In this document: one piece after another, positions 1 through 50,193 of the stretch | Position numbering within the stretch: the first letter of the stretch is position 1 | Layout of the letters: each line of letters begins with the position of its first letter | IMG/VR virus record: IMGVR_UViG_3300047470_000529 | Coordinates: 1 to 50,193 of that record | Length of the DNA stretch: 50,193 nucleotides | DNA from: a virus | Reading direction: 5' to 3' (one strand) | Position numbers and translations under genes: made by a program | Notes under the pieces: generated by a model | What the model was told of the DNA's origin: nothing | What the model saw: only the letters and a program-made list of their open reading frames with translations | Database searches by the model: none

Positions 1-411
1 TCAGGCGCCAAACCCGCCGTCGATCGTGTGCATCGCGCCTGAGACGGCGCCCGCTTCGGGTCCTGCGAGATAGGCGACCATCCCGGCGACCTCCTCCGGC
101 CGCACGTGGCGCTTGATCGCCATGAAACTGCGCATGAAGTCGCTCATCGGGCCGTCGCCGGGGTTCATGTCGGTGTCGGTCGGTCCGGGCTGGACGGTGT
201 TGACGGTGATGCCCCTCGCGCCGAAATCGCGGGCGAGGCCGCGGGTCAGCCCCTGGATCGCGGATTTGCTGAGCGCATAGGCCGCGCCGCCTTCGAACGG
301 GATGCGGTCGCCGTTGGTCGAGCCGATGAAGATGATCCGGCCGTCGTCGGGCATGAGCCGGGCCGCTTCCACGGCCGCATGGTAAGGCGCGCGGATGTTG
401 ATGTCGAACAC
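1..411 (-). pseudogene. SDR-family oxidoreductase, C-terminal half only, interrupted by the prophage
   Basis: The 136 residues match the second half of a classical short-chain dehydrogenase: the catalytic Ser region (FIGST), the YxxxK pair (YALSK), the PG motif after it (VQPGPTDTDM) and the C-terminal GAMHTIDGG motif. The N-terminal NAD(P)-binding TGxxxGxG half is missing; the family is usually about 245 residues. The first possible start (GTG at 411) sits in the middle of the fold. Upstream in frame the sequence stops looking like an SDR and reaches a stop at 481-483. I infer that the missing half lies beyond the integrase and that phage integration split the gene. Confidence 0.8.
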
Positions 412-436
412 CGTATAGTGCTGACAACCTGGGCTT

Positions 437-476
437 TTGAGCGGCTTGATAGGAAAACCATTCCTATTTCGCTCAA
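437..476. repeat. Imperfect 40-bp palindrome next to the attL side
   Basis: Outer arms TTGAGCG (437-443) and CGCTCAA (470-476) and inner arms TAGGAA (450-455) and TTCCTA (461-466) are perfect inverted repeats. They are separated by a 6/3-nt internal loop and a 5-nt spacer. The element lies in the 157-bp non-coding stretch between the broken SDR gene and the first plus-strand phage gene. It could be an integrase or excisionase binding site in the attachment arm, an operator, or a hairpin. The inner arms recur as a perfect palindrome at 39410-39423. Confidence 0.5.
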
Positions 477-568
477 TAGCTTAGCGTTTGTCGGGAAAAC
501 CCCGAACGGCCCAGCAGGGTGGTGGAACACCGCGCCGGGCCTGACATCCACACGCACGGAGATGCGCC

Positions 569-1627
569 ATGGCTGCTAACTCGAAAATAGAATGGACGGA
601 CCACACGTTCAACCCTTGGATCGGCTGCACGAAGGTCGGTCCCGGCTGCGACAACTGCTATGCCCATGACCTCGCTACGGCGCGCCTCGGCGTGGAGTGG
701 GGACCGGGTGCCGAGCGCAGGCATACCGCCGCCTCAACGTGGAAGCAGCCGCGAGCATGGAACCGCAAGGCCGAGGCCGCAGGCATTCGCTACCGCGTCT
801 TCTGCGCATCGCTGGCCGACGTGTTCGACAACGAAGTGCCTGCCGAGTGGCGGGCCGAGTTGTTCCAGCTGATCCGCGAGACGCCGCACCTCGACTGGCT
901 GCTGGTGACGAAGCGCATCGGCAACGCTGCGAAGATGGCTGCGGCTGCGGGCGGCTTCCCCGGCAATGTCTGGCTAGGCGCTACGATCGTGAACCAGATG
1001 GAGGCTGATCGGGATATCCCGAAGCTGCTCTGGACCGATGGCCCCGCAGTCCGCTTCCTTTCCATGGAACCGCTTTTGGGCCCGGTCGATCTGACATCGA
1101 TCGCGGCCCCGCGAGAGCCGGATGAGCCAGACTTAGACATCAACTGGCGTTTCGATGCGCTTGAGGTTGGCGACTACTATTGGTTCGATGGAGAACATGG
1201 CCAGCCGGGCGACTGCGGCGACGGCCCATATCGTGATCATCGCATAGATTGGGTGATTGCTGGCGGCGAGAGCGGCCCGCGTGCGCGCCCATCCCATCCC
1301 GATTGGTACCGATCCCTGCGCGACCAGTGCGCGGCGGCGACGATACGTGGTGATGATGATCCCGTGCCTTTCCTCTTCAAGCAGTGGGGCGAGCACTTGG
1401 CTGTCTTCGATCGTGACGCAGAAGACCCGGATTGGCGGGATTGTAGCCGCTGGGGGCACGAACGACCGAAAGGCCGCTGGTGGAATCTAGCGGGCGGCAC
1501 CGGCTTTCACGGCGACCGTGTCGTCTACGTCGACCGGGTCGGCAAGAAGCTGGCAGGCCGCCTGCTCGATGGCGTCCAGCATGACGGCTACCCCCGCCTC
1601 CGCGCAGCCGGGGAGCGCGGCGCATGA
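569..1627 (+). CDS. DUF5131 / phage Gp37-Gp68 family protein
   Basis: 352 residues. The N-terminus has the family's three-cysteine signature GCTKVGPGCDNCYA (Cys20, Cys27, Cys30) after a KIEWTDHTFNPW block. Further blocks typical of the family follow (FCASLADVFD; WLLVTKR; WLGATI; RFLSMEPLLG; WVIAGGESGPRARP; PFLFKQWGE). The Cys pattern and barrel-like blocks recall radical-SAM enzymes, but the biochemical role is not established. The ATG at 569 has GGAG 8 nt upstream. It is the first gene of a 14-gene overlapping operon and overlaps the SLOG gene by 4 nt (ATGA), so the two are probably translationally coupled. Confidence 0.9.
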   Translation: MAANSKIEWTDHTFNPWIGCTKVGPGCDNCYAHDLATARLGVEWGPGAERRHTAASTWKQPRAWNRKAEAAGIRYRVFCASLADVFDNEVPAEWRAELFQLIRETPHLDWLLVTKRIGNAAKMAAAAGGFPGNVWLGATIVNQMEADRDIPKLLWTDGPAVRFLSMEPLLGPVDLTSIAAPREPDEPDLDINWRFDALEVGDYYWFDGEHGQPGDCGDGPYRDHRIDWVIAGGESGPRARPSHPDWYRSLRDQCAAATIRGDDDPVPFLFKQWGEHLAVFDRDAEDPDWRDCSRWGHERPKGRWWNLAGGTGFHGDRVVYVDRVGKKLAGRLLDGVQHDGYPRLRAAGERGA

Positions 1628-1986
1628 GCAGTCAACGCATCCTCGTCACAGGCGGCCGGAACTACGACGATCAAGCCATGCTGTTCGGCGCTCTCGACAT
1701 GCAGGCCGAGCAATCTGCCATCGCCTACATCATCCAAGGCGGCGCGGACGGCGCTGATAGACTGGCCCGCCTTTGGTGTCACTCGCGGATGGTTCGGTAC
1801 GACAACTACCCCGCTGACTGGAAAACCCACGGCAAGGCCGCAGGGCCGATTCGCAACCAGCAGATGATCGACGAGGGCAAGCCGACGATGGTGTTCGCCT
1901 TCCCCGGTGGTCGCGGGACCGCCGACATGGTGCGCCGCGCGAAGGTTGCGGGCATCCCGGTCCATCATTTCGGAGAAGCAGCATGA
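1624..1986 (+). CDS. DUF2493 / YspA-like SLOG-family protein
   Basis: 120 residues with three SLOG landmarks: an N-terminal nucleotide-binding loop (RILVTGGRNYDD, about 5-16), the GGADGADRLA motif (about 39-48) and GPIRNQQMID (about 74-83). SLOG domains bind nucleotides or nucleotide-derived ligands, and some act in conflict systems. The substrate here is unknown. It starts in the ATGA overlap with the DUF5131 gene and ends overlapping the next gene, so the pair forms a unit at the head of the operon. Confidence 0.88.
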   Translation: MSSQRILVTGGRNYDDQAMLFGALDMQAEQSAIAYIIQGGADGADRLARLWCHSRMVRYDNYPADWKTHGKAAGPIRNQQMIDEGKPTMVFAFPGGRGTADMVRRAKVAGIPVHHFGEAA

Positions 1987-2486
1987 CCCCCAAAACCCCC
2001 AAACCCGATTCCAACGAAAGCCAGGGGGGAGTGTTGCTTGCGCTGGCGGCGAGGTGTGAGGTGGCGACGGGCGCTGATCGCGAGTTGGATGCCCGTATTT
2101 GGTGTGAGGTCGGAAACGATCTTGGCTACGACGACCCGCCGCAAAGGCATCGCCTCATGCGCCCTTTGCAACCACGCATCTGCATCATGGGGCGCTGGCT
2201 CGGGTCTGCTCTCGACAAGTACCCGGAGGATATTGAGGGGGTGGCCTATAACTGGCGCGTGCCGAAGTTCACCACCTCCCTCGATGCTGCGCTGACGCTG
2301 GTTCCCGCTGGAATGCAATGGAACTACGACAGCCACTACGGGATGGCGCGGATCTTCCACTATTGGGATGGCCACGAAGGCCCTGAATGCAGCGAATACG
2401 GTGCGGAAGGCTCAACCCCCGCCCTAGCTCTAACCGCCGCCTCCCTCCGCGCCCGCAGCCTTTCCGGGGAGGGCGGGCGAGCATGA
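1983..2486 (+). CDS. Phage ABA-sandwich domain protein
   Basis: 167 residues. The N-terminal RCEVATGADRELDARI block, the TSLDAALTLVPAG block (about 98-110) and the C-terminal TPALALTAASLRAR block are the recurring signature of small phage proteins carrying the 'ABA sandwich' domain. Their function is unknown. The gene is ATGA-coupled to the SLOG gene. Confidence 0.75.
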   Translation: MTPKTPKPDSNESQGGVLLALAARCEVATGADRELDARIWCEVGNDLGYDDPPQRHRLMRPLQPRICIMGRWLGSALDKYPEDIEGVAYNWRVPKFTTSLDAALTLVPAGMQWNYDSHYGMARIFHYWDGHEGPECSEYGAEGSTPALALTAASLRARSLSGEGGRA

Positions 2487-2743
2487 GCATGTTTGGCAAC
2501 CCTCTTGGCATGATTAACGGCCTGCGGATCGTGGATAGCGAAGTGATCGGCGACCCATACGAGGACTGGTCGCAGGTTCGTTCGCCAGCGCGGGCTAGAC
2601 GCAGGCGCCGGAAGCATCCGCAGCGCATCGTCACCCGCTATCGGGCGAACGGCAAGGCCTACCACGATGTGAACCAGAACTGCGTCTACATGCACCCGCA
2701 TGATCGGATGAAGCTGGAACGGACGATAAGGGAACAACCATGA
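2483..2743 (+). CDS. Small basic phage protein, function unknown
   Basis: 86 residues from the ATG at 2483 (ATGA overlap). The middle carries an Arg/Lys-rich run (RARRRRRKHPQR) and the C-terminus has a short predicted-strand block ending at HPHDRMKLERTI. Nucleic-acid binding is possible from charge alone. An upstream in-frame ATG exists but lies inside the previous gene. Confidence 0.65.
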   Translation: MSMFGNPLGMINGLRIVDSEVIGDPYEDWSQVRSPARARRRRRKHPQRIVTRYRANGKAYHDVNQNCVYMHPHDRMKLERTIREQP

Positions 2744-2982
2744 CCCCCAACCGATCCCCAACGGTGGAGCAGATAGCGGGGCGGCTGACGAAGGCGCAGC
2801 GGGAATGCTTCTCGCGCGGCACGGATTTGGGGTGCGTCGCTCGCTCTTTCTCGACGGCGGAAACGCTGATCTCAAAGGGCCTCGCTTGGCGAGAATATGA
2901 CTTCCAGCCCCGAACTTTAGATTGGACTCCGCTCGGAATGCAGGTCCGCGCCCACCTACTCTCGGAGACGAACGATGGATGA
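2740..2982 (+). CDS. Hypothetical protein, possible winged-helix fold
   Basis: 80 residues, ATGA-coupled to the gene before it. The pattern LTKAQRECFSRG followed by TAETLISKGLAW and a short hairpin ending in TPLGMQVRAHL looks like a small winged-helix DNA-binding domain. This is a fold-level guess. Confidence 0.6.
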   Translation: MTPNRSPTVEQIAGRLTKAQRECFSRGTDLGCVARSFSTAETLISKGLAWREYDFQPRTLDWTPLGMQVRAHLLSETNDG

Positions 2983-3373
2983 CAAGCTGAACGTCGAGAG
3001 GCTGCGGGAGTTGGATGCTGCGGCGACGGCGGGGCCTTGGGCATATCGACCTGAACTGCATGACGACTGGGGTGTCGTTCGCGCCGGACGGTTTTGGATA
3101 TGCCAGGCCAAAGACCCCGCCGTTTGCACTGACGAACAGTTATCCGAGCACCGCGCCGCGAAAACGGACCCGTGGCAGGGCAATGCTGAACTGATCCCGT
3201 TTCTCCGCAACGCCGTGCCCGCCATCCTCGCAATGGCAGAGGGCAATGCGCGACTGCGGGAGGCGTTGGAGCGGTGCCGGGCGATTGTCCAGCAGCACAA
3301 CCACCGGCAGAACGAAAAGGTCGAGGATGTCGTGCACATCGTCAATCGCGTGCTTGGGGAACCTCAGTCATGA
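2975..3373 (+). CDS. Ead/Ea22-like phage protein
   Basis: 132 residues. It carries the LRELDAAATAGPW motif (about 10-22) seen in many early accessory phage proteins of the Ead/Ea22 type, then FLRNAVPAILAMAE (about 74-87) and a C-terminal coiled-coil-prone helix. Function is not known. It overlaps its neighbours by 4-8 nt within the accessory operon. Confidence 0.65.
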   Translation: MDDKLNVERLRELDAAATAGPWAYRPELHDDWGVVRAGRFWICQAKDPAVCTDEQLSEHRAAKTDPWQGNAELIPFLRNAVPAILAMAEGNARLREALERCRAIVQQHNHRQNEKVEDVVHIVNRVLGEPQS

Positions 3374-3708
3374 CCAAGGACGAAGCTATCACTCTCGCCG
3401 ACAACTGGTTGCATCGCAGTGGATGGGAAGGCCGAACCGATGTGGAGGACGCGGTTCGCCAGTTCGTTTTCGAACGGCCCGATACCTCTGCGGGATGGGA
3501 AGCTGCGTGTCGCGAAACGATCCTGGCATCGGCAGAGGATCGTGATCGGGCTATCGCTCTTGCTGGGCTGCTCGGCAAGGCGCGGGAGTACGTGACGGAC
3601 GCTCTTGAAGCGCATGAGCATTCCGATGGCCGCAGCTTGCTGGTGAAGATCGACGCAGCGCTTGCGCCGTATGAGGGCCACTGCGCCCTCGGAAAGGAAC
3701 GCCCATGA
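3370..3708 (+). CDS. Hypothetical protein
   Basis: 112 residues from the ATG at 3370, which overlaps the preceding stop (ATGA). It is predicted mostly helical, with the block RDRAIALAGLLGKAREYVTD near the centre. I see no recognisable catalytic motif. Longer in-frame starts would sit inside the previous gene. Confidence 0.6.
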   Translation: MTKDEAITLADNWLHRSGWEGRTDVEDAVRQFVFERPDTSAGWEAACRETILASAEDRDRAIALAGLLGKAREYVTDALEAHEHSDGRSLLVKIDAALAPYEGHCALGKERP

Positions 3709-4310
3709 CTAACCCGGAAACCGCAGGGGTGGAGGCGGTGGCTTATCTCAAGCACTGGTGGGCGGACGGCGATCAACCGCGTTGCCGAGTTGACCTGACA
3801 GAGATCAACGAGCCGTGGCTTGACGCCCTGAATCCGACGATCACCCCCCTCTACGCCCACCCTCCTGCCCCGGATCATGCAAATTGCGCGGTGGGGGAGA
3901 CGTTGAAAGCGCTAGTCACAGCCGTGACATATGCCGATCCGCCGAAACTTTTTAACGGTGTTTTGTGCCACGAAGCACGGGTGCCCGTCGAATTTATCAA
4001 CGAAGCCCGCGCCGCCATAGCCGCAATGCCCACCCCCGACGCCATCAGGGCCGAGCGAGATACCGCAATCAGAGCGCGTGATGACCACTTCCGCAATAGC
4101 CAAAGGTTGGCGGCTCGATGCGTTGAAGCCGAGGATGCTGTTCGCGCCATCAGGGCCGAGACGACGGCGCGGGTGGTGGCTGAGGAACGCGAACAATGTG
4201 CAGTGACTGCAGAAAATTACCCGCTCGGGCGCATGATCCATTTGCGCAGCATGTGTAACAACATCGCGGCCGCCATCCGGAGCCGCCCGAGTATGTCGGG
4301 AGGCGCATGA
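3705..4310 (+). CDS. Hypothetical protein with C-terminal coiled coil
   Basis: 201 residues. The N-terminal part ends in TPLYAHPPAP, a linker seen in many phage early proteins. It is followed by a long charged helix (about 100-180) rich in Arg/Glu/Ala. No catalytic motif is visible. ATGA overlaps join it to both neighbours. Confidence 0.6.
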   Translation: MTNPETAGVEAVAYLKHWWADGDQPRCRVDLTEINEPWLDALNPTITPLYAHPPAPDHANCAVGETLKALVTAVTYADPPKLFNGVLCHEARVPVEFINEARAAIAAMPTPDAIRAERDTAIRARDDHFRNSQRLAARCVEAEDAVRAIRAETTARVVAEEREQCAVTAENYPLGRMIHLRSMCNNIAAAIRSRPSMSGGA

Positions 4311-4525
4311 TGGATATCGAACCGATGATCGCCAAACAGCACGCGGCATGGCCGAACGCCATCAAGGGCGCTGAGAGCGGCAATCCTTACGCGACGCTCT
4401 GCCAGCACTGCTACGGCAGGCATATGCCGCCCCGAGACGACCTGTGCCCGACGCTCAACTTGAGTGGACAGGAATCAAAGTACGGCTCTGCGGTGAGGGA
4501 CCACCTGACGGGAGGCGGGGAATGA
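4307..4525 (+). CDS. Small Cys/His protein, possible zinc ribbon
   Basis: 72 residues with a CQHCYGRH pair (Cys32, Cys35) and a further Cys47. It may bind a metal, but only three Cys and a few His are present. It could start at 4307 or 4310 (ATGATG). Confidence 0.55.
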   Translation: MMDIEPMIAKQHAAWPNAIKGAESGNPYATLCQHCYGRHMPPRDDLCPTLNLSGQESKYGSAVRDHLTGGGE

Positions 4526-4716
4526 TCCACTTCACCCTCGAAATGGATGAGGCTTTGCGGGGCGCTCATTATGCTGGCCTTACCCTAAAAGAAACAGGCG
4601 AGATCGTCGGCGTCAGCGATGAAGTGATCAGCCGGCGCAAGCGAGAGCTAAGCCTTGCCCCACTTCGCCCATGGGCAAAGCAACGCGCCCTCAACCCCAG
4701 CGCCAGGAGCGAGTGA
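4522..4716 (+). CDS. Small helix-turn-helix-like protein
   Basis: 64 residues from the ATG at 4522 (ATGA overlap). The segment AGLTLKETGEIVGVSDEVISRRKREL (about 16-41) has the spacing and hydrophobic pattern of a helix-turn-helix. It may bind DNA. The target is unknown. Confidence 0.6.
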   Translation: MIHFTLEMDEALRGAHYAGLTLKETGEIVGVSDEVISRRKRELSLAPLRPWAKQRALNPSARSE

Positions 4717-4895
4717 TGGGCAAGGAACTAGACGATGCGATCGAACGGGCCCGCGCCCACGTTGCCGCTATGACACCCGAGGAATATCGCGCAATGCTCG
4801 ACAGGCAGCGCGAAAGCTGGGTCAGGGCTATGGCACCCTGCGAGCACGGCAATCCTGATTTCGAACAGTGCGGGCAATGCCGGGGGAGCGAGTGA
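4716..4895 (+). CDS. Small protein with C-terminal CxxC-type motif
   Basis: 59 residues; TGATG junctions at both ends. It has a helical N-terminus followed by CEHGNPDFEQCGQC, a Cys/His cluster that could bind zinc. Confidence 0.55.
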   Translation: MGKELDDAIERARAHVAAMTPEEYRAMLDRQRESWVRAMAPCEHGNPDFEQCGQCRGSE

Positions 4896-5014
4896 TGCGG
4901 ATACTCTGTGCAATGGCCCATAAATGGGGCCGCTGGGACTGGTGGTTTCCTTTCGGTGAGAGGCAGGCTCGGCACTGTCTGCGCTGCAAAATCATCCAGG
5001 TGAGGAACATGTGA
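4895..5014 (+). CDS. 39-residue Trp-rich small protein
   Basis: A short ORF that fills the gap between two genes exactly, with TGATG junctions on both sides. The product is Trp-rich at its centre (KWGRWDWWFPFG) and has a C-terminal CLRC pair. The fit to the operon supports it being real. Function unknown. Confidence 0.5.
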   Translation: MRILCAMAHKWGRWDWWFPFGERQARHCLRCKIIQVRNM

Positions 5015-5277
5015 TGGAACTTCGCGAGGCCGTGGCAAAAGCCATACACGAATCTAACCGTATCGTCCCTTGGGATCAAACATCCCAGCAAGACCTCGCA
5101 TACGAGCGTGCCGACGCAGCCATTGCCGCCGTGCTGGATGCGCTGCGGGAGCCGAGCGAGGCGATGGTGGATATCGGCACCAAGTCCACGTTTACACCAG
5201 TAGACGAACAGGATGCAGAACTCGTCTGGTCTAACATGCTCGCCGCCTTCCGCGCCGAAGCGCTGGGGGAGGGGTGA
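5014..5277 (+). CDS. Hypothetical protein
   Basis: 87 residues from the ATG at 5014, which overlaps the preceding stop by one base. It resembles small phage early proteins with an AAIAAVLDALREPSEAMV block (about 35-52). Function unknown. Confidence 0.6.
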   Translation: MELREAVAKAIHESNRIVPWDQTSQQDLAYERADAAIAAVLDALREPSEAMVDIGTKSTFTPVDEQDAELVWSNMLAAFRAEALGEG

Positions 5278-5661
5278 ATGCGTCAATTCACCACTCTGCC
5301 ACCTGAGGAAATCGAACGCCGCCGCCTTTTGTCGATCGGTGTCCTCAAGGAGCAATCCAAGGATGATTGGCAGCGGTGGTATCAGAAGCGCTGCGATACG
5401 TTCTTCTGGAAGAATGGCCCTTGCTGTGCCGGATGCGATCATTGGGCGAGCGATGCAGGCGACATAGGCGAATGCACCTCTGCCCCGCCCGTTTCTGGCA
5501 CTCAGGTTCTCAGGAGCCTCGGCGCCGACTGGTGCACCTACACTCCGCCACCGGGGCAGCCGTTCACAAGTCGCGATCACAGGTGCGGCGCGTTTCAAGA
5601 CACGTTCGACTGGTCTACGCTGGATAGTGATTATCTGCGGGAGATCGGCGCGACCGTCTAG
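5278..5661 (+). CDS. Cys-rich hypothetical protein, last gene of the left operon
   Basis: 127 residues directly after the previous stop. Seven cysteines (CCAGC near 48-52, then GECTS, WCTY, RCGAF) suggest a metal or iron-sulfur site, but I recognise no family. It is followed by a promoter-like sequence and a structured-RNA candidate rather than an obvious terminator. Confidence 0.6.
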   Translation: MRQFTTLPPEEIERRRLLSIGVLKEQSKDDWQRWYQKRCDTFFWKNGPCCAGCDHWASDAGDIGECTSAPPVSGTQVLRSLGADWCTYTPPPGQPFTSRDHRCGAFQDTFDWSTLDSDYLREIGATV

Positions 5662-5663
5662 CC

Positions 5664-5692
5664 TTGCCGCCCGATTCGCGGGGTGGTAAATA
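5664..5692 (+). promoter_or_regulatory. Sigma-70-like promoter for the 5700-5833 RNA
   Basis: -35 TTGCCG (5664-5669), a 17-nt spacer, and -10 TAAATA (5687-5692). The expected start, 7-8 nt after the -10 box, falls at about 5700. That is the first base of the 9-bp closing stem of the RNA candidate. Confidence 0.55.
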
Positions 5693-5699
5693 AAGATCA

Positions 5700-5833
5700 C
5701 TGCGGGACCGGGAACGCTACCCCGTCATCAAGAACCGTCCGAGCCGGTAGCAGGCAACGAGGCGGCTAGCTGGAGGCAACGACCTGCAAAGTGGTGCAGG
5801 CGCCCATGGGTTCCGGTTGCGCACGTCCCGCAG
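5700..5833 (+). ncRNA. Candidate structured RNA of about 134 nt, closed by a 9-bp stem
   Basis: The ends pair perfectly: CTGCGGGAC (5700-5708) with GTCCCGCAG (5825-5833). Inside are GGAAC (5711-5715)/GTTCC (5810-5814), directly followed by GCTACC (5716-5721)/GGTAGC (5746-5751), and a hairpin CCTGCA (5783-5788)/TGCAGG (5795-5800). The octamer GGCAACGA occurs twice (5753-5760, 5775-5782) in the unpaired region. No convincing ORF spans it. It lies between the convergent left operon and the lysis genes. I do not recognise a known RNA family. Confidence 0.55.
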
Positions 5834-5838
5834 CAGCG

Positions 5839-5893
5839 CCCTCCTTGCAGGGAGGAACGTATCGGTCAGGGCCGCCGTAGCGCGAAAGGCCCT
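5839..5893. terminator. Two hairpins in the convergent gap, possible weak terminators
   Basis: CCCTCC (5839-5844)/GGGAGG (5850-5855) has a 5-nt loop. AGGGCC (5868-5873)/GGCCCT (5888-5893) has a 14-nt loop. Neither has a U-tract on either strand. They could still separate the plus-strand RNA and operon from the minus-strand lysis genes. Confidence 0.35.
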
Positions 5894-6431
5894 ACTTCTC
5901 AGCCAGCCCCTTAACCATCAGATCCTGCCCCCAATCGTAAGCCGAGCGAGCATACGCATAATCGGCATCACAAACCTTCAATGCGTCGGAGGACACCTCC
6001 ACTCGGGGCAAGGCGGCGGACTGAGCAGAAACCCCGGCAGCTTGACCGGAACCGGCGCGGGCGGAATCTGCGGCACAGGCTTTGGCCCGCACGCGATGGT
6101 CAGCAATGTAGCGCTCAAGGCCAGCGTTATCCGCCAGCAGCGCGTCGTGGGTCTTGTCGGCTTCACCTGCGATCTCCTGTGCGTCTTTGCGGGCCTTGGC
6201 GGCAACGGCTTGGGCGGCGGCGAACTTGCGGTCGTAGTCGGCGCGGTCGGCTTTCCTGCCGGTCTGTTCGGTGGAGAGCCTGTCGCGGTAGTCCGCCTTG
6301 CCGTGCCAGAGCCATACTGAGAGCAGCGCGAGGGCGATGCAGGCGGATGGCCAGGGGTTCGCGGTGATGGCGCTCCAGATGCGGGATAGGGCGGATTTGC
6401 CCCATGCCAGGATTGCGAGCGGAATTGTCAT
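5892..6431 (-). CDS. i-spanin (Rz-like)
   Basis: 179 residues: a cytoplasmic N-terminus, one transmembrane segment (about 26-42, ending LLSVWLW), and a long charged periplasmic coiled coil rich in Ala/Lys/Asp (about 55-115). This is the layout of inner-membrane spanins, which with Rz1 disrupt the outer membrane at the end of lysis. It is ATGA-coupled to the holin-like gene and carries the Rz1 ORF nested in another frame, which strongly supports the call. Confidence 0.85.
   Translation of the reverse strand: MTIPLAILAWGKSALSRIWSAITANPWPSACIALALLSVWLWHGKADYRDRLSTEQTGRKADRADYDRKFAAAQAVAAKARKDAQEIAGEADKTHDALLADNAGLERYIADHRVRAKACAADSARAGSGQAAGVSAQSAALPRVEVSSDALKVCDADYAYARSAYDWGQDLMVKGLAEK
5978..6166 (-). 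CDS. o-spanin (Rz1-like lipoprotein) nested inside Rz
   Basis: 62 residues in a different frame, wholly inside the Rz gene. I chose the GTG at 6166 because AGGAG lies 7 nt upstream and it gives a compact lipoprotein signal: a basic start, a hydrophobic LALSATLLTIA stretch, then Cys25. The mature part is very proline-rich (PKPVPQIPPAPVPVKLP), as in Rz1 proteins. Thr rather than Leu at lipobox -3 is unusual. It is expected to be an outer-membrane lipoprotein partnering Rz. Confidence 0.75.
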   Translation of the reverse strand: MKPTRPTTRCWRITLALSATLLTIACGPKPVPQIPPAPVPVKLPGFLLSPPPCPEWRCPPTH

Positions 6432-6691
6432 GGCTTCCTCGCATCCTCTGCGTGCTTCTCGACCAGCGACGCGTTGCGGTCAGCCAGTTCGCCGCCCGCC
6501 TTGGTCGCCTGGTAAGCCCAGCCCACCACGTCCTTGATGAAGGCCCCGACGACCAGCGTGCCGAGCGTCTTGAAATACTCGTTGCCGCGCAGATCGGGTA
6601 CGGCGGCTGTCAGCACGAAGACCATGCAGGTGAGACCGAAGACCCCCAGGCCGATCCAGCCTCGCGCGTCGGGCCAGCGGAGGGCGCTCAT
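6428..6691 (-). CDS. Holin-like membrane protein
   Basis: 87 residues with two predicted membrane segments (about 13-32 and 41-60) and a charged C-terminus. Position between endolysin and Rz, small size and ATGA overlaps on both sides fit a holin. The ATG at 6691 is the only start that avoids a large overlap with the endolysin gene. Confidence 0.7.
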   Translation of the reverse strand: MSALRWPDARGWIGLGVFGLTCMVFVLTAAVPDLRGNEYFKTLGTLVVGAFIKDVVGWAYQATKAGGELADRNASLVEKHAEDARKP

Positions 6692-7281
6692 TTCGCCCAC
6701 TCGCCCGTCTTGCCGTGCAGCCACGTCAGGAACTGGCCTACGGTCTTGCCCTTGAGGATCGACGGGTTCGCGTTCGTCGCAGCGTCGCCGGCGATCAAGT
6801 CTGCCCGCGCGCTCACGTCCGACCCGATAACCTTCGCGGCCATGCCGGCGCCGAAGAAGTGCGCAGCGTAGAGCGAGGCGCGATTGATCGGGATACCTTT
6901 GGATCGCAGGATGGACGCATTCTTCTCGGTGAAGGTCTTGGCGCGATTGGTCTGTTCTTCGGCCGTTGGCTTGAGGCCGCCGAACGCAAGGCGCATATCC
7001 GGCCCCCACGTCCCGCCTTCACCGAGCCATGTCGATTTGATGAACTGATAGAGGCCCGAGCCACTGGACGACGCCGCCTTGATATATGGCCGGTCGCCGC
7101 TCTCGATCTTGGAAAGCATGGGCCAGTAGTCGTCAGGCAGATCAGTCGGGATGGCACTCGCCTTAGGCACCCCTGCCCGGTCGAGCGCATAGTGGATCGC
7201 CTCCACCTGCTCTTGCGTGAAGCCAGCGCCCTTTGCGGCACGGGCGGCGTCGAATACGGCTTTGCGTGGGTCGATGGTCAT
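6688..7281 (-). CDS. Endolysin, lysozyme-like / lytic transglycosylase fold
   Basis: 197 residues. The block LSKIESGDRPYIKAASSSGS followed by GLYQFIKSTW (about 56-85) is the lysozyme-like SLT signature, with Glu60 the probable catalytic acid. No N-terminal signal peptide is evident, so export should depend on the neighbouring holin. Some homologues are virion-associated, but the location in the lysis cassette favours an endolysin. Confidence 0.8.
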   Translation of the reverse strand: MTIDPRKAVFDAARAAKGAGFTQEQVEAIHYALDRAGVPKASAIPTDLPDDYWPMLSKIESGDRPYIKAASSSGSGLYQFIKSTWLGEGGTWGPDMRLAFGGLKPTAEEQTNRAKTFTEKNASILRSKGIPINRASLYAAHFFGAGMAAKVIGSDVSARADLIAGDAATNANPSILKGKTVGQFLTWLHGKTGEWAK

Positions 7282-7658
7282 ATCTCATTCCCTTTCAAGC
7301 GCATGATCTCAACGGCATCGGTTGCTACCCGCCGCTTGAGGCCTTGCAGCTCACCTTCGAGGTTGACGATCATGTCGCGAAGCTGGTCCGTCTCGGCTTG
7401 GCAAATCTTGCGGTGATGGTCGTATTCCTCGCGGAGCTTTCGCTGGTCTTCCATGAGGGCGCGGTTTTCACCGAGCAGGATTTCAACCTGCCTCGCATAG
7501 CCATCCCTGCGCGCGTTGCGGTCCTCGATCGAGAGCTTGCGATACTCGCGCCACTCCTTGAGCATCCAGCCTGCGATCATCATTGCCACCACCCAAATGC
7601 CGACGCCGTCGGGAGTCCATCCGGGGTTCTTCACGATTGCTTCTAGTAGCGTCTCCAC
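7278..7658 (-). CDS. Membrane-anchored coiled-coil protein of the lysis cassette
   Basis: 126 residues: one N-terminal membrane segment (about 17-33, GVGIWVVAMMIAGWML) then a long charged coiled coil to the C-terminus. It is ATGA-coupled to the endolysin gene. It could be a second holin component or a pinholin/antiholin-type protein. The single membrane segment alone does not decide. Confidence 0.6.
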   Translation of the reverse strand: METLLEAIVKNPGWTPDGVGIWVVAMMIAGWMLKEWREYRKLSIEDRNARRDGYARQVEILLGENRALMEDQRKLREEYDHHRKICQAETDQLRDMIVNLEGELQGLKRRVATDAVEIMRLKGNEI

Positions 7659-7661
7659 GGT

Positions 7662-8105
7662 TCAATCCGCCGCCCTACGTGCAGCCGCCATGGGCATCCG
7701 CGTACGGATGAAACCTGCCAAGTCATGCAGGAACTCCCCGAGGATGGTCACCTCTTGACGCGCCTGCACCCAAGGCCCCGCCGCCACCATCTGCCCCAGC
7801 GCGATCCAGTAGAGCCAGATCCACTGCTCCCGGCTCGCAGGCATGGCGTAGAGCGTCCAGACAACCGGATAGGGCAGGGCAACCAGCCAATCGGTCCAGT
7901 GCGAGCCCCGGAACACCAGAGCGGCGAGCACAGCCAGATCGCCGGCCACGTAGACCGGCAGCGGCAGGCGATTACCGGCGGCCTGATACAGACCCTCAGC
8001 AATCGCCCACTGCACAAGCAGGGCCAGCGCGCACGGACGCCACAGGCTCCCCGGCGCAAGCCAGAGAGCCACGGTGCCGAATAGGAGCCAGCCCCACCAA
8101 GTCAC
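7662..8105 (-). CDS. Multi-pass membrane protein
   Basis: 147 residues starting at GTG 8105 inside a GTGA overlap. Three to four hydrophobic segments are evident (near 4-18, 25-40, 50-65 and 75-112), with a basic C-terminus. It lies between the tail spike and lysis genes. No family recognised. Confidence 0.65.
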   Translation of the reverse strand: MTWWGWLLFGTVALWLAPGSLWRPCALALLVQWAIAEGLYQAAGNRLPLPVYVAGDLAVLAALVFRGSHWTDWLVALPYPVVWTLYAMPASREQWIWLYWIALGQMVAAGPWVQARQEVTILGEFLHDLAGFIRTRMPMAAARRAAD

Positions 8106-8209
8106 TTTTTGCGGCGTCCCGGGGGTCCATCGCCAGCACCAGTTCCGCCGCCCTGAGGGGTGGCCTGCTGCGGTTTCGGCTTCGGCTTCGGCGCAGGTTT
8201 CTTTGCCAT
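8102..8209 (-). CDS. 35-residue Lys/Pro-rich small protein
   Basis: A short ORF with a good ribosome site (AAAGGA upstream of the ATG at 8209) and a GTGA overlap with the next gene. The product begins with a KPAPKPKPKPQQ run and ends with RRKK. Short Lys/Pro proteins of this kind are common next to phage tail and lysis genes. Function unknown. Confidence 0.55.
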   Translation of the reverse strand: MAKKPAPKPKPKPQQATPQGGGTGAGDGPPGRRKK

Positions 8210-8246
8210 TTTAGGTCCTTTCTTGGGGGTGGTTAGGTGGTGCGCG

Positions 8247-9809
8247 TCACCAGTCGCTGCGCACGCCGACATTTCGGAAACCGGACGTATCCACGTTCCG
8301 AGATTTCACTGTCGCAGCGGGATCGGCACTAAGGGCGATCTGCGAGAGGGGGCCGCGAAGAACGCATTCCCCGATCCAGCCTACCGCATTCTCGTACATG
8401 CCGAACAAGGTCGGGCGGACGTTGGAGCTAAGCCACAAGTCGCCTAGGTCGGTGTCGAGAACCGTGGCTAGCGCGAGGTTGCGCGACAGCCCAATGGACC
8501 GCACCATTCCGCCCGCAGATTCCTTGAGCGAGCCGCCGATTACACCGCAAAACGTTGTGGCCGTGTCGTGTGCCGTGACCATGTTGCAGGACGCAAAGCC
8601 TGAATTTTCCATCCCTAGGCCCTTGGCGATCGGGTTGATCGCCAGCACGACGCACTTGGCCGCACCTCCGAAATTGAGGTTATGGCTATTCAGATAGTCA
8701 GTGATGATTGCGCCGGCAGTATCGTTGAACGTCAGAACATACCCGTGGAAGCTTTCCGCGCTCACGCCACGAAAGGCATACCGCATATCGAGATTTGTCC
8801 CGACGACGACCTTCCGTGTGGCCCCGAGCGTCGTTGGTGCGATCTTGAGCGCCCCGCCGTTATTGTTCGCATCGTTGCCGCCAGCGAACACGAACTTGGT
8901 TCCGTCCTCGCTGCCAAAATAGATGTTGACGTTCGCGCCCAAGTAGAACCCCGGCGATGGCCGAATGATCCAGCAATTAGCCCGAAGCGGCTGAGTGCCG
9001 TTGGGCATGTGTACGTAGAAGGTCGACCCGACCAGCGCCCAACTCCCCGGCGTTTTCTGGCATGACGCCTGCGAGCCGACCTTACGGAGAAGCGGCAAAT
9101 TACCGTGAGCATCAGGTTGGCCCGCCGCGAACACGACGCAATCGACTGACGAAACCGTTCCGGTCCACGTAGCGGTGCCCGATCCATCATCGGTCAATGT
9201 CGGGAACGTGTTGTCGATTTGCTGGACCCATACGTCTCCCGGCGAGGCGGGGTCCGTGTAGGCAAAAAACGACATATCTTTGGTGGCTGTGACCGTTCCC
9301 GAGCCACCTGCGAAACCATATGTCCTATTGTAGTGGGTGGACGATAGCAGCATCGGCCGACCCTTGACGTTGAGCCGGGCCGTCGCTGCTGCGTTCGCAT
9401 TTGCTGCCGTGATCGCCGCGCTGATGGACTGCTTCGCCGCGCCCGCGCTCAGTCCATCGTTGCTGTCGCTGCCCGCCGCGATATCGACCCAATACACCAC
9501 GCCCGGCGCAGAGCGGGCTGTGGAGAAGGTATCGAATATCGCTTCTGGCGTAATGCCGATATCCGCCACCACGCGGTCAGCGCGGTAACTGGCATTGACG
9601 GCGGTGAACCCGAGCCCCGCGAGAAGCCCGCCTGTCGCGATTAGGTCGGCGGGCAGCGATAGGTTGTTTCGCTGGCCGATCTGCGCGGTCCCGATGCCGT
9701 CGATCTGTCCCCCCAACGCACTCCCCGGAGCCGCAGCCCCCGCCGAGGTGGTGGGGCCGCCGAGTTTGGCGTTGGCGAACATTCTGCGGACGAAGTTCCT
9801 GGTGGTCAC
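8247..9809 (-). CDS. Tail spike / parallel beta-helix protein
   Basis: 520 residues from the GTG at 9809 (GTGA overlap, GGAGGG 8 nt upstream). The N-terminal ~100 residues look like a particle-binding region. Next comes VYWVDIAAGSDSNDGLS, the usual entry into right-handed parallel beta-helix proteins, and then many short Gly/Asn-rich strands. As the most distal tail gene before lysis it is the likely receptor-binding or depolymerising spike. Catalytic residues cannot be assigned. Confidence 0.7.
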   Translation of the reverse strand: MTTRNFVRRMFANAKLGGPTTSAGAAAPGSALGGQIDGIGTAQIGQRNNLSLPADLIATGGLLAGLGFTAVNASYRADRVVADIGITPEAIFDTFSTARSAPGVVYWVDIAAGSDSNDGLSAGAAKQSISAAITAANANAAATARLNVKGRPMLLSSTHYNRTYGFAGGSGTVTATKDMSFFAYTDPASPGDVWVQQIDNTFPTLTDDGSGTATWTGTVSSVDCVVFAAGQPDAHGNLPLLRKVGSQASCQKTPGSWALVGSTFYVHMPNGTQPLRANCWIIRPSPGFYLGANVNIYFGSEDGTKFVFAGGNDANNNGGALKIAPTTLGATRKVVVGTNLDMRYAFRGVSAESFHGYVLTFNDTAGAIITDYLNSHNLNFGGAAKCVVLAINPIAKGLGMENSGFASCNMVTAHDTATTFCGVIGGSLKESAGGMVRSIGLSRNLALATVLDTDLGDLWLSSNVRPTLFGMYENAVGWIGECVLRGPLSQIALSADPAATVKSRNVDTSGFRNVGVRSDW

Positions 9810-10114
9810 GCAGCGGCCCTCCGCGTGAGGGTTGAGCCGGCGCCGGCACTGAACTTGAGGTATCCCGCGCCGTCGAACGAGTAGATCCCCGCTGCCGTGA
9901 TCGTCGCCAACGGATTCCCGCTCGCGTCGTAGGCGTTGCAGTTGACGTAGGTTGCCCCGTCGAGCGAACGCTGCGGCTGATACGGCGTGCCAGGCGTCGT
10001 GACGAACTGCACCTCGACATCGCCGTACTTGCGGACATCCCACGCGGTGGCGGGGGTAGCCCACGTCTCGGGATCAACGCGGGTGGGCTCCATGGGGTAG
10101 CCGTCCTTGGCCAT
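9806..10114 (-). CDS. Small tail-associated protein
   Basis: 102 residues between the tail fibre and the tail spike. It has a beta-rich C-terminal half (ATITAAGIYSFDGAGYLKFS) resembling small phage adhesin-adaptor domains. Probably structural. Confidence 0.55.
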   Translation of the reverse strand: MAKDGYPMEPTRVDPETWATPATAWDVRKYGDVEVQFVTTPGTPYQPQRSLDGATYVNCNAYDASGNPLATITAAGIYSFDGAGYLKFSAGAGSTLTRRAAA

Positions 10115-12450
10115 CAGATAATCTCCGCAGTAGCCGAGCCGGTGATCGTGGCGCGGATTTCAATCGTGGTGGAACCGAAGAACGGGAACTCGATGCGGTT
10201 CGTTTCGCCGGTCAGAGTGTAGGGGCCGACGACATCCGCCGTGACCGTGCCGAGGCTATCGCGGGCGTCGATCGCTACTGTGCCGGTGCCGGTTAGGCGG
10301 AGGCGGGGGAGGCCGGTGGTGGAGCGCCAGACGCCTGAGGTTAGGGGGCCAACTGGCGATGCTGCTTCGATAGCCTCGATATCATCCCTCGCCTCCTGAT
10401 CGACCACAGGCAGCGTGAACCCCGGCGTGACCGGGGAAACTGCGGAATCGGTCGTTACAGCGGACGACGTGTCAAAGCCGACCTGGTTCACGATGGTGCC
10501 GGACGCAGTCAGCGTGAAAACCGTGCTGGCGGTGATCGGGCTCGGCAGAACCTGCGTCTGCAAGGCTTCCTCGTAGAAGTCCGCGATCACCACGTGCCCG
10601 GCAAGGTTCGGGTGGAGGGAATCAAAGGATCCGTCAGAGTTTTGGCGAAACTCCCGAGGCGTCAGGCCTGCAGCAATATCAGCCGTGTTTCCGGAAAAAG
10701 CCGGGTTGGCCCGATCCTGCAGATACTTGAGCAGGGTCCGCCCATTCGGGAACCCGGAGGTCGGCAGCGAGCGAGGGCGAGATCCGGGATGTACAGTCTC
10801 GTTGCGGGTGTTCCACGCATTCATCGCGGAAAAGCACTGCGAGGTGTACGTGACACCGTCGATGACGACTGGCGTACCATCAGCGGGCCACGAGGCGTCG
10901 GGAAGCACGTCGCGGGTCATGAACCGGTTGCCGTCCGCTGCAGCCGCGAAGGCGTCGACGATCGGGTAGGCAAACACGTTGACGTGATTGCCATCAGGGC
11001 CCGGCACGCCGCTGTAGAAGATGTTGTTGCCGACCCCACAGTAGTTGTCCGACGAGGCTTTGAACTGCGCGACATCCGGGATGAAGCGCACTGCACCGGT
11101 GAGCGTGATCGCAGCCAGTCCCGCGTCCTGCGTGATGGTGTAATCGTTGGCAGCGCCGTTCGTGATAGCGACGGTGACGTGCCGGGTCGTCGTGCCGTCG
11201 ATAATTGTGCCGGCCATCGTCAGGCCGTCAATTACGTCTGAGCCCCCGGTATTCAGGAACGCATATGCCGCGCCGGCATCGATTGGGTTATTGCCGTTGA
11301 TCGCAGTCAGCGGCTTGGATGCCGCACTGCCGACTGCGCCACCTGCCGGAAGGGCGTTGTCTGCTACGGTGAGATAGAGATCGTAGCCCGGCAGGCCGGC
11401 GCGATAAGGCTGGCGGATGTCGGACGAATAGCGCGCCGTGAAACGCGAGGTCACGCCGCGCCGCGCCGCCAGGATCGTATGCCACTTGGGCACGTCAGTC
11501 GCGTCGTCGATGCTGTTGCCCGAGACGAAGAAGTCCTTCACCGCCGCCCAGTCCTTTGGGACATAGCTGCGCGTGTCGCCATCGAGGGTAACGCTGGTAG
11601 ACCCCCACGATATCATCTGCGTGTCGGGCTGCGTGCCCGTGACAGCCCATGTGGCTTCGACCACGCCATCGCCGCCCCCCGAATACGACGCGACGGTGAA
11701 TCCGGAAATCTTGAGTGGGATGAGATCGGAGGCCTGCGGAATCGAAACCCAGTCATCCTGCGTCAAAGGTGGGCTATCAGCGGCCGCCCCGCTCGGTCGC
11801 CCAGAGTAGCGGAACTCCCACAAAACATTGGGGAACACGTCGTTCTGCAGGAAGCGCGTGAATTCCTTCACGTCAGCGCTGGTGATGCCGACACGGTTAT
11901 TTCGCTCCGTTAGTGTTCCCTGCTGGAGCGGGACTAACCACGATGGGCGCTTCCATCCCGTGTTCGTCAGGTTGTCGGCGGGGAGATCAAACCAGCGCTG
12001 GTCTGAAACGACCCAGACGAGCATCCCGGCGTAGCGCTGATCCGTGGGGATAGCGCCGCGTGCGCCGTAGTCGGGGACTATGATCGGCGCCTGGCCAGCA
12101 TAGGGCAGCACTGTGTCGATGTAGCTGGTGATGATCGAGGTCAACCACCCCGCCGCCTCCCATCCACCCGATATCCGCTGATAGAACCCGTTCGCAGGGT
12201 CAGTCGCAGAGCCGTTGTTGCGGTAGACGTAGCCTATGGTGCCGATAGGGGCGGAAGTGTCGGCGTCTCGGGCGGTGGTGGTGGCGTAGGCTTCGAAGCT
12301 GCCCGCGGCGAGGCTGTCGATATCAATGCCCAGCACCGTCAGGGCGTCGAGGATTTCTTGCTTATTCGGCCAGTTGGCTCCGCTGGGTGGCACGTTTTCA
12401 GTGCGCCACAGACGAAATGCCGATTTAAGGAGGTTGGTGCCGCCGCTCAT
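10114..12450 (-). CDS. Tail fibre with embedded SGNH/GDSL-like hydrolase domain
   Basis: 778 residues. The N-terminus (1-110) resembles a fibre attachment region. About 300-630 looks like an SGNH hydrolase: FVSGNSI (candidate nucleophile Ser313 in a G-N-S variant of GDS), CGVGNN (Asn475/476) and DSLHPNLAGH (Asp610, His613), the classic final block. Between blocks I and III there is an inserted beta-rich domain (about 350-460). The C-terminus is beta-sandwich-like. Such domains deacetylate surface polysaccharide in other phages. Function here is inferred. Confidence 0.72.
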   Translation of the reverse strand: MSGGTNLLKSAFRLWRTENVPPSGANWPNKQEILDALTVLGIDIDSLAAGSFEAYATTTARDADTSAPIGTIGYVYRNNGSATDPANGFYQRISGGWEAAGWLTSIITSYIDTVLPYAGQAPIIVPDYGARGAIPTDQRYAGMLVWVVSDQRWFDLPADNLTNTGWKRPSWLVPLQQGTLTERNNRVGITSADVKEFTRFLQNDVFPNVLWEFRYSGRPSGAAADSPPLTQDDWVSIPQASDLIPLKISGFTVASYSGGGDGVVEATWAVTGTQPDTQMISWGSTSVTLDGDTRSYVPKDWAAVKDFFVSGNSIDDATDVPKWHTILAARRGVTSRFTARYSSDIRQPYRAGLPGYDLYLTVADNALPAGGAVGSAASKPLTAINGNNPIDAGAAYAFLNTGGSDVIDGLTMAGTIIDGTTTRHVTVAITNGAANDYTITQDAGLAAITLTGAVRFIPDVAQFKASSDNYCGVGNNIFYSGVPGPDGNHVNVFAYPIVDAFAAAADGNRFMTRDVLPDASWPADGTPVVIDGVTYTSQCFSAMNAWNTRNETVHPGSRPRSLPTSGFPNGRTLLKYLQDRANPAFSGNTADIAAGLTPREFRQNSDGSFDSLHPNLAGHVVIADFYEEALQTQVLPSPITASTVFTLTASGTIVNQVGFDTSSAVTTDSAVSPVTPGFTLPVVDQEARDDIEAIEAASPVGPLTSGVWRSTTGLPRLRLTGTGTVAIDARDSLGTVTADVVGPYTLTGETNRIEFPFFGSTTIEIRATITGSATAEII

Positions 12451-13181
12451 GGGTAGACACCCGTCATGTCTTCCACAAATCGCAGGGCCTGCCCGTCTGC
12501 GTACCCCATCGTTCGGGGAGCCCGCATTTCCCCGTCGATGCGCATGGTGCAGCGGGGATTGGCGAAATCGAGGGTGGCGCCGGCGGACGTCGCCTCACGC
12601 AGTGGCGGACGGATGCGGATCGTCGCCGTGGTAGCCGTGGAAGCCAGAACCTCTGCGACCTTGTAGGCCCGGTTGCGCCACGTCGCGTGGTCGATCGAGA
12701 ACCAACCTCGCGGCGATCCGTCGAGCAGCGCGATGTTGATCTGGATGACCGTCGCGCGAAGGGCGGCGTCGGCTGCCAGCGTCACATCGGTGCCCGGCGT
12801 CTCGTACAAGCTCTCGTCGGAGAACGGCGTGTCGTCGCTATGGGGCACCCCGTCGAAGAAGAACGCCGGCTGATGGCGCCCGTCGCAGAACGAAACAGAC
12901 ATCGGCACCAGGCCGCCGTCCATCATCGCGTCGAGCATGTCCCAGGCGTTAGCAACCTCGGGGTCGTCGAGGTCGAAATCGTTCAGTTCGAGGACAATCC
13001 TGCCCCCGCCATCCGTGCCGATCAGCGTTTCGTCGCCGCTAAGCGCCGTGCCCCCGGTGATGACGCGACGGTCGATGTACGGTTCGGTGCCGTTGGGCGC
13101 GAAAAGACAGACGGGGAATACCTTCATGCGCGACAGCATGCGCGATGCCGAAGCGCGGTTTTCCCGCTCTCGAAAGGCCAA
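12447..13181 (-). CDS. Tail protein of unknown role
   Basis: 244 residues between the tail-tip hub and the fibre. The TTG at 13181 directly follows the upstream stop and has GAGGTGA 10-13 nt away. ATGs at 13139 and 13127 are alternatives without a clear ribosome site. No recognised domain; the Asp-rich segment DFDLDDPEVANAWDMLDAMM lies near residue 68. The context makes it a baseplate or tail-tip component. Confidence 0.6.
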   Translation of the reverse strand: MAFRERENRASASRMLSRMKVFPVCLFAPNGTEPYIDRRVITGGTALSGDETLIGTDGGGRIVLELNDFDLDDPEVANAWDMLDAMMDGGLVPMSVSFCDGRHQPAFFFDGVPHSDDTPFSDESLYETPGTDVTLAADAALRATVIQINIALLDGSPRGWFSIDHATWRNRAYKVAEVLASTATTATIRIRPPLREATSAGATLDFANPRCTMRIDGEMRAPRTMGYADGQALRFVEDMTGVYP

Positions 13182-15347
13182 TCAGGTTACCGTCACCTCG
13201 ATCGGACCCGTGCGAGCAGATGCGGTGTTCGAGGCGTTGAAGGCCAGCGTCCAGAGGAACCATGTGCCAGCGGTCAACGTCTGATCGAACGTCTCGGTCG
13301 TTGAGCCGGGGCCGGTGAAGTCCGATCCCACCTGCGACGCGCTGCCGAAGCTGGAGGTGGTGCCGGCTAACAACTCGCTATGCCCGAAGTTCGCCGAGGT
13401 GCTGTTCGACCAGCTACCCGTCGCCTTGCCCACGTCTCCGGTCGCCGTGAACGACGTGTTCGGCTCAGGCGCGAGGTTTGCGGTGCTGGTGCTGACGGTG
13501 GAGGTCGCCGACCATTCGGACACACGGCCATCGCCCGTCGAATAGGCAACGGCCACGTCTACCGCGATCTCCGCAGGGACTACGGACGTCACCAGCAGCG
13601 CCGCGGGACCGGAGTCGATGTCGCTGTATTCCTGCTCGTTCCAGGAGGCGTCTGTCGTGGACCTCCACCTCGCGAACCAAGTGATGTCGTCGCGGTCGTA
13701 GCCTTCGACTACGATGCGGACGCGCGCGCCGGTGCCGGTGGAGTTTAGTTCCGCGGTGGCGGTTGTGATTGTGGGCGTTTCGAGGGGTTGCGGGGCGACA
13801 CGGTTGCCAACGGGTGCCGGTTCTCCCTCCTCGGTGGCTGGGTTCCAAGCGTCGATATTGGAGTCGATCGCAACCCAGGAGAACGTCGCGCCGCCCGTCA
13901 TGATGTTGCGGGTCACTTCGGTGATTTCGACCGGGCCGTCATAGAAGGTCGTGCCCGCCTCGATCAGCCGCAGGGTGATGAATCGTTCCCCACGCACGGC
14001 GCGCCCGGCCGGGTTGGTACTCACCGTGCCGCGGTGGATCGCGTTCTGGCGAGCCATCTGCCGCTTGGCTAGGCGGCGAACCTGGCCATGCGAAGGAACT
14101 TGAGGCTCAAGGCTGTCGGACAGGATCTGGCCGCGGCGGGCGATGTCGTCTTCGTCGCGCCACGAGTCCGTTTCTACCGTGTTGTAGTCGTGCAGAGCGG
14201 AGACGTAGGAGCAGGCGATTTCGTTGATCGCATCGTCATCGTCCCGGCCCACCCCTGCCCATTCGAAGGCGATGATTTCGTCGGGGCCGATCTCGACCGT
14301 AGGGGCGTAGAACTGGCCCGCGAACACGATAAATGCGCCCTGGCTGTTCGTGCCCAGCCAACCGTCGCACGCCTTCATCAGCGAGGCTTTGACCGAAGCA
14401 TGCGTGTCGGTGTGCTTATGGGAGACGCAGGAGCGATAGCGCGGCTCTGTGCCGCCGGCCTTAAGGGCGACGGGCTGCTCGCAAACGTCGGACGCCCCCT
14501 GCCAGTAGGCAATCGTCGGCGCAATCTTGGTCACGAAGTTGATCTGCTCGCGCACCAGCATGTAGTGCAGCAATTGCCGCACCGGGTTCTCGGTCCACGT
14601 CCATCCAGCCTCATCAGTCGGATCGGCAGCGTGCGGGTCGGGGCAACGCTGCCAGCGCGCGGCCATGGAGCCGACCGGGACGCCGCTAGCCGGGTATGTA
14701 TCCTGAAACTTCTTCGCCTTCACCGATTCAGCAGTGACGGCAAGGATCACGACACCATCGCCGCGGTGATTGGAGGTCCACACGACCGGCAGAAGCGAGA
14801 CCAGCGGCGCGATTGCGGTGCCTGGAGTGCTGCCATCGGTGTAGTACATCTTGACCGCGCCATCCTGATAGCGCTTGTCATCACCCTCGTTGACGGTGTT
14901 GCCGCTCAGGGTCGCTTTGTCGTCGCCAAGGTAGAGTTGCAGCAGGCCATCCATGCTCCCGTCGTGAACGGCGAAAACATCGACCGCAGTCCCGTTCTCA
15001 GCCGTCTCATACAGGATGTAGGCGCCGTAGAGCCGCGACGCGCCGTAGCCCGATGTGCGAACCGGCCGGGAGGTCTTTACCGCTGTTTCGGTGGTGTCCG
15101 GCTTGGGTGAAGATGGGCCAAGGCCTAGGATTCCAGATAGTGCTTGGATGCCGCCAACGGTGACGCCTAGCGTGATGGCGGCAGACAGAACCTGCCCGAA
15201 GGTCAATGCCGCCGCGGCAGCGGCACCTACCGCACCGCCAGCCAAGGTTCCGTAGACGGCTCCGGTGATCGCCTGCCCTACGCCGGGCACGAAATTGATC
15301 GCGATGGCGGCCCCGATTAGCACCAGCTTGCCCAGAAACTTACCCAT
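13182..15347 (-). CDS. Tail tip / host-specificity (J-like) central hub protein
   Basis: 721 residues from the ATG at 15347. A hydrophobic Gly/Ala-rich segment near the N-terminus (about 5-75) is followed by a hub-like body (SRPVRTSGYGASRLYG, then RQLLHYMLVREQINF) and C-terminal fibronectin-like beta repeats (about 490-720). Size, position after the NlpC/P60-like gene, and the C-terminal Fn3-like region match J-type tail-tip proteins. It overlaps the upstream gene by 8 nt. Confidence 0.75.
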   Translation of the reverse strand: MGKFLGKLVLIGAAIAINFVPGVGQAITGAVYGTLAGGAVGAAAAAALTFGQVLSAAITLGVTVGGIQALSGILGLGPSSPKPDTTETAVKTSRPVRTSGYGASRLYGAYILYETAENGTAVDVFAVHDGSMDGLLQLYLGDDKATLSGNTVNEGDDKRYQDGAVKMYYTDGSTPGTAIAPLVSLLPVVWTSNHRGDGVVILAVTAESVKAKKFQDTYPASGVPVGSMAARWQRCPDPHAADPTDEAGWTWTENPVRQLLHYMLVREQINFVTKIAPTIAYWQGASDVCEQPVALKAGGTEPRYRSCVSHKHTDTHASVKASLMKACDGWLGTNSQGAFIVFAGQFYAPTVEIGPDEIIAFEWAGVGRDDDDAINEIACSYVSALHDYNTVETDSWRDEDDIARRGQILSDSLEPQVPSHGQVRRLAKRQMARQNAIHRGTVSTNPAGRAVRGERFITLRLIEAGTTFYDGPVEITEVTRNIMTGGATFSWVAIDSNIDAWNPATEEGEPAPVGNRVAPQPLETPTITTATAELNSTGTGARVRIVVEGYDRDDITWFARWRSTTDASWNEQEYSDIDSGPAALLVTSVVPAEIAVDVAVAYSTGDGRVSEWSATSTVSTSTANLAPEPNTSFTATGDVGKATGSWSNSTSANFGHSELLAGTTSSFGSASQVGSDFTGPGSTTETFDQTLTAGTWFLWTLAFNASNTASARTGPIEVTVT

Positions 15348-15738
15348 GGCCGGTTGCCCAAACTGCAATGATGTGATGCGGGGCGACGGTCGCGAAACCG
15401 ATCCCGCGATTGCCGACGAATACCCAGCGACGTCCGGTGTAGATCGAGGCCGCATCCTGTCCAGCGATGCGGATCACGCCTATGTCGCCCTCGACAGGAT
15501 CGCCCTCGCGACGGTCAACACCGGATGACGCGAAACCTGCGTCGAACACGGCATCAAGCCCACCAGCCTCGCGAATGATGGCTTGCGCTTCGTCCTCGCT
15601 TTCGTATCCACGCCAGGCGGCAATCGGGTCGGGAAGGCCAAGCAAGAGCGCCCAATCGGCGGGCACGGTAGCGCAGTCATGCACACCAGCCTCGCGGCGC
15701 CGATCGCTGAGCGTCAGCAGGTATTCGCCAAGCCGCAT
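15340..15738 (-). CDS. DUF6950 / NlpC-P60-like tail assembly protein
   Basis: 132 residues from the ATG at 15738 (ATGA overlap). GVHDCATVPADW (about 18-29) contains the likely catalytic Cys22, and the C-terminal VGNRGIGFATV plus HHIIAVWATG blocks match the family. It is expected to act in tail-tip assembly or cell-wall penetration, like lambda gpK. Confidence 0.72.
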   Translation of the reverse strand: MRLGEYLLTLSDRRREAGVHDCATVPADWALLLGLPDPIAAWRGYESEDEAQAIIREAGGLDAVFDAGFASSGVDRREGDPVEGDIGVIRIAGQDAASIYTGRRWVFVGNRGIGFATVAPHHIIAVWATGHG

Positions 15739-16298
15739 CAATCCGGCCCCCACCTTCTAGAGGTCCCGGCATTGATGCCGGCAACATTGCTGAAAATCGC
15801 GTCATCGTTGGATCGGCGACGCTGGTCGGCGTCGGTGAAGAACGCGATGTTCGCCCGGCCGCGCGTGGACGGGCCTTGCACGATGGTGAGGGTGACTGAT
15901 CGAGTGGCATTGCCGTTGCCGTCGCTTTGAGGACGGCTGATCACCAGCGAGCGAGCCTCGAACACTTGCTCCCAGGACACCGTAGCGAGTTGCCAATCGG
16001 GATCGAACTCGACCGTCGCGACATCAACCCGAGCTCCACGCACAGATGGCGCATCCTCCAGCGCGAGACGGGTGCATTCCTCGTCCACACCCGAGACGGT
16101 GAAGTCCAGGCGCTCGACAGTGCCGCCGATCAACTGCTGGAAGTCGGGCACGGTGATAAGCTGGCCGCCGCCGAGCGCGATCGCGCCGACTGGCAGCACG
16201 TCGTCGGCCGGGATGTAAAGGTTGCCGACACCAGACCATAGGAATGCGGGCGGATCGCAGTCGATGCGGAAAAGGATGCTTTCACGAAGCGATGCCAT
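15738..16298 (-). CDS. Tail/baseplate protein, function unknown
   Basis: 186 residues, ATGA-coupled to both the tape-measure gene and the NlpC-like gene. It is beta-rich, with the block RLDFTVSGVDEECTRLALED (about 63-82). By synteny it occupies the place of distal-tail or minor tail proteins (lambda M/L-like). I recognise no domain. Confidence 0.65.
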   Translation of the reverse strand: MASLRESILFRIDCDPPAFLWSGVGNLYIPADDVLPVGAIALGGGQLITVPDFQQLIGGTVERLDFTVSGVDEECTRLALEDAPSVRGARVDVATVEFDPDWQLATVSWEQVFEARSLVISRPQSDGNGNATRSVTLTIVQGPSTRGRANIAFFTDADQRRRSNDDAIFSNVAGINAGTSRRWGPD

Positions 16299-19200
16299 CA
16301 GGTGCCGTCCCGCTGGAAGGTTGCCAGACGACCGGGGACGGCCTTGAGGATGTTGGTCCCCATACTCTGGGTAGCCTGCAAAGCCTGCTGACGAACACCC
16401 TCGATGTGCTGCAGAAGCTGGGGCGTCATGATCCCGTGACGCGCATCCAGGTTGAACGACTGGTTGACGATCGTGTTCTGCACCGGTCGAACCGCTACAG
16501 CAGATGCGCCGGACATCGATGCGGCGGCGCGTGAGTTGGATAGCGCGGCGATGTTCTGCACACCCACGCGCTTGACCGTTTCGGCAGGCACCACGTACTC
16601 ACCCTTGTGGACGACGCCTGCGACCTGGTTCTTAGGGCCGTCGCCGGTATAGCCGCCCGACGCGAAGCCGAGGGTCTTCCGGATGCCGCCGATAATCCCG
16701 CCGCCACCGCCACCAAGCGCGCCGAACACCGCCTGCTGCACCGCCAGCTTCACCAGATCCGCGATGATCCCGTTGATGACGTCGCCCGCGATGCCGCCGA
16801 GCTTGATGTATTCCTTCGACGCGTTGGCGAGCCCGTCAGCAAGGCGGTCCACGGCGTCGACCTCGATGCTCTCGACGGCATCACCCATGTTCGCGGCGGT
16901 CTTGCGTACTTCCTCGCGGCGCTGCTCCAAGGGGGATGCATTGTCGCGGCGGATACCCTCTGCGTCGGAGGCTTTAAGCTGGCCGAGTATGTCGAGCCGC
17001 TTCTGTGCGATATCCTTCTGTGCCTGGGTCGACGCCTGACTGGCGATCACCGCGTCGAGGTCGGCTTTCTCTTGCTCATAAGCGATATCGAGAAGGCGCA
17101 ATTCGATATCCCGACGCGCGGTACGGCTATCGACGAGCGCCTGCTGACCGCGCAGCAGATCCTCGTCGTTTTTAGATGCCGCCTGCGCAGCGTCCAGAGC
17201 CTCGCGATCAAGCTGCTCCTGCCGGTCCTGATTGATCTTTTTGCCGAGCAAGCCGGGCTGCACAGTGATGGGCCCGCTCTCAGCCGGCGGCGCTCCGTAG
17301 ATCGTAGCGATGCGGTCAAGCTGAGCCTGCCGCTGCGTCGGCGACAGGCCCTTCTCCTGGTTGACCTCGTTGATCCGCTGCTTTCGTTCCGCAGCAAGCA
17401 TTTCGGTCTGGATCTTCGCGCGCTGGTCGGCTGATGTCGCGAGGCTAAGGCGCGCCTGCAATTCTTCCTGCGTCAACCGGTAGTTATCGCGATCAATGGC
17501 AATCTGCTCGCGGGCCGCCTTCGCGGCTTCGGTCGCTTCCTTACGATCTGCAGCCTTCTGCGCCCGCGTCGATGCCTTTGCATCCTTGTCGCCCTGAGCG
17601 CCGGCACTAGCCGACTGGTAGTCTGACTTGTCCTTGCTCGAAGCCTCCTGCGCCGCCTGTGGCGACAAACCTTCCTTGCGGTACTTCTTGTACTGCGTCA
17701 GTTCGAATTTCTGCGCCTCAAGACTATCGACCTGAGACTTGATACCGCGCTCACGGGCAACGGCGAGGTCGCGCGTGACGCGGGCGAGATCGCCCTCGAC
17801 GTCGCGGCCATTCTCCCGCTCAGACGGAAGCAAGCGCTGCTCAAGCGATTCCTTTTCCACCTGCTCTCGGTTCTTGATCGCCTGGGCTTCACGCTTCCGC
17901 GCTTCGTTGATGACCCTGAGGGAATCGGCCTGCTCCTTAGCCTGTTGTGGCGTCTGCAGGTTGCCGAAGCGAGCGCTTGAACTGCCTGACTGCTGAGCGT
18001 TGGCGAAGCGCGTTTCGGCGTCCTGCCTGTCCTTTTTGGCGTCCTGCTCCTGCTGCTTGGAGGTAGCAATAAGCTCTTTTTTGCGCTGCTCGGCCAAGTC
18101 TTTCAGGCGCGCTGCGGCCTCACCGACTGCGCCAGCGAACGCCAGCATCTTGCCGGCCGACGACGCGGCATTATTACCCACGGTGGCAATTGCGGATGCC
18201 GCCAAGCGCGCGTTCTGATTGATCGTGAGGGTCGTGTCGGCGAGGTCGTCACCGCGCTTCTTGAATTCCTCGCTGTCGAAGGCCGCCTTCTTGGCGGCGC
18301 TCGAATAGTAGATGACCGCCGCAACCAAGGCCCCGATCGCCAGAATAGGCAGGGCGCCGGCGAGCGTGGAGAGTGTGCCGGCGAACAGCGCTGATATCGC
18401 CACGCCCGCGCGCTTGGAAAGCGTGTTGGCCTCGACGGCTGCAGTCTCCGCAGTGGTGGCGACTGCAGTGCGGGTCTGCGCTGCCGCGAGCGCGGTTTCC
18501 GATGCCGCGACCTCTGCGTTCACCGCCGTCAAAGCGCGCCGGGTGATGATCTGGGTCTTGAGATCCTGATTAGCGCGAGCGGCGTCAGGGCTGCTACGTG
18601 TTACGCCGATGCGACCGAAGCCCAGGGCGCTCTGAGCCGCGAGCGACTTCTGCGCCAGCAATGCGTCGGCGCGCTGTTGCTGAATTAGCGCAAGGTTCTG
18701 GGCAAGCTGCGCCGCCTCCTGCTTGCGGGCGGCAAGGGTCGCCTCAATGCCTGCGACCTCTGCCGCCGCTGCCTCGCGCACCGCAGTAGCCTGCAGCGCC
18801 GCCATTTGAGTCCGGCTGACGTAGGAAGCGTTGCCGGCAAGGATTTGTGCGGTGGCCTCCCGCTCCAGGCCGATAGCGCGCTGGGTCGCGGCGGCCACAC
18901 CGTCGAACGCAAGGGCGCCGACCTTGAGCGCGCCATAGCCCGCGGCGATGCCCGCCAGCGCTGGGATCACCACGTCGAGGTTGTTCGCGAGCGAAACCAC
19001 AGCTCCCGAGAACTTGGCAGTGAGCGACAACGCGCCGTCTGCCTGTCCAACGTATCTACCAAGGGCATTGTTCAAGATCGTGAACGAAGCACCGATGGTA
19101 AAGTTGGCCTTCGCCGCCTGCGCCTCTAAATCAGCCGATCCCTTGAGAAAGCCCTGAAAGAATTCTCTGCTGGTGACCGTTCCCGCGATCACGTCTGCGC

Positions 19201-19831
19201 GCAGCTTGGCGATCGAACCGCCGTATTTGTCGATGCCGCTGGCGACGGCCTGCAAGATCGGACGTGCACCCTCGTTGATCGAGTTGAATTCTTCTGCCCG
19301 CACGATCGGCGAGCCAAGCGCCTGAGACAGCTGCAGTAGCGCGCCCTGGGCCTCGCCGGCCGAGCCACCTTGCACCTTGAGGGCGGCGGCGACGCCGTTG
19401 GTGAATTTCAGGAGGTCGGATTGCCCCGCCCCCAGCTCTTTACCTGCTTGCGCGAGGCGGCTGTAGAGCGTGCCGACTGTCTCAAGCTCCACGCCATATT
19501 TCTGCGATACGTCGAACAGCCTATCTTGCACGCCTGCCAGGTTGCTGCCCTCAAGGCCCGCGACCTTAAGCTGGTTGGTGAAGCGAGTGTAACCATCGGC
19601 CAAGGCAGCTATCTGCTGAGCGCCAACGCCAGAGGCGAGCGTGCCCGCCAGTCCGCGCAAGGTGGACTTGATGCTGTTCGAGGATGACTCGAACTGGTTC
19701 TCAAGACGGCGCATGGATTGCGCCTGAGAATCGAGATTGCGGTTGACCCTGTCGGTGACGTTCTGGACGTCGACCCGGTACCGCATGACATCGGCCTGCA
19801 GCCTGAGGATTACGGGGTCGATTTCCGGCAT
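16298..19831 (-). CDS. Tail tape measure protein
   Basis: 1177 residues, the longest gene. The N-terminal ~230 residues match the tape-measure N-terminal domain (LKVAGLEG...VQDRLFDVSQKYGVEL; SQALGSPIVRAEEFNSINEG). Then come a membrane-like stretch (about 470-500), long charged coiled coils (about 560-960) and a C-terminal GGGGGIIGG turn region. It sets tail length and is ejected into the host. The ATG at 19831 has no Shine-Dalgarno but is preceded 10 nt upstream by a late-promoter element. The upstream neighbour is a plus-strand cargo island. Confidence 0.93.
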   Translation of the reverse strand: MPEIDPVILRLQADVMRYRVDVQNVTDRVNRNLDSQAQSMRRLENQFESSSNSIKSTLRGLAGTLASGVGAQQIAALADGYTRFTNQLKVAGLEGSNLAGVQDRLFDVSQKYGVELETVGTLYSRLAQAGKELGAGQSDLLKFTNGVAAALKVQGGSAGEAQGALLQLSQALGSPIVRAEEFNSINEGARPILQAVASGIDKYGGSIAKLRADVIAGTVTSREFFQGFLKGSADLEAQAAKANFTIGASFTILNNALGRYVGQADGALSLTAKFSGAVVSLANNLDVVIPALAGIAAGYGALKVGALAFDGVAAATQRAIGLEREATAQILAGNASYVSRTQMAALQATAVREAAAAEVAGIEATLAARKQEAAQLAQNLALIQQQRADALLAQKSLAAQSALGFGRIGVTRSSPDAARANQDLKTQIITRRALTAVNAEVAASETALAAAQTRTAVATTAETAAVEANTLSKRAGVAISALFAGTLSTLAGALPILAIGALVAAVIYYSSAAKKAAFDSEEFKKRGDDLADTTLTINQNARLAASAIATVGNNAASSAGKMLAFAGAVGEAAARLKDLAEQRKKELIATSKQQEQDAKKDRQDAETRFANAQQSGSSSARFGNLQTPQQAKEQADSLRVINEARKREAQAIKNREQVEKESLEQRLLPSERENGRDVEGDLARVTRDLAVARERGIKSQVDSLEAQKFELTQYKKYRKEGLSPQAAQEASSKDKSDYQSASAGAQGDKDAKASTRAQKAADRKEATEAAKAAREQIAIDRDNYRLTQEELQARLSLATSADQRAKIQTEMLAAERKQRINEVNQEKGLSPTQRQAQLDRIATIYGAPPAESGPITVQPGLLGKKINQDRQEQLDREALDAAQAASKNDEDLLRGQQALVDSRTARRDIELRLLDIAYEQEKADLDAVIASQASTQAQKDIAQKRLDILGQLKASDAEGIRRDNASPLEQRREEVRKTAANMGDAVESIEVDAVDRLADGLANASKEYIKLGGIAGDVINGIIADLVKLAVQQAVFGALGGGGGGIIGGIRKTLGFASGGYTGDGPKNQVAGVVHKGEYVVPAETVKRVGVQNIAALSNSRAAASMSGASAVAVRPVQNTIVNQSFNLDARHGIMTPQLLQHIEGVRQQALQATQSMGTNILKAVPGRLATFQRDGT

Positions 19832-19841
19832 AGCGTCATGC

Positions 19842-19870
19842 TACGAACCGGGGCGGTCGGTTATTACCGC
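19842..19870 (-). promoter_or_regulatory. Late-promoter element, tape measure copy
   Basis: Minus strand GCGGTAA (19870-19864), 18 nt, CGTA (19845-19842), 10 nt, then the tape-measure ATG at 19831. It is one of four copies of GCGGTAA-N18-C(G/A)TA in the window. The spacing predicts a transcript that starts almost at the ATG, in keeping with the missing Shine-Dalgarno. Confidence 0.6.
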
Positions 19871-19886
19871 TATTGAGGGGTTGGGT

Positions 19887-20315
19887 ATGCGGGGCCTGAA
19901 ACTCGGGATTGTGGGCGCTCTGGCTCTAGCGTCAGGATGCGATGACACCCCAAAGCGCAAAGAAGGCGCGACCCTAGCCTGTGAGGCTTACGTAAAGGAT
20001 GGCCTGAAAGCGCCATCGACATATAGCCGGGTGTCGGCCTCTTCGAATATTGAGAGCAAAGAGCTAGGATCGGTATCGATTGAATATGATGCTGAAAATT
20101 CTTACGGCGTACCGTTGAGAGGACGCCAATCCTGCGCCTTCAAACTTGATGAAGAAGGAAAGTGGCCGGAGCCTTGGGCCGCGAACTTTGCCGCCGAAGG
20201 ATCGGTGCTGGAAAAACATACGCGCAGCATCAATTCGCCCGGCAACCCTGATTCCGATCTGAAGGCGACAGGGTCGTCGGGATACGACTGCTGCCTCGCT
20301 ACGGAGGAGGAGTGA
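19887..20315 (+). CDS. Lipoprotein, probable lysogenic-conversion cargo
   Basis: 142 residues from the ATG at 19887 (GAGGGG 6 nt upstream). A short basic start, a hydrophobic LGIVGALALASG stretch and Cys18 form a clear lipobox (ASGC). The mature part has further Cys residues, including a C-terminal YDCCLA. It is on the strand opposite to the late genes and inserted between tape measure and tail chaperone, the typical place and orientation of a moron. It could alter the cell surface or exclude other phages. No family recognised. Confidence 0.7.
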   Translation: MRGLKLGIVGALALASGCDDTPKRKEGATLACEAYVKDGLKAPSTYSRVSASSNIESKELGSVSIEYDAENSYGVPLRGRQSCAFKLDEEGKWPEPWAANFAAEGSVLEKHTRSINSPGNPDSDLKATGSSGYDCCLATEEE

Positions 20316-20563
20316 TGGCAAAGCATTTCCCCACCCCGGAAGAAAAGCGAGAGCAGGGCCGCCTGCGGATCGCGAAAACAGCGGCGCAACTACCGGACGC
20401 GAAGTTCAAGCCGATCCCGAACACAACGGCGGCAGGCTCATGTAAGGCATGCCGCGCCGCCGGAAAGAAGTCCTACCGCGCCGCCGATGTTCCCTTGATG
20501 CCTCTGCCCGAGTGCCCGCATCCCGACCAGTGCGCCGGGATTTACCGGACCATTTGGCCTTGA
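20315..20563 (+). CDS. Small Cys protein, possible zinc-binding
   Basis: 82 residues starting at ATG 20315, sharing one base with the lipoprotein stop. It contains CKACRAAGKKSY and CPHPDQCAG, four cysteines spaced as two knuckles, so zinc binding is likely. Probably co-transcribed with the lipoprotein. A hairpin terminator follows. Confidence 0.62.
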   Translation: MAKHFPTPEEKREQGRLRIAKTAAQLPDAKFKPIPNTTAAGSCKACRAAGKKSYRAADVPLMPLPECPHPDQCAGIYRTIWP

Positions 20564-20566
20564 TGT

Positions 20567-20592
20567 AAGGGCGGCCCCGTAGAGCCGCCCTT
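20567..20592 (+). terminator. Hairpin terminator of the lipoprotein unit
   Basis: AAGGGCGGC (20567-20575) and GCCGCCCTT (20584-20592) form a perfect 9-bp stem with an 8-nt loop, 3 nt after the stop codon. The U-tract is weak. Confidence 0.6.
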
Positions 20593-20638
20593 GCATCCCT
20601 CAGCGATCCGCCGCAAGCGCCGTTCGCTAGGTTAGCCC

Positions 20639-20667
20639 TTGTGGATAGTTTGCCTAACGCATATTTT
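20639..20667 (+). promoter_or_regulatory. Promoter of hicBA
   Basis: -35 TTGTGG (20639-20644), 17-nt spacer, -10 TATTTT (20662-20667). The predicted start falls inside an inverted repeat just downstream, as expected for an autoregulated toxin-antitoxin operon. Confidence 0.5.
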
Positions 20668-20671
20668 CCTG

Positions 20672-20739
20672 TCATGTGGAAAACATGAGTCGAAGCAAAG
20701 GGCGTGCGGTGGGGGCAGATCGCATCAGTTCGGGAACTG
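20672..20739 (+). promoter_or_regulatory. Two palindromes upstream of hicBA, candidate operators
   Basis: TCATGT-GGAAA-ACATGA (20672-20688) overlaps the predicted transcription start. CAGTTC-GG-GAACTG (20726-20739) lies in the leader. Both have perfect arms. HicB-type antitoxins commonly repress their own promoter, so either could be its operator. The binding itself is inferred. Confidence 0.45.
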
Positions 20740-20815
20740 CGCTGTGAATCGCGCGTTGCCGGTTTATTCACATTGGAAGCGTATCGTCGAAACCATGCAA
20801 CGGGGGAGCCGCTGG

Positions 20816-21097
20816 ATGGAAAAACACGTGTCTATGAAGGTCGAACTGAGCGTCCACCTTGCCTACGACGAGGAGGCGAACGTGTGGTATGTTGCATCCT
20901 CTGATATTCCAGGTCTTTTCCTTGAGGCTGATACCCCGCAAGAATTGATTTCGCGCTTAAAGGAGGCTGCTCCTGAAATGCTCGCGCTCAACCTTGCTGA
21001 AATTCTGGAAAAACAGCCGATGAAGAAGCCCAAAAAGGCGCCTCGCATTTCGCTGCTTCCCGTCTTCGACAGCCCGATGGAACTGGCGTTTGCCTGA
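20816..21097 (+). CDS. hicB: HicB-like antitoxin (DUF1902-type)
   Basis: 93 residues from the ATG at 20816 (GGGGGAG 8 nt upstream). An internal GTG/ATG at 20831/20834 is also possible. The domain core VWYVASSDIPGLFLEADTPQ followed by ELISRLKEAAPEML is the partial RNase-H-like HicB fold (DUF1902 variant). It should neutralise the adjacent HicA and autoregulate. The antitoxin precedes the toxin, 2 nt apart. The C-terminus lacks an obvious HTH, so any DNA binding would use another element. Confidence 0.85.
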   Translation: MEKHVSMKVELSVHLAYDEEANVWYVASSDIPGLFLEADTPQELISRLKEAAPEMLALNLAEILEKQPMKKPKKAPRISLLPVFDSPMELAFA

Positions 21098-21099
21098 TC

Positions 21100-21291
21100 G
21101 TGCCTGGATACACGCCTGAGCTAAAGAAGCTCCTCTCCCAATCAGGTTGCGAATTTTTCCGTCAGGGCAAGGGGGACCATGAAATTTGGTCCACCCCCAG
21201 CGGCTGCAAGATAATAGTCGATGGGAACATTAAGTCCCGCCATACGGCTAACGGCGTCTTGAAGCAGGCAGGCCTAGACAAGGCCTTCTAA
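21100..21291 (+). CDS. hicA: HicA-like toxin, mRNA interferase
   Basis: 63 residues with a GTG start 2 nt after hicB. The fold pattern LKKLLSQSGCEFFRQGKGDHEIW is typical of HicA, with the likely catalytic His27 in the GDHEIW motif, then the IIVDG strand and a C-terminal helix (ANGVLKQAGL). HicA toxins cleave RNA until bound by HicB. In a prophage the pair may stabilise the element or block superinfection. Confidence 0.87.
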   Translation: MPGYTPELKKLLSQSGCEFFRQGKGDHEIWSTPSGCKIIVDGNIKSRHTANGVLKQAGLDKAF

Positions 21292-21313
21292 AGCCGACCT
21301 CATGCTGCGAGCT

Positions 21314-21927
21314 TCAAGCTCTATGCGCATCAACAAACCGCCGCAGCCTTTCGGGATCGACAGAACCGCTGTTTCCGCCCTCAGGCTGATGCGCCTCGTT
21401 GTGGGCCTCCAGGGCCTCGAAATACCCCGATAGCGACAGGCGCTCCCAATCGAGGTGCATCCCGCCACAATTAGCGATCAGCTGTCCTTTTCGGAGGGGC
21501 TGGGGTTCTCGATATCGCCCGCGTCCGGCGCTTTTTTTTTGAGATCGATGCCGACGATCGCCGCGTGGAGAATCGACCAGGCGACGTGCAGGCCTTCAAT
21601 CAGGGGGCGGTTTGGGAAGGTGTAGGCTTCCACCAGTTCGTTGGCGCGGCGAGGGCCGACCTCGATATCAGCGCCGTCGACGGTTCCCGCGTTGCCGCCC
21701 TGCAGCCCGAGGCGGATCACCTCGCGGATGTCGGTAGCTTTGGCATCGCCGCCGCCGAGATAGACCGGCTCATCGCCATTAAGGCCCAAGCCCGCACCCA
21801 TCTCGTCGTACATACGGAAGATCGACTTGCCGCCGGCCTTCCGTTCAAGCTCGATCACATGCGGGAGCGCGAGCCAGAACGAATAGCGGCCATCTGCGAA
21901 GTCGAGATCAACCCGAGTGTCTGGCAT
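21314..21927 (-). CDS. Tail assembly chaperone, -1 frameshift product (G-T type)
   Basis: At the A9 run (minus strand, 21540-21532) a -1 slip moves ribosomes from the G frame into an open frame that continues to a TGA at 21316-21314, giving 204 residues. The extension contains HLDWERLSLSGYFEALEAHN and SVDPERLRRFVDAHRA, a compact domain like those fused to tail chaperones. It has no good independent start: the ATG at 21460 lacks a spaced Shine-Dalgarno. This is the lambda G/GT arrangement, placed as expected between tail tube and tape measure. Confidence 0.75.
21478..21927 (-). CDS. Tail assembly chaperone, short (G-like) form; GTA-type family
   Basis: 149 residues. The block VDLDFADGRYSFWLALPHV, the VIRLGLQGG region and LIEGLHVAWSILHAAIVG match the tail-chaperone family also found in gene transfer agents. 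It ends shortly after an A9 run that encodes KKK, the shift site for the longer product. TAATG links it to the tail-tube gene. Confidence 0.78.
   Translation of the reverse strand: MPDTRVDLDFADGRYSFWLALPHVIELERKAGGKSIFRMYDEMGAGLGLNGDEPVYLGGGDAKATDIREVIRLGLQGGNAGTVDGADIEVGPRRANELVEAYTFPNRPLIEGLHVAWSILHAAIVGIDLKKKAPDAGDIENPSPSEKDS
21532..21540 (-). promoter_or_regulatory. Slippery A9 frameshift site
   Basis: Nine consecutive A on the minus strand, read as AAA AAA AAA in the zero frame and followed by GCG. It fulfils the X-XXY-YYZ rule for -1 slippage by tandem tRNA-Lys. It is an exceptional homopolymer for this GC-rich element. Confidence 0.7.
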
Positions 21928-22385
21928 TAGGGCGCCGGGGTAAAGACGAGCGGGCCGTCGCCTTCAAGTGTGATTTCGACAGTACCGGCGTCATCGGAGG
22001 TCTGGTCGAACGTCTCGTTGTGCGTGGTGAGCATGGCGGTCCCGGAATAGGTGCCGAGCAAATCGCCCAGATCGTCCGTCTCGTTATCCTTGTAGAGCGG
22101 GACCGAATAGATGCGCTTGACGCCGAACGCGTCGGCATATTCTTCCTGCAGATCGACGTTGCTCTCGCCGCTTCCTGAGATGCTCCAGGTCGTGCCGTTG
22201 TTGCGGATCTTGCGCTGGGGCGGCGCGAATGGAGCAGCGCAGTCGCGCACCTGGCGCTCGCCAAGCGTGACACTGCGGTTGATCGTCACATTGCGGATGC
22301 CGCAAAGCAAAGCCAGCACGGCGGGCGGGCCAGCAGCAGTCTGGATCTGGATCAAGGCTAGGTCTGCGCTATTCGGAATGCTCAC
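21927..22385 (-). CDS. Major tail (tube) protein
   Basis: 152 residues from the GTG at 22385 (GGAG 8 nt upstream; a TTG at 22391 is too close to the ribosome site). It is a beta-rich sequence with GTTWSISGSGESNVDLQEEY and a C-terminal VEITLEGDGPLVF strand pair. Size and position before the chaperone and tape measure identify the tube protein. The ribosome site lies in a hairpin. Confidence 0.75.
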   Translation of the reverse strand: MSIPNSADLALIQIQTAAGPPAVLALLCGIRNVTINRSVTLGERQVRDCAAPFAPPQRKIRNNGTTWSISGSGESNVDLQEEYADAFGVKRIYSVPLYKDNETDDLGDLLGTYSGTAMLTTHNETFDQTSDDAGTVEITLEGDGPLVFTPAP

Positions 22386-22393
22386 GGGCAAGT

Positions 22394-22415
22394 CTCCAGC
22401 ATGGGTTTGCTGGAG
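22394..22415 (-). promoter_or_regulatory. Hairpin containing the tail-tube ribosome-binding site
   Basis: CTCCAGC (22415-22409) and GCTGGAG (22400-22394) on the minus strand form a perfect 7-bp stem with an 8-nt loop. The 3' arm contains the GGAG of the tail-tube gene. It could limit or time translation, or mark the 5' end of a processed mRNA. Confidence 0.5.
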
Positions 22416-22417
22416 GT

Positions 22418-22446
22418 TACGGCGCGTCAGTCAACCGATTTACCGC
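22418..22446 (-). promoter_or_regulatory. Late-promoter element, tail-tube copy
   Basis: Minus strand GCGGTAA (22446-22440), exactly 18 nt, CGTA (22421-22418). It overlaps the 3' end of the preceding gene. Unlike the other three copies it is followed by a short leader with a hairpin and a Shine-Dalgarno. The predicted start is around 22408. Confidence 0.55.
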
Positions 22447-22672
22447 CCTCTATGGCATGGAAGCGGGCGCGGGCACGATCTGCCTCCCAATCCGACTGTT
22501 CGGGTGCGGCAGCCTCAATGATAACGCAGCGCAAGGCGTGAGCAGCTTCCTCATCGCCCGCCTTATCAAGGCGATCTGCCGCCTCGGCGATGTCATCGGG
22601 ATCGACCGCCTCGACGCGGATCATCTGTGCCAGGAATGCGGACAGCATGCGCTCTGCGAGGGGTGTTTCCAT
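22427..22672 (-). CDS. Hypothetical tail-region protein
   Basis: 81 residues from the ATG at 22672, preceded by GGAGGGG (rather close). An ATG at 22726 would overlap the DUF3168 gene by 41 nt and lacks a ribosome site. It is a helical, acidic protein of unknown role. Its last codons overlap a late-promoter element. Confidence 0.55.
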   Translation of the reverse strand: METPLAERMLSAFLAQMIRVEAVDPDDIAEAADRLDKAGDEEAAHALRCVIIEAAAPEQSDWEADRARARFHAIEGGKSVD

Positions 22673-22685
22673 CCCCTCCAGCCTA

Positions 22686-23144
22686 TCAGCCTGCGTAGGT
22701 TCGGGCAATGACTGAGACGATGCCATGCCAGGCGCTCGCCTCGGAACCGTCTTGCATCAGGCGCGAGGACCGGGCGACGAAGCGATATCGCCGCCCGCCG
22801 ACGATGAACGCATGATTGTGAATCGCTTCGACGACGGCGCTGTTCAGCCGGCCAGCATGGTCGCGTGCAGTTTCGAGCAAGCCTCCATCTTTTGGATCAT
22901 CGCCGACGTAGCGAGGCTTGGCGAAGCTATGCAGTTGAAACGTCACCTCGGCCCGCGCTGAACAGCCTCGTCCCTGCGGTAGCGATTGCGTCCCGTCGAT
23001 GCGCACGAACGGCCACGCGGGTTCTTCGGTGACGGGATCAATCGAAGCCTTCGCAACGATCGCGGTAAGCGGTGCATTGCCTTTCAGGCTGATCGTGCAT
23101 GCGCGTTCGACCTCGCGCAGGAGGTCACTCGCCAACGGCCTCAT
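22686..23144 (-). CDS. DUF3168 tail completion/terminator protein
   Basis: 152 residues. The pattern PWPFVRIDGTQSLPQGRG, EVTFQLHSFAKP, RDHAGRLNSAVVEAIHN and RSSRLMQDG is typical of DUF3168 tail-completion proteins, which cap the tail tube at the neck. The place between the HK97-gp10-like gene and the tail tube agrees. Confidence 0.78.
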   Translation of the reverse strand: MRPLASDLLREVERACTISLKGNAPLTAIVAKASIDPVTEEPAWPFVRIDGTQSLPQGRGCSARAEVTFQLHSFAKPRYVGDDPKDGGLLETARDHAGRLNSAVVEAIHNHAFIVGGRRYRFVARSSRLMQDGSEASAWHGIVSVIARTYAG

Positions 23145-23301
23145 CCTTCTTGGGCTTCGGTGCGGGCTTGAGGGCGTCGGCCTTTTTCGCCGCGTCGAAG
23201 ACCTCGTTGCTGACCTCGATCTCGACGTTCGGCGGATAGATGGCAGTGCGGTGATTCGGCAGCGGGTGGTGGAACTCGCGGGAGAAGGTGACGCTGTGCA
23301 T
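23125..23301 (-). CDS. Small protein with Lys/Pro-rich tail
   Basis: 58 residues; AGGAGA lies upstream of the ATG at 23301, which overlaps the HK97-gp10-like stop (TAATG). The core is TAIYPPNVEIEVSNEVFDAA, with a basic tail KPAPKPKKDE. It shares 20 nt with the next gene. Similar short proteins occur among neck genes of related phages. Function unknown. Confidence 0.6.
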   Translation of the reverse strand: MHSVTFSREFHHPLPNHRTAIYPPNVEIEVSNEVFDAAKKADALKPAPKPKKDEAVGE

Positions 23302-23732
23302 TAGGTGTCTCCTGATTTTGAGCGCCTGACGACGCGATCGACGGCTTTGCGGACGAGCTGGGTTGCCTGCTTGCGCTTGGCGTCTGCGGCAGGCTGCATG
23401 AAGGGCCTGGCGGGTAGCTTGGAGTGGCCGAACTCCTGAGCGGCCGAATACGGGGCGTTGCTGCTCACTTCGACCACCAGCGGGTTGATCTGGGTCGTCT
23501 CGATGTTGTTGGCGAGAACGCCGGTGTCTTGGTTCGGCGGCTTGCCTGGCTTTGATGGCACGTGCTTCGCGCCGCTCACTGCGCCCGAGGTGATGCTGAT
23601 TTGCGCCTCGACTTGGATCATCTCACCGGCCGCGAATAGCGCCTTGCCGACCTCGCGGATCATATCCGGCCCGGTCAGCTTCTTCATGCGCGCGGCATGC
23701 GCCTTGGCGCCGATCAGGCTGGACTTAGCCAC
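23301..23732 (-). CDS. HK97 gp10-like neck/tail protein
   Basis: 143 residues from the GTG at 23732, which overlaps the upstream stop by 8 nt. The family pattern is visible: EVGKALFAAGEMIQVEAQ, then HVPSKPGKPPNQDTGVL, and the VEVSSNAPYSAAQEFGHSK block with ARPFMQPA. HK97 gp10-type proteins act in head-tail joining. Confidence 0.82.
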   Translation of the reverse strand: MAKSSLIGAKAHAARMKKLTGPDMIREVGKALFAAGEMIQVEAQISITSGAVSGAKHVPSKPGKPPNQDTGVLANNIETTQINPLVVEVSSNAPYSAAQEFGHSKLPARPFMQPAADAKRKQATQLVRKAVDRVVRRSKSGDT

Positions 23733-24102
23733 GGCGGCCCGTCCCAACCCACCCGGCCGCAACCGGATCTCTCTCCAGCGACGAAACAGACCACAGCCCG
23801 GCATGGGGCCCGGCCAGCACCTCGATCATCGCGTCGGTGCCCAGCGTGCCTGTGAGCGTCGCAGCAAGCACGATGAAGCGCACGTCCTTTTCGACGAACT
23901 TAGGATCGTTGCGCATGTCGGTGGTGACGAGGTCGATCTGCACCGAACAGGTCCGGTGCACGACGCCGCCGGGGGTGATGATGCTCCCGCCGTCGTCATA
24001 GACCGGTGCGGTCTGCTCGATCGTGCGGGCGTCGTGATAAGGCCCACCGAATACCGCGGAGAACGCGAGGCCGATGTCGGCGAAGGCGCTGGGCATGTCC
24101 AT
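23725..24102 (-). CDS. Head-tail connector component, function unknown
   Basis: 125 residues in the neck cluster. The beta-rich body (RTCSVQIDLVTTDM; FIVLAATLTGTLGTDAM) with a C-terminal WSVSSLERDPVAAGW block resembles head-closure (stopper) proteins. The assignment rests on size and place. The start could be ATG 24102 or 24096. Confidence 0.6.
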   Translation of the reverse strand: MDMPSAFADIGLAFSAVFGGPYHDARTIEQTAPVYDDGGSIITPGGVVHRTCSVQIDLVTTDMRNDPKFVEKDVRFIVLAATLTGTLGTDAMIEVLAGPHAGLWSVSSLERDPVAAGWVGTGRRG

Positions 24103-24498
24103 TTAGCAGGGCGTCCCGAGGAAGCCGATCAGGACAGGCCCGCCGAATAGCCGGCGCTGGATCTCGGCGAACATTTGGCCCCAGATCGTCGATCCGTATC
24201 CGCCCTTCGCACGCGCCGACACGACACTATCGCTGATCGTGGCAGAAAATGTGCCAGATTTGAAACTGGTCGCCCCAGTGGCCGCCAGCGTTGCGGCGCC
24301 GGCCGGAAGTCCCACGCTGTTGCTCGCCAGTAGATGCGCGGTCAGGTATTCCGTCGCGTCCTGCTGCTCGTCGCCGTAGTTCTCGCCGACGCGCCGCTCG
24401 GCCTTGACCGCCCAGGCGTCGTACTGCGGCTGCGTGAGTGTGGAGAACGCCGGGTGGAGCGTCTGGAACTCGGTTAGGGTGAGGCGGGTGTAGGGCAT
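24103..24498 (-). CDS. DUF4054 head-tail adaptor
   Basis: 131 residues. The N-terminal LTEFQTLHPAFSTLTQPQ block, the YLTAHLLA helix and the central VVSARAKGGYGST segment are typical of DUF4054 neck proteins that contact the portal. It is the first gene after an intrinsic terminator, so it depends on read-through or another promoter. Confidence 0.78.
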   Translation of the reverse strand: MPYTRLTLTEFQTLHPAFSTLTQPQYDAWAVKAERRVGENYGDEQQDATEYLTAHLLASNSVGLPAGAATLAATGATSFKSGTFSATISDSVVSARAKGGYGSTIWGQMFAEIQRRLFGGPVLIGFLGTPC

Positions 24499-24512
24499 CA
24501 GGTGTCCTTACG

Positions 24513-24545
24513 AAAAGGGCCGCCGCGTGCGAAACGAGGCGGCCC
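24513..24545 (-). terminator. Intrinsic terminator after the capsid genes
   Basis: On the minus strand GGGCCGCC (24545-24538) and GGCGGCCC (24524-24517) form an 8-bp GC stem followed by TTTT (24516-24513). It lies between the capsid operon and the neck/tail genes and would reduce transcription from one to the other. Confidence 0.7.
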
Positions 24546-24567
24546 CTGTGTGTGAGCGATGAGCCGC

Positions 24568-24870
24568 TTACTTGGCGGGCTTGGTCAGCGCCTCGACCTG
24601 CTTGGTGAGGTCGGCCTTGTCCTTGGCCAGAGCCTTGTTATCCGCCGTCAGCGCCTCGACCTGCTTGGTGAGGTCGGCGACCTGGGCCGCGAGAGCCTTT
24701 ACTTCGCCGTCGTCGGATGCGGATGCGCCCGGCTTCTTCCCAAGGTCGGGAACCTCGCCAATGATGTCGTCGGCGTCGATCTCGACAGACTGGCCGGGGT
24801 CAATCCAGACGGTGCCGGCCTTGGTATTCACGCCGCGCGGGCCGAGGTGGTAGTTCGTGAGCTTCTTCAT
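24568..24870 (-). CDS. Small coiled-coil protein downstream of the capsid gene
   Basis: 100 residues. The first ~55 are beta-like (TVWIDPGQSVEIDADDI); the rest is a coiled coil made of two copies of ADLTKQVEALT. The coil is encoded by a 32-bp DNA repeat (24584-24615 and 24647-24678), so it can expand or contract by recombination. Possible minor head protein. Confidence 0.6.
   Translation of the reverse strand: MKKLTNYHLGPRGVNTKAGTVWIDPGQSVEIDADDIIGEVPDLGKKPGASASDDGEVKALAAQVADLTKQVEALTADNKALAKDKADLTKQVEALTKPAK
24584..24678 (-). repeat. 32-bp direct repeat within the coiled-coil gene
   Basis: Identical 32-bp copies at 24584-24615 and 24647-24678, 63 bp apart (a whole number of codons). They encode the repeated ADLTKQVEALT heptads. 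Confidence 0.85.
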
Positions 24871-24872
24871 GA

Positions 24873-25820
24873 TCAGATCCCATCCCGGTAGCTGACGCCC
24901 TTGGGGCGATAGATTTCCGTCTGGCCGACGTTCATGATGCCGTCGACGCGCCAGGACATCGAGGACAGCGGGTGCAGCGGCAGGAAGGTGAACGCGCCCG
25001 GCAGGAAGAATTCCAGCACGCCGGGGTTGCGAGCATAGGCGACCATGCGCTTCGTGCCGCCGGCGCCTGCCGTCTCCAGTTCGCGCGCGGGCATGATGTT
25101 CAGCGGCTGACCCGTGATCGCGGTATAGGCGTTGTTCTGCTGCAGGAACGCCAGGACCGTCATGCCGGTGTCGCCCATGCGGGTCGTCGAGGCATCGAGG
25201 AAGCTGGAGGTCGGGAGCAGCAGCGTGTCGGCCAGCTCGGTTTCCTTCGTGCTGGTGTACACGTCGGTCAGCGCGAGGTTGATGTCGCGGGCCTTCTGGT
25301 CTGGGGTCTTCGTGGCCCAGGTCGTGGTCGTGCCAGTTCCGTCTGCCGGAACATTGGCGGTCGGCACCGTTGCGTTGTTCAGCAGGCCGGTGAAGCCCTT
25401 CTCGGTCGAACCGGTCATGGCGCGATCGTAGATGAACTTCTCGCCGATCTTGCGAGCGCCCGAGGCGTCACGGGTGTTGATGTCGACGCCCATCTTCGAG
25501 GCGCGGTTCACTTCCTGCAGCGACAGTTCGTAGCCGCAGCCTGCGAGGTGGAAGTTCGACACGCCCTGGGCCATCTGGGCCGAGGTGTTGGGGATGTCGA
25601 AGCCCTTGCCCGAAAGGTACTCGGCCTTGCCGGCGGGGCCAGTGAGGGATGTGACGATCGTCCCGACATCCCACATGTCGCCGTCTTCGTTGGTCGGGAT
25701 GTACATGGCGTAATTGAACGCCGGGTACTTCTCTTCCATGACGGTCGCATGGGTGCGGTAGAGGGCGGGGCGAGCGAAACCGAAGGCCTGCTGCGCGTCG
25801 GCGAAAATCTGACCGGTCAT
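24873..25820 (-). CDS. Major capsid protein (DUF2184-type)
   Basis: 315 residues. It has a characteristic mid-region (GVSNFHLAGCGYELSLQEVN, then IGEKFIYDRAMTGSTEKGFTG) and a C-terminal LPLHPLSSMSWRVDGIMNVG followed by an IYRPKGV strand typical of HK97-fold capsid proteins of this family. It follows the scaffold/protease and cement-protein genes, the standard order. Confidence 0.88.
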   Translation of the reverse strand: MTGQIFADAQQAFGFARPALYRTHATVMEEKYPAFNYAMYIPTNEDGDMWDVGTIVTSLTGPAGKAEYLSGKGFDIPNTSAQMAQGVSNFHLAGCGYELSLQEVNRASKMGVDINTRDASGARKIGEKFIYDRAMTGSTEKGFTGLLNNATVPTANVPADGTGTTTTWATKTPDQKARDINLALTDVYTSTKETELADTLLLPTSSFLDASTTRMGDTGMTVLAFLQQNNAYTAITGQPLNIMPARELETAGAGGTKRMVAYARNPGVLEFFLPGAFTFLPLHPLSSMSWRVDGIMNVGQTEIYRPKGVSYRDGI

Positions 25821-25832
25821 TATTGTGCCCCC

Positions 25833-26306
25833 TTAGCGGCGCACGATACGGCAGATGCCGTTCGTTACGGTTTCGTCTGCGATCCATCCGGTCGCGATGT
25901 GGGTTGCGTCAGCGGCAGTGGAGCCGATGCCGTCTGCCGCGCCTGCGCCCGTACCAACGGTGATCGCAGCGTCATCGACGACTGCACCGGTCACCGTGAC
26001 GTAGATCGCGCCATCGGTGAGGATGCCGGCCGTGGCGTACTGCGGGTACGTGTCGACCGCGCCGGTGATGACGGCGGGGACGATGCCCCGGTCAGCGATG
26101 GCCCAACCGTAGAAGGTTGCGAGCGTGCCGACGGTGGTGATGCAGCCGTGGTCGTTGGCACCGCGATAGAGCGGGGCGCCGAAGGCAGCGCCTGCAGCGG
26201 ATTCGACCGTGCGGCTGATGCGGTTGGAGGTTTCGCCGTTGGCGATCATGCCGGGGTAGCCCTTGGGGTAGTCCTCGGCGTAGGTGGTCTGAATCGTGAT
26301 TGCCAT
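25833..26306 (-). CDS. Structural cement / head decoration protein (DUF2190-like)
   Basis: 157 residues. The N-terminal DYPKGYPGMIANGETSNR, the IADRGIVPAVITGAVDTYPQ segment and the VTVTGAVVDDAAITVGTG run match phage structural cement proteins that sit with DUF2213 and DUF2184 genes. It stabilises the capsid surface. Confidence 0.75.
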   Translation of the reverse strand: MAITIQTTYAEDYPKGYPGMIANGETSNRISRTVESAAGAAFGAPLYRGANDHGCITTVGTLATFYGWAIADRGIVPAVITGAVDTYPQYATAGILTDGAIYVTVTGAVVDDAAITVGTGAGAADGIGSTAADATHIATGWIADETVTNGICRIVRR

Positions 26307-26318
26307 GATAGTGGCTCC

Positions 26319-27479
26319 TTACGCTGCGGCCGAGGTGGCAGGGGTTTTCCAGGCGTTGCGGCGGGCTTCCGAAGCCTTCCGCTGCGCATCGGCGAGGGTG
26401 GTCTGCGCGTCGAGCGTGACGACCGGCGAACCGATCGGCTGCACCTCCTGGTCATCGACCTTCGTGTCCTTGGTCAGGACCGCGAACGAAGCGGCGATCT
26501 GGTCGGCGGTCCATTCCTTGGCCGTGTCGCCCATCTTCGCGGTGACGGTCGCGGCCATGATCTGGCCCTCGTCCATCGCATCGGTGACGGTGACGCCCAG
26601 CGCCTTCGCGCGGCCGGCGGTCAGCAGCAGCGCCTTGCCGGCGTCACGAAGCTGCGCCGGGGTCGGCTTGGCGTCCTTCACCTGCTGTTCGAGCGTGGTG
26701 ATCTTCGCGTCCTTGGTCTGGCCCTCGGCAGTGAGGGTGGACACCTTGCCGGTCAGGTCGGTGACCTGGGTGGCGGCGGTGTCGCGCGCGGCGATGAGGG
26801 TGGCGATGGTCGTGGCGGCGGTGTCCACGTTCGATACGTCGACGGACAGCCCATCGATGACTACAATCTTCGGCACAGGGCTCTCCTGGGTGAGGGAATC
26901 GAGGATGTTGGAGGGGAGGGCATCGCAGACGGCGAAACCGTCCTTGATGGCGCATTCGGAACCGGCGCGGCCGCGATCGACCAGCGCGACATGGTTTCCG
27001 GCGATGGAGGTCTGGCGCGCCTGGCACTTGGTGCCGTCGGCTGCGGTGAAGTCGCCGAATTCGAGGTCGGCGCTGTAGCCGTTGCTCAGTTCGCGCTTGC
27101 CGGCGTCCACCTTGGCGATGGCGCTGGCGTCGGTCAGCAGGAGGTCGAAGGCCAGATACCCGCCTTCCTCCCACTTGGCGCCCATGATGGTGCCGCGCGA
27201 TAGTTCGCGGTGGTTATCGGCGGTGACGGCGACCGAAGGGTGGTTGTCGGTGATCGGCTTGCCGATGAAGCTGTGGACGGCCTTGTGATCGAAGACGGTC
27301 TTTTCGTCCCGCAGCACCTTCACGATCGCGGTGTCGCGCAGACCGTGCTTGTTGTCGGGGTCTACCTCAGTGCCAGCATAGTCATAGACGCCGGTACGCG
27401 CAGCCCGCGCGCGGACAGCCAAATAGCCGTCGCTGGTGCGGCGCGGGGCGTCTAGCGTGAGGCTGTCGGCAAAGTACAT
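26319..27479 (-). CDS. DUF2213 capsid scaffold/protease
   Basis: 386 residues from the ATG at 27479 (a GTG at 27488 is the alternative; neither has a Shine-Dalgarno). The N-terminal ~190 residues are the DUF2213 domain (RTGVYDYAGTEV; HSFIGKPITDNHPS; RELSNGYSADLEFGDF; IAGNHVALVDRGRAG), a prohead-protease-like fold. A coiled coil (about 215-290) probably acts as the scaffold. A late-promoter element ends 11 nt before the ATG. Confidence 0.85.
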   Translation of the reverse strand: MYFADSLTLDAPRRTSDGYLAVRARAARTGVYDYAGTEVDPDNKHGLRDTAIVKVLRDEKTVFDHKAVHSFIGKPITDNHPSVAVTADNHRELSRGTIMGAKWEEGGYLAFDLLLTDASAIAKVDAGKRELSNGYSADLEFGDFTAADGTKCQARQTSIAGNHVALVDRGRAGSECAIKDGFAVCDALPSNILDSLTQESPVPKIVVIDGLSVDVSNVDTAATTIATLIAARDTAATQVTDLTGKVSTLTAEGQTKDAKITTLEQQVKDAKPTPAQLRDAGKALLLTAGRAKALGVTVTDAMDEGQIMAATVTAKMGDTAKEWTADQIAASFAVLTKDTKVDDQEVQPIGSPVVTLDAQTTLADAQRKASEARRNAWKTPATSAAA

Positions 27480-27490
27480 GGCCCGCACGA

Positions 27491-27519
27491 TATGGGCGAG
27501 CGCCGTTGCGGTTTACCGC
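27491..27519 (-). promoter_or_regulatory. Late-promoter element, scaffold/protease copy
   Basis: Minus strand GCGGTAA (27519-27513), 18 nt, CATA (27494-27491), 11 nt, then the ATG at 27479. GCGGTAA is here part of a short palindrome, GCGGT-TT-ACCGC (27508-27519). Confidence 0.6.
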
Positions 27520-27558
27520 CGTTGTTTTAACGTGTTGGTTCTACAAAGGAGAATCAGT

Positions 27559-27693
27559 TTGGACAACAATCAGGCACTCGCAATTATCACTGCTTTGCGC
27601 GGCATCCAGCAGCAGCAAGAACAGCAGACGGAGGCACTCAAGAAGATTGCCGAGGCTCTCGTAAAGCTCGATCAAACGGCACAGCTTAAGTAA
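27559..27693 (+). CDS. 44-residue coiled-coil protein on the opposite strand
   Basis: TTG start at 27559 with AAAGGAG 7 nt upstream. The product is one amphipathic helix rich in Gln (IQQQQEQQTEALKKIAEAL). It lies on the plus strand between two minus-strand head genes, like a tiny moron, and its stop is 2 nt from the convergent gene's stop. Function unknown. Confidence 0.55.
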   Translation: MDNNQALAIITALRGIQQQQEQQTEALKKIAEALVKLDQTAQLK

Positions 27694-27695
27694 CC

Positions 27696-28499
27696 TCAGT
27701 CAAACGTAACCACCGCTTGCGACCTGCACCCGCAGTAAGGCAACCGCCCAGGTAGATCCTGCGGCGCCGTAGCATCGGTGTAATCCTTGCCGTCCCGCGC
27801 TGCGTGCTCGGGGCGGTAGTGGAGCTTATGGCTCGATCGCCACTTCCACGTATCGATGCCCGCTTCCCGCCGGCGCTCTTCGGCGAGCGCGCTGGTTAGC
27901 TTCGTGAGCTGGTCGGAGGCGATCCGAACCGACCTGTCGCGGCCCAGCCCGGTCTTTTCACGGATCGCCTTAGCCACGTCGCGCGCCGGGGTGCGGTTCG
28001 TCAGCCCGTCGAATACCGCGGCGCCGATGCGCTGGCGCACTTGGTCGCTGACGTCCTGCACCAGCGCCGTGTTCCACTGGATTGTCGTCTCCAGGCTGGC
28101 GCGGACATCGCCGGCGCCGAGCATCGTATCGAGATCAACGCCGGTGGCGCTCAATACGGCCCCTCGCCACTTCCCGCGCTGCCACTTCTCGACATTGAGC
28201 GCCCAATCCCGAAGCGATGGGGTAAGCAGCAGCACCAGGCGGTTCACCTCCCCTGCCGCGCTGTCGATCTCGGCTTTCACGTCAGCGGGGGAATCGGTGG
28301 TCAGTTCGCTGATGGTGCGGGCGTATTCGGCCTCGATGCGGGGGAGGGCGTTCGTCCAGGCGGTGATGACTGGCAGATAGACAGCCCGGTAAAGGTCGGT
28401 GGCCAGCACAGCCGGGGGCACGATGTCGCGCAGGACGATGCTCGACCGGCGGATATTGCGCTGCCGGCGGGCGAGGGTGGCTAGGTCGAAGCGGGGCAT
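27696..28499 (-). CDS. Head morphogenesis / minor head protein (SPP1 gp7 / Mu gpF-like)
   Basis: 267 residues. It has a helical N-terminal region, then TGLGRDRSVRIASDQLTKLTSA with WKWRSSHKLHYRPEHAARDGK and a C-terminal GRLPYCGCRSQ, the conserved end of SPP1-gp7/Mu-F proteins. They sit at the portal vertex. ATGA-coupled to a small membrane-protein gene. Confidence 0.82.
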   Translation of the reverse strand: MPRFDLATLARRQRNIRRSSIVLRDIVPPAVLATDLYRAVYLPVITAWTNALPRIEAEYARTISELTTDSPADVKAEIDSAAGEVNRLVLLLTPSLRDWALNVEKWQRGKWRGAVLSATGVDLDTMLGAGDVRASLETTIQWNTALVQDVSDQVRQRIGAAVFDGLTNRTPARDVAKAIREKTGLGRDRSVRIASDQLTKLTSALAEERRREAGIDTWKWRSSHKLHYRPEHAARDGKDYTDATAPQDLPGRLPYCGCRSQAVVTFD

Positions 28500-28657
28500 C
28501 AGCGTGACGGGCGAGGTGGCTCAGGTGATCCCGGTGGCGCAGGAGGCGGCACGCGCGGGCGAACCGAACCGCGGCCGCGTCCCGCCAACACGAAAGGCGC
28601 CAGCAGCAGCAATGCCGAGATCAGGATGAAGGCGGCGGGGTCGTAGGGGAAGCTCAT
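28499..28657 (-). CDS. 52-residue membrane protein between portal and head morphogenesis genes
   Basis: ATGA overlaps at both ends. It has one hydrophobic segment (about 9-25, AAFILISALLLLAPFVL), then an Arg-rich turn and a Pro-rich tail (PPPAPPGSPEPPRP). It would be a single-pass membrane peptide made with the head genes. Function unknown. Confidence 0.6.
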   Translation of the reverse strand: MSFPYDPAAFILISALLLLAPFVLAGRGRGSVRPRVPPPAPPGSPEPPRPSR

Positions 28658-30618
28658 GCCTCAGTCACCTTCGATTTCCAGTCGAGGTCCAGCGGCTCGA
28701 ACAGTTCCGGCCCGAACTCCAGTGCGCCAGCGAACGGCTTGAGCGCGTCGAGGTCGAAGTGGGCCGGCACATCGAACGAGATGGTCACATGTGGCTGATA
28801 GCCCTCGAAGTCGTGCGAGCCGCCAGCCTCGATCATGGAGCGGTGCCGCCCCTCAATGTCGTAGGACGCGAACAGCAGCACCACGGCGCTCGGGCCAAGC
28901 CGCTCGATCGCGCGCGGGCCGCCGGGCTTCACGCGCACATGGCCGTTCTCGTCACCGCTCCAGCCTTCGCCCATCTTCATGGGGTCGACAGGGGTACGCG
29001 AGTAGAGGACGGTGACGTGCATATCGTCGGCAGTGAGCGTGGACTTGAAGCCGTTCGCCTTGGCCCAAGCGATGATCTCGGTGCCGTTCAGGAGCTTGCG
29101 CTGGACGTAGAGCGGGCGCGGGGCGGCGTCGACGAAGAAAGCTGCCGCATCATTGGCGGCACGGCGGGGCGGCGCGCTTCCATTCGAACCGCCCGTGCCG
29201 GCAGATTTCGGATCACCTCCTTCGCTCGACTGTAGCGCTGACGGATCGCTGCCATCAGGGCTTGGGTTGAGGCCGAATCTCTCGTCTTCGGGCAGTTCGG
29301 CAAGCGCGCCATCGAGGCCAGGCATCCACCCGTTCTCGGACATGCTGTTCTGATAGGCTTTGGCGTAGGCCTCATCGGGGATCGCGCCAGACATGCGAGC
29401 GATCTCGGCGGCCTCGGTCCAGGTCTTGAACCGCGTAGTTTCCTCTGCCTCAGTGGGCGTGGAGAGCGGCGCGAACTTATACCATACCTCTGGCGGGCGC
29501 GATCCAAGCGCGGAGGGGATAAGCGCTGCGTCGATCTGGTCGAGGCAGGGGACGAGTTCAAGGTTCTGGCCCATCGCGACTTCGCGGTTCCAGTTGTCGC
29601 GGTCGTGATCTCCGCTGGCGTTAAGGCCGCCAGGCGATCGACCCTGCAACACCGTGAACGGGATGCCTGACACCGCGGCAATCCGCTGGTCGAATGCGTC
29701 CATCATCGCGGGGATACCGTTCCACGACACTTGATAGTCGTCAATTTTCTCGCTCGGGCTGGTCCCGTCTCCGGTGTCGTACAGCGTCCCGTTGAGAACG
29801 CTTTCGCTCAGAGCGATGGCGCTCATACGGCGGTTCATGCGCTCCTGACCGCCAGGCTTCGAGATGCTGTCGGTCAGGTTGGGGATGCCGATGCGCAGCA
29901 GTTTGGCCTTGCGGATCAGAGCGGCAAACCATGCCTGGGCGTTGTCCGACCGCTCCACCGACTTCCACAGCCGGACAAGGCGCGATTTCCCCCAGAATGC
30001 TTGATCCGAACTGACACCGTTGCCGGCCATCAGCGGATCGCCACGGAAACAAACGACGCGCGATGGATGGAACTCGGTTTGCAGGTTACCGATCTTGTAG
30101 GACTTCGGCATGCCGTAATCAGGGCTGGATAGTTCTTGCTCGATCTCAACGAGCGTGATCTGATCCTTGTGAACCACGTTGATTGCGACGAGGCCGCCTT
30201 CGCGCGTGACATTGATGGGTTCGGCATGATTCCCGGCCGTGACCAGGATCAGGGCACCGCCACCTAGGCCGCGCAGGATTTCAGCGGTTTTGATTTTGGC
30301 AACCAACCCTAGGCGCTTTTCCTCGGCCTCCAGCTTCTCGATCTGTTCTTGATCCGCCTGCCAGTCGCGCCATTCGCGCACACGATCGTTGGCCGGTAGC
30401 TCGATGACCCGCTGCATCATCCCGCTCGCGCAGTAGGCGGCATAGGCAAGCTGGGGCGCGAACATGCGAGACATCGCGCCGCCGAACTGTTGCATCGGGC
30501 TACCCGCGAACTCAATCGCCTCCGTGATCCCGTCGTTCAAATTACGCGGCACCGGGGATTGCGTGGGGGTAGCGGCGAAAGGCGTACCGCTCGCGTCGAG
30601 AATGGGGGAGCCTGCCAT
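28654..30618 (-). CDS. Portal protein (DUF1073) with C-terminal Acb1-like 2H phosphodiesterase domain
   Basis: 654 residues from the ATG at 30618. Residues ~30-470 form a DUF1073-type portal (IEFAGSPMQQFGGAMSRMF; GIPFTVLQGRSPGGLNASGD). Residues ~500-654 contain two HxT motifs (DDMHVTVLYS, His534/Thr536; YQPHVTISFD, His610/Thr612), the active-site signature of 2H phosphodiesterases. This matches Acb1, which degrades the cyclic nucleotide signals of CBASS defence. The fusion may serve defence evasion as well as packaging. A longer start at 30666 would overlap terminase. A late-promoter element ends 10 nt before the ATG, which has no Shine-Dalgarno. Confidence 0.85.
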   Translation of the reverse strand: MAGSPILDASGTPFAATPTQSPVPRNLNDGITEAIEFAGSPMQQFGGAMSRMFAPQLAYAAYCASGMMQRVIELPANDRVREWRDWQADQEQIEKLEAEEKRLGLVAKIKTAEILRGLGGGALILVTAGNHAEPINVTREGGLVAINVVHKDQITLVEIEQELSSPDYGMPKSYKIGNLQTEFHPSRVVCFRGDPLMAGNGVSSDQAFWGKSRLVRLWKSVERSDNAQAWFAALIRKAKLLRIGIPNLTDSISKPGGQERMNRRMSAIALSESVLNGTLYDTGDGTSPSEKIDDYQVSWNGIPAMMDAFDQRIAAVSGIPFTVLQGRSPGGLNASGDHDRDNWNREVAMGQNLELVPCLDQIDAALIPSALGSRPPEVWYKFAPLSTPTEAEETTRFKTWTEAAEIARMSGAIPDEAYAKAYQNSMSENGWMPGLDGALAELPEDERFGLNPSPDGSDPSALQSSEGGDPKSAGTGGSNGSAPPRRAANDAAAFFVDAAPRPLYVQRKLLNGTEIIAWAKANGFKSTLTADDMHVTVLYSRTPVDPMKMGEGWSGDENGHVRVKPGGPRAIERLGPSAVVLLFASYDIEGRHRSMIEAGGSHDFEGYQPHVTISFDVPAHFDLDALKPFAGALEFGPELFEPLDLDWKSKVTEA

Positions 30619-30628
30619 AGGGGCACGG

Positions 30629-30657
30629 TACGTTTCGGGATGGCAGGATTTTACCGC
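30629..30657 (-). promoter_or_regulatory. Late-promoter element, portal copy
   Basis: Minus strand GCGGTAA (30657-30651), 18 nt, CGTA (30632-30629), 10 nt, then the portal ATG at 30618. It occupies most of the 41-bp gap after terminase. Confidence 0.62.
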
Positions 30658-30659
30658 TG

Positions 30660-32048
30660 TCACCATGCGTCTGGGTTGTAGGTTGCGCCGCCCATCATCA
30701 GCTCAGTCATAGCCCACACCAGCGCATCGGCTCTGTCTGGTGAGCCCTCGCCGACGTACCCGGACGCGGTGAAGTTGCACATCTGGTCCTCAAGGTCGGG
30801 CAAGCTACCAACGTGGCTGACCTTGCCCTGCTCGTACAGCGCGGCGATCGGCTCGGCGCGGATCACCTTGCCGCGGGTAGCTGTGACCTCTTTGAAACGA
30901 GGGATGCGCCGATCCCCCGCAGCGCGGATTACCGCGCCGACCATCGCGCCTCCAAAGTTCTTCTCAGCGACAACACAATCCGCTTCCCACTTTTCGGCCA
31001 TATCAGCGACTCGCCGGCCCCAGCCCTCGGGCGATAGCTGGCAGGTGGCATCCTCCAACACGTAGGCCCGACCATCCACGCCCTTGCCTGCGACCACTAT
31101 GCCGATATCATCGCCTCCGCCGTCGCCTTTGGTGCCCGATGGGTCGACGGCAACCACGATGCGCTGCATGTCGGGCAGATCGCCCTTCGCTACCCGGAAG
31201 CGATCGATGCCCGGTATTTCGCCGCCCTCGGTTACCCGGTCCTCAATCGTCCAGAGCGCCCCGTTGACCTCGCTGGCCCACTCACCCTTTTCAAAACGCA
31301 GGCGCTGGGCCGCGCTCATGTTGGCGAGGATCTCGAAATATTTGGGCGGCAGGTTGGCGGCGTTGTCGGCCGGGTTGACCAGCATCTCGGCATAGTCGTC
31401 GGGGTCGGCCAGCTTCTCCTTGGTGCCGGGCTTCATCTTGGCGCGGAACAGCACATACGACCAGTGCAGCTTAGACGGCGGGTTGCAGTCGAAGTAGGCC
31501 TTGAGGGGCAGGTGGGTGCGACCAGTCGCAGCGGCAATCGCGGGATCAAGCGGGACGTTTTGCGCCAAGCGGGACATCGCCATTTCGACCGAGGACCAGG
31601 CGATCTGGCTGCTCTCGTTGAAGTACAGCGTGACGTACTCGGCGCCCAGGATTTTCTCGACGCGCTCCTTGTCGTCGAGGCCGCCGATCCAGATTTGCGA
31701 GCCGTTCGGAAACTCGATGTAGAAGTCGGTCTTGTTCCAGGTCACCGCCAAGCCGGGGAAGCACAGCTTGAGCACCTTGGGCAGGGTGTCCGACCAGATC
31801 GACGTCTTCGCGTGGTTGAACCGGAAGCGGAATATCGCATGCCGGCCGCCGGGCGCGTTGATGGCCCGCTGACAGATGGCGCGGATCAGCAGGAACGTCT
31901 TGCCCGAGCGCGAGCCGCCCCGGAGCATGATGTTGGTGGCAGCGCTGGCGAGCAGGTCGCGCGCCTCCTCCTGCTTTGGGGTGAGTTTGGCGATCGGCGG
32001 GCCGCCGTTGTGACCTATGCCGGGTGCTATCTTGGCGGGTGCGTTCAC
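30660..32048 (-). CDS. terL: Terminase large subunit
   Basis: 462 residues from the GTG at 32048 (GTGA overlap). Walker A GGSRSGKT (44-51), Walker B YVTLYFNES (138-146), and an RNase-H-like nuclease domain with VVAVDPSG, VVAEKNFGG and the C-terminal DRADALVWAM. It cuts and pumps the DNA concatemer into proheads. An in-frame start at 32180 would lie within the upstream gene. Confidence 0.95.
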   Translation of the reverse strand: MNAPAKIAPGIGHNGGPPIAKLTPKQEEARDLLASAATNIMLRGGSRSGKTFLLIRAICQRAINAPGGRHAIFRFRFNHAKTSIWSDTLPKVLKLCFPGLAVTWNKTDFYIEFPNGSQIWIGGLDDKERVEKILGAEYVTLYFNESSQIAWSSVEMAMSRLAQNVPLDPAIAAATGRTHLPLKAYFDCNPPSKLHWSYVLFRAKMKPGTKEKLADPDDYAEMLVNPADNAANLPPKYFEILANMSAAQRLRFEKGEWASEVNGALWTIEDRVTEGGEIPGIDRFRVAKGDLPDMQRIVVAVDPSGTKGDGGGDDIGIVVAGKGVDGRAYVLEDATCQLSPEGWGRRVADMAEKWEADCVVAEKNFGGAMVGAVIRAAGDRRIPRFKEVTATRGKVIRAEPIAALYEQGKVSHVGSLPDLEDQMCNFTASGYVGEGSPDRADALVWAMTELMMGGATYNPDAW

Positions 32049-32287
32049 AGAAGTCCTGAACGCTCTGCCCAAGCGGCAAAAGCCCGCTCGACACCACGAC
32101 GGGCAGAGCTCTTGCCCTTCACGTGCCCGAAACCCTTCGCGATCCATTTCACGGTCACGCCATCGACCTTGTACCACCACGTAGACGGGTCATCGTTGAG
32201 ATTGCCGATCATGCCGATGGGGCTTTCGCCAAGGTAGGCGATCTCTGAAACGCCGTGAAACGCTTCCCACCGCAAACGCACACTCAC
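32045..32287 (-). CDS. Small protein between the terminase subunits
   Basis: 80 residues, GTG start, GTGA overlaps on both sides. The block PSTWWYKVDGVTVKWIAKGFG (about 35-55) is a compact beta fold and the C-terminus is a basic helix. It may be a terminase accessory protein. Confidence 0.6.
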   Translation of the reverse strand: MSVRLRWEAFHGVSEIAYLGESPIGMIGNLNDDPSTWWYKVDGVTVKWIAKGFGHVKGKSSARRGVERAFAAWAERSGLL

Positions 32288-32802
32288 AGCGCCGCGTCCT
32301 TCGCATCCACCACGACGGTAAGACCGCCGGTGTGCTCAATGCGCTCCTTGAAGGCCTGCACGTCGATGTGCTTGCCGATCAGTTCGAGCCGCTTGATGCG
32401 GTCGGACAGCTTTACCTTCTGGACGGTGGCGTATTCCGGGTTGCCATGCTCGTCCTCGCCGACCTTCTCCCGCACCGTCTCCAGGCCGGCTACCAAGCCC
32501 TTGCGCCAGATCATGGGCCAATCGGCCACAGGTCGAAGGTTGCCGTGATCGTCGTAGATGTCGGCAACGTCCGCTTCGGCTTCCTCGGCCAGGCGCATGA
32601 GTAGCCAATCAGCATCGACCTTCGTCCGTTCCGAGCGTTCGGCCTTGGCTGCTGCGATAGCGGTAGCGATGTCGGGTTTCGTCAGGTTCTCTGCACCCAT
32701 CGAGCGAGCCGTTCGCGCGCTATAGCCTGCTCGCAGGGCGGCCTGCGTAGCGTTCAGGTCGAGAAGGTATTCGCGGACGAACGCGATCTGTTTCGGTGTC
32801 AC
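32284..32802 (-). CDS. terS: Terminase small subunit
   Basis: 172 residues from the GTG at 32802 (GTGA overlap, GGGAG upstream). The N-terminal VTPKQIAFVREYLLDLNATQ followed by AALRAGYSARTA is the classic HTH of terminase small subunits. The middle (ADVADIYDDHGNLRPVADWP) and C-terminal KLSDRIKRLELIGKHIDVQAF are equally typical. It binds pac/cos DNA and recruits TerL. Confidence 0.9.
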   Translation of the reverse strand: MTPKQIAFVREYLLDLNATQAALRAGYSARTARSMGAENLTKPDIATAIAAAKAERSERTKVDADWLLMRLAEEAEADVADIYDDHGNLRPVADWPMIWRKGLVAGLETVREKVGEDEHGNPEYATVQKVKLSDRIKRLELIGKHIDVQAFKERIEHTGGLTVVVDAKDAAL

Positions 32803-32999
32803 CGCCCATGCTCCCGCAAATACCGCTTCCGACACTCAGCCATCCGCTTAGCCCCGACGACAGCGCGGTATATCCGCACCGACGGCTTGCCGAACATCCG
32901 CTCGACGTGCTGCCACCCATGCGCCGCGAACTCGTCAAGGAACTCAGGCGGCACATACTTGGGCGCCGATGTGGGCAGCAATTTACGCCGCGTCGTCAT
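32799..32999 (-). CDS. Small basic protein upstream of terminase
   Basis: 66 residues from the ATG at 32999, GAGGA upstream. The WQHVERMFGKPSVRIYRAVVG block and basic C-terminus suggest DNA binding, perhaps with terminase. Overlaps the preceding gene by 17 nt. Confidence 0.58.
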   Translation of the reverse strand: MTTRRKLLPTSAPKYVPPEFLDEFAAHGWQHVERMFGKPSVRIYRAVVGAKRMAECRKRYLREHGR

Positions 33000-33546
33000 G
33001 TGCTTCGTCCTCGTTGATGATGCCCTTGAACCCAACGGCGCGCAGGGATTCGGCGAACAGTGCCTGGGCGGCCGGGGTGCTGCGGTTCCACTGGCGGACC
33101 ATCAGCGTGTGGAAGGTGCTGTCCACGTCCTCGTCGTCGAAGCGCTGGCCGGTGCTGTAGCGATGCTGCATCACCACCTCCCGGCAGTCGTTCACGCTCA
33201 GGTGCTCGCGGGCGGCGCGCTTGAGCAGCGGCAGGGCCTCGTCCTTGGGCAGGCTGGCGACCGCGGCGTGGTGCTCGACCGACAGGGTGCTGTCGCGCAG
33301 GGCTGGCGGGAACGTGGTCGCGGCCTTCAGGGCATCCTTCAGGCGCTTGGGTGCGAGCCCGAGGTTGTCCTGCAGGAAGTCGAACTTCGCCTGGGTCAGG
33401 TGGCCGGCGGTCTTACCCTCGGCCATCCAGTCGGCAATGCGCCAGTCGGTGTCGAGGCGTTGGGCGACCAGGGCGCGGCCTTGGGTGATCCAGTCCTCCA
33501 AGGTGGCAGGCAGGGGCGCCGCCTCGATGATGGTGATGGCGTTCAT
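32983..33546 (-). CDS. Helical putative regulator, ParB/KfrA-like middle region
   Basis: 187 residues from the ATG at 33546 (ATGA overlap). The region LRDSTLSVEHHAAVASLPKD and EALPLLKRAAREHLSVNDCR (about 88-128) resembles the HTH part of ParB-type proteins. It is placed immediately before terminase, where late regulators often sit, so it is one candidate for the protein that recognises the late-promoter element. This is a guess. Confidence 0.5.
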   Translation of the reverse strand: MNAITIIEAAPLPATLEDWITQGRALVAQRLDTDWRIADWMAEGKTAGHLTQAKFDFLQDNLGLAPKRLKDALKAATTFPPALRDSTLSVEHHAAVASLPKDEALPLLKRAAREHLSVNDCREVVMQHRYSTGQRFDDEDVDSTFHTLMVRQWNRSTPAAQALFAESLRAVGFKGIINEDEAHDDAA

Positions 33547-33707
33547 GCGCTGATTTCCACCCCCCACATCCGTGCGACCCGCACCCTCTGAGCAAGCGAA
33601 TACCCCGGCCAGTTGAGCATGAGGTTATGCGCAGCGGTGACGAAGCCGATGCGCTCCATGGTGCGGCGGGTTTCGGCTAGGAGGGTGTCGGTGGTTGGGT
33701 TGGTCAT
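33543..33707 (-). CDS. 54-residue small protein
   Basis: ATGA overlaps on both sides. Helical, with LLAETRRTMERIGFVTAAHN and QRVRVARMWGVEI. No family recognised. Confidence 0.55.
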   Translation of the reverse strand: MTNPTTDTLLAETRRTMERIGFVTAAHNLMLNWPGYSLAQRVRVARMWGVEISA

Positions 33708-34165
33708 GGGTGGCCCCTTTCCGAAATCCTGCGCTCGATCAGAGCGGCAACCTCAAGAGCCAGCGGGTCAATCGGTGATGCCTCGGGATCAAGGCCAAGC
33801 AACCATCCGGGTGTGACACCTAGAGCAGACGAAAGGCCCCACACGGCGCGAACAGTTGGATTGCGCGACCGACCTTTCTCCAGTTCCCACACATGGCTTT
33901 TTGTGAAGCCAGAAGCGGCGGCAAGGTCGTCAAGGCTCATGTTTCGAGCCTTGCGTGTAGCCCTGATGCGCTCCTGAAAGCCTTCCATATCGGGCATGTG
34001 CCGGGGTGAAGCTTGTTCGTCACGTGCCGCCCTCGCATGAGCCTCGCAGCGCCACGAACGCTTATCGCCAACCGCACGATCAAGGATGGGTAGATTTTCC
34101 GGGCAATCCGCGCAAGCGAACACGTAACCGCCGGGGGCATATCCCCAAGGTCGAAGGTCATCCAT
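33704..34165 (-). CDS. XRE-family HTH protein with N-terminal Cys motif
   Basis: 153 residues from the ATG at 34165 (a GTG 3 nt earlier is possible). The N-terminal region has a Cys pair CADC and a later Cys (WRCEAH), a possible zinc ribbon. About 60-120 is a clear XRE HTH (SLDDLAAASGFTKSHVWELE). It is a probable transcription regulator at the end of the early operon. Confidence 0.75.
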   Translation of the reverse strand: MDDLRPWGYAPGGYVFACADCPENLPILDRAVGDKRSWRCEAHARAARDEQASPRHMPDMEGFQERIRATRKARNMSLDDLAAASGFTKSHVWELEKGRSRNPTVRAVWGLSSALGVTPGWLLGLDPEASPIDPLALEVAALIERRISERGHP

Positions 34166-34833
34166 CACTCCACCCCCTCCCGCATCTCATCAACCGGATG
34201 CGGAGCGCAGACCGGGCACTCGATCTCTTCGCCCTCAAGGTCGAGCACGCGGCCAATGTCCTGACACTTGCGGCAGCTGGGCTCGGTGCGCTTTGCCAAT
34301 GGCTCCGGCGCATCCGGGTACGGAACACTCTCGCCATTCGGCAGAATCCGCGCCGTGTACGAGCCGTCGTCATTCGCCCACAGGTAGCCGCGCGTTTCAC
34401 CGACGACCTTCCAGCTATCCGGCATCGCGTCGATCTGATCCTGCGAATACCGACCGCACGCAAGCTCGCTCATCACGCCGTCGAAGCGACGCTGGCGATC
34501 CCAGATGACCATCGACTTGGCGGCATCCTGAAGCAGAAGCGGAGCATCGTTGCGCTTCCATTCCCCGATGATGGCGAGGCACTGCGCAATGGTTGGGAAC
34601 CACTCGCAGCGCTCAAGGGCGCGATCGGTCAGGAAGTTAATTTCCTCTTTCGAGAAACCCCCGAGTTTGCCGGAGTAGGCGCGAATGAGCAGGTCGCCGC
34701 TGAGGTCGTCCGAATTGCGCTTCGGCAGCGAGGCCAGCAGCACGCGCAGGCATTCGTCGAAGTGGCTAACTGAACAGGCTTCGAGGGCCGGTAGCGGGGC
34801 GTCCGCGATCTTGCGGGCCTGTGCGATCGTCAT
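34165..34833 (-). CDS. Replication-associated protein with C-terminal zinc finger
   Basis: 222 residues from the ATG at 34833. Longer starts (34959, 35013) would overlap the upstream gene by up to 250 nt. The middle block NSDDLSGDLLIRAYSGKLGG with SKEEINFLTDRALERCEWFP and the C-terminal CRKCQDIGR...CPVCAPH (two CxxC pairs) recur in phage replication modules next to replisome organisers. The exact role is unknown. Confidence 0.6.
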   Translation of the reverse strand: MTIAQARKIADAPLPALEACSVSHFDECLRVLLASLPKRNSDDLSGDLLIRAYSGKLGGFSKEEINFLTDRALERCEWFPTIAQCLAIIGEWKRNDAPLLLQDAAKSMVIWDRQRRFDGVMSELACGRYSQDQIDAMPDSWKVVGETRGYLWANDDGSYTARILPNGESVPYPDAPEPLAKRTEPSCRKCQDIGRVLDLEGEEIECPVCAPHPVDEMREGVE

Positions 34834-35491
34834 GGTGCCGGGGCTGACCCGAGCCACCGTCCAATCCCATTTTTCGGTCAAGTGCTGCGATTGCGCCGTC
34901 CTTGGGCTTTCCGCCATTGCGGGCAGGATACGACCCAGCGCTGTTCCGAGAGTTTGCATTTGCGTATCGCCCTTCGTCTTCGATTTTTCGGATCCAGTTC
35001 CGCCAGGTCGCATCCCAGTCGGATTTTATTCCCTTCGCGCCCGGTGCGCTGGCGGCCCAATCACGGAACTTCGCCAGTTCCCGGTCCAGGGTTCCAGGCG
35101 GCCACTTCGCCACCGCTTCCGCCAAATCCTCAGGCAATGCCGCTGGCAGCCAGTCAGCCGAAAGCCGGGTCCCCTTACGCGCACGCGTGGTGAGTTTTTC
35201 CGGGTGGGTAGGTGTGGGGGGGTTAGAGTTATTCTCATTGGGGGGGAGAGGAAGGGAGGTTTCCTCGGACACAGCCTGGACAGTCTCTGGACTGTCCGTG
35301 GACTGTCCGTGGACACGCCCAGAGCGCTCCAAGCGCTTCCTCTCAGCATCTTTCGCCCGCTTTTCTGCGGCTTCCTCGTCCCGACGCGCTATCTCTGCGT
35401 CCTTTTCCTCAAGAGCACGCACGGCAATGAGGATCGCATCGAAGGGCGCCCCTGCGTCGGCCATGGCCTTCATGAGGTCCGAGGTGTTCAT
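34766..35491 (-). CDS. Replisome-organiser-like protein
   Basis: 241 residues. An N-terminal coiled coil (EEKDAEIARRDEEAAEKRAK), then a Pro/Ser linker and a C-terminal block WPPGTLDRELAKFRDWAASA with KSDWDATWRNWIRK, common at the end of phage replication initiator/helicase-loader proteins. The N-terminal winged-helix usually present is missing, so this may be a shortened version. Confidence 0.65.
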   Translation of the reverse strand: MNTSDLMKAMADAGAPFDAILIAVRALEEKDAEIARRDEEAAEKRAKDAERKRLERSGRVHGQSTDSPETVQAVSEETSLPLPPNENNSNPPTPTHPEKLTTRARKGTRLSADWLPAALPEDLAEAVAKWPPGTLDRELAKFRDWAASAPGAKGIKSDWDATWRNWIRKIEDEGRYANANSRNSAGSYPARNGGKPKDGAIAALDRKMGLDGGSGQPRHHDDRTGPQDRGRPATGPRSLFS

Positions 35492-35931
35492 GCCTCAAGC
35501 ACCTCGGGGTAGAATGGCGCCAGGGGCTTTATGTCGCCCGAGATAGACCAAAGGTACTCGTCATCAGGGATGAACGTGGGGCAGGGGTTGGAGACGTTGT
35601 CGAAAAGCGCAACGCACACTCGCTCGCGGCCGATCAAATTCCCGATGTTCGGCTCATCGCCGAGATAGCTAAGGAAACCGTAGAGCTTGTCCTGCAGGAG
35701 GAACCATTCGCCATGCGAACGCAACTCGGAGAACGCCTCATGGAATGCCCTCTCTAGGGCTTCGGATCCCTCGACGTACGCCCACAGCACCAAGTGCAAC
35801 GGCGATCCGCATTGCAATGTAGCGAGCCTGGCGCGCGGGTCTTTTTTGGTGAATCCGATCTTGACCAACTGCGTCTCTTCCGAGCGGACAAGTGCGGCCT
35901 CTGGGGTGATGAAATAGACGAAGCCGCTCAC
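35488..35931 (-). CDS. GIY-YIG nuclease family protein (T5orf172/MUG113-like)
   Basis: 147 residues, GTG start in a GTGA overlap. VYFITPE (about 5-11) and LVKIGFTKKDPRARLATLQ (about 22-40) replace the GIY and YIG strands as in the T5orf172/MUG113 branch; FHEAFSELRSHGEWFLL carries the later Glu. It may be a freestanding nuclease in the replication operon or a selfish homing-type gene. Confidence 0.78.
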   Translation of the reverse strand: MSGFVYFITPEAALVRSEETQLVKIGFTKKDPRARLATLQCGSPLHLVLWAYVEGSEALERAFHEAFSELRSHGEWFLLQDKLYGFLSYLGDEPNIGNLIGRERVCVALFDNVSNPCPTFIPDDEYLWSISGDIKPLAPFYPEVLEA

Positions 35932-36263
35932 AGGACGATCTCAACCTTCCCAGGAGCCTCAGGATCGCAGAACACGTAGGAGGGCAGGAACCGTCGGTCG
36001 TTCACCCCAAGCGCGTCGGCGATGCCGTCGAGGATGGGCTTCAACCTGTTCGGGAAGTTCGCGCGGTCACTCCGACGGTTCGGCGGGACGAAACGGATGG
36101 TGACGGGAATATCACCGTCGGCGTGGACCGTCGGCGCGACTTCGATCGTCGCCAGACGCGCCCACCCGCGCCATTTCTTCGTCTCGGCGGCTTTTGAACG
36201 CCAATGGCCTTTGGCATGGCCCGACAGGCTCGACGGCGGGAAGGGGAGTGTGATCGTCGTCAC
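35928..36263 (-). CDS. rusA: RusA-like Holliday junction resolvase
   Basis: 111 residues, GTG start. It begins with the LPFPPSSLSGHAKGHWR substrate-binding motif, and has PNRRSDRANFPNRLKPILDG followed by IADALGVNDRR, giving the acidic residues Asp66, Asp79, Asp83 and Asp89 and Lys75 of the active site. It resolves branched DNA before packaging. Confidence 0.88.
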   Translation of the reverse strand: MTTITLPFPPSSLSGHAKGHWRSKAAETKKWRGWARLATIEVAPTVHADGDIPVTIRFVPPNRRSDRANFPNRLKPILDGIADALGVNDRRFLPSYVFCDPEAPGKVEIVL

Positions 36264-36481
36264 AGCAACAACCCCTGCTCATCCACAAACGCTGCCCGCT
36301 CGGACTTCATGCGGTCGAGCCATTGCACAGCAGCGTCCAGTTCAGCCTCAGCAGCATCAGCCTTCTCACGGGCCCGGCGCAGGCGCTTCTCAGCCCCTGT
36401 CACAGCAAGCTCAAGCCGGTCCAGGCTGACGGGTGCCGCAACCATGCCGGCGCGCATCTGTTCGAGGGCGCGCGGTGTCAC
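36260..36481 (-). CDS. Small coiled-coil protein
   Basis: 73 residues, GTG start, overlapping both neighbours by 4 nt. Nearly all of it is one charged helix (LAVTGAEKRLRRAREKADAA). Function unknown. Confidence 0.6.
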   Translation of the reverse strand: MTPRALEQMRAGMVAAPVSLDRLELAVTGAEKRLRRAREKADAAEAELDAAVQWLDRMKSERAAFVDEQGLLL

Positions 36482-36927
36482 GCCGCCTCCAACATCTCGC
36501 CACCCAAACGGCGCGCGATCTTCTCCGACCGTGCGGCCCTCAGGATCTTGGCCTGCTTGGAGCGTTCCCGCTTTGCGCCATCGGTTAGGAACACGTGGAA
36601 CTTGCGATCCGGCTGCCAGTCCGTCTCGGAGACGAAAGGCGGAAGCTCGTCCGACCAGCGGGCCACCTCTGCGCAGAACTCGTCGAAGTGGTTGACGTAG
36701 CCCTCAAACCGACGCCCGGTCTGCAGCCCATGATAGACCGAGGTATGGTCGCGGCCGACAACCCGGCCGATCTCGGAGAGCGAAAACCCCCACTCCCGCG
36801 CGGTCAGGTAGACCGGGTAGCGAATGGCGCACAGGTAGAGGAAGCGGCGATCACTCACGATTTCCGAGGGAGGCACGTTCGTCAGGCGCCCGGCCACTGT
36901 GATGATGTCTGAGATACGAGGGCGCAT
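36478..36927 (-). CDS. Solo DnaA domain IV-like DNA-binding protein
   Basis: 149 residues from the ATG at 36927 (AGGAGG upstream). It carries the DnaA domain IV signature: LCAIRYPVYLTAREWGFSLS followed by EIGRVVGRDHTSVYHGLQ (GRDHTSV at 58-64). The AAA+ part of DnaA is absent. It could bind DnaA boxes at a phage origin or compete with host DnaA for them. The C-terminal ~70 residues are basic. Confidence 0.82.
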   Translation of the reverse strand: MRPRISDIITVAGRLTNVPPSEIVSDRRFLYLCAIRYPVYLTAREWGFSLSEIGRVVGRDHTSVYHGLQTGRRFEGYVNHFDEFCAEVARWSDELPPFVSETDWQPDRKFHVFLTDGAKRERSKQAKILRAARSEKIARRLGGEMLEAA

Positions 36928-37406
36928 CACCGCACCTCCTGCAGCCGAACGGTATCGCGCCGCTGCCTCAGCACGTCCGCAACCCGTGCCAACGTCCCGA
37001 TCACCCCGGCCTGCTCCAGCTTGCGCACATCGGCATCGCTGCAGTCGCCATCGGCCAGAAGTTCGATCAGCAACGGGAGGCACTGCGCGAGTTCGATCGG
37101 GACCGTCGACACATCCAGCGTGGCGCTGTCGTCCCGGATGGCGCGCATGCCGACCAGCGCGAGAGCCGTATTCAGCCCTGCAGGACCGAAGCGCTCGCCC
37201 AGCTTGAGCCAGTTGAGCATGCCCAGATCGTGCTTCTTGTTCTGCGCGTTGTTGACCGTGCCAGCGGAGACGCCCCACTGCTCGGCCATCTCTTCGTCGG
37301 ACCAGCCGTTGCGGCATGCGGACACGGACGAGGATACGGCCTGGCGGAAAGTGCTTTGTGTGAGGCGGCGAACATTGCTCAGCCCGTTGTGTGCTGTTTC
37401 AGACAT
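36927..37406 (-). CDS. HTH-containing early regulator
   Basis: 159 residues from the ATG at 37406. ACRNGWSDEEMAEQWGVSAG followed by TVNNAQNKKHDLG (about 30-62) is an HTH; the rest is helical. It is ATGA-coupled to the DnaA-IV gene, so it probably acts in replication or early transcription. Confidence 0.65.
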   Translation of the reverse strand: MSETAHNGLSNVRRLTQSTFRQAVSSSVSACRNGWSDEEMAEQWGVSAGTVNNAQNKKHDLGMLNWLKLGERFGPAGLNTALALVGMRAIRDDSATLDVSTVPIELAQCLPLLIELLADGDCSDADVRKLEQAGVIGTLARVADVLRQRRDTVRLQEVR

Positions 37407-37776
37407 CAGATGCCTCATGAACATGAGTGAAACCAAAACCCGAGAGCGCCTCACGGTTGGGAGCGGATGCGCTCTCGGGCTGGCACGTCGCGGGGGATGC
37501 GACGGCGGGGGGAAGATTGGTGTCGAGGTCAGCGAGGAAGCTATCGCGCTCATCGTCGGAGAGAGGGCGGATTTTGCGGAAGAGGGCGGAGTGCCAATCA
37601 CCCCGATTCCGGCTGCGCGCTTCTGCCAATCCAATCGCTGTGCATTGAGACCCATGGGACCATCGCACCGACGTGACGGCGTAGACCTTGCCGACCTTGA
37701 GTATTCTCGACGGCAAAAGGCCGGGGAATTCGATGGTCACACAAAGCGCCAGATCGCCGACCTGCCAGTCGTCCAT
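37399..37776 (-). CDS. Hypothetical phage early protein
   Basis: 125 residues. It begins MDDWQVGDLALCV and has an SH3-like beta pattern (ILKVGKVYAVTSVRW; GDWHSALFRKIRPL) shared by many small phage proteins; the C-terminus is unstructured. Function unknown. Confidence 0.65.
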   Translation of the reverse strand: MDDWQVGDLALCVTIEFPGLLPSRILKVGKVYAVTSVRWSHGSQCTAIGLAEARSRNRGDWHSALFRKIRPLSDDERDSFLADLDTNLPPAVASPATCQPESASAPNREALSGFGFTHVHEASDV

Positions 37777-37872
37777 TTAAGCAGCCCCCACCAAAACCAC
37801 CGCCACGCGCAAGCAAAGCGCCATGACGAGAGCGAGGATTGTGTAGCCGGCGAGGAGGTGGGGGAGGGTCAA
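37777..37872 (-). CDS. 31-residue single-span membrane peptide
   Basis: TTG start at 37872 with GGGAGG 6 nt upstream and a TTGA overlap with the preceding reading frame; the stop directly abuts the next gene's ATG. The product is almost entirely hydrophobic (LAGYTILALVMALCLRVAVV). Real translation is plausible but unproven. Confidence 0.45.
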   Translation of the reverse strand: MTLPHLLAGYTILALVMALCLRVAVVLVGAA

Positions 37873-38345
37873 AGCGGACCTCCCTGCCGGACGCAGTTGC
37901 CCGCGCCCGGCAGTTCGGCCAACGTGCGGTTGTCAAAGCCAGCACGGGGAACGAAAAATGACGCCGGACGAAGTAGCCGAACAATTCGGCCAAGCACTGA
38001 TGCGCGCTCTAGAGAAAAGCCTGACGACAGGGGTGAGTTCTGGACGGACCCTTCTTTCGGTCGCGCTGGCACTTCAATCCGAATTGGGCGATCTCGCTCT
38101 GACAGAAAGCGCAGGACCGCAGACCGCAAGGCTTCTGTGCGACCTTGGGGGATTTGCGCACTTGGTTCACAACAGCATTCAGAAAGCGGACGATGCGGCT
38201 TTTGAAAAAATGCGGGCGCTCGCGGATTCCCCTCCGGCTGCGCGGACATAGCCACCCACTTACGATAAGCCCGGTCGTCACGCTGGAAGGCGCGGCGCTC
38301 GCGGAACGTCTCGATGTCGCGCGGCTTGCGGGGGCGGGGGGTCAT
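37869..38345 (-). CDS. Early operon gene apparently interrupted by a plus-strand cassette
   Basis: 158 codons open from the ATG at 38345 (ATGA overlap with the membrane-protein gene). The first ~32 residues (RKPRDIETFRERRAFQRDDR) and the last ~22 (FDNRTLAELPGAGNCVRQGG) look like normal phage protein. The middle (~38251-37958) is exactly antisense to a plus-strand gene and reads as low-quality sequence. I infer that a cassette inserted in frame without making a stop. A functional product is doubtful. Confidence 0.45.
   Translation of the reverse strand: MTPRPRKPRDIETFRERRAFQRDDRAYRKWVAMSAQPEGNPRAPAFFQKPHRPLSECCCEPSAQIPQGRTEALRSAVLRFLSERDRPIRIEVPARPKEGSVQNSPLSSGFSLERASVLGRIVRLLRPASFFVPRAGFDNRTLAELPGAGNCVRQGGPL
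37958..38251 (+). CDS. 97-residue protein on the strand opposite to the early operon
   Basis: ATG at 37958 with GGGGA 7 nt upstream. It is a helical, well-balanced protein (EQFGQALMRALEKSLTTG; LLCDLGGFAHLVHNSIQKAD) that looks more genuine than the minus-strand frame across it. Being antisense to the lytic early operon, it could be expressed in the lysogen. No family recognised. Confidence 0.55.
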   Translation: MTPDEVAEQFGQALMRALEKSLTTGVSSGRTLLSVALALQSELGDLALTESAGPQTARLLCDLGGFAHLVHNSIQKADDAAFEKMRALADSPPAART

Positions 38346-38521
38346 GCTGGGCACCCTGCGATGTCCATTGCGAGAGAGGCCAACGCGATTCCCGCGCACA
38401 ACCCGAAGCAGGCACCCAACACCACCGACGCGCCGTTGCTGGAACGGAGGCCCATGTGAGCAACCAAAATGCAGACCTGCACGAGGACAAGGCCAAGCAC
38501 GGTAATGGATATCGCGCTCAT
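38342..38521 (-). CDS. 59-residue two-span membrane protein
   Basis: ATG at 38521 overlaps the Cro-like stop (ATGA); its own stop overlaps the next ATG. Two hydrophobic segments (ITVLGLVLVQVCILVAHMG and VVLGACFGLCAGIALASL). It is the second gene of the leftward early operon, a place often used for superinfection-exclusion or membrane-acting proteins. Confidence 0.6.
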   Translation of the reverse strand: MSAISITVLGLVLVQVCILVAHMGLRSSNGASVVLGACFGLCAGIALASLAMDIAGCPA

Positions 38522-38724
38522 GCCGCCGCCGCGCCTTGCTGGCGGGTGGGGGAGTACGACGCCATGAAGCTGCGGACTTTAGCTTCGGTTTCGGGCCAGA
38601 CGCGTCGACCGTCTCGCACCTGCTTGACGAACGGCTTGTCGTTCAAGGCAAGCACGCCGAACTGCCAAGGGGACATATCCTGCGCCTCGCAGAACGCTTC
38701 GATTTCGTGAATGAGGTCAGCCAT
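38518..38724 (-). CDS. Cro-like small HTH protein, first leftward early gene
   Basis: 68 residues from the ATG at 38724 (the 38748 start would lie across the operator). IHEIEAFCEAQDMSPWQFGV, then LALNDKPFVKQVRDGRRVWP and ETEAKVRSFM form a compact HTH widespread at the start of alphaproteobacterial prophage lytic operons. It probably binds the same operators as the divergent repressor and favours lysis. Confidence 0.72.
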   Translation of the reverse strand: MADLIHEIEAFCEAQDMSPWQFGVLALNDKPFVKQVRDGRRVWPETEAKVRSFMASYSPTRQQGAAAA

Positions 38725-38732
38725 GACCAGAG

Positions 38733-38761
38733 GTATAGGTTGGATCAACCCAACCAGTCAA
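38733..38761 (-). promoter_or_regulatory. Leftward early promoter with operator in the spacer
   Basis: Minus strand -35 TTGACT (38761-38756), 17-nt spacer, -10 CTATAC (38738-38733). The spacer is filled by the operator GGTTGGATCAACCCAACC (38738-38755, plus-strand reading), a perfect 6-N6-6 inverted repeat. A degenerate half-site GTTGGATC follows at 38762-38769. Repressor bound here would block the Cro-like operon. Confidence 0.75.
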
Positions 38762-38814
38762 GTTGGATCGGCAATACCTATCCAAAAAGGCGCGCCGCGT
38801 GGGAAAATGCCCCC

Positions 38815-39279
38815 ATGGCAAGCAGTCAATTCAACTTCGATTCTGTCCGGGCCGCGCTCGCGCGTGAGATCGAGCGCAACGGCATCAAGCCGACGAAGCT
38901 CTCCACCCAGATCAGTAAGACCAACAAGTCCCTGGTCAAAAACATCCTCGACGAGGGCAAGGACATTCACCTTGGAACGCTCACCAAACTGGCGGATGAG
39001 TTAAACATCAATGTCGCGCGGTTGATCCCTTGGGCAAAGCCTGAGCCCGGCCCCGCGATCCCCGCTGACGTGATCCGGGGCATGATGGAGGGCGCTATGC
39101 GCGAGTTGCCTTTGGGGGCGACCGTCGAGGACTATTTGCGTAGCGTACCGCTAGCGCTTCATGAGCGCTTAGAGCGATACCTAGTTGACGGCGAGTTTCC
39201 AGGCAGTTCGGGCGAAGCGATCGCTCCCGGCACAGGCGCTCAACCTCCCGCTGCCACCACAAAAGGCGCTGAGGAATGA
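38815..39279 (+). CDS. CI-like prophage repressor (XRE HTH)
   Basis: 154 residues from the ATG at 38815. The N-terminus has an HTH (KLSTQISKTNKSLVKNILDE, then LGTLTKLADELNINVARLIP; about 22-70). The C-terminal part lacks the Ser/Lys dyad of self-cleaving LexA/CI peptidases, so induction may need an antirepressor or another route. It is divergent from the Cro-like gene across an operator region, the usual immunity layout. Confidence 0.75.
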   Translation: MASSQFNFDSVRAALAREIERNGIKPTKLSTQISKTNKSLVKNILDEGKDIHLGTLTKLADELNINVARLIPWAKPEPGPAIPADVIRGMMEGAMRELPLGATVEDYLRSVPLALHERLERYLVDGEFPGSSGEAIAPGTGAQPPAATTKGAEE

Positions 39280-39355
39280 TAGCGCATTCGAGGTCGCACC
39301 TCGGGCAACCCGCGTCACAGGCGGGCTCGCTCAAGATGTTGCCCATATCCGCCAT
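39095..39355 (-). CDS. Possible antisense Cys-rich protein overlapping the repressor 3' end
   Basis: 86 codons from the ATG at 39355, with AAGGGCGAG just upstream. A Cys cluster (CDAGCPRCDLEC) and a helix (LLWWQREVERLCRE) look protein-like, but half of it lies opposite the repressor gene. Chance is quite possible in GC-rich DNA. Confidence 0.25.
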   Translation of the reverse strand: MADMGNILSEPACDAGCPRCDLECAIIPQRLLWWQREVERLCRERSLRPNCLETRRQLGIALSAHEALAVRYANSPRRSPPKATRA

Positions 39356-39409
39356 CGACTCGCCCTTTCGTTCCCCCTCTGTTCTCACGAAATGGAACAT
39401 GGATCAATC

Positions 39410-39423
39410 TAGGAAATTTCCTA
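39410..39423. repeat. Perfect 14-bp palindrome TAGGAAATTTCCTA
   Basis: It lies in the 181-bp gap (39280-39460) after the repressor, 38 bp before the next gene. The same TAGGAA/TTCCTA arms, 5 bp apart, occur at 450-466 beside attL. It is a probable binding site of an unknown protein. I see no clear promoter or other gene in the rest of this gap. Confidence 0.45.
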
Positions 39424-39460
39424 CACTGAGCAGGATTTTTCTTGCGAGCGGCTATCGCTG

Positions 39461-39730
39461 ATGATCGAAGCGCGCATTAGATTTGAAGGTGATGGCGCTG
39501 AAGTCGCGGATGGCGCCTGCCAGATCCCCGCAATCCCACCCATCGGCGGTCACATCTCGATTATCGACAAGAATGGGAATCGGTGCGTCCTTCGCGTCAC
39601 TGACGTGGTTATCGGCGCGGCCTCTAACGAAGCCTTGGAGGTGATGCCGAAGCTCATGGCCAGCGAACTGAAAATCACAATCTTTGGGCAGGAAGCTTTT
39701 GGCCATTTCTTTTCTGATCCTGGCGCATGA
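39461..39730 (+). CDS. Hypothetical protein in the lysogeny region
   Basis: 89 residues, beta-rich (MIEARIRFEGDGAEV; GGHISIIDKNGNRCVLRVTD). No family recognised. Expressed in the same direction as the repressor, so it may be a lysogeny gene. Confidence 0.55.
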   Translation: MIEARIRFEGDGAEVADGACQIPAIPPIGGHISIIDKNGNRCVLRVTDVVIGAASNEALEVMPKLMASELKITIFGQEAFGHFFSDPGA

Positions 39731-39792
39731 CCGCCCGCGCCGCGCCAGAGGTGATCGTCGTGGCGGATTGGAAGGCGGCTTATGAGGGGTGA
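39727..39792 (+). CDS. 21-residue ORF, possible remnant
   Basis: ATGA overlap with the gene before; ends AYEG. It is followed by another 14-codon ORF before the next gene. They may be leftovers of a degraded gene or leader peptides. I cannot support a function. Confidence 0.2.
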   Translation: MTARAAPEVIVVADWKAAYEG

Positions 39793-39822
39793 GATTACGA
39801 CTGTTGACACTCGGGGCGCAGG

Positions 39823-40095
39823 ATGATGGACCATAACGAACAGGCCGGCCTTAACGAGGCTCACCTTGAGGCCTTCAAGGTTCTCAATGAGCGCGTCCAA
39901 GCTGGCGGCAGATTCTCTACGACCCAAAGCGCGCTTCTGGCTGCGCATACTTCAAACGCCCTCCGATCCATTGCATTAGCAATTCAGGACGTTGCCGATG
40001 GCAAGCAGCCGACAAAATATATCAAGGAGATACTTCAAGAATCCGACGATATTTGGAAATTATCGGTTGAGTGGAGGGCCCCGATCGATGGTTAG
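39823..40095 (+). CDS. Hypothetical helical protein
   Basis: 90 residues starting MMDHNEQ. Mostly helical (LNEAHLEAFKVLNERVQAGG; AAHTSNALRSIALAIQDVAD). Its end overlaps the next gene by 8 nt, so the two are probably coupled. Confidence 0.58.
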   Translation: MMDHNEQAGLNEAHLEAFKVLNERVQAGGRFSTTQSALLAAHTSNALRSIALAIQDVADGKQPTKYIKEILQESDDIWKLSVEWRAPIDG

Positions 40096-40402
40096 CGAGC
40101 CCGATTGGACGAATGTGTCACGGATTCACGAAGAGCGGATCCATCAAGTGGAGGTGGACTTGAAAGGCGGCGACGGCGGTGGCACATCAGGGGATATGGA
40201 GCGTCGTGTCACCAAACTAGAGGAAAAGGTCGACAAGTTGATCGATCGGGCGACGGCGGTGGAGGTGAACCTTGCCACACTGACTGAGCGCGTCGCCCAT
40301 CTGCCAGGCAAGGGCTTCATTGTAGGGTCCACTCTCACAACGCTAGCTGTGATCGCCGCGCTCACCGCATACGGCGAGAAGCTCCAACATTTGGTCAATT
40401 AG
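40088..40402 (+). CDS. Coiled-coil membrane protein, XhlA-like layout
   Basis: 104 residues from the ATG at 40088. A coiled coil (RRVTKLEEKVDKLIDRATAV) is followed by one membrane segment near the C-terminus (about 80-97). The layout resembles XhlA-type haemolysin/holin-associated proteins, but in the lysogeny region it could be a superinfection-exclusion factor. Confidence 0.58.
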   Translation: MVSEPDWTNVSRIHEERIHQVEVDLKGGDGGGTSGDMERRVTKLEEKVDKLIDRATAVEVNLATLTERVAHLPGKGFIVGSTLTTLAVIAALTAYGEKLQHLVN

Positions 40403-40425
40403 ATCAGGTTAGTTTGCTAAGTGCC

Positions 40426-40452
40426 AGCCCCGCCCCACAGCGGGGCTTTTTT
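40426..40452 (+). terminator. Strong intrinsic terminator of the lysogeny operon
   Basis: AGCCCCGC (40426-40433) and GCGGGGCT (40440-40447), an 8-bp stem with a 6-nt loop, followed by a T run (40447-40452). It ends the repressor-side unit and insulates the rightward early promoter. Confidence 0.88.
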
Positions 40453-40468
40453 GTGCCCGGCTTCATTA

Positions 40469-40488
40469 AAGTTGGACGAACCCAACTT
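40469..40488. promoter_or_regulatory. Upstream early operator
   Basis: AAGTTGGACGAACCCAACTT, a perfect 7-N6-7 inverted repeat, 5 bp before the -35 box of the rightward early promoter. Same GTTGG-N6-CCAAC core as the operator at 38738-38755. Confidence 0.75.
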
Positions 40489-40493
40489 ATCAC

Positions 40494-40522
40494 TTGACGG
40501 TTGGATTGAGCCAACCTAAACC
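40494..40522 (+). promoter_or_regulatory. Rightward early promoter with operator in the spacer
   Basis: -35 TTGACG (40494-40499), 17 nt, -10 TAAACC (40517-40522, weak). The operator GGTTGGATTGAGCCAACC (40499-40516) fills the spacer exactly as at the leftward promoter. It drives the 40568-50193 recombination/integration operon. Confidence 0.72.
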
Positions 40523-40567
40523 TACCTCCAACAGCAGCCCCACGCTCGCTGCTTCGGAGGTCATCCA

Positions 40568-40900
40568 GTGACAGTCACCACGAAATTCGAGATCCTCTAC
40601 AATGAGGGTTCTGACAGCGTCGTCATCGCGGACACCACGACCCGTGACGACATCGCAGAGGTGTTCCACAACGAGCGCCACACCGTCACGCAGACGGTAG
40701 AGCAGGCGTTGCGGACGGCTCGGTTGTTCGCCGCCGCGCCTGAGCTTTACGGTAGGCTTGTTGCCGAACGCGACAATCGCGATGCAATCCTAAAACTCCT
40801 GCTCGCAGGCGATGTTGATTGCGTGGTCCAGAAGCTCCTCAACGGGAGCAAGCTAACCGACGAGACTCTCGCCAAAGCACGCGGGGAGTCGGTCGCATGA
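40568..40900 (+). CDS. Hypothetical protein, first gene of the rightward early operon
   Basis: 110 residues, GTG start with GGAGG 7 nt upstream. VEQALRTARLFAAAPELYGR (about 43-62) is a motif recurring in small phage early proteins; function unknown. Confidence 0.62.
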   Translation: MTVTTKFEILYNEGSDSVVIADTTTRDDIAEVFHNERHTVTQTVEQALRTARLFAAAPELYGRLVAERDNRDAILKLLLAGDVDCVVQKLLNGSKLTDETLAKARGESVA

Positions 40901-41244
40901 AGCACTGGATCGCCCCCCGCACCGCGCCTCTCATACCCGAGAGCTTCACGCCCGAGTTCCTCACTGTCGTGATCGACCTCGCAAAGGCACGGCAGGCATG
41001 GAACCGCGCTAACCCGGTCGCCACGTATTACGCTGGCGGGCTGCAGATGCGCGTCGAGCATCGCCAGGCTGAAATGGCGCGTCTCGTCGGCATCATCCTC
41101 GCGGCATCGACCCTGATCGAGCCCGAGGCGCACGACGACCTCTACCTCGAAATCGCCGCGTCCGATCTGGAAGCCTACCTCGACGAGGACATGGGCATGA
41201 TGGAGCGGCAGGCGTTGGCGATTGTGCGGGAGAATGGGCGATGA
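40897..41244 (+). CDS. Hypothetical protein
   Basis: 115 residues from the ATG at 40897 (ATGA overlap). Helical, with the pattern FLTVVIDLAKARQAWNRANP and a C-terminal DLEAYLDEDMGMMERQAL. No family recognised. Confidence 0.6.
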   Translation: MKHWIAPRTAPLIPESFTPEFLTVVIDLAKARQAWNRANPVATYYAGGLQMRVEHRQAEMARLVGIILAASTLIEPEAHDDLYLEIAASDLEAYLDEDMGMMERQALAIVRENGR

Positions 41245-41510
41245 GCTATCTCACTGACGCCACCGTAGAAGCCGCCTGCGCCACTCTGCGCAAGGCCATC
41301 AACGCAGCCGAGAACAGCAATCACAACGGCGAGGTGTTCGTTGTGGCGGCTGCTGCTGGGCTGGCGATGAAGGACGCGCTTCGGGGGCTTAACGGCATCC
41401 TGGGGCGCGCCGAGAGCAACGCCAGCGGCAACCCGGAATGGGAGCACGTCAGCAAGCCGATCAACGCAGCCCGCGCCGCCCTCGCCCTCGCAGAAGGACG
41501 CAGCCTGTGA
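41241..41510 (+). CDS. Hypothetical protein
   Basis: 89 residues, ATGA overlap. Helical, Ala-rich (CATLRKAINAAENSNHNGEV; AAAAGLAMKDALRGLNGILG). Function unknown. Confidence 0.58.
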   Translation: MSYLTDATVEAACATLRKAINAAENSNHNGEVFVVAAAAGLAMKDALRGLNGILGRAESNASGNPEWEHVSKPINAARAALALAEGRSL

Positions 41511-41788
41511 GCATCGCGGTCATTCGAGCCACTTTCGATTGCGACGGCTGCGGCAAGCAATTCCGCGTCGATATCGAACCCTCGCGCCGCGCATGGAAGC
41601 GCCGCCAGGACATGATGTCCATAGCTGAGGACGCGATCCGTGGCGGCACAACGTCAGACGGCGAATGGTGCTCAGTCCAGGCGGACATGCATCTTTGCGG
41701 AAAGTGCACAGAAGTCACCGACGGCATCAAGCCGGATGACGAGGACTATCAGCCTACCGCTGACGAAATCCGGGAGGCACTGTCATGA
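41507..41788 (+). CDS. Zinc-ribbon-like protein
   Basis: 93 residues, GTG start in a GTGA overlap. CDGCGKQF (Cys12, Cys15) and LCGKC (about 63-67) give two CxxC knuckles, a probable zinc ribbon. Role unknown. Confidence 0.63.
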   Translation: MSIAVIRATFDCDGCGKQFRVDIEPSRRAWKRRQDMMSIAEDAIRGGTTSDGEWCSVQADMHLCGKCTEVTDGIKPDDEDYQPTADEIREALS

Positions 41789-42054
41789 CCGACGCGCAGA
41801 ACAGCGCCGTGGAGGCGGTGGCGATCTTAACCCCTCGTCAGATGCTCGCAAGGTTGGCCGTCCACTCGGCACGAGCGGAGCCGATCATCCCCGATGGATG
41901 GCAGGCTCCTAATGGCTACGTTTTGCACGGTCCACGCGGGCGGCTTGCAACGGTTTGCGTTGACCACAACGGAAACGTGCCGACAGCCGATGTCGGGTTG
42001 TTTTGCGAAAGTATCGCCTACGTAGACCGGCGATTGGCAAAGGTGCGGCCATGA
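41785..42054 (+). CDS. Hypothetical protein
   Basis: 89 residues, ATGA overlap. The region IPDGWQAPNGYVLHGPRGRL then ATVCVDHNGNVP suggests a small beta domain. No family recognised. Confidence 0.55.
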   Translation: MTDAQNSAVEAVAILTPRQMLARLAVHSARAEPIIPDGWQAPNGYVLHGPRGRLATVCVDHNGNVPTADVGLFCESIAYVDRRLAKVRP

Positions 42055-42518
42055 TCGAACAGCAGGATTGCCCTATTTGCGGCATTACGGATGGGGATTG
42101 TCAATGCCCCGATGACGAGCGCAGCGAGGCGTTGTGGCCCTCCCTGCCCGCCGCGAGCGAGGGGGAGTGTGACGTTTGCGGGATTATCCACGATCCCGAG
42201 CCACACCCGAAGGAAAGGGAGAACGCGGGGGAACGGGCGCTACGAGCACGCAATTTCGACTTCTCGGGTGACAGGCAACCCACCCCCGCCCCCTCCGATC
42301 AGGAGAAGCTGGAAGGCTGGCAACCGATCGAGACAGCGCCAAAAGACGAGACGCAAATCCTCGTCGAGGTTCGCGCCGGGTATTTCGCCGTCGTGTCTTA
42401 TTGGGGTGCTGGTTGGCGTGAAAGCGCGAACGGATTGCTCCTTCGTGACTTGCCGCTTCGTTGGATGGCTATCCCCCGCGCCCGCCAGACCACCCCCGCC
42501 GTATCGGGGGAAGGGTGA
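42051..42518 (+). CDS. DUF551-like protein with N-terminal zinc ribbon
   Basis: 155 residues from the ATG at 42051. N-terminal CPICGITDGDCQC and ECDVCG knuckles, then a DUF551-type segment GWQPIETAPKDETQILVEVR (about 92-111) ending in LRWMAIPRA. DUF551 proteins are common phage early proteins of unknown function. Confidence 0.68.
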   Translation: MIEQQDCPICGITDGDCQCPDDERSEALWPSLPAASEGECDVCGIIHDPEPHPKERENAGERALRARNFDFSGDRQPTPAPSDQEKLEGWQPIETAPKDETQILVEVRAGYFAVVSYWGAGWRESANGLLLRDLPLRWMAIPRARQTTPAVSGEG

Positions 42519-42979
42519 TGGGAAAGACCTTCACTGACCATCTGACGGAAGCCGGGGCTGAAATCCTTGCGCCGACGAACCCATACGAAACGCTGCGGTT
42601 CCGCACGTCCTATGGTGTCGGAGTCGTCTATCGCGGCAAGCGCGGCGAGACATGGAACCCCGAAGCGATTGCTGCGCGGGACCACCTCAATGCACACAAA
42701 GGATCGCTGGCTCCGGTAGCTGTAAAAGGTCGCCGCAAGGACCGCAGCACGGTTGGCGCACTCATGGCCCGCGACGGTGATCTCTGCTTCTTTTGCGGCG
42801 CACCTCTCGATGGCGACGTGACGGTCGAACACCTGATCGCGATTGCCCACGGCGGACCAAACCACATCAGCAACCTGTTTCTTGCCCATGCCCAATGCAA
42901 CCAGGCGGCGGGGCACATGAGCGCTCCTGAAAAGGTCGAGATGGCTGTGAGGCTGCGTGTTGCGGGGTTCCCGTCATGA
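42518..42979 (+). CDS. HNH endonuclease
   Basis: 153 residues from the ATG at 42518 (TGATG junction). The C-terminal domain has CFFCG (Cys90, Cys93), VEHLIAIAHGG (Glu104, His105), NHISNLFLAHAQCN (Asn119, His124, Cys127), the HNH metal and active site with its zinc knuckle. It may act as a nicking/recombination enzyme or a homing-type gene. Confidence 0.82.
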   Translation: MGKTFTDHLTEAGAEILAPTNPYETLRFRTSYGVGVVYRGKRGETWNPEAIAARDHLNAHKGSLAPVAVKGRRKDRSTVGALMARDGDLCFFCGAPLDGDVTVEHLIAIAHGGPNHISNLFLAHAQCNQAAGHMSAPEKVEMAVRLRVAGFPS

Positions 42980-43260
42980 ACCACTCCGAATCCATGCGCA
43001 ACGTCAAGCCGCCGTTGCAGCGCTCGACCTCGATATGGTCCCGCATCCGCGCGTGGCCGGTCAACGATGCGATCTGGCACCCGGCCTACAACTCGCTCGT
43101 CGCGGCTGTGCTGGTCGTCTGGATCACCGTTCTGCTGATCGGGATCGCTGCCTGGGCTCAGTTTGCTTTTCCCGCCGCTTCGCAGCCAGTTCCCCAGGCT
43201 GAGGCCCACACCCCCGCGCGCGTCGAAGCTGCCGCTGGGGCTACCGGAGATGTCCGTTGA
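42976..43260 (+). CDS. Single-span membrane protein
   Basis: 94 residues; one transmembrane segment (about 41-62, LVAAVLVVWITVLLIGIAAW) after a basic cytoplasmic N-terminus. Function unknown. Confidence 0.6.
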   Translation: MNHSESMRNVKPPLQRSTSIWSRIRAWPVNDAIWHPAYNSLVAAVLVVWITVLLIGIAAWAQFAFPAASQPVPQAEAHTPARVEAAAGATGDVR

Positions 43261-44381
43261 ACGCACAGACCAAAATTGAAGCCGGCACGGACATCATCGT
43301 CGCCGTTGAAGCCACCCCGCAGATCGTGTTGCTCGATGCCGAGAAGTTCGACCTGTTCTATGACCGCGTGCGCGCCGAGACGGCAGACATCGTGGTGGAC
43401 CTCTCGACCAAGAAGGGCCGCGACGAGGTTCGCGCGATGGCCGCCAAGGTCACGCGCTCCAAGACCATGATCGACAAGGCCGGCCTGGCGCTGACCAAGG
43501 GCTGGCGCGACCAGACCACGCAGGTCAACGCGGCGCGTAAGGACATCGAGACGAAGCTGGACGCGCTGGCCGAGGAAGTGCGCCGCCCGCTGACGGTGTG
43601 GGAGGATGCTGAGAAGCTGCGCGTGAACATCTGCCGCACCATCATCGACGGGCTCAAGGGTGCGGCGGCGGTCACCATCGAGGACACCGCCGCAACCGTT
43701 CGTCAGCGCGGCAAGGATGCCTGGGATACCGAGATCGACCCCGCGCAGTTCGGTGACATGCTGGACGAGGCTGTCGCGGCCAAGGATACGGCTGTCGTCG
43801 CTCTCAAGGCAGCGCTGGCCCGCCTGACGCGCGAGGAAGAAGAGCGCGCCGAACTGGAAAAGCTGCGGGCGGAACAGGCCGAACGCGAGCAGGCAGAGGC
43901 CGAGAAGCGCGCCGCCGAGGAACTGGCCCAGCGAGAAGCTGAGGCGGAACAGCGCCGTAAGGATGAAGCCGCCGCCGCTGAAAAGGCCAAGGCAGATCGC
44001 GAAGCCGAGATCGCAGCCCAAGCCGAACAGCGCGCCAAGGATGATGCCGAACGCGCCGCCCAGGTCGAACGCGACCGCATCCAGCGCGAGCATGACGAAG
44101 CCATTGCCGCCGAGCGCCGCCGTGCCGAGGAAGCTGAGGTCGCTATGCAGGCTGAGCGTGACCGGGTGGCGAAGGTTGAGGCTGAGCGCCAGGCCGCGAT
44201 TGCTGCCGAAGCTGCTGAGCAGGCCAAGCGTGACAAGAACCGCGCGCACCGTTCGCAGATCATGGGCGAGGCGAAGATCGCGATCATGGCGGCCGGCAAG
44301 ACCGTCGATGAAGCGGCTGCCGTTGCGATCGTCAAGGCGATTGTGGCCGGCCAGATTCCCCACGTTTCGCTGAGGTTCTGA
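43257..44381 (+). CDS. Large coiled-coil protein of the recombination operon
   Basis: 374 residues, TTG start overlapping the previous stop. Residues 1-190 are globular (IVVDLSTKKGRDEVRAMAAK; TVWEDAEKLRVNICRTII); about 195-330 is an uninterrupted Ala/Glu/Arg coiled coil; the end is a small domain (GEAKIAIMAAGKTVDEAAAV). Such proteins often precede phage exonuclease/annealase pairs and may organise them. Confidence 0.7.
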   Translation: MNAQTKIEAGTDIIVAVEATPQIVLLDAEKFDLFYDRVRAETADIVVDLSTKKGRDEVRAMAAKVTRSKTMIDKAGLALTKGWRDQTTQVNAARKDIETKLDALAEEVRRPLTVWEDAEKLRVNICRTIIDGLKGAAAVTIEDTAATVRQRGKDAWDTEIDPAQFGDMLDEAVAAKDTAVVALKAALARLTREEEERAELEKLRAEQAEREQAEAEKRAAEELAQREAEAEQRRKDEAAAAEKAKADREAEIAAQAEQRAKDDAERAAQVERDRIQREHDEAIAAERRRAEEAEVAMQAERDRVAKVEAERQAAIAAEAAEQAKRDKNRAHRSQIMGEAKIAIMAAGKTVDEAAAVAIVKAIVAGQIPHVSLRF

Positions 44382-44383
44382 TC

Positions 44384-45487
44384 ATGGATAGGCACAACCC
44401 TTTTGACGCGGACTACAGCGAGCCAGAACCCTACGTTTCGGACTTCTACGAAGACGCCGGCCGCGAACCCCGCCCCAAGGCAACCGCCACGCCGCCAGGC
44501 TTCCGCGAATGGACCGGCGACCTGATCGCCGAACCGGGCGCGTACATCGGTGTCCCGATCGACCGCTACCATGGCGCAGAGATCTGCGACGGGCCGTCGA
44601 TCAGTTCAACCGGTATCAAGAAGCTGGTCGGCAACCGTGGCGCTCGCACCAAAGGCAAGACGCCGCGGCATTTCTGGCAGCAGTCGCAGTTCAATCCGAA
44701 CCGCCGCGCGATCGACACCGACGCGCTGCGCCTGGGGCGCGCTTTCCACGACGCACTGCTGATGCCGCAGGACTGGCAGGACCTCTATTACCGGACGCCG
44801 GCAGGGTTCTCGCGCGCCGGCAAGGTCAAGATGGCGGACGAGATCGCGGCGGCCGATGCCGCCATGGAGCGCGGCCTGTGCGTCATGTCAGCCGTCGAGG
44901 CCCAAGAGATCGAAGCGATGGTCGAGGCGATGCGCGCAGATCCGCTCACGGCTGCGCTGCTCAAGAGCGGCCACCCGGAAGTGACGCTGGCGTGGAAGGA
45001 CGAGGCTACCGGCGTGTGGTGCCGGGCCCGCCCCGACTTCATGCTCGCCAACCGGGCGTTCGCGCTGAACATCAAGACCGATGCTGACGCCAGCTTTGAC
45101 GGCTTCTCCAAGTCGATCGCGAAGTTCGGATATGCGCAGTCGGCAGCGCTCGAAATGGACGGCTACAAGGCTGTGTTCGGCAAGGAGCCGGGCAAGTTCC
45201 TGCACCCGGTCGTCGAGAAGCCGGCGAAGGGCCAGTGGCGCCCCGGCGACTTCATCCCGACCGCCATGTGGGAGCTTCCGGCCGAAGACATCGAGCGCGG
45301 CCGCTGGCTCAACAAGATCGCCCTACGCACGTTCGCCGAATGCCTCGCGACCGGCGTGTGGCCCTCATACACCACCGACCCCGAGCCCTGCGGCCTGCCT
45401 GGATGGGCGCGCAAGGTGCTGGACGAAGGTGGGCAATTCGAGGCCGCGAACGATGCGGTCGAAGGCAATCCCTGGACGGAGAATTGA
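44384..45487 (+). CDS. PD-(D/E)XK exonuclease (RecE/exonuclease VIII-like)
   Basis: 367 residues. DGPSISSTGIKKLVGNRG and LRLGRAFHDALLM give the N-terminal motif. HPEVTLAWKDEATGVWCRARPDFML with LNIKTDADAS supplies the core E...D...(x)K residues. The block after it, YAQSAALEMDGYKAVFG, is the family's C-terminal motif. It should resect double-strand ends for annealing by the downstream RecT-like protein. Confidence 0.85.
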   Translation: MDRHNPFDADYSEPEPYVSDFYEDAGREPRPKATATPPGFREWTGDLIAEPGAYIGVPIDRYHGAEICDGPSISSTGIKKLVGNRGARTKGKTPRHFWQQSQFNPNRRAIDTDALRLGRAFHDALLMPQDWQDLYYRTPAGFSRAGKVKMADEIAAADAAMERGLCVMSAVEAQEIEAMVEAMRADPLTAALLKSGHPEVTLAWKDEATGVWCRARPDFMLANRAFALNIKTDADASFDGFSKSIAKFGYAQSAALEMDGYKAVFGKEPGKFLHPVVEKPAKGQWRPGDFIPTAMWELPAEDIERGRWLNKIALRTFAECLATGVWPSYTTDPEPCGLPGWARKVLDEGGQFEAANDAVEGNPWTEN

Positions 45488-45489
45488 AC

Positions 45490-46452
45490 ATGACTGCAAC
45501 TGAAAGCACCGCCGTCGCCAAGACCAGCATTTCGTCCGGCGGGCAGATCGCAGCGTTCGTGCCGCAGAGCCTTGACGAAGCATGGCGCCTGGCTGGCGCG
45601 CTGGCCGGATCGGGTATGACGCCCAAGGCCTACGGCAACGATCAGAACAAGGTGATGGTCGGGATCATGGCGGGCGCCGAGCTTGGCCTGACGCCGTTCG
45701 CCGCGCTCCAGTCGATCGCCGTCATCGGCAACAACCCGGCTGTGTGGGGCGACGGGCTCCTCGCACTGGTCGAGGCATCGGGCAAGATGGCCGACATCCA
45801 CGAAACCGACGACGGCAACGAGGCGACGTGCCGGGTCGAGCGTGTCGGCCGCAAGACGCCGATCGTGCGCACGTTCTCGATGGAGGACGCGAAGAAGGCG
45901 GGGCTGGCGGGCAAGTCTGGCCCGTGGTCACAGTACCCCAAGCGTATGCGCCAAATGCGCGCCCGCGCCTTTGCCCTGCGCGACGGCTTCTCTGACGTGA
46001 TCCGAGGCATGAAGACCGTCGAGGAGGTGCGCGACTATGTGTCGATCGACGGCGGGCAGATTTCCAACGCCAAGCCCATCACCGCCGCCGCGCTGATCGA
46101 GCAGGCCAGCGCGGAGCCCGAGCCCGAGGCAGCCGAAGAAGTGAACACCGAAACCGGCGAGATCGTCGAGGACGCGGCCGTCGTCTGGAAGAACGACTTC
46201 ATCACCGGAGTGAACAAGCAGCCGGTCATCGACTCGCTCGAGTCCCTGCTCCTGCGCGCCGAAAAAACCCTTGCCAGCCTGGGCAAGAAGCGCCCCGAAC
46301 TCCACGCCGAATGCGTCCACGCGATCGCCATGAAGCGGGAATCGTTCGGGATCGAGGGTGGGCGTTCGGACGAAATGCACGGCGAAAATTTCAACGGCAC
46401 GGAAGGCGATGCAGCCTCCGACACTGTGGATGGGCAGGGGGGAGAGGGCTGA
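45490..46452 (+). CDS. RecT-like single-strand annealing protein
   Basis: 320 residues from the ATG at 45490. Core blocks KVMVGIMAGAELGLTPFAAL, QSIAVIGNNPAVWGDGLLAL and AGLAGKSGPWSQYPKRMRQM with RARAFALRDGFSDVIRG are those of a RecT-type recombinase family. The C-terminus is acidic and variable. It pairs with the exonuclease upstream as a two-component recombination system. Confidence 0.78.
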   Translation: MTATESTAVAKTSISSGGQIAAFVPQSLDEAWRLAGALAGSGMTPKAYGNDQNKVMVGIMAGAELGLTPFAALQSIAVIGNNPAVWGDGLLALVEASGKMADIHETDDGNEATCRVERVGRKTPIVRTFSMEDAKKAGLAGKSGPWSQYPKRMRQMRARAFALRDGFSDVIRGMKTVEEVRDYVSIDGGQISNAKPITAAALIEQASAEPEPEAAEEVNTETGEIVEDAAVVWKNDFITGVNKQPVIDSLESLLLRAEKTLASLGKKRPELHAECVHAIAMKRESFGIEGGRSDEMHGENFNGTEGDAASDTVDGQGGEG

Positions 46453-46778
46453 TGTGCGATTGCGAAGTCCCCCAGGCCTTTTCCGAAAGCTGGCGCACCG
46501 CCCGAAAGGCGCACCGCTGCTGCGAATGTGCGGCGTGGATCACGCCGGGCGAGCGTTACAACTACGTCAGCGGCATCTGGGATCACCGGCCGAGCAGCTA
46601 CCCTACCTGTGTGCAGTGCGTTCAGGTACGCGACTGGACGCTCTCGCAGATGACGGGCTGGGACTGCGCACCGTGCTTCACCCAGCTCTACGACGACATG
46701 CCGCGCGACGAATGGCCTCCGCATATGTTGGCCGCTCAGTCTGCGCTTATGCTCGAAAAGCAGAGGAAAGCCGCATGA
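46452..46778 (+). CDS. Cys-rich zinc-binding-like protein
   Basis: 108 residues from the ATG at 46452. It contains CDCEVPQ, HRCCECAAWITPGE, TCVQC and CAPC, at least four knuckle-like pairs. The pattern RTARKAHRCCECAAWITPGE is a recurring early phage motif. Function unknown. Confidence 0.63.
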   Translation: MCDCEVPQAFSESWRTARKAHRCCECAAWITPGERYNYVSGIWDHRPSSYPTCVQCVQVRDWTLSQMTGWDCAPCFTQLYDDMPRDEWPPHMLAAQSALMLEKQRKAA

Positions 46779-47137
46779 CCGCCCCTCACCAGTACAGCGG
46801 CGTGGAACTGCTGCCTTGCCCGAACCCGTGGTGTCACCAAAGTGATGAGCTTTGCCCGACCGGAATTTGGGCTGGGTCCGGGGCGGTTATCGAATGCGCT
46901 AGCTGCGGTATGCAAGGCCCTTCAGTTTCTCCAGTCGTTTATGACGAGAATGGAGAATTTAAGGGAACCATAGACGCCGAAAAGGCTGCTGCTTTCGCCT
47001 GGAACACCCGCGCGTCCATCGACCCCACCACCGCCGCCCGCACCCTCCGCGATGCCAAGCTCATCACCCCCGAGCAGTACAATCGCATCTGCGCGAATAT
47101 CAGGGCGAAGGCGGTTTTTAGGGAGTCGCCAGCATGA
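46775..47137 (+). CDS. Lar-like restriction alleviation family protein
   Basis: 120 residues from the ATG at 46775. ELLPCPNPWCHQ, then VIECASCGMQGP and AAFAWNTRA match the Lar-type zinc-ribbon pattern (PCPFC...C..CG...WN.R). Lar proteins modify type I restriction in favour of methylation. Here it directly precedes a methyltransferase gene, which strengthens an anti-restriction reading. The family-level match is moderate. Confidence 0.68.
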   Translation: MTAPHQYSGVELLPCPNPWCHQSDELCPTGIWAGSGAVIECASCGMQGPSVSPVVYDENGEFKGTIDAEKAAAFAWNTRASIDPTTAARTLRDAKLITPEQYNRICANIRAKAVFRESPA

Positions 47138-48501
47138 ACGCTATCGCTCCCCCCACGACCGTTGCCGACATCATCGAAGAGTACGCCGCCAAGGACGCTG
47201 ACATCGAACAGGCAATCGCCGGTTTCGAGCGCGCCTATGACTGCCTCGGCATGTCAGCGACGGTGCAGGGCGTGTTCGTCGAGAGCATCGGAGGATCGCG
47301 CCCCTATCTGCACGCGGGGTCCATGCGCTCGAACCTCCTCAAGTCTGGCTGGCGCGCCGTTTACAACCGGCTTCAGATCGACAGCATCGCCAGCGCCAAG
47401 GACAAGAAGTTGTTCGACCAGGCGCTTGCCAGCCCGCCGCCGCTGACCCTGGAGAACACCAAGGCGACGTTCGGCGACTATCTGGTCCGGCCGCGATTCC
47501 ATATCCTCAAGGGGCTGGCAGAGGCGTTTGTTGATCTGGACCCGGCCTACAAGAGCCACAGCAAGGTTCGAATTGGCGTAAAGGGTTTGCCTAAGCGCGT
47601 GATCCTCAATGGCTTCGGCGAATACACCAGCGATTGGGGGCGCAAGCGCTTCGAAGACATGGCCAGCGCGCTCGCGGCACTGCGCAATCAGCCGGCGTTC
47701 GAGTGGAAGGAATGGAGCGCGATAGACCTTGCTAACCGGGCCGGGGAAGACGCTGTGCTTGATGGCCGCGCCTACTCGCGCACCGATCGCTACGGCAAGG
47801 AGGAGTCGTTCCAGACCGTCGATCGCGGTCTAACCATCCGCAAGTTCGCCAACGGCAACGCGCATGTCTTCTTCGACAAGTGGGCGCTGATCGACATCAA
47901 CAAGGCGCTGGCAGAGTTCTACGGCGAAGTACTGCCCGACGCCGAGCCCGAGAACGTCAAGCCTAGCGCCAGCACAGCCGTGTCGAAGGATCTGCAATTC
48001 TACTGGACGCCGCGCGAAGTCGTGGATGCCGCCCTCGAGTACGCGGACGTGCCGAACCCAGCGCACTACAGCGGCGGTCGGTCCTCGATGCCGGTCAAGC
48101 GGGTGCTAGAGCCATCGTGCGGCGACGGGCGCATTCTCGACGCCGTGCGCGGGAATGGCCACAGCGCATTCGGCATCGAGTATCACCCCGGCCGGGCCGC
48201 CGAGGCACGCGCCAAGGGCCATGCAGTACTGACGGCCAACTTCCTGGAGCACCCGGCTACGGCCGAGTTCGACCGCGTAGTGATGAACCCGCCGTTCTAC
48301 GGGCGGCACTACATCCAACATGTAAGGCACGCTTACAAGTTCCTGCGACCGGGTGGCACGCTGGTGTCGATCCTGCCGGCGACGGCTCGCTACGACCATG
48401 CCGAACTGCAAGGCGATTGGCGCGATCTTCCGGTGGCTAGCTTCGCAGAGGCGGGGACCAACGTGCCGACGACCATGCTCAAGATGAGGAAAGCAGCATG
48501 A
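47134..48501 (+). CDS. DUF4942-containing adenine DNA methyltransferase
   Basis: 455 residues. The N-terminal ~280 residues resemble DUF4942. The methyltransferase part has motif I VLEPSCGDGRIL (about 324-335, SAM binding) and motif IV NPPF (385-388), with HAYKFLRPGGTLVSILP after it. NPPF indicates an amino-methyltransferase, probably N6-adenine. It likely protects phage DNA from host restriction. Confidence 0.85.
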   Translation: MNAIAPPTTVADIIEEYAAKDADIEQAIAGFERAYDCLGMSATVQGVFVESIGGSRPYLHAGSMRSNLLKSGWRAVYNRLQIDSIASAKDKKLFDQALASPPPLTLENTKATFGDYLVRPRFHILKGLAEAFVDLDPAYKSHSKVRIGVKGLPKRVILNGFGEYTSDWGRKRFEDMASALAALRNQPAFEWKEWSAIDLANRAGEDAVLDGRAYSRTDRYGKEESFQTVDRGLTIRKFANGNAHVFFDKWALIDINKALAEFYGEVLPDAEPENVKPSASTAVSKDLQFYWTPREVVDAALEYADVPNPAHYSGGRSSMPVKRVLEPSCGDGRILDAVRGNGHSAFGIEYHPGRAAEARAKGHAVLTANFLEHPATAEFDRVVMNPPFYGRHYIQHVRHAYKFLRPGGTLVSILPATARYDHAELQGDWRDLPVASFAEAGTNVPTTMLKMRKAA

Positions 48502-48701
48502 TTTTGCGGTACAGTTATATCGATGGCCCTTGGGAATGCTCCCGCGTTCCAAGCATCGTCCGCCAGCATCCAGAAGGAAATGACGATATCGTACTGACCC
48601 AGCTTGCAAGGATCTGCCACCCGCAAGAACTTTACGATCTCTGCCGCCTTGCCAATGCCGCCCTCAAAGCCGGGCTTACGCCTGAGGACGGGCGCCCATG
48701 A
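48498..48701 (+). CDS. Small hypothetical protein
   Basis: 67 residues, ATGA overlap. It has a helical C-terminal half (LARICHPQELYDLCRLANAA). Unknown function. Confidence 0.55.
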   Translation: MILRYSYIDGPWECSRVPSIVRQHPEGNDDIVLTQLARICHPQELYDLCRLANAALKAGLTPEDGRP

Positions 48702-48898
48702 CCACGCAAGAACGCCTCGCAGGGTGGGAGGGGGAGGTCTGCGAATGCGGCGACTATCGCAGAGATCACCCGAACGATGGGCCGTGTCGGCACAATAGCG
48801 TCGGCTTCGACCTATGCCACGCCGGACGGGACTGCATGAGCTATCGGCCTGCACCTCCCCCGCCACCCGCCGTTGTAGGGGAGGGGGGAAATGGGTGA
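48698..48898 (+). CDS. Small Cys/His protein, likely zinc-binding
   Basis: 66 residues, ATGA overlap. CECGDYRRDH, CRH and LCHAGRDC provide Cys/His ligands; the tail is Pro-rich. Related short proteins are frequent in these early operons. Confidence 0.55.
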   Translation: MTTQERLAGWEGEVCECGDYRRDHPNDGPCRHNSVGFDLCHAGRDCMSYRPAPPPPPAVVGEGGNG

Positions 48899-49151
48899 AC
48901 CGCAACAGATCGCGCGCTGGCCGGCGATGATGAAGCGGAAGACTGCCGCGGAATATTGCGACATGAGCGAGGCGGCTTTCGAGCGCGAGATCATCACTGG
49001 TCGGTTGCCTGCCGGAATAATGTTCGGCAATCGCGAGCACTGGAGCAAGGAAGCGCTAGACGGGGCGTTCGCGCGCCTCGCTCGGGGCGACAACGAGGAA
49101 GTGCCCGACTACCGGGCTAAGGCAATGGCGAAGTATGGCAAGGCAGCCTAA
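48891..49151 (+). CDS. Excisionase/AlpA-like HTH protein
   Basis: 86 residues. MKRKTAAEYCDMSEAAFERE (about 14-33) followed by the REHWSKEALDGAFAR wing is the winged MerR-type HTH of phage excisionases. It overlaps the integrase by 17 nt, as Xis genes usually do, so it probably directs excision. Confidence 0.7.
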   Translation: MGEPQQIARWPAMMKRKTAAEYCDMSEAAFEREIITGRLPAGIMFGNREHWSKEALDGAFARLARGDNEEVPDYRAKAMAKYGKAA

Positions 49152-50193
49152 ATATCCGAAGCTGGATCACGTCAAATATGTCCGCGCGAAGGGCAACCTA
49201 TACGCTTACTTCAACACGGGAACATTAAGCCTCAAGGGCAAGGCTATCTATGTACGCCTACCCCACCCGAGCGACGTAGGGTTCTACGACAGCTATGCAG
49301 CTATGAAGGCTGCAAGAACTAAGCGCGCCGCCGTCAGCTATCTGGTATCCGATTTGCTCCGGGACTTCGATGCATTCACCGAGAACCGCACCGACATCAA
49401 GAAGGGCACGAAAGACCTCTCTCGGCATTCGAGCAAGCTGGTTCTTGCAACCCTCGGCGAATATCCCGTAGACAAGGTTGAGCCATCAGACGTTCGATGG
49501 ATGATGGACAACGCAATTACCGGCTCGGGATCGAAGCGGCACTTCCTGGCGATGGTGCGCGCGATCTACAAATGGGGCCGCATAGAGAAGAAGACGCTCA
49601 TCGACCCATCGAAGGACATTAAGTCGCCAAAAGGTGGCGAGCACGAGCCTTGGTCTGACCCGATCCTGAAAGCAGGCTTGGCAGCAAGTGACACGCGCAC
49701 CCGGCTCTCCATAAACCTACTCTACTACACCGGGCAGCGGATCGGTGATGTGCTAAAAATGCGCTGGGACGACATCCAGGATGGCGCGATCTATGTGCTG
49801 CAGGAGAAGACCGGCAAGGAGGTGTGGCCGCCCATCCATAGCGATCTGGCAAAGGTGCTGGCCGAAACTCCGCGCACGGGCGCGACGATTCTCGCCAGCC
49901 CGGCAGGCAATCCGTGGGGAGACGACGCGATCCGCAACGACATCAAGACTTTCACCACGGCGGCGGGACAGCACTGCATCCCGCACGGGCTACGCAAGAA
50001 CGCGGTCAATTCTCTTTTGGAAGCCAGTTGCACGATAGCGGAAGTGGCTTCGATCACCGGCCAGAGTTTCACCATCGTTGAGAGATATGCGCGCAAGGTC
50101 AACACCCGGAAGATGGGCAAAAGCGCTATGTCGAAGATGGAGGACAAAGGCGGAACAGGTAAACCCGATGCAAAACCGGAAAAGGAATCGTGA
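49135..50193 (+). CDS. Tyrosine site-specific integrase
   Basis: 352 residues from the ATG at 49135. SAM-like core-binding domain (about 75-155), then the catalytic domain with Arg202 (TGQRIGDVLKMRW), Lys225 or Lys228, His284-x-x-Arg287 (HGLRKNA) and the nucleophile Tyr318 (IVERYARK). The second His/Trp position is Gln310 (ITGQS), less common. The gene ends the operon at the prophage's right end and its stop is the last codon of the window. Confidence 0.93.
   Translation: MARQPKYPKLDHVKYVRAKGNLYAYFNTGTLSLKGKAIYVRLPHPSDVGFYDSYAAMKAARTKRAAVSYLVSDLLRDFDAFTENRTDIKKGTKDLSRHSSKLVLATLGEYPVDKVEPSDVRWMMDNAITGSGSKRHFLAMVRAIYKWGRIEKKTLIDPSKDIKSPKGGEHEPWSDPILKAGLAASDTRTRLSINLLYYTGQRIGDVLKMRWDDIQDGAIYVLQEKTGKEVWPPIHSDLAKVLAETPRTGATILASPAGNPWGDDAIRNDIKTFTTAAGQHCIPHGLRKNAVNSLLEASCTIAEVASITGQSFTIVERYARKVNTRKMGKSAMSKMEDKGGTGKPDAKPEKES

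Follow-up and report, generated by a model that had tools for sequence, protein, structure and literature searches.

Genomic context of the element

The window, by which we mean the whole stretch of 50,193 bases analysed here, is IMG/VR record IMGVR_UViG_3300047470_000529. Judged by its predicted proteins it reads as a prophage, carrying a dehydrogenase fragment, an integrase and a terminase. The element under study is held by a 230-bp convergent gap (5662-5891), in which the left operon, on the plus strand, ends at 5661 and the lysis cassette, on the minus strand, ends at 5892. The genes that define this setting are:

1-411: host-like short-chain dehydrogenase fragment, from a reading of the translation
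5278-5661, plus strand: last gene of the left operon, 127 aa, no assigned function; upstream same-strand neighbour of the RNA
5892-7281, minus strand: lysis cassette
5892-6431, minus strand: probable spanin, from size, position and sequence only
6428-6691, minus strand: probable holin, from size, position and sequence only
6688-7281, minus strand: endolysin, transglycosylase-like, from a match to the PHROG 4067 transglycosylase
30660-32180: terminase
49135-50193: phage integrase

The 127-aa protein has homologues in L070, L071 and L072, at 85%, 65% and 48% identity, respectively. Neither the probable holin nor the probable spanin has a Pfam match, and a search for spanin homologues returned almost none; synteny was therefore traced via the endolysin and the holin. 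Because the endolysin relatives with named hosts come mostly from sphingomonads (Sphingobium, Novosphingobium, Sphingomonas, Sphingopyxis and Stakelama), the phage's host is probably a sphingomonad as well; one Brevundimonas bin, with high identity, is found among the same relatives. Beside the dehydrogenase fragment, at the left edge of the prophage, the window also encodes a DUF5131/PHROG 2045 phage protein (569-1627; Pfam E 7.5e-79).

Predicted fold of the element

The gap had been read in an earlier note as a free-standing structured RNA gene, transcribed from its own promoter and starting at a closing stem. Its features, as we now place them, are:

5664-5692, plus strand: promoter, with −35 box TTGCCG (5664-5669), 17-nt spacer CCCGATTCGCGGGGTGG (5670-5686) and −10 box TAAATA (5687-5692)
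5700-5833, plus strand: predicted small RNA with a closed four-way-junction fold, from the minimum free energy (MFE) structure and pair probabilities
5700-5708, plus strand: 5' strand of the closing (acceptor-like) stem, CTGCGGGAC, with the core CTGCGG at 5700-5705
5709-5724, plus strand: D-arm-like hairpin CGGG-AACGCTAC-CCCG, 4 bp and an 8-nt loop, immediately following the 9-bp stem
5735-5765, plus strand: third arm of the predicted fold, from the MFE structure
5767-5819, plus strand: fourth, long arm with an apical CCTGCA/TGCAGG hairpin, from the MFE structure and pair probabilities
5825-5833, plus strand: 3' strand of the closing stem, GTCCCGCAG, from the sequence
5840-5855, plus strand: hairpin CCTCCT-TGCA-GGGAGG, a possible 3' end just past the RNA, from RNAfold
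5868-5893, plus strand: second hairpin, AGGGCC/GGCCCT, at the convergent junction, a weak terminator candidate, from sequence and RNAfold

Most of what had been described at this site is indeed there. The sigma-70-like promoter letters are present, as is the repeated octamer GGCAACGA, at 5753 and 5775, and the gap contains only tiny ORFs, in agreement with the statement that no ORF fits. The perfect 9-bp stem (5700-5708/5825-5833) and the apical hairpin (5783-5788/5795-5800) both pair with a probability above 0.8 at every position; in the fold of 5700-5833, whose MFE is −57.3 kcal/mol, the closing stem reaches 0.92-1.0. Two further inner stems, GGAAC/GTTCC and GCTACC/GGTAGC, exist as letters, but their pairing probability in the ensemble is 0.00 and we rejected them. 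The hairpin at 5840-5855 lacks a T-run and is missed by the terminator scan.

Taken on its own, the element is ordinary. Compared with shuffles, its folding energy has a z-score of −1.17 for 5700-5833 and −1.82 for 5664-5833, and a perfect inverted repeat of at least 9 bp occurs in 5.9% of shuffles and in 6.0% of 170-nt tiles of the window. TAAATA is a poor match to a −10 box; 27 promoters in the window score equally well or better, and a consensus promoter scan of the window does not list the one at 5664-5692. The coincidence of promoter spacing and stem boundary, which had been the main structural argument, is thus weak: stem and promoter alone are at chance level.

Searches with the whole element gave no homologue. 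BLASTN found no match in phages and plasmids, nor was the element's DNA found in 397 Sphingomonadaceae genomes or a 21-mer of it in genome contigs. Exact 17-18-mers occur in IMG/VR in one contig each (L129, L002 and L128); these contigs were dismissed as homologues, the L129 match lying in a readable protein-coding frame and the other two looking coding. A covariance model of the window element alone (R1) finds only itself, with the next best hit at E 0.18, and Rfam 15, searched with lax filters to E 10, gives no match to the element. In the absence of a full-length homologue in phages, plasmids and sampled genomes, there is therefore no covariation for the window's own stems.

A conserved promoter beside the lysis genes

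We compared the gap with those of 66 endolysin relatives and 31 holin relatives. One recurring match emerged: positions 5664-5688, the promoter itself, are found in L019, L024 and L097 with 21-22 of 25 bases identical. A pattern of 19 fixed bases, run over 2.9 million IMG/VR viral contigs, retrieves exactly six contigs, including these three. All six copies lie in a non-coding stretch just downstream of the lysis cassette in sphingomonad-type phage contigs. Identity to the window over the 25 bases is 22/25 in L019, L024, L130, L131 and L135 and 21/25 in L097, and the spacers of the copies agree at 16/17 or 15/17 positions. Seven of the 49 records searched contain the promoter, always as one copy and always adjacent to lysis genes.

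Common to the copies are a −35 box TTGCAA, the spacer CCCGATTCGCGCGGTGG and the TA that starts the −10 box, the rest of which varies. The hexamer CTGCGG, present at 0.06% of window positions, stands at offset 7 from the −10 box in the window, L019 and L097; three of the seven copies are without it. A host-type promoter was considered and rejected, the pattern having no match in eight sphingomonad genomes with up to 3 mismatches allowed. On grounds of conservation, which go beyond what a single sequence offers, the predicted promoter is correctly called.

The conserved spacer also includes GATTC (5673-5677 in the window), a GANTC site, where L097 has AATTC. GANTC is recognised by CcrM, a methyltransferase of Alphaproteobacteria.

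Conservation bears directly on the most sober reading of the locus, namely an ordinary convergent intergenic region in which a stem and a promoter have met by chance. Such a reading agrees with the element-level statistics and with the 27 promoter-like sites that score as well elsewhere in the window. We nevertheless hold it to be very improbable, as the promoter's conservation, confined to lysis-adjacent gaps in seven phages, already disfavours it, and CTGCGG recurs at an identical offset.

RNAs behind the promoter in related phages

In L097 the promoter is followed by a tRNA-Leu(UAA) gene, supported by Rfam, ahead of which GCTGCGGCGG also persists as a leader. In L019 it precedes a tRNA-like RNA. 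In L024, ARAGORN places a tRNA-Arg some 50 nt from the start of the transcript, a call without Rfam support at the gathering score; L130, L131 and L135 have other non-coding sequence of no assigned kind. Similarity between the RNA of the window and that of L131 is no more than suggestive of homology, and we set it aside: against shuffles p is 0.0015, yet among 1232 real background segments 2 score equally high.

The orientation of the promoter allows one more explanation: a genuine promoter whose transcript, antisense or read-through, enters the lysis genes at their 3' end and tunes lysis timing, with the stem incidental. The window's promoter does face the convergent lysis genes and has no strong terminator behind it. 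However, in L019, L024, L097, L130, L131 and L135 promoter and RNA lie on the lysis strand, opposite to the arrangement in the window, and from there cannot make lysis antisense; moreover, a tRNA gene follows the promoter in L097 and two hairpins follow the RNA in the window. Lysis control by antisense is, on balance, quite unlikely.

The comparative evidence, that is the recurring lysis-adjacent promoter, makes us conclude that the small RNA gene is probably real. Of the original proposal, a free-standing gene transcribed from a promoter of its own and beginning at the closing stem, the core is thereby strengthened by the conserved promoter and by the tRNA and tRNA-like genes that relatives have at this site, while the two inner stems are lost.

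Two other conserved blocks were seen around these loci. A near-identical block, GGCGGGGTTGGTGTTCGTAGAGCGCCGCCCCGCTGGCTAC, which the window lacks, stands downstream of the RNA at five of the seven promoter loci:

L019, 6185-6234: GGCGGGGTTGGTGTTCGTAGAGCGCCGCCCCGCTGGCTAC block
L024, 5693-5742: GGCGGGGTTGGTGTTCGTAGAGCGCCGCCCCGCTGGCTAC block
L097, 4787-4837: GGCGGGGTTGGTGTTCGTAGAGCGCCGCCCCGCTGGCTAC block
L130, 9747-9796: GGCGGGGTTGGTGTTCGTAGAGCGCCGCCCCGCTGGCTAC block
L131, 13173-13216: GGCGGGGTTGGTGTTCGTAGAGCGCCGCCCCGCTGGCTAC block

It folds as a long hairpin; a pseudoknot that we had considered in it (GGCGGGG...CCCCGCTGGCTAC) was dropped, since RNAfold gives the plain long hairpin. Separately, a hairpin-like conserved block near CCCGCTCTGCTTCGGCATCGGGCT recurs by the lysis genes of L019, L024, L046 and L030/L079, and in sphingomonad phages it occurs both with and without the promoter.

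A family of tRNA-like RNAs

With the L019 stretch as query, we found matches in Caulobacter phage DMCA, in Komagataeibacter phages phiKX1 and phiKX2, on a plasmid of Roseomonas mucosa (where it lies 41 nt past a glycosyl hydrolase 108 gene), in Pseudanabaena phage Pan3, and in more phage contigs and sphingomonad genomes. The resulting family has 19 distinct members, from sphingomonad, Caulobacter, Komagataeibacter and Roseomonas phages, prophages or replicons.

The members begin with a 7-bp acceptor stem, GCTGCGG/CCGCAGC, with the compensated variants GATGCGG/CCGCATC and TGCGCGG/CCGCGCA. A 2-nt link leads to a D-arm of 4 bp with the 8-nt loop GGATGGAC, in which GGA-GGA is invariant in all 19. 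After a variable middle of 41-108 nt comes the T-arm, GCCGG-TATCAAGC-CCGGC (5 bp, 8-nt loop), adjoining the 3' acceptor strand. Family members have their own promoter 6-8 nt upstream.

In the family alignment 99% of cells are paired and 7 of 16 pairs show double changes; none of 500 shuffles reaches these values, and sliding the pairing partner destroys them. RNAalifold, unaided, recovers the same three helices. The family covariance model (R2) detects three further copies among the loci retrieved (one each in L014 and L042, and a second one in L022) and one copy in 240 alphaproteobacterial genomes. Rfam 15 has no match to the family members tested, and we found no published description of the family in the literature searched, the coverage of which was partial.

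In seven close relatives (L005, L007, L008, L009, L015, L016 and L022) the family RNA occupies the gap that follows the lysis cassette and runs antiparallel to the lysis genes; the window's element has this same place and relative strand. It is on the lysis strand in L019, L101 and L103; the Caulobacter, Komagataeibacter and Pan3 members do not adjoin annotated lysis genes.

Some members have particular surroundings. The bacterial-genome copy (L153:1501-1659, minus strand) sits between tRNA-Trp and tRNA-Met genes, and L022 has two tandem copies (5757-5850 and 5957-6068, both on the minus strand), each with its own promoter-like upstream sequence. The variable middles of L147:1501-1646 (minus strand) and L152:2998-3158 (plus strand) resemble, by eye only, a nested tRNA with the T-arm AGGTTCGAATCCT or TGGGTTCAAATCCCA; ARAGORN makes no call in either.

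The RNA of the window as a probable diverged relative

Several family traits recur in the window. The acceptor core CTGCGG/CCGCAG is present at 5700-5705/5828-5833, with CTGCGG at offset 7, within the 6-8 nt that separate family RNAs from their −10 box, and its complement CCGCAG 128 nt downstream. Positions 5827-5834, CCCGCAGC, equal the family's 3' acceptor strand plus one flanking base and follow CTGCGG at a fitting distance, an event expected 0.006 times in 80 positions. A hairpin CGGG-8-CCCG at 5709-5724 reproduces the 7+2+4-8-4 geometry of acceptor, link and D-arm, although the register is one base off that of the family if CTGCGG is aligned. Finally, the convergent gap 5662-5891 lies beside the lysis cassette, as it does for the L005-L022 members.

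Other traits are absent. The D-loop GGATGGAC is not in the window, which has AACGCTAC in the loop, and beside the 3' acceptor strand the T-arm GCCGG-TATCAAGC-CCGGC is replaced by TTCCGGTTGCGCACGT, without a 5-bp stem. The R2 model misses the window: its best score is 6.3 bits, in an unrelated placement, against 42-94 bits for members. Since D-loop and T-arm, two defining features, fail, we do not file the RNA as a family member; in our reading it is a small tRNA-like RNA that has diverged, would act like the family RNAs and probably derives from an RNA of this kind.

The argument from spacing, at chance for the element alone, gains force once the promoter is accepted independently. A 9-bp Watson-Crick stem 5-9 nt past the −10 box then has p = 0.004 in dinucleotide shuffles, and such a stem after this spacing is found at 0.35% of real window positions; the 7-bp acceptor and D-arm geometry at the RNA start has p = 0.001 in shuffles. 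These p-values take the promoter as given and the geometry from the family, and the resemblance had been noticed before testing.

Divergence may also mean decay: the locus could be a decaying or rearranged remnant, now functionless, in which a vanished tRNA or tRNA-like RNA has left its promoter and acceptor stub. The missing T-arm and D-loop signatures, the lack of close relatives and the ordinary folding energy would suit such a history, as would the GCTGCGGCGG leader kept before the tRNA of L097. Yet the 9-bp stem is intact on both strands and the D-arm-like hairpin is kept, and neutral decay would break these; we find a functionless remnant unlikely.

Proposed origin and role

Altogether, we think it rather likely that 5664-5860 is a non-coding RNA gene of a temperate sphingomonad-type phage, with a dedicated promoter, a start at the closing stem and a product that is tRNA-like-derived and possibly a decoy or scaffold. 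Speaking against it are the poor −10 box, the CTGCGG missing from three of the seven promoter copies, the strand of the RNA relative to lysis, opposite to that at the other six promoter loci, the ordinary folding energy, and the lack of a full-length homologue, of the family's D-loop and T-loop and of an R2 match. The sigma-70-like promoter with its conserved spacer would start transcription at about 5699-5700. The transcript would open at the 5' strand of the stem that closes the RNA, with the CTGCGG core, and the closed RNA would measure about 134 nt, its 3' end possibly falling at the hairpin 5840-5855. Such an RNA may have descended from, or been built on, the tRNA-like RNA of this site, keeping its outer shape of acceptor stem, D-arm-like hairpin and two more arms, with the T-arm presumably lost or replaced.

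As for its function, a stable tRNA-shaped decoy or scaffold might conceivably bind a tRNA-handling protein, for example a tRNA cutter during infection. A decoy is possible, fits the tRNA-like context, and takes up a suggestion in PMC7790460 that the tRNA-like domain of YrlA might inhibit an anticodon nuclease. A toxin-antitoxin RNA, also put forward earlier, finds no support in our analysis.

More tentatively, temperate phages of Alphaproteobacteria may share an undescribed class of tRNA-shaped non-coding RNAs, with dedicated lysis-side promoters, that imitate tRNA, for instance as nuclease bait; the window would then represent a diverged branch, its outer shape kept and its inside replaced. 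We regard this broader proposal as possible, though on the doubtful side.

What appeared as an isolated sequence oddity thus becomes a defined locus: a single-copy conserved promoter by the lysis genes with a variable RNA product, be it a tRNA, a member of the covariation-backed tRNA-like family without Rfam match, or a diverged form. If these RNAs imitate tRNA, they would have direct bearing on the ways in which phages withstand tRNA-attacking host systems. The family alignment also provides a handle for annotating the many phage genomes in which such RNAs are unannotated gaps.

Comparison with known systems

tmRNA, like the predicted RNA of the window, has tRNA-like ends joined by a longer insert; unlike tmRNA, the window element is not called as such by ARAGORN or Rfam, and no tag reading frame was found in it.

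The bacterial Y RNA YrlA (RF02553), known in phages too, is likewise a small RNA with a tRNA-like domain, and the most familiar bacterial one of that sort. Chen et al. (2014, RNA 20:1715) is cited for it in PMC7790460, where the idea is raised that this domain could inhibit anticodon nuclease. We rejected an identity with YrlA: in 13 records RF02553 has no match over its cut-off, neither to the element nor to family members, the only weak matches (E 1.3 and 3.4) lying elsewhere in the record of L005, and the Ro60/TROVE gene (PF05731) is absent from 21 phage records.

Phage tRNA genes are alike in that the same promoter drives tRNA-Leu(UAA) in L097; in contrast to them, the window element receives no tRNA call from ARAGORN or Rfam RF00005 and is without a T-loop.

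From the tRNA-like family, the window differs by the absence of GGATGGAC and of the TATCAAGC T-arm, by a closing stem of 9 bp and by the lack of a model match, yet it shares with the family the lysis-adjacent convergent gap, the CTGCGG/CCGCAG core, the 2-nt link and the D-arm of 4 bp with its 8-nt loop.

Follow-up and report, generated by a model that had tools for sequence, protein, structure and literature searches.

How a sphingomonad-type phage turns on its late (virion) genes is the question raised by this locus, in which one bipartite sequence element recurs in front of the portal, head maturation protease, tail tube, and tape-measure genes. The window, that is, the whole stretch of 50,193 nucleotides analyzed, carries a short-chain-dehydrogenase-like fragment at its left edge (1-411) and an integrase at its right edge (49135-50193), which suggests an integrated prophage whose boundaries lie close to the contig ends. 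An Rfam search of the window detected no RNA family.

The element GCGGTAA-N18-C(G/A)TA had been described in a sequence-only reading as occurring on the minus strand at 30657-30629, 27519-27491, 22446-22418, and 19870-19842. All four copies proved to be exact, and the window contains no further ones; 0.03 copies were expected, and none of 100 shuffled sequences reached four. That reading had counted one other GCGGTAA on the minus strand, where two exist (15083-15077 and 30935-30929), both within coding sequence and both without the second half. The gaps of 10, 11, and 10 nt that separate the motif from the ATG codons of the portal, protease, and tape-measure genes were likewise found as described, none of these starts having a Shine-Dalgarno sequence, and downstream of the tail-tube copy lies a GTG start that has one (Table 1). 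From the provisional label "scaffold/protease" for the gene starting at 27479 only the second part was retained, as this gene codes for a head maturation protease (phrog_530). A possible plus-strand cassette (19737-21097), with a weak HicB-like match at 20639-21097 (phrog_497, E = 0.001), lies between the tail genes and the tape-measure gene.

Table 1. Predicted late promoters of the window and the genes next to the terminase region
Feature	Position	Strand	Details
Late promoter P1 (portal)	30625..30662	-	operator TGACAGCGGTAA 30662-30651; -10 TACCGT 30630-30625
P1 predicted +1	30618	-	A of the portal ATG; start site predicted from geometry
Late promoter P2 (head maturation protease, followed by decoration and capsid genes)	27487..27524	-	operator CAACGGCGGTAA
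P2 -10 TATCGT	27492-27487	-	predicted +1 27480; ATG 27479
Late promoter P3 (tail tube)	22414..22451	-	operator GCGGTAA core; -10 TAACCT 22419-22414
P3 leader	predicted +1 near 22407	-	GGAG Shine-Dalgarno 22397-22394; GTG start 22385
Late promoter P4 (tape measure)	19838..19875	-	operator AATAGCGGTAA; -10 TAGCAT 19843-19838
P4 predicted +1	19831	-	A of the tape-measure ATG
reg	32799..32999	-	66 aa; adjoins the small terminase gene on its upstream side and overlaps it; proposed activator of late genes
Small terminase subunit	32284..32835	-	first late gene after reg (landmark)
LmbU-like regulator gene	32983..33567	-	immediately upstream of reg; NF038070, E = 1.4e-11, below the curated cut-off

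Relatives were gathered by means of the major capsid protein, which yielded 48 loci in viral contigs. The exact motif was present in 14 of these loci with 23 copies in all, every one on the gene-sense strand and many of them 9-11 nt before an ATG. Both blocks and their spacing are thus kept in related phages; a lack of such conservation had been named beforehand as a refuting outcome. The comparison also revealed that the motif as first drawn is only part of the signal. Its left half, here called the operator, reaches further upstream (TGACGGCGGTAA in most relatives), and its right half C(G/A)TA is better read as the beginning of a -10 hexamer TANNNT. Relatives without the spelling found in the window (type A) carry a different one at the equivalent place, as was found by lining up their homologous genes; a de novo search for 7-mers upstream of all ORF starts was too noisy to be useful because permissive ORF calling swamps the signal. 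At least five spellings of the putative operator are well supported, and each phage uses one of them; the left halves are CGGCGGTAA, CGACGGTAA (type B), CGTCCGTAG (type C), CGTCGGTAR (type D), and CGAACCTAC (type E). Two further types, CCGCCGTAA (F) and CGGCGGGAA (G, from Synechococcus phage Ssp-JY40), have few sites and are tentative. In phages of their own type the sites were found in sense and antisense orientation in ratios of 90/12 (A), 12/0 (B), 61/2 (C), 7/0 (D), and 32/0 (E), as well as 3/1 and 4/1 for the weak types F and G, respectively; since the type labels were drawn partly from these same sequences, the strand asymmetry is the independent part of this result and the match of type to phage is not.

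Two side observations concern the relatives themselves. A block of 1.95 kb around the capsid gene is 93% identical in L008 (10464-12417) and L009 (8279-10232; both in working coordinates), which have different operators and unrelated flanks, and this block represents a recent capsid cassette exchange. Capsid similarity was therefore dropped as proof of linkage and served only as a contrast in the analyses below. Two phages with recorded Synechococcus hosts, PP438430.1 (Ssp-JY40; L097) and OM868076.1, both have a homologue of the Reg protein introduced below, and PP438430.1 shows the variant late signal GCGGCGGGAA before its portal and protease genes. Apart from these two, such features were found in sphingomonad-type phages alone, and a check of the recorded host may be worthwhile.

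The layout of the signal is fixed in the relatives, with an operator of approximately 9-12 bp at -44 to -33, a distance of 20 bp, a weak -10 element (TANNNT), and an ATG close to +1. One common spacing applies to 176 sites of six spellings: in all spellings the T and A of TANNNT lie 20-21 nt past the operator and the final T lies at 25. The bases expected of an activator-dependent sigma-70 promoter at T-12, A-11, and T-7 were present in 11, 12, and 12 of 12 type-B sites, in 15, 15, and 13 of 16 type-E sites, and in 57, 80, and 39 of 89 type-A sites, and the -10 element is weak in type C; these sites would presumably be read with sigma-70. If the first T of TANNNT is set as -12, the ATG comes to lie at +1 or +2. 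An ORF start was found 31-35 nt after the operator at 118 of the 176 sites, compared with 4-24 sites at shifted offsets, and 112 of these 118 near starts are ATG. Only 10 of the 118 near starts are preceded by a Shine-Dalgarno sequence, as opposed to 37 of the 43 starts that lie further away (Fisher p = 5e-21), the background for such tetramers being 16%. This contrast is what leaderless and leadered mRNAs, respectively, would be expected to show. At three of the four sites in the window the start-codon geometry and the lack of a Shine-Dalgarno sequence agree with the leaderless or near-leaderless mRNAs that had been suggested before, the ATG coinciding, within one base, with the predicted 5' end. 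In 30 of the 89 type-A sites the operator begins with a TGA that also terminates the upstream frame (e.g., 30662-30660, which ends terL in the window). Leaderless mRNAs with an ATG at the 5' end and no Shine-Dalgarno sequence are known from Caulobacter and Sinorhizobium, with 375 such mRNAs in C. crescentus, another alphaproteobacterium (PMC4117421). The phage regulon described here differs in that leaderless starts appear to be the rule and to be built into a dedicated type of promoter.

The candidate for the protein that acts on these sites is Reg. Among the non-structural genes surveyed in the 20 kb that precede the capsid gene, reg proved to be the most widespread, and it adjoins the terminase genes at the same place whatever the terminase type. 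Its product Reg was detected in 21 of 26 motif-bearing phages in a single search pass and in nearly all after iteration; it is present in every motif-bearing phage for which the terminase region is available and in none of three motif-less relatives. Altogether, 73 of 77 regions contain Reg. Of 398 Sphingomonadaceae genomes 16 contained it as well, and in a draw of 385 alphaproteobacterial genomes it was restricted to that of Sphingobium SYK-6, on which this draw had been centred. Loci with Reg and without a clear motif exist as well (L121, L127, L132, L163, L185, L199, and the short L128). No match was obtained for Reg in Pfam, PHROG, and NCBIfam, a profile search of PDB sequences returned nothing, and Foldseek searches of the PDB and of viral models gave no significant match. 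AlphaFold2 models show a compact, small, all-helical domain (pLDDT 83 and 79), and many Reg proteins have a C-terminal tail of the form R-x-R-R-Y-V-x-G-x-x-L-T. Reg is most likely a helix-turn-helix protein, an assignment that draws on the sequence pattern and the small AlphaFold model since the fold searches yielded no solved homologue.

The relationship between Reg and the operator was assessed by several approaches. Operator type correlated with Reg distance (Mantel r = 0.34, p = 0.0002), in contrast to capsid distance (r = -0.07) and protease distance, for which no correlation was found. Portal distance also correlated (r = 0.47), the portal gene being physically next to reg, so that part of the association may reflect co-inheritance of a reg-terminase-portal block, and the correlation with Reg distance given portal distance was r = 0.15 (p = 0.01). 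On the Reg tree the operator label changed 8 times, compared with 14.3 times in shuffled data, and 0 of 200 shuffles were as low. In a blind test, new contigs were pulled with Reg proteins and the nearest labelled Reg was used to predict the commonest operator; of 62 unseen loci tested, which include close relatives of the training phages, 16 were undecided and 44 of the 46 decided ones had the predicted spelling. Operator type followed the protein found and not the query used in L194 and L195, which were pulled with a type-B query and yet have an A-like helix and type-A sites, and in L167, which was pulled with an A/D query and yet has a C-like Reg and type-C sites. L043 breaks a simple helix-to-operator rule by having a C-like recognition helix but type-A sites, and the mapping from Reg to operator is not one-to-one.

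The correlation with portal distance leaves room for the view that the real operator-binding factor is another phage protein co-inherited with reg. One candidate is the LmbU-like protein, whose gene immediately precedes reg in the window and 28 further regions. It mostly accompanies short Reg proteins and tends to be missing where Reg has the tail ending in RRYVxGxxLT. A factor of this family should occur wherever the motif does, and the LmbU-like gene is absent from many motif-bearing phages, being found in 29 of 77 regions as opposed to 73 for Reg. Where present it occurs alike with types A, C, F, and G and is not tied to operator type. Furthermore, in surveys starting from the window, L010, and L017 no other non-structural gene was as universal as reg. 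It is thus distinctly unlikely that a co-inherited protein takes the place of Reg; the LmbU-like protein is a possible partner of Reg.

An activator of another kind is known from the gene transfer agents (GTAs) of Alphaproteobacteria, whose late genes are activated by GafA and GafY, proteins with a DnaA-like domain (PMC9638019; PMC11150451). The window encodes a small protein of this sort (36478-36927, minus strand; DnaA domain IV, PF08299, E = 8e-8), the gene of which overlaps the upstream helix-turn-helix gene 36927-37436 (phrog_16695). It is GafY-like in its domain, but a DnaA-like helix-turn-helix protein does not accompany the regulon, as PF08299 was found in 3 of 30 relatives and the motif in most of them. 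This protein was rejected as the activator on these grounds, and a GafA/GafY-like role for it at these promoters is extremely improbable.

The sequence-only reading had likened the right half of the motif to the -10 elements of ECF-type sigma factors, and a host alternative sigma factor of this type could in principle recognize GCGGTAA as its -35 element and C(G/A)TA as its -10 element. The two blocks do stand at -35/-10 spacing, and CGTA resembles ECF -10 elements. However, the right block lines up as TANNNT, its T at -7 being conserved, and behaves as a sigma-70-like -10 element, and the left block varies among phages of one host family, its type being correlated with a phage gene. Neither the five left halves nor TANNNT corresponds to the GGAAC-like -35 and CGTC/CGTT-like -10 sequences of ECF promoters. 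The pattern expected of such a factor, with sites conserved across the phages of one host group and present also in host genes, was not found. The 4.3-Mb genome of SYK-6 contains six type-B copies (2,385,653-2,406,008), all on one strand, in a stretch of about 20 kb downstream of reg and in the late region of one prophage, compared with none in the reversed control of the same scan, and in six other genomes approximately 38 of 41 type-A copies cluster likewise downstream of reg. This confinement to prophages argues strongly against a host regulon or an ECF sigma factor, and the ECF reading is accordingly very improbable. Among phage-encoded proteins, no sigma factor was found above the curated cut-off. 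The sole candidate, a protein of 90 aa (4444-4716, plus strand) with a Sigma70_r4-like helix-turn-helix just under the Pfam cut-off (E = 4e-5), was rejected, as it is sub-threshold and not conserved in the relatives.

The earlier proposal of a dedicated late-transcription signal thus gains support from conservation, spacing, and start-codon geometry in the relatives, and the repeated element is the predicted on-switch for the late genes of the phage. We consider it likely that it is an activator-dependent late promoter at which Reg, as late activator, recruits the host sigma-70 polymerase. This model combines the motif, its extended consensus, the spacing, the start-codon geometry, the restriction to prophages, and the matching of Reg and operator types; DNA binding by Reg (from the co-variation with the operator), activation, the use of sigma-70, and the exact 5' ends are what we infer from them. 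Reg would be produced before or at the onset of the late phase from its gene beside the terminase genes and would bind the left block at approximately -44 to -33 in place of a -35 box. Host RNA polymerase with the housekeeping sigma-70 would thereby be brought to the weak -10 element (TANNNT), which lies 20 bp further on. For the portal, protease, and tape-measure genes, the transcript would begin with the ATG itself or one base ahead of it and be leaderless, and the tail-tube unit would receive a short leader with a Shine-Dalgarno sequence. The window appears to hold one set of a phage-private regulon, of which related phages carry matched but different pairs of protein and signal.

An alternative is that Reg acts mainly as an antiterminator like Q or GafZ, for which these sites would be the place of loading onto polymerase, and does not raise initiation; the position of reg just before the late operons would suit this role. 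GafZ of the Caulobacter GTA binds a promoter and travels with the polymerase (PMC11150451). Each phage has 4-8 separate sites, however, each heading a gene or unit, the promoters lack a -35 box, and the operator lies at -44 to -33 and not between -35 and -10. In addition, the late region was scanned for intrinsic terminators, which were no more frequent than expected by chance. Antitermination as the main function is therefore unlikely. A further-reaching version of the activator model, which we regard as possible though doubtful, is that Reg is a minimal stand-alone module for -35 recognition that replaces region 4 of sigma, and that its recognition helix and the operator have diversified together among sphingomonad phages, giving at least five late-transcription systems that are mutually exclusive and coupled to leaderless translation of the virion genes.

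These results describe what appears to be a family of late-gene regulators of phages that lacks annotation, along with the predicted binding sites; no earlier model for late transcription in this bacterial family was found in the literature searched. Sequence alone gives a predicted start site, regulon, and regulator, and allows start codons of virion genes to be corrected. The data suggest that leaderless translation may be the standard mode for the virion genes of a phage. With the matched variants of Reg and operator, it can be tested directly how a protein of 65 residues alters its DNA specificity; if the reading of Reg as a -35 module is true, these variants would also amount to a naturally occurring library for a code of protein-DNA recognition.

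Among known systems, the activators of the lambda CII type resemble the proposed Reg in being small phage helix-turn-helix proteins that overlap the -35 position and act with a sigma-70 -10 element. CII binds TTGC-N6-TTGC, in which it differs from the Reg operators, and a single Reg had an insignificant CII-like match in PHROG (E = 0.21). In bacteriophage Mu, the C protein serves four late promoters (PMC4461284). It resembles the proposed system as a phage activator that works with host polymerase at several late promoters without consensus -10 and -35 boxes, from a site next to the -35 region (PMC4461284), and the arrangement of a phage gene preceding the late operons with several late promoters, here approximately 4-8 sites per phage, is shared as well. 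Unlike that of C, the Reg site would stand in place of the -35 box and shows no evident palindrome, the promoters are mostly leaderless by prediction, and the operator spelling diversifies between relatives. Reg had no significant match in Pfam or PHROG, and with no Pfam family match no similarity to Mor/C was seen. GafA and GafY/GafZ similarly control phage-derived late clusters of Alphaproteobacteria through dedicated regulators and promoters with degenerate -35 boxes, and GafY contacts RpoD (PMC9638019; PMC11150451). GafY binds at approximately -120 together with IHF, unlike the proposed Reg site (PMC9638019; PMC11150451), the DnaA-like domains of GafA and GafY belong to a family that Reg does not match, and the promoter of the Caulobacter GTA drives one long leadered operon instead of several mostly leaderless units. 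By analogy, Mu C with its four late promoters is the closest working counterpart of Reg, and GafY/GafZ is the closest one within the same bacterial class.
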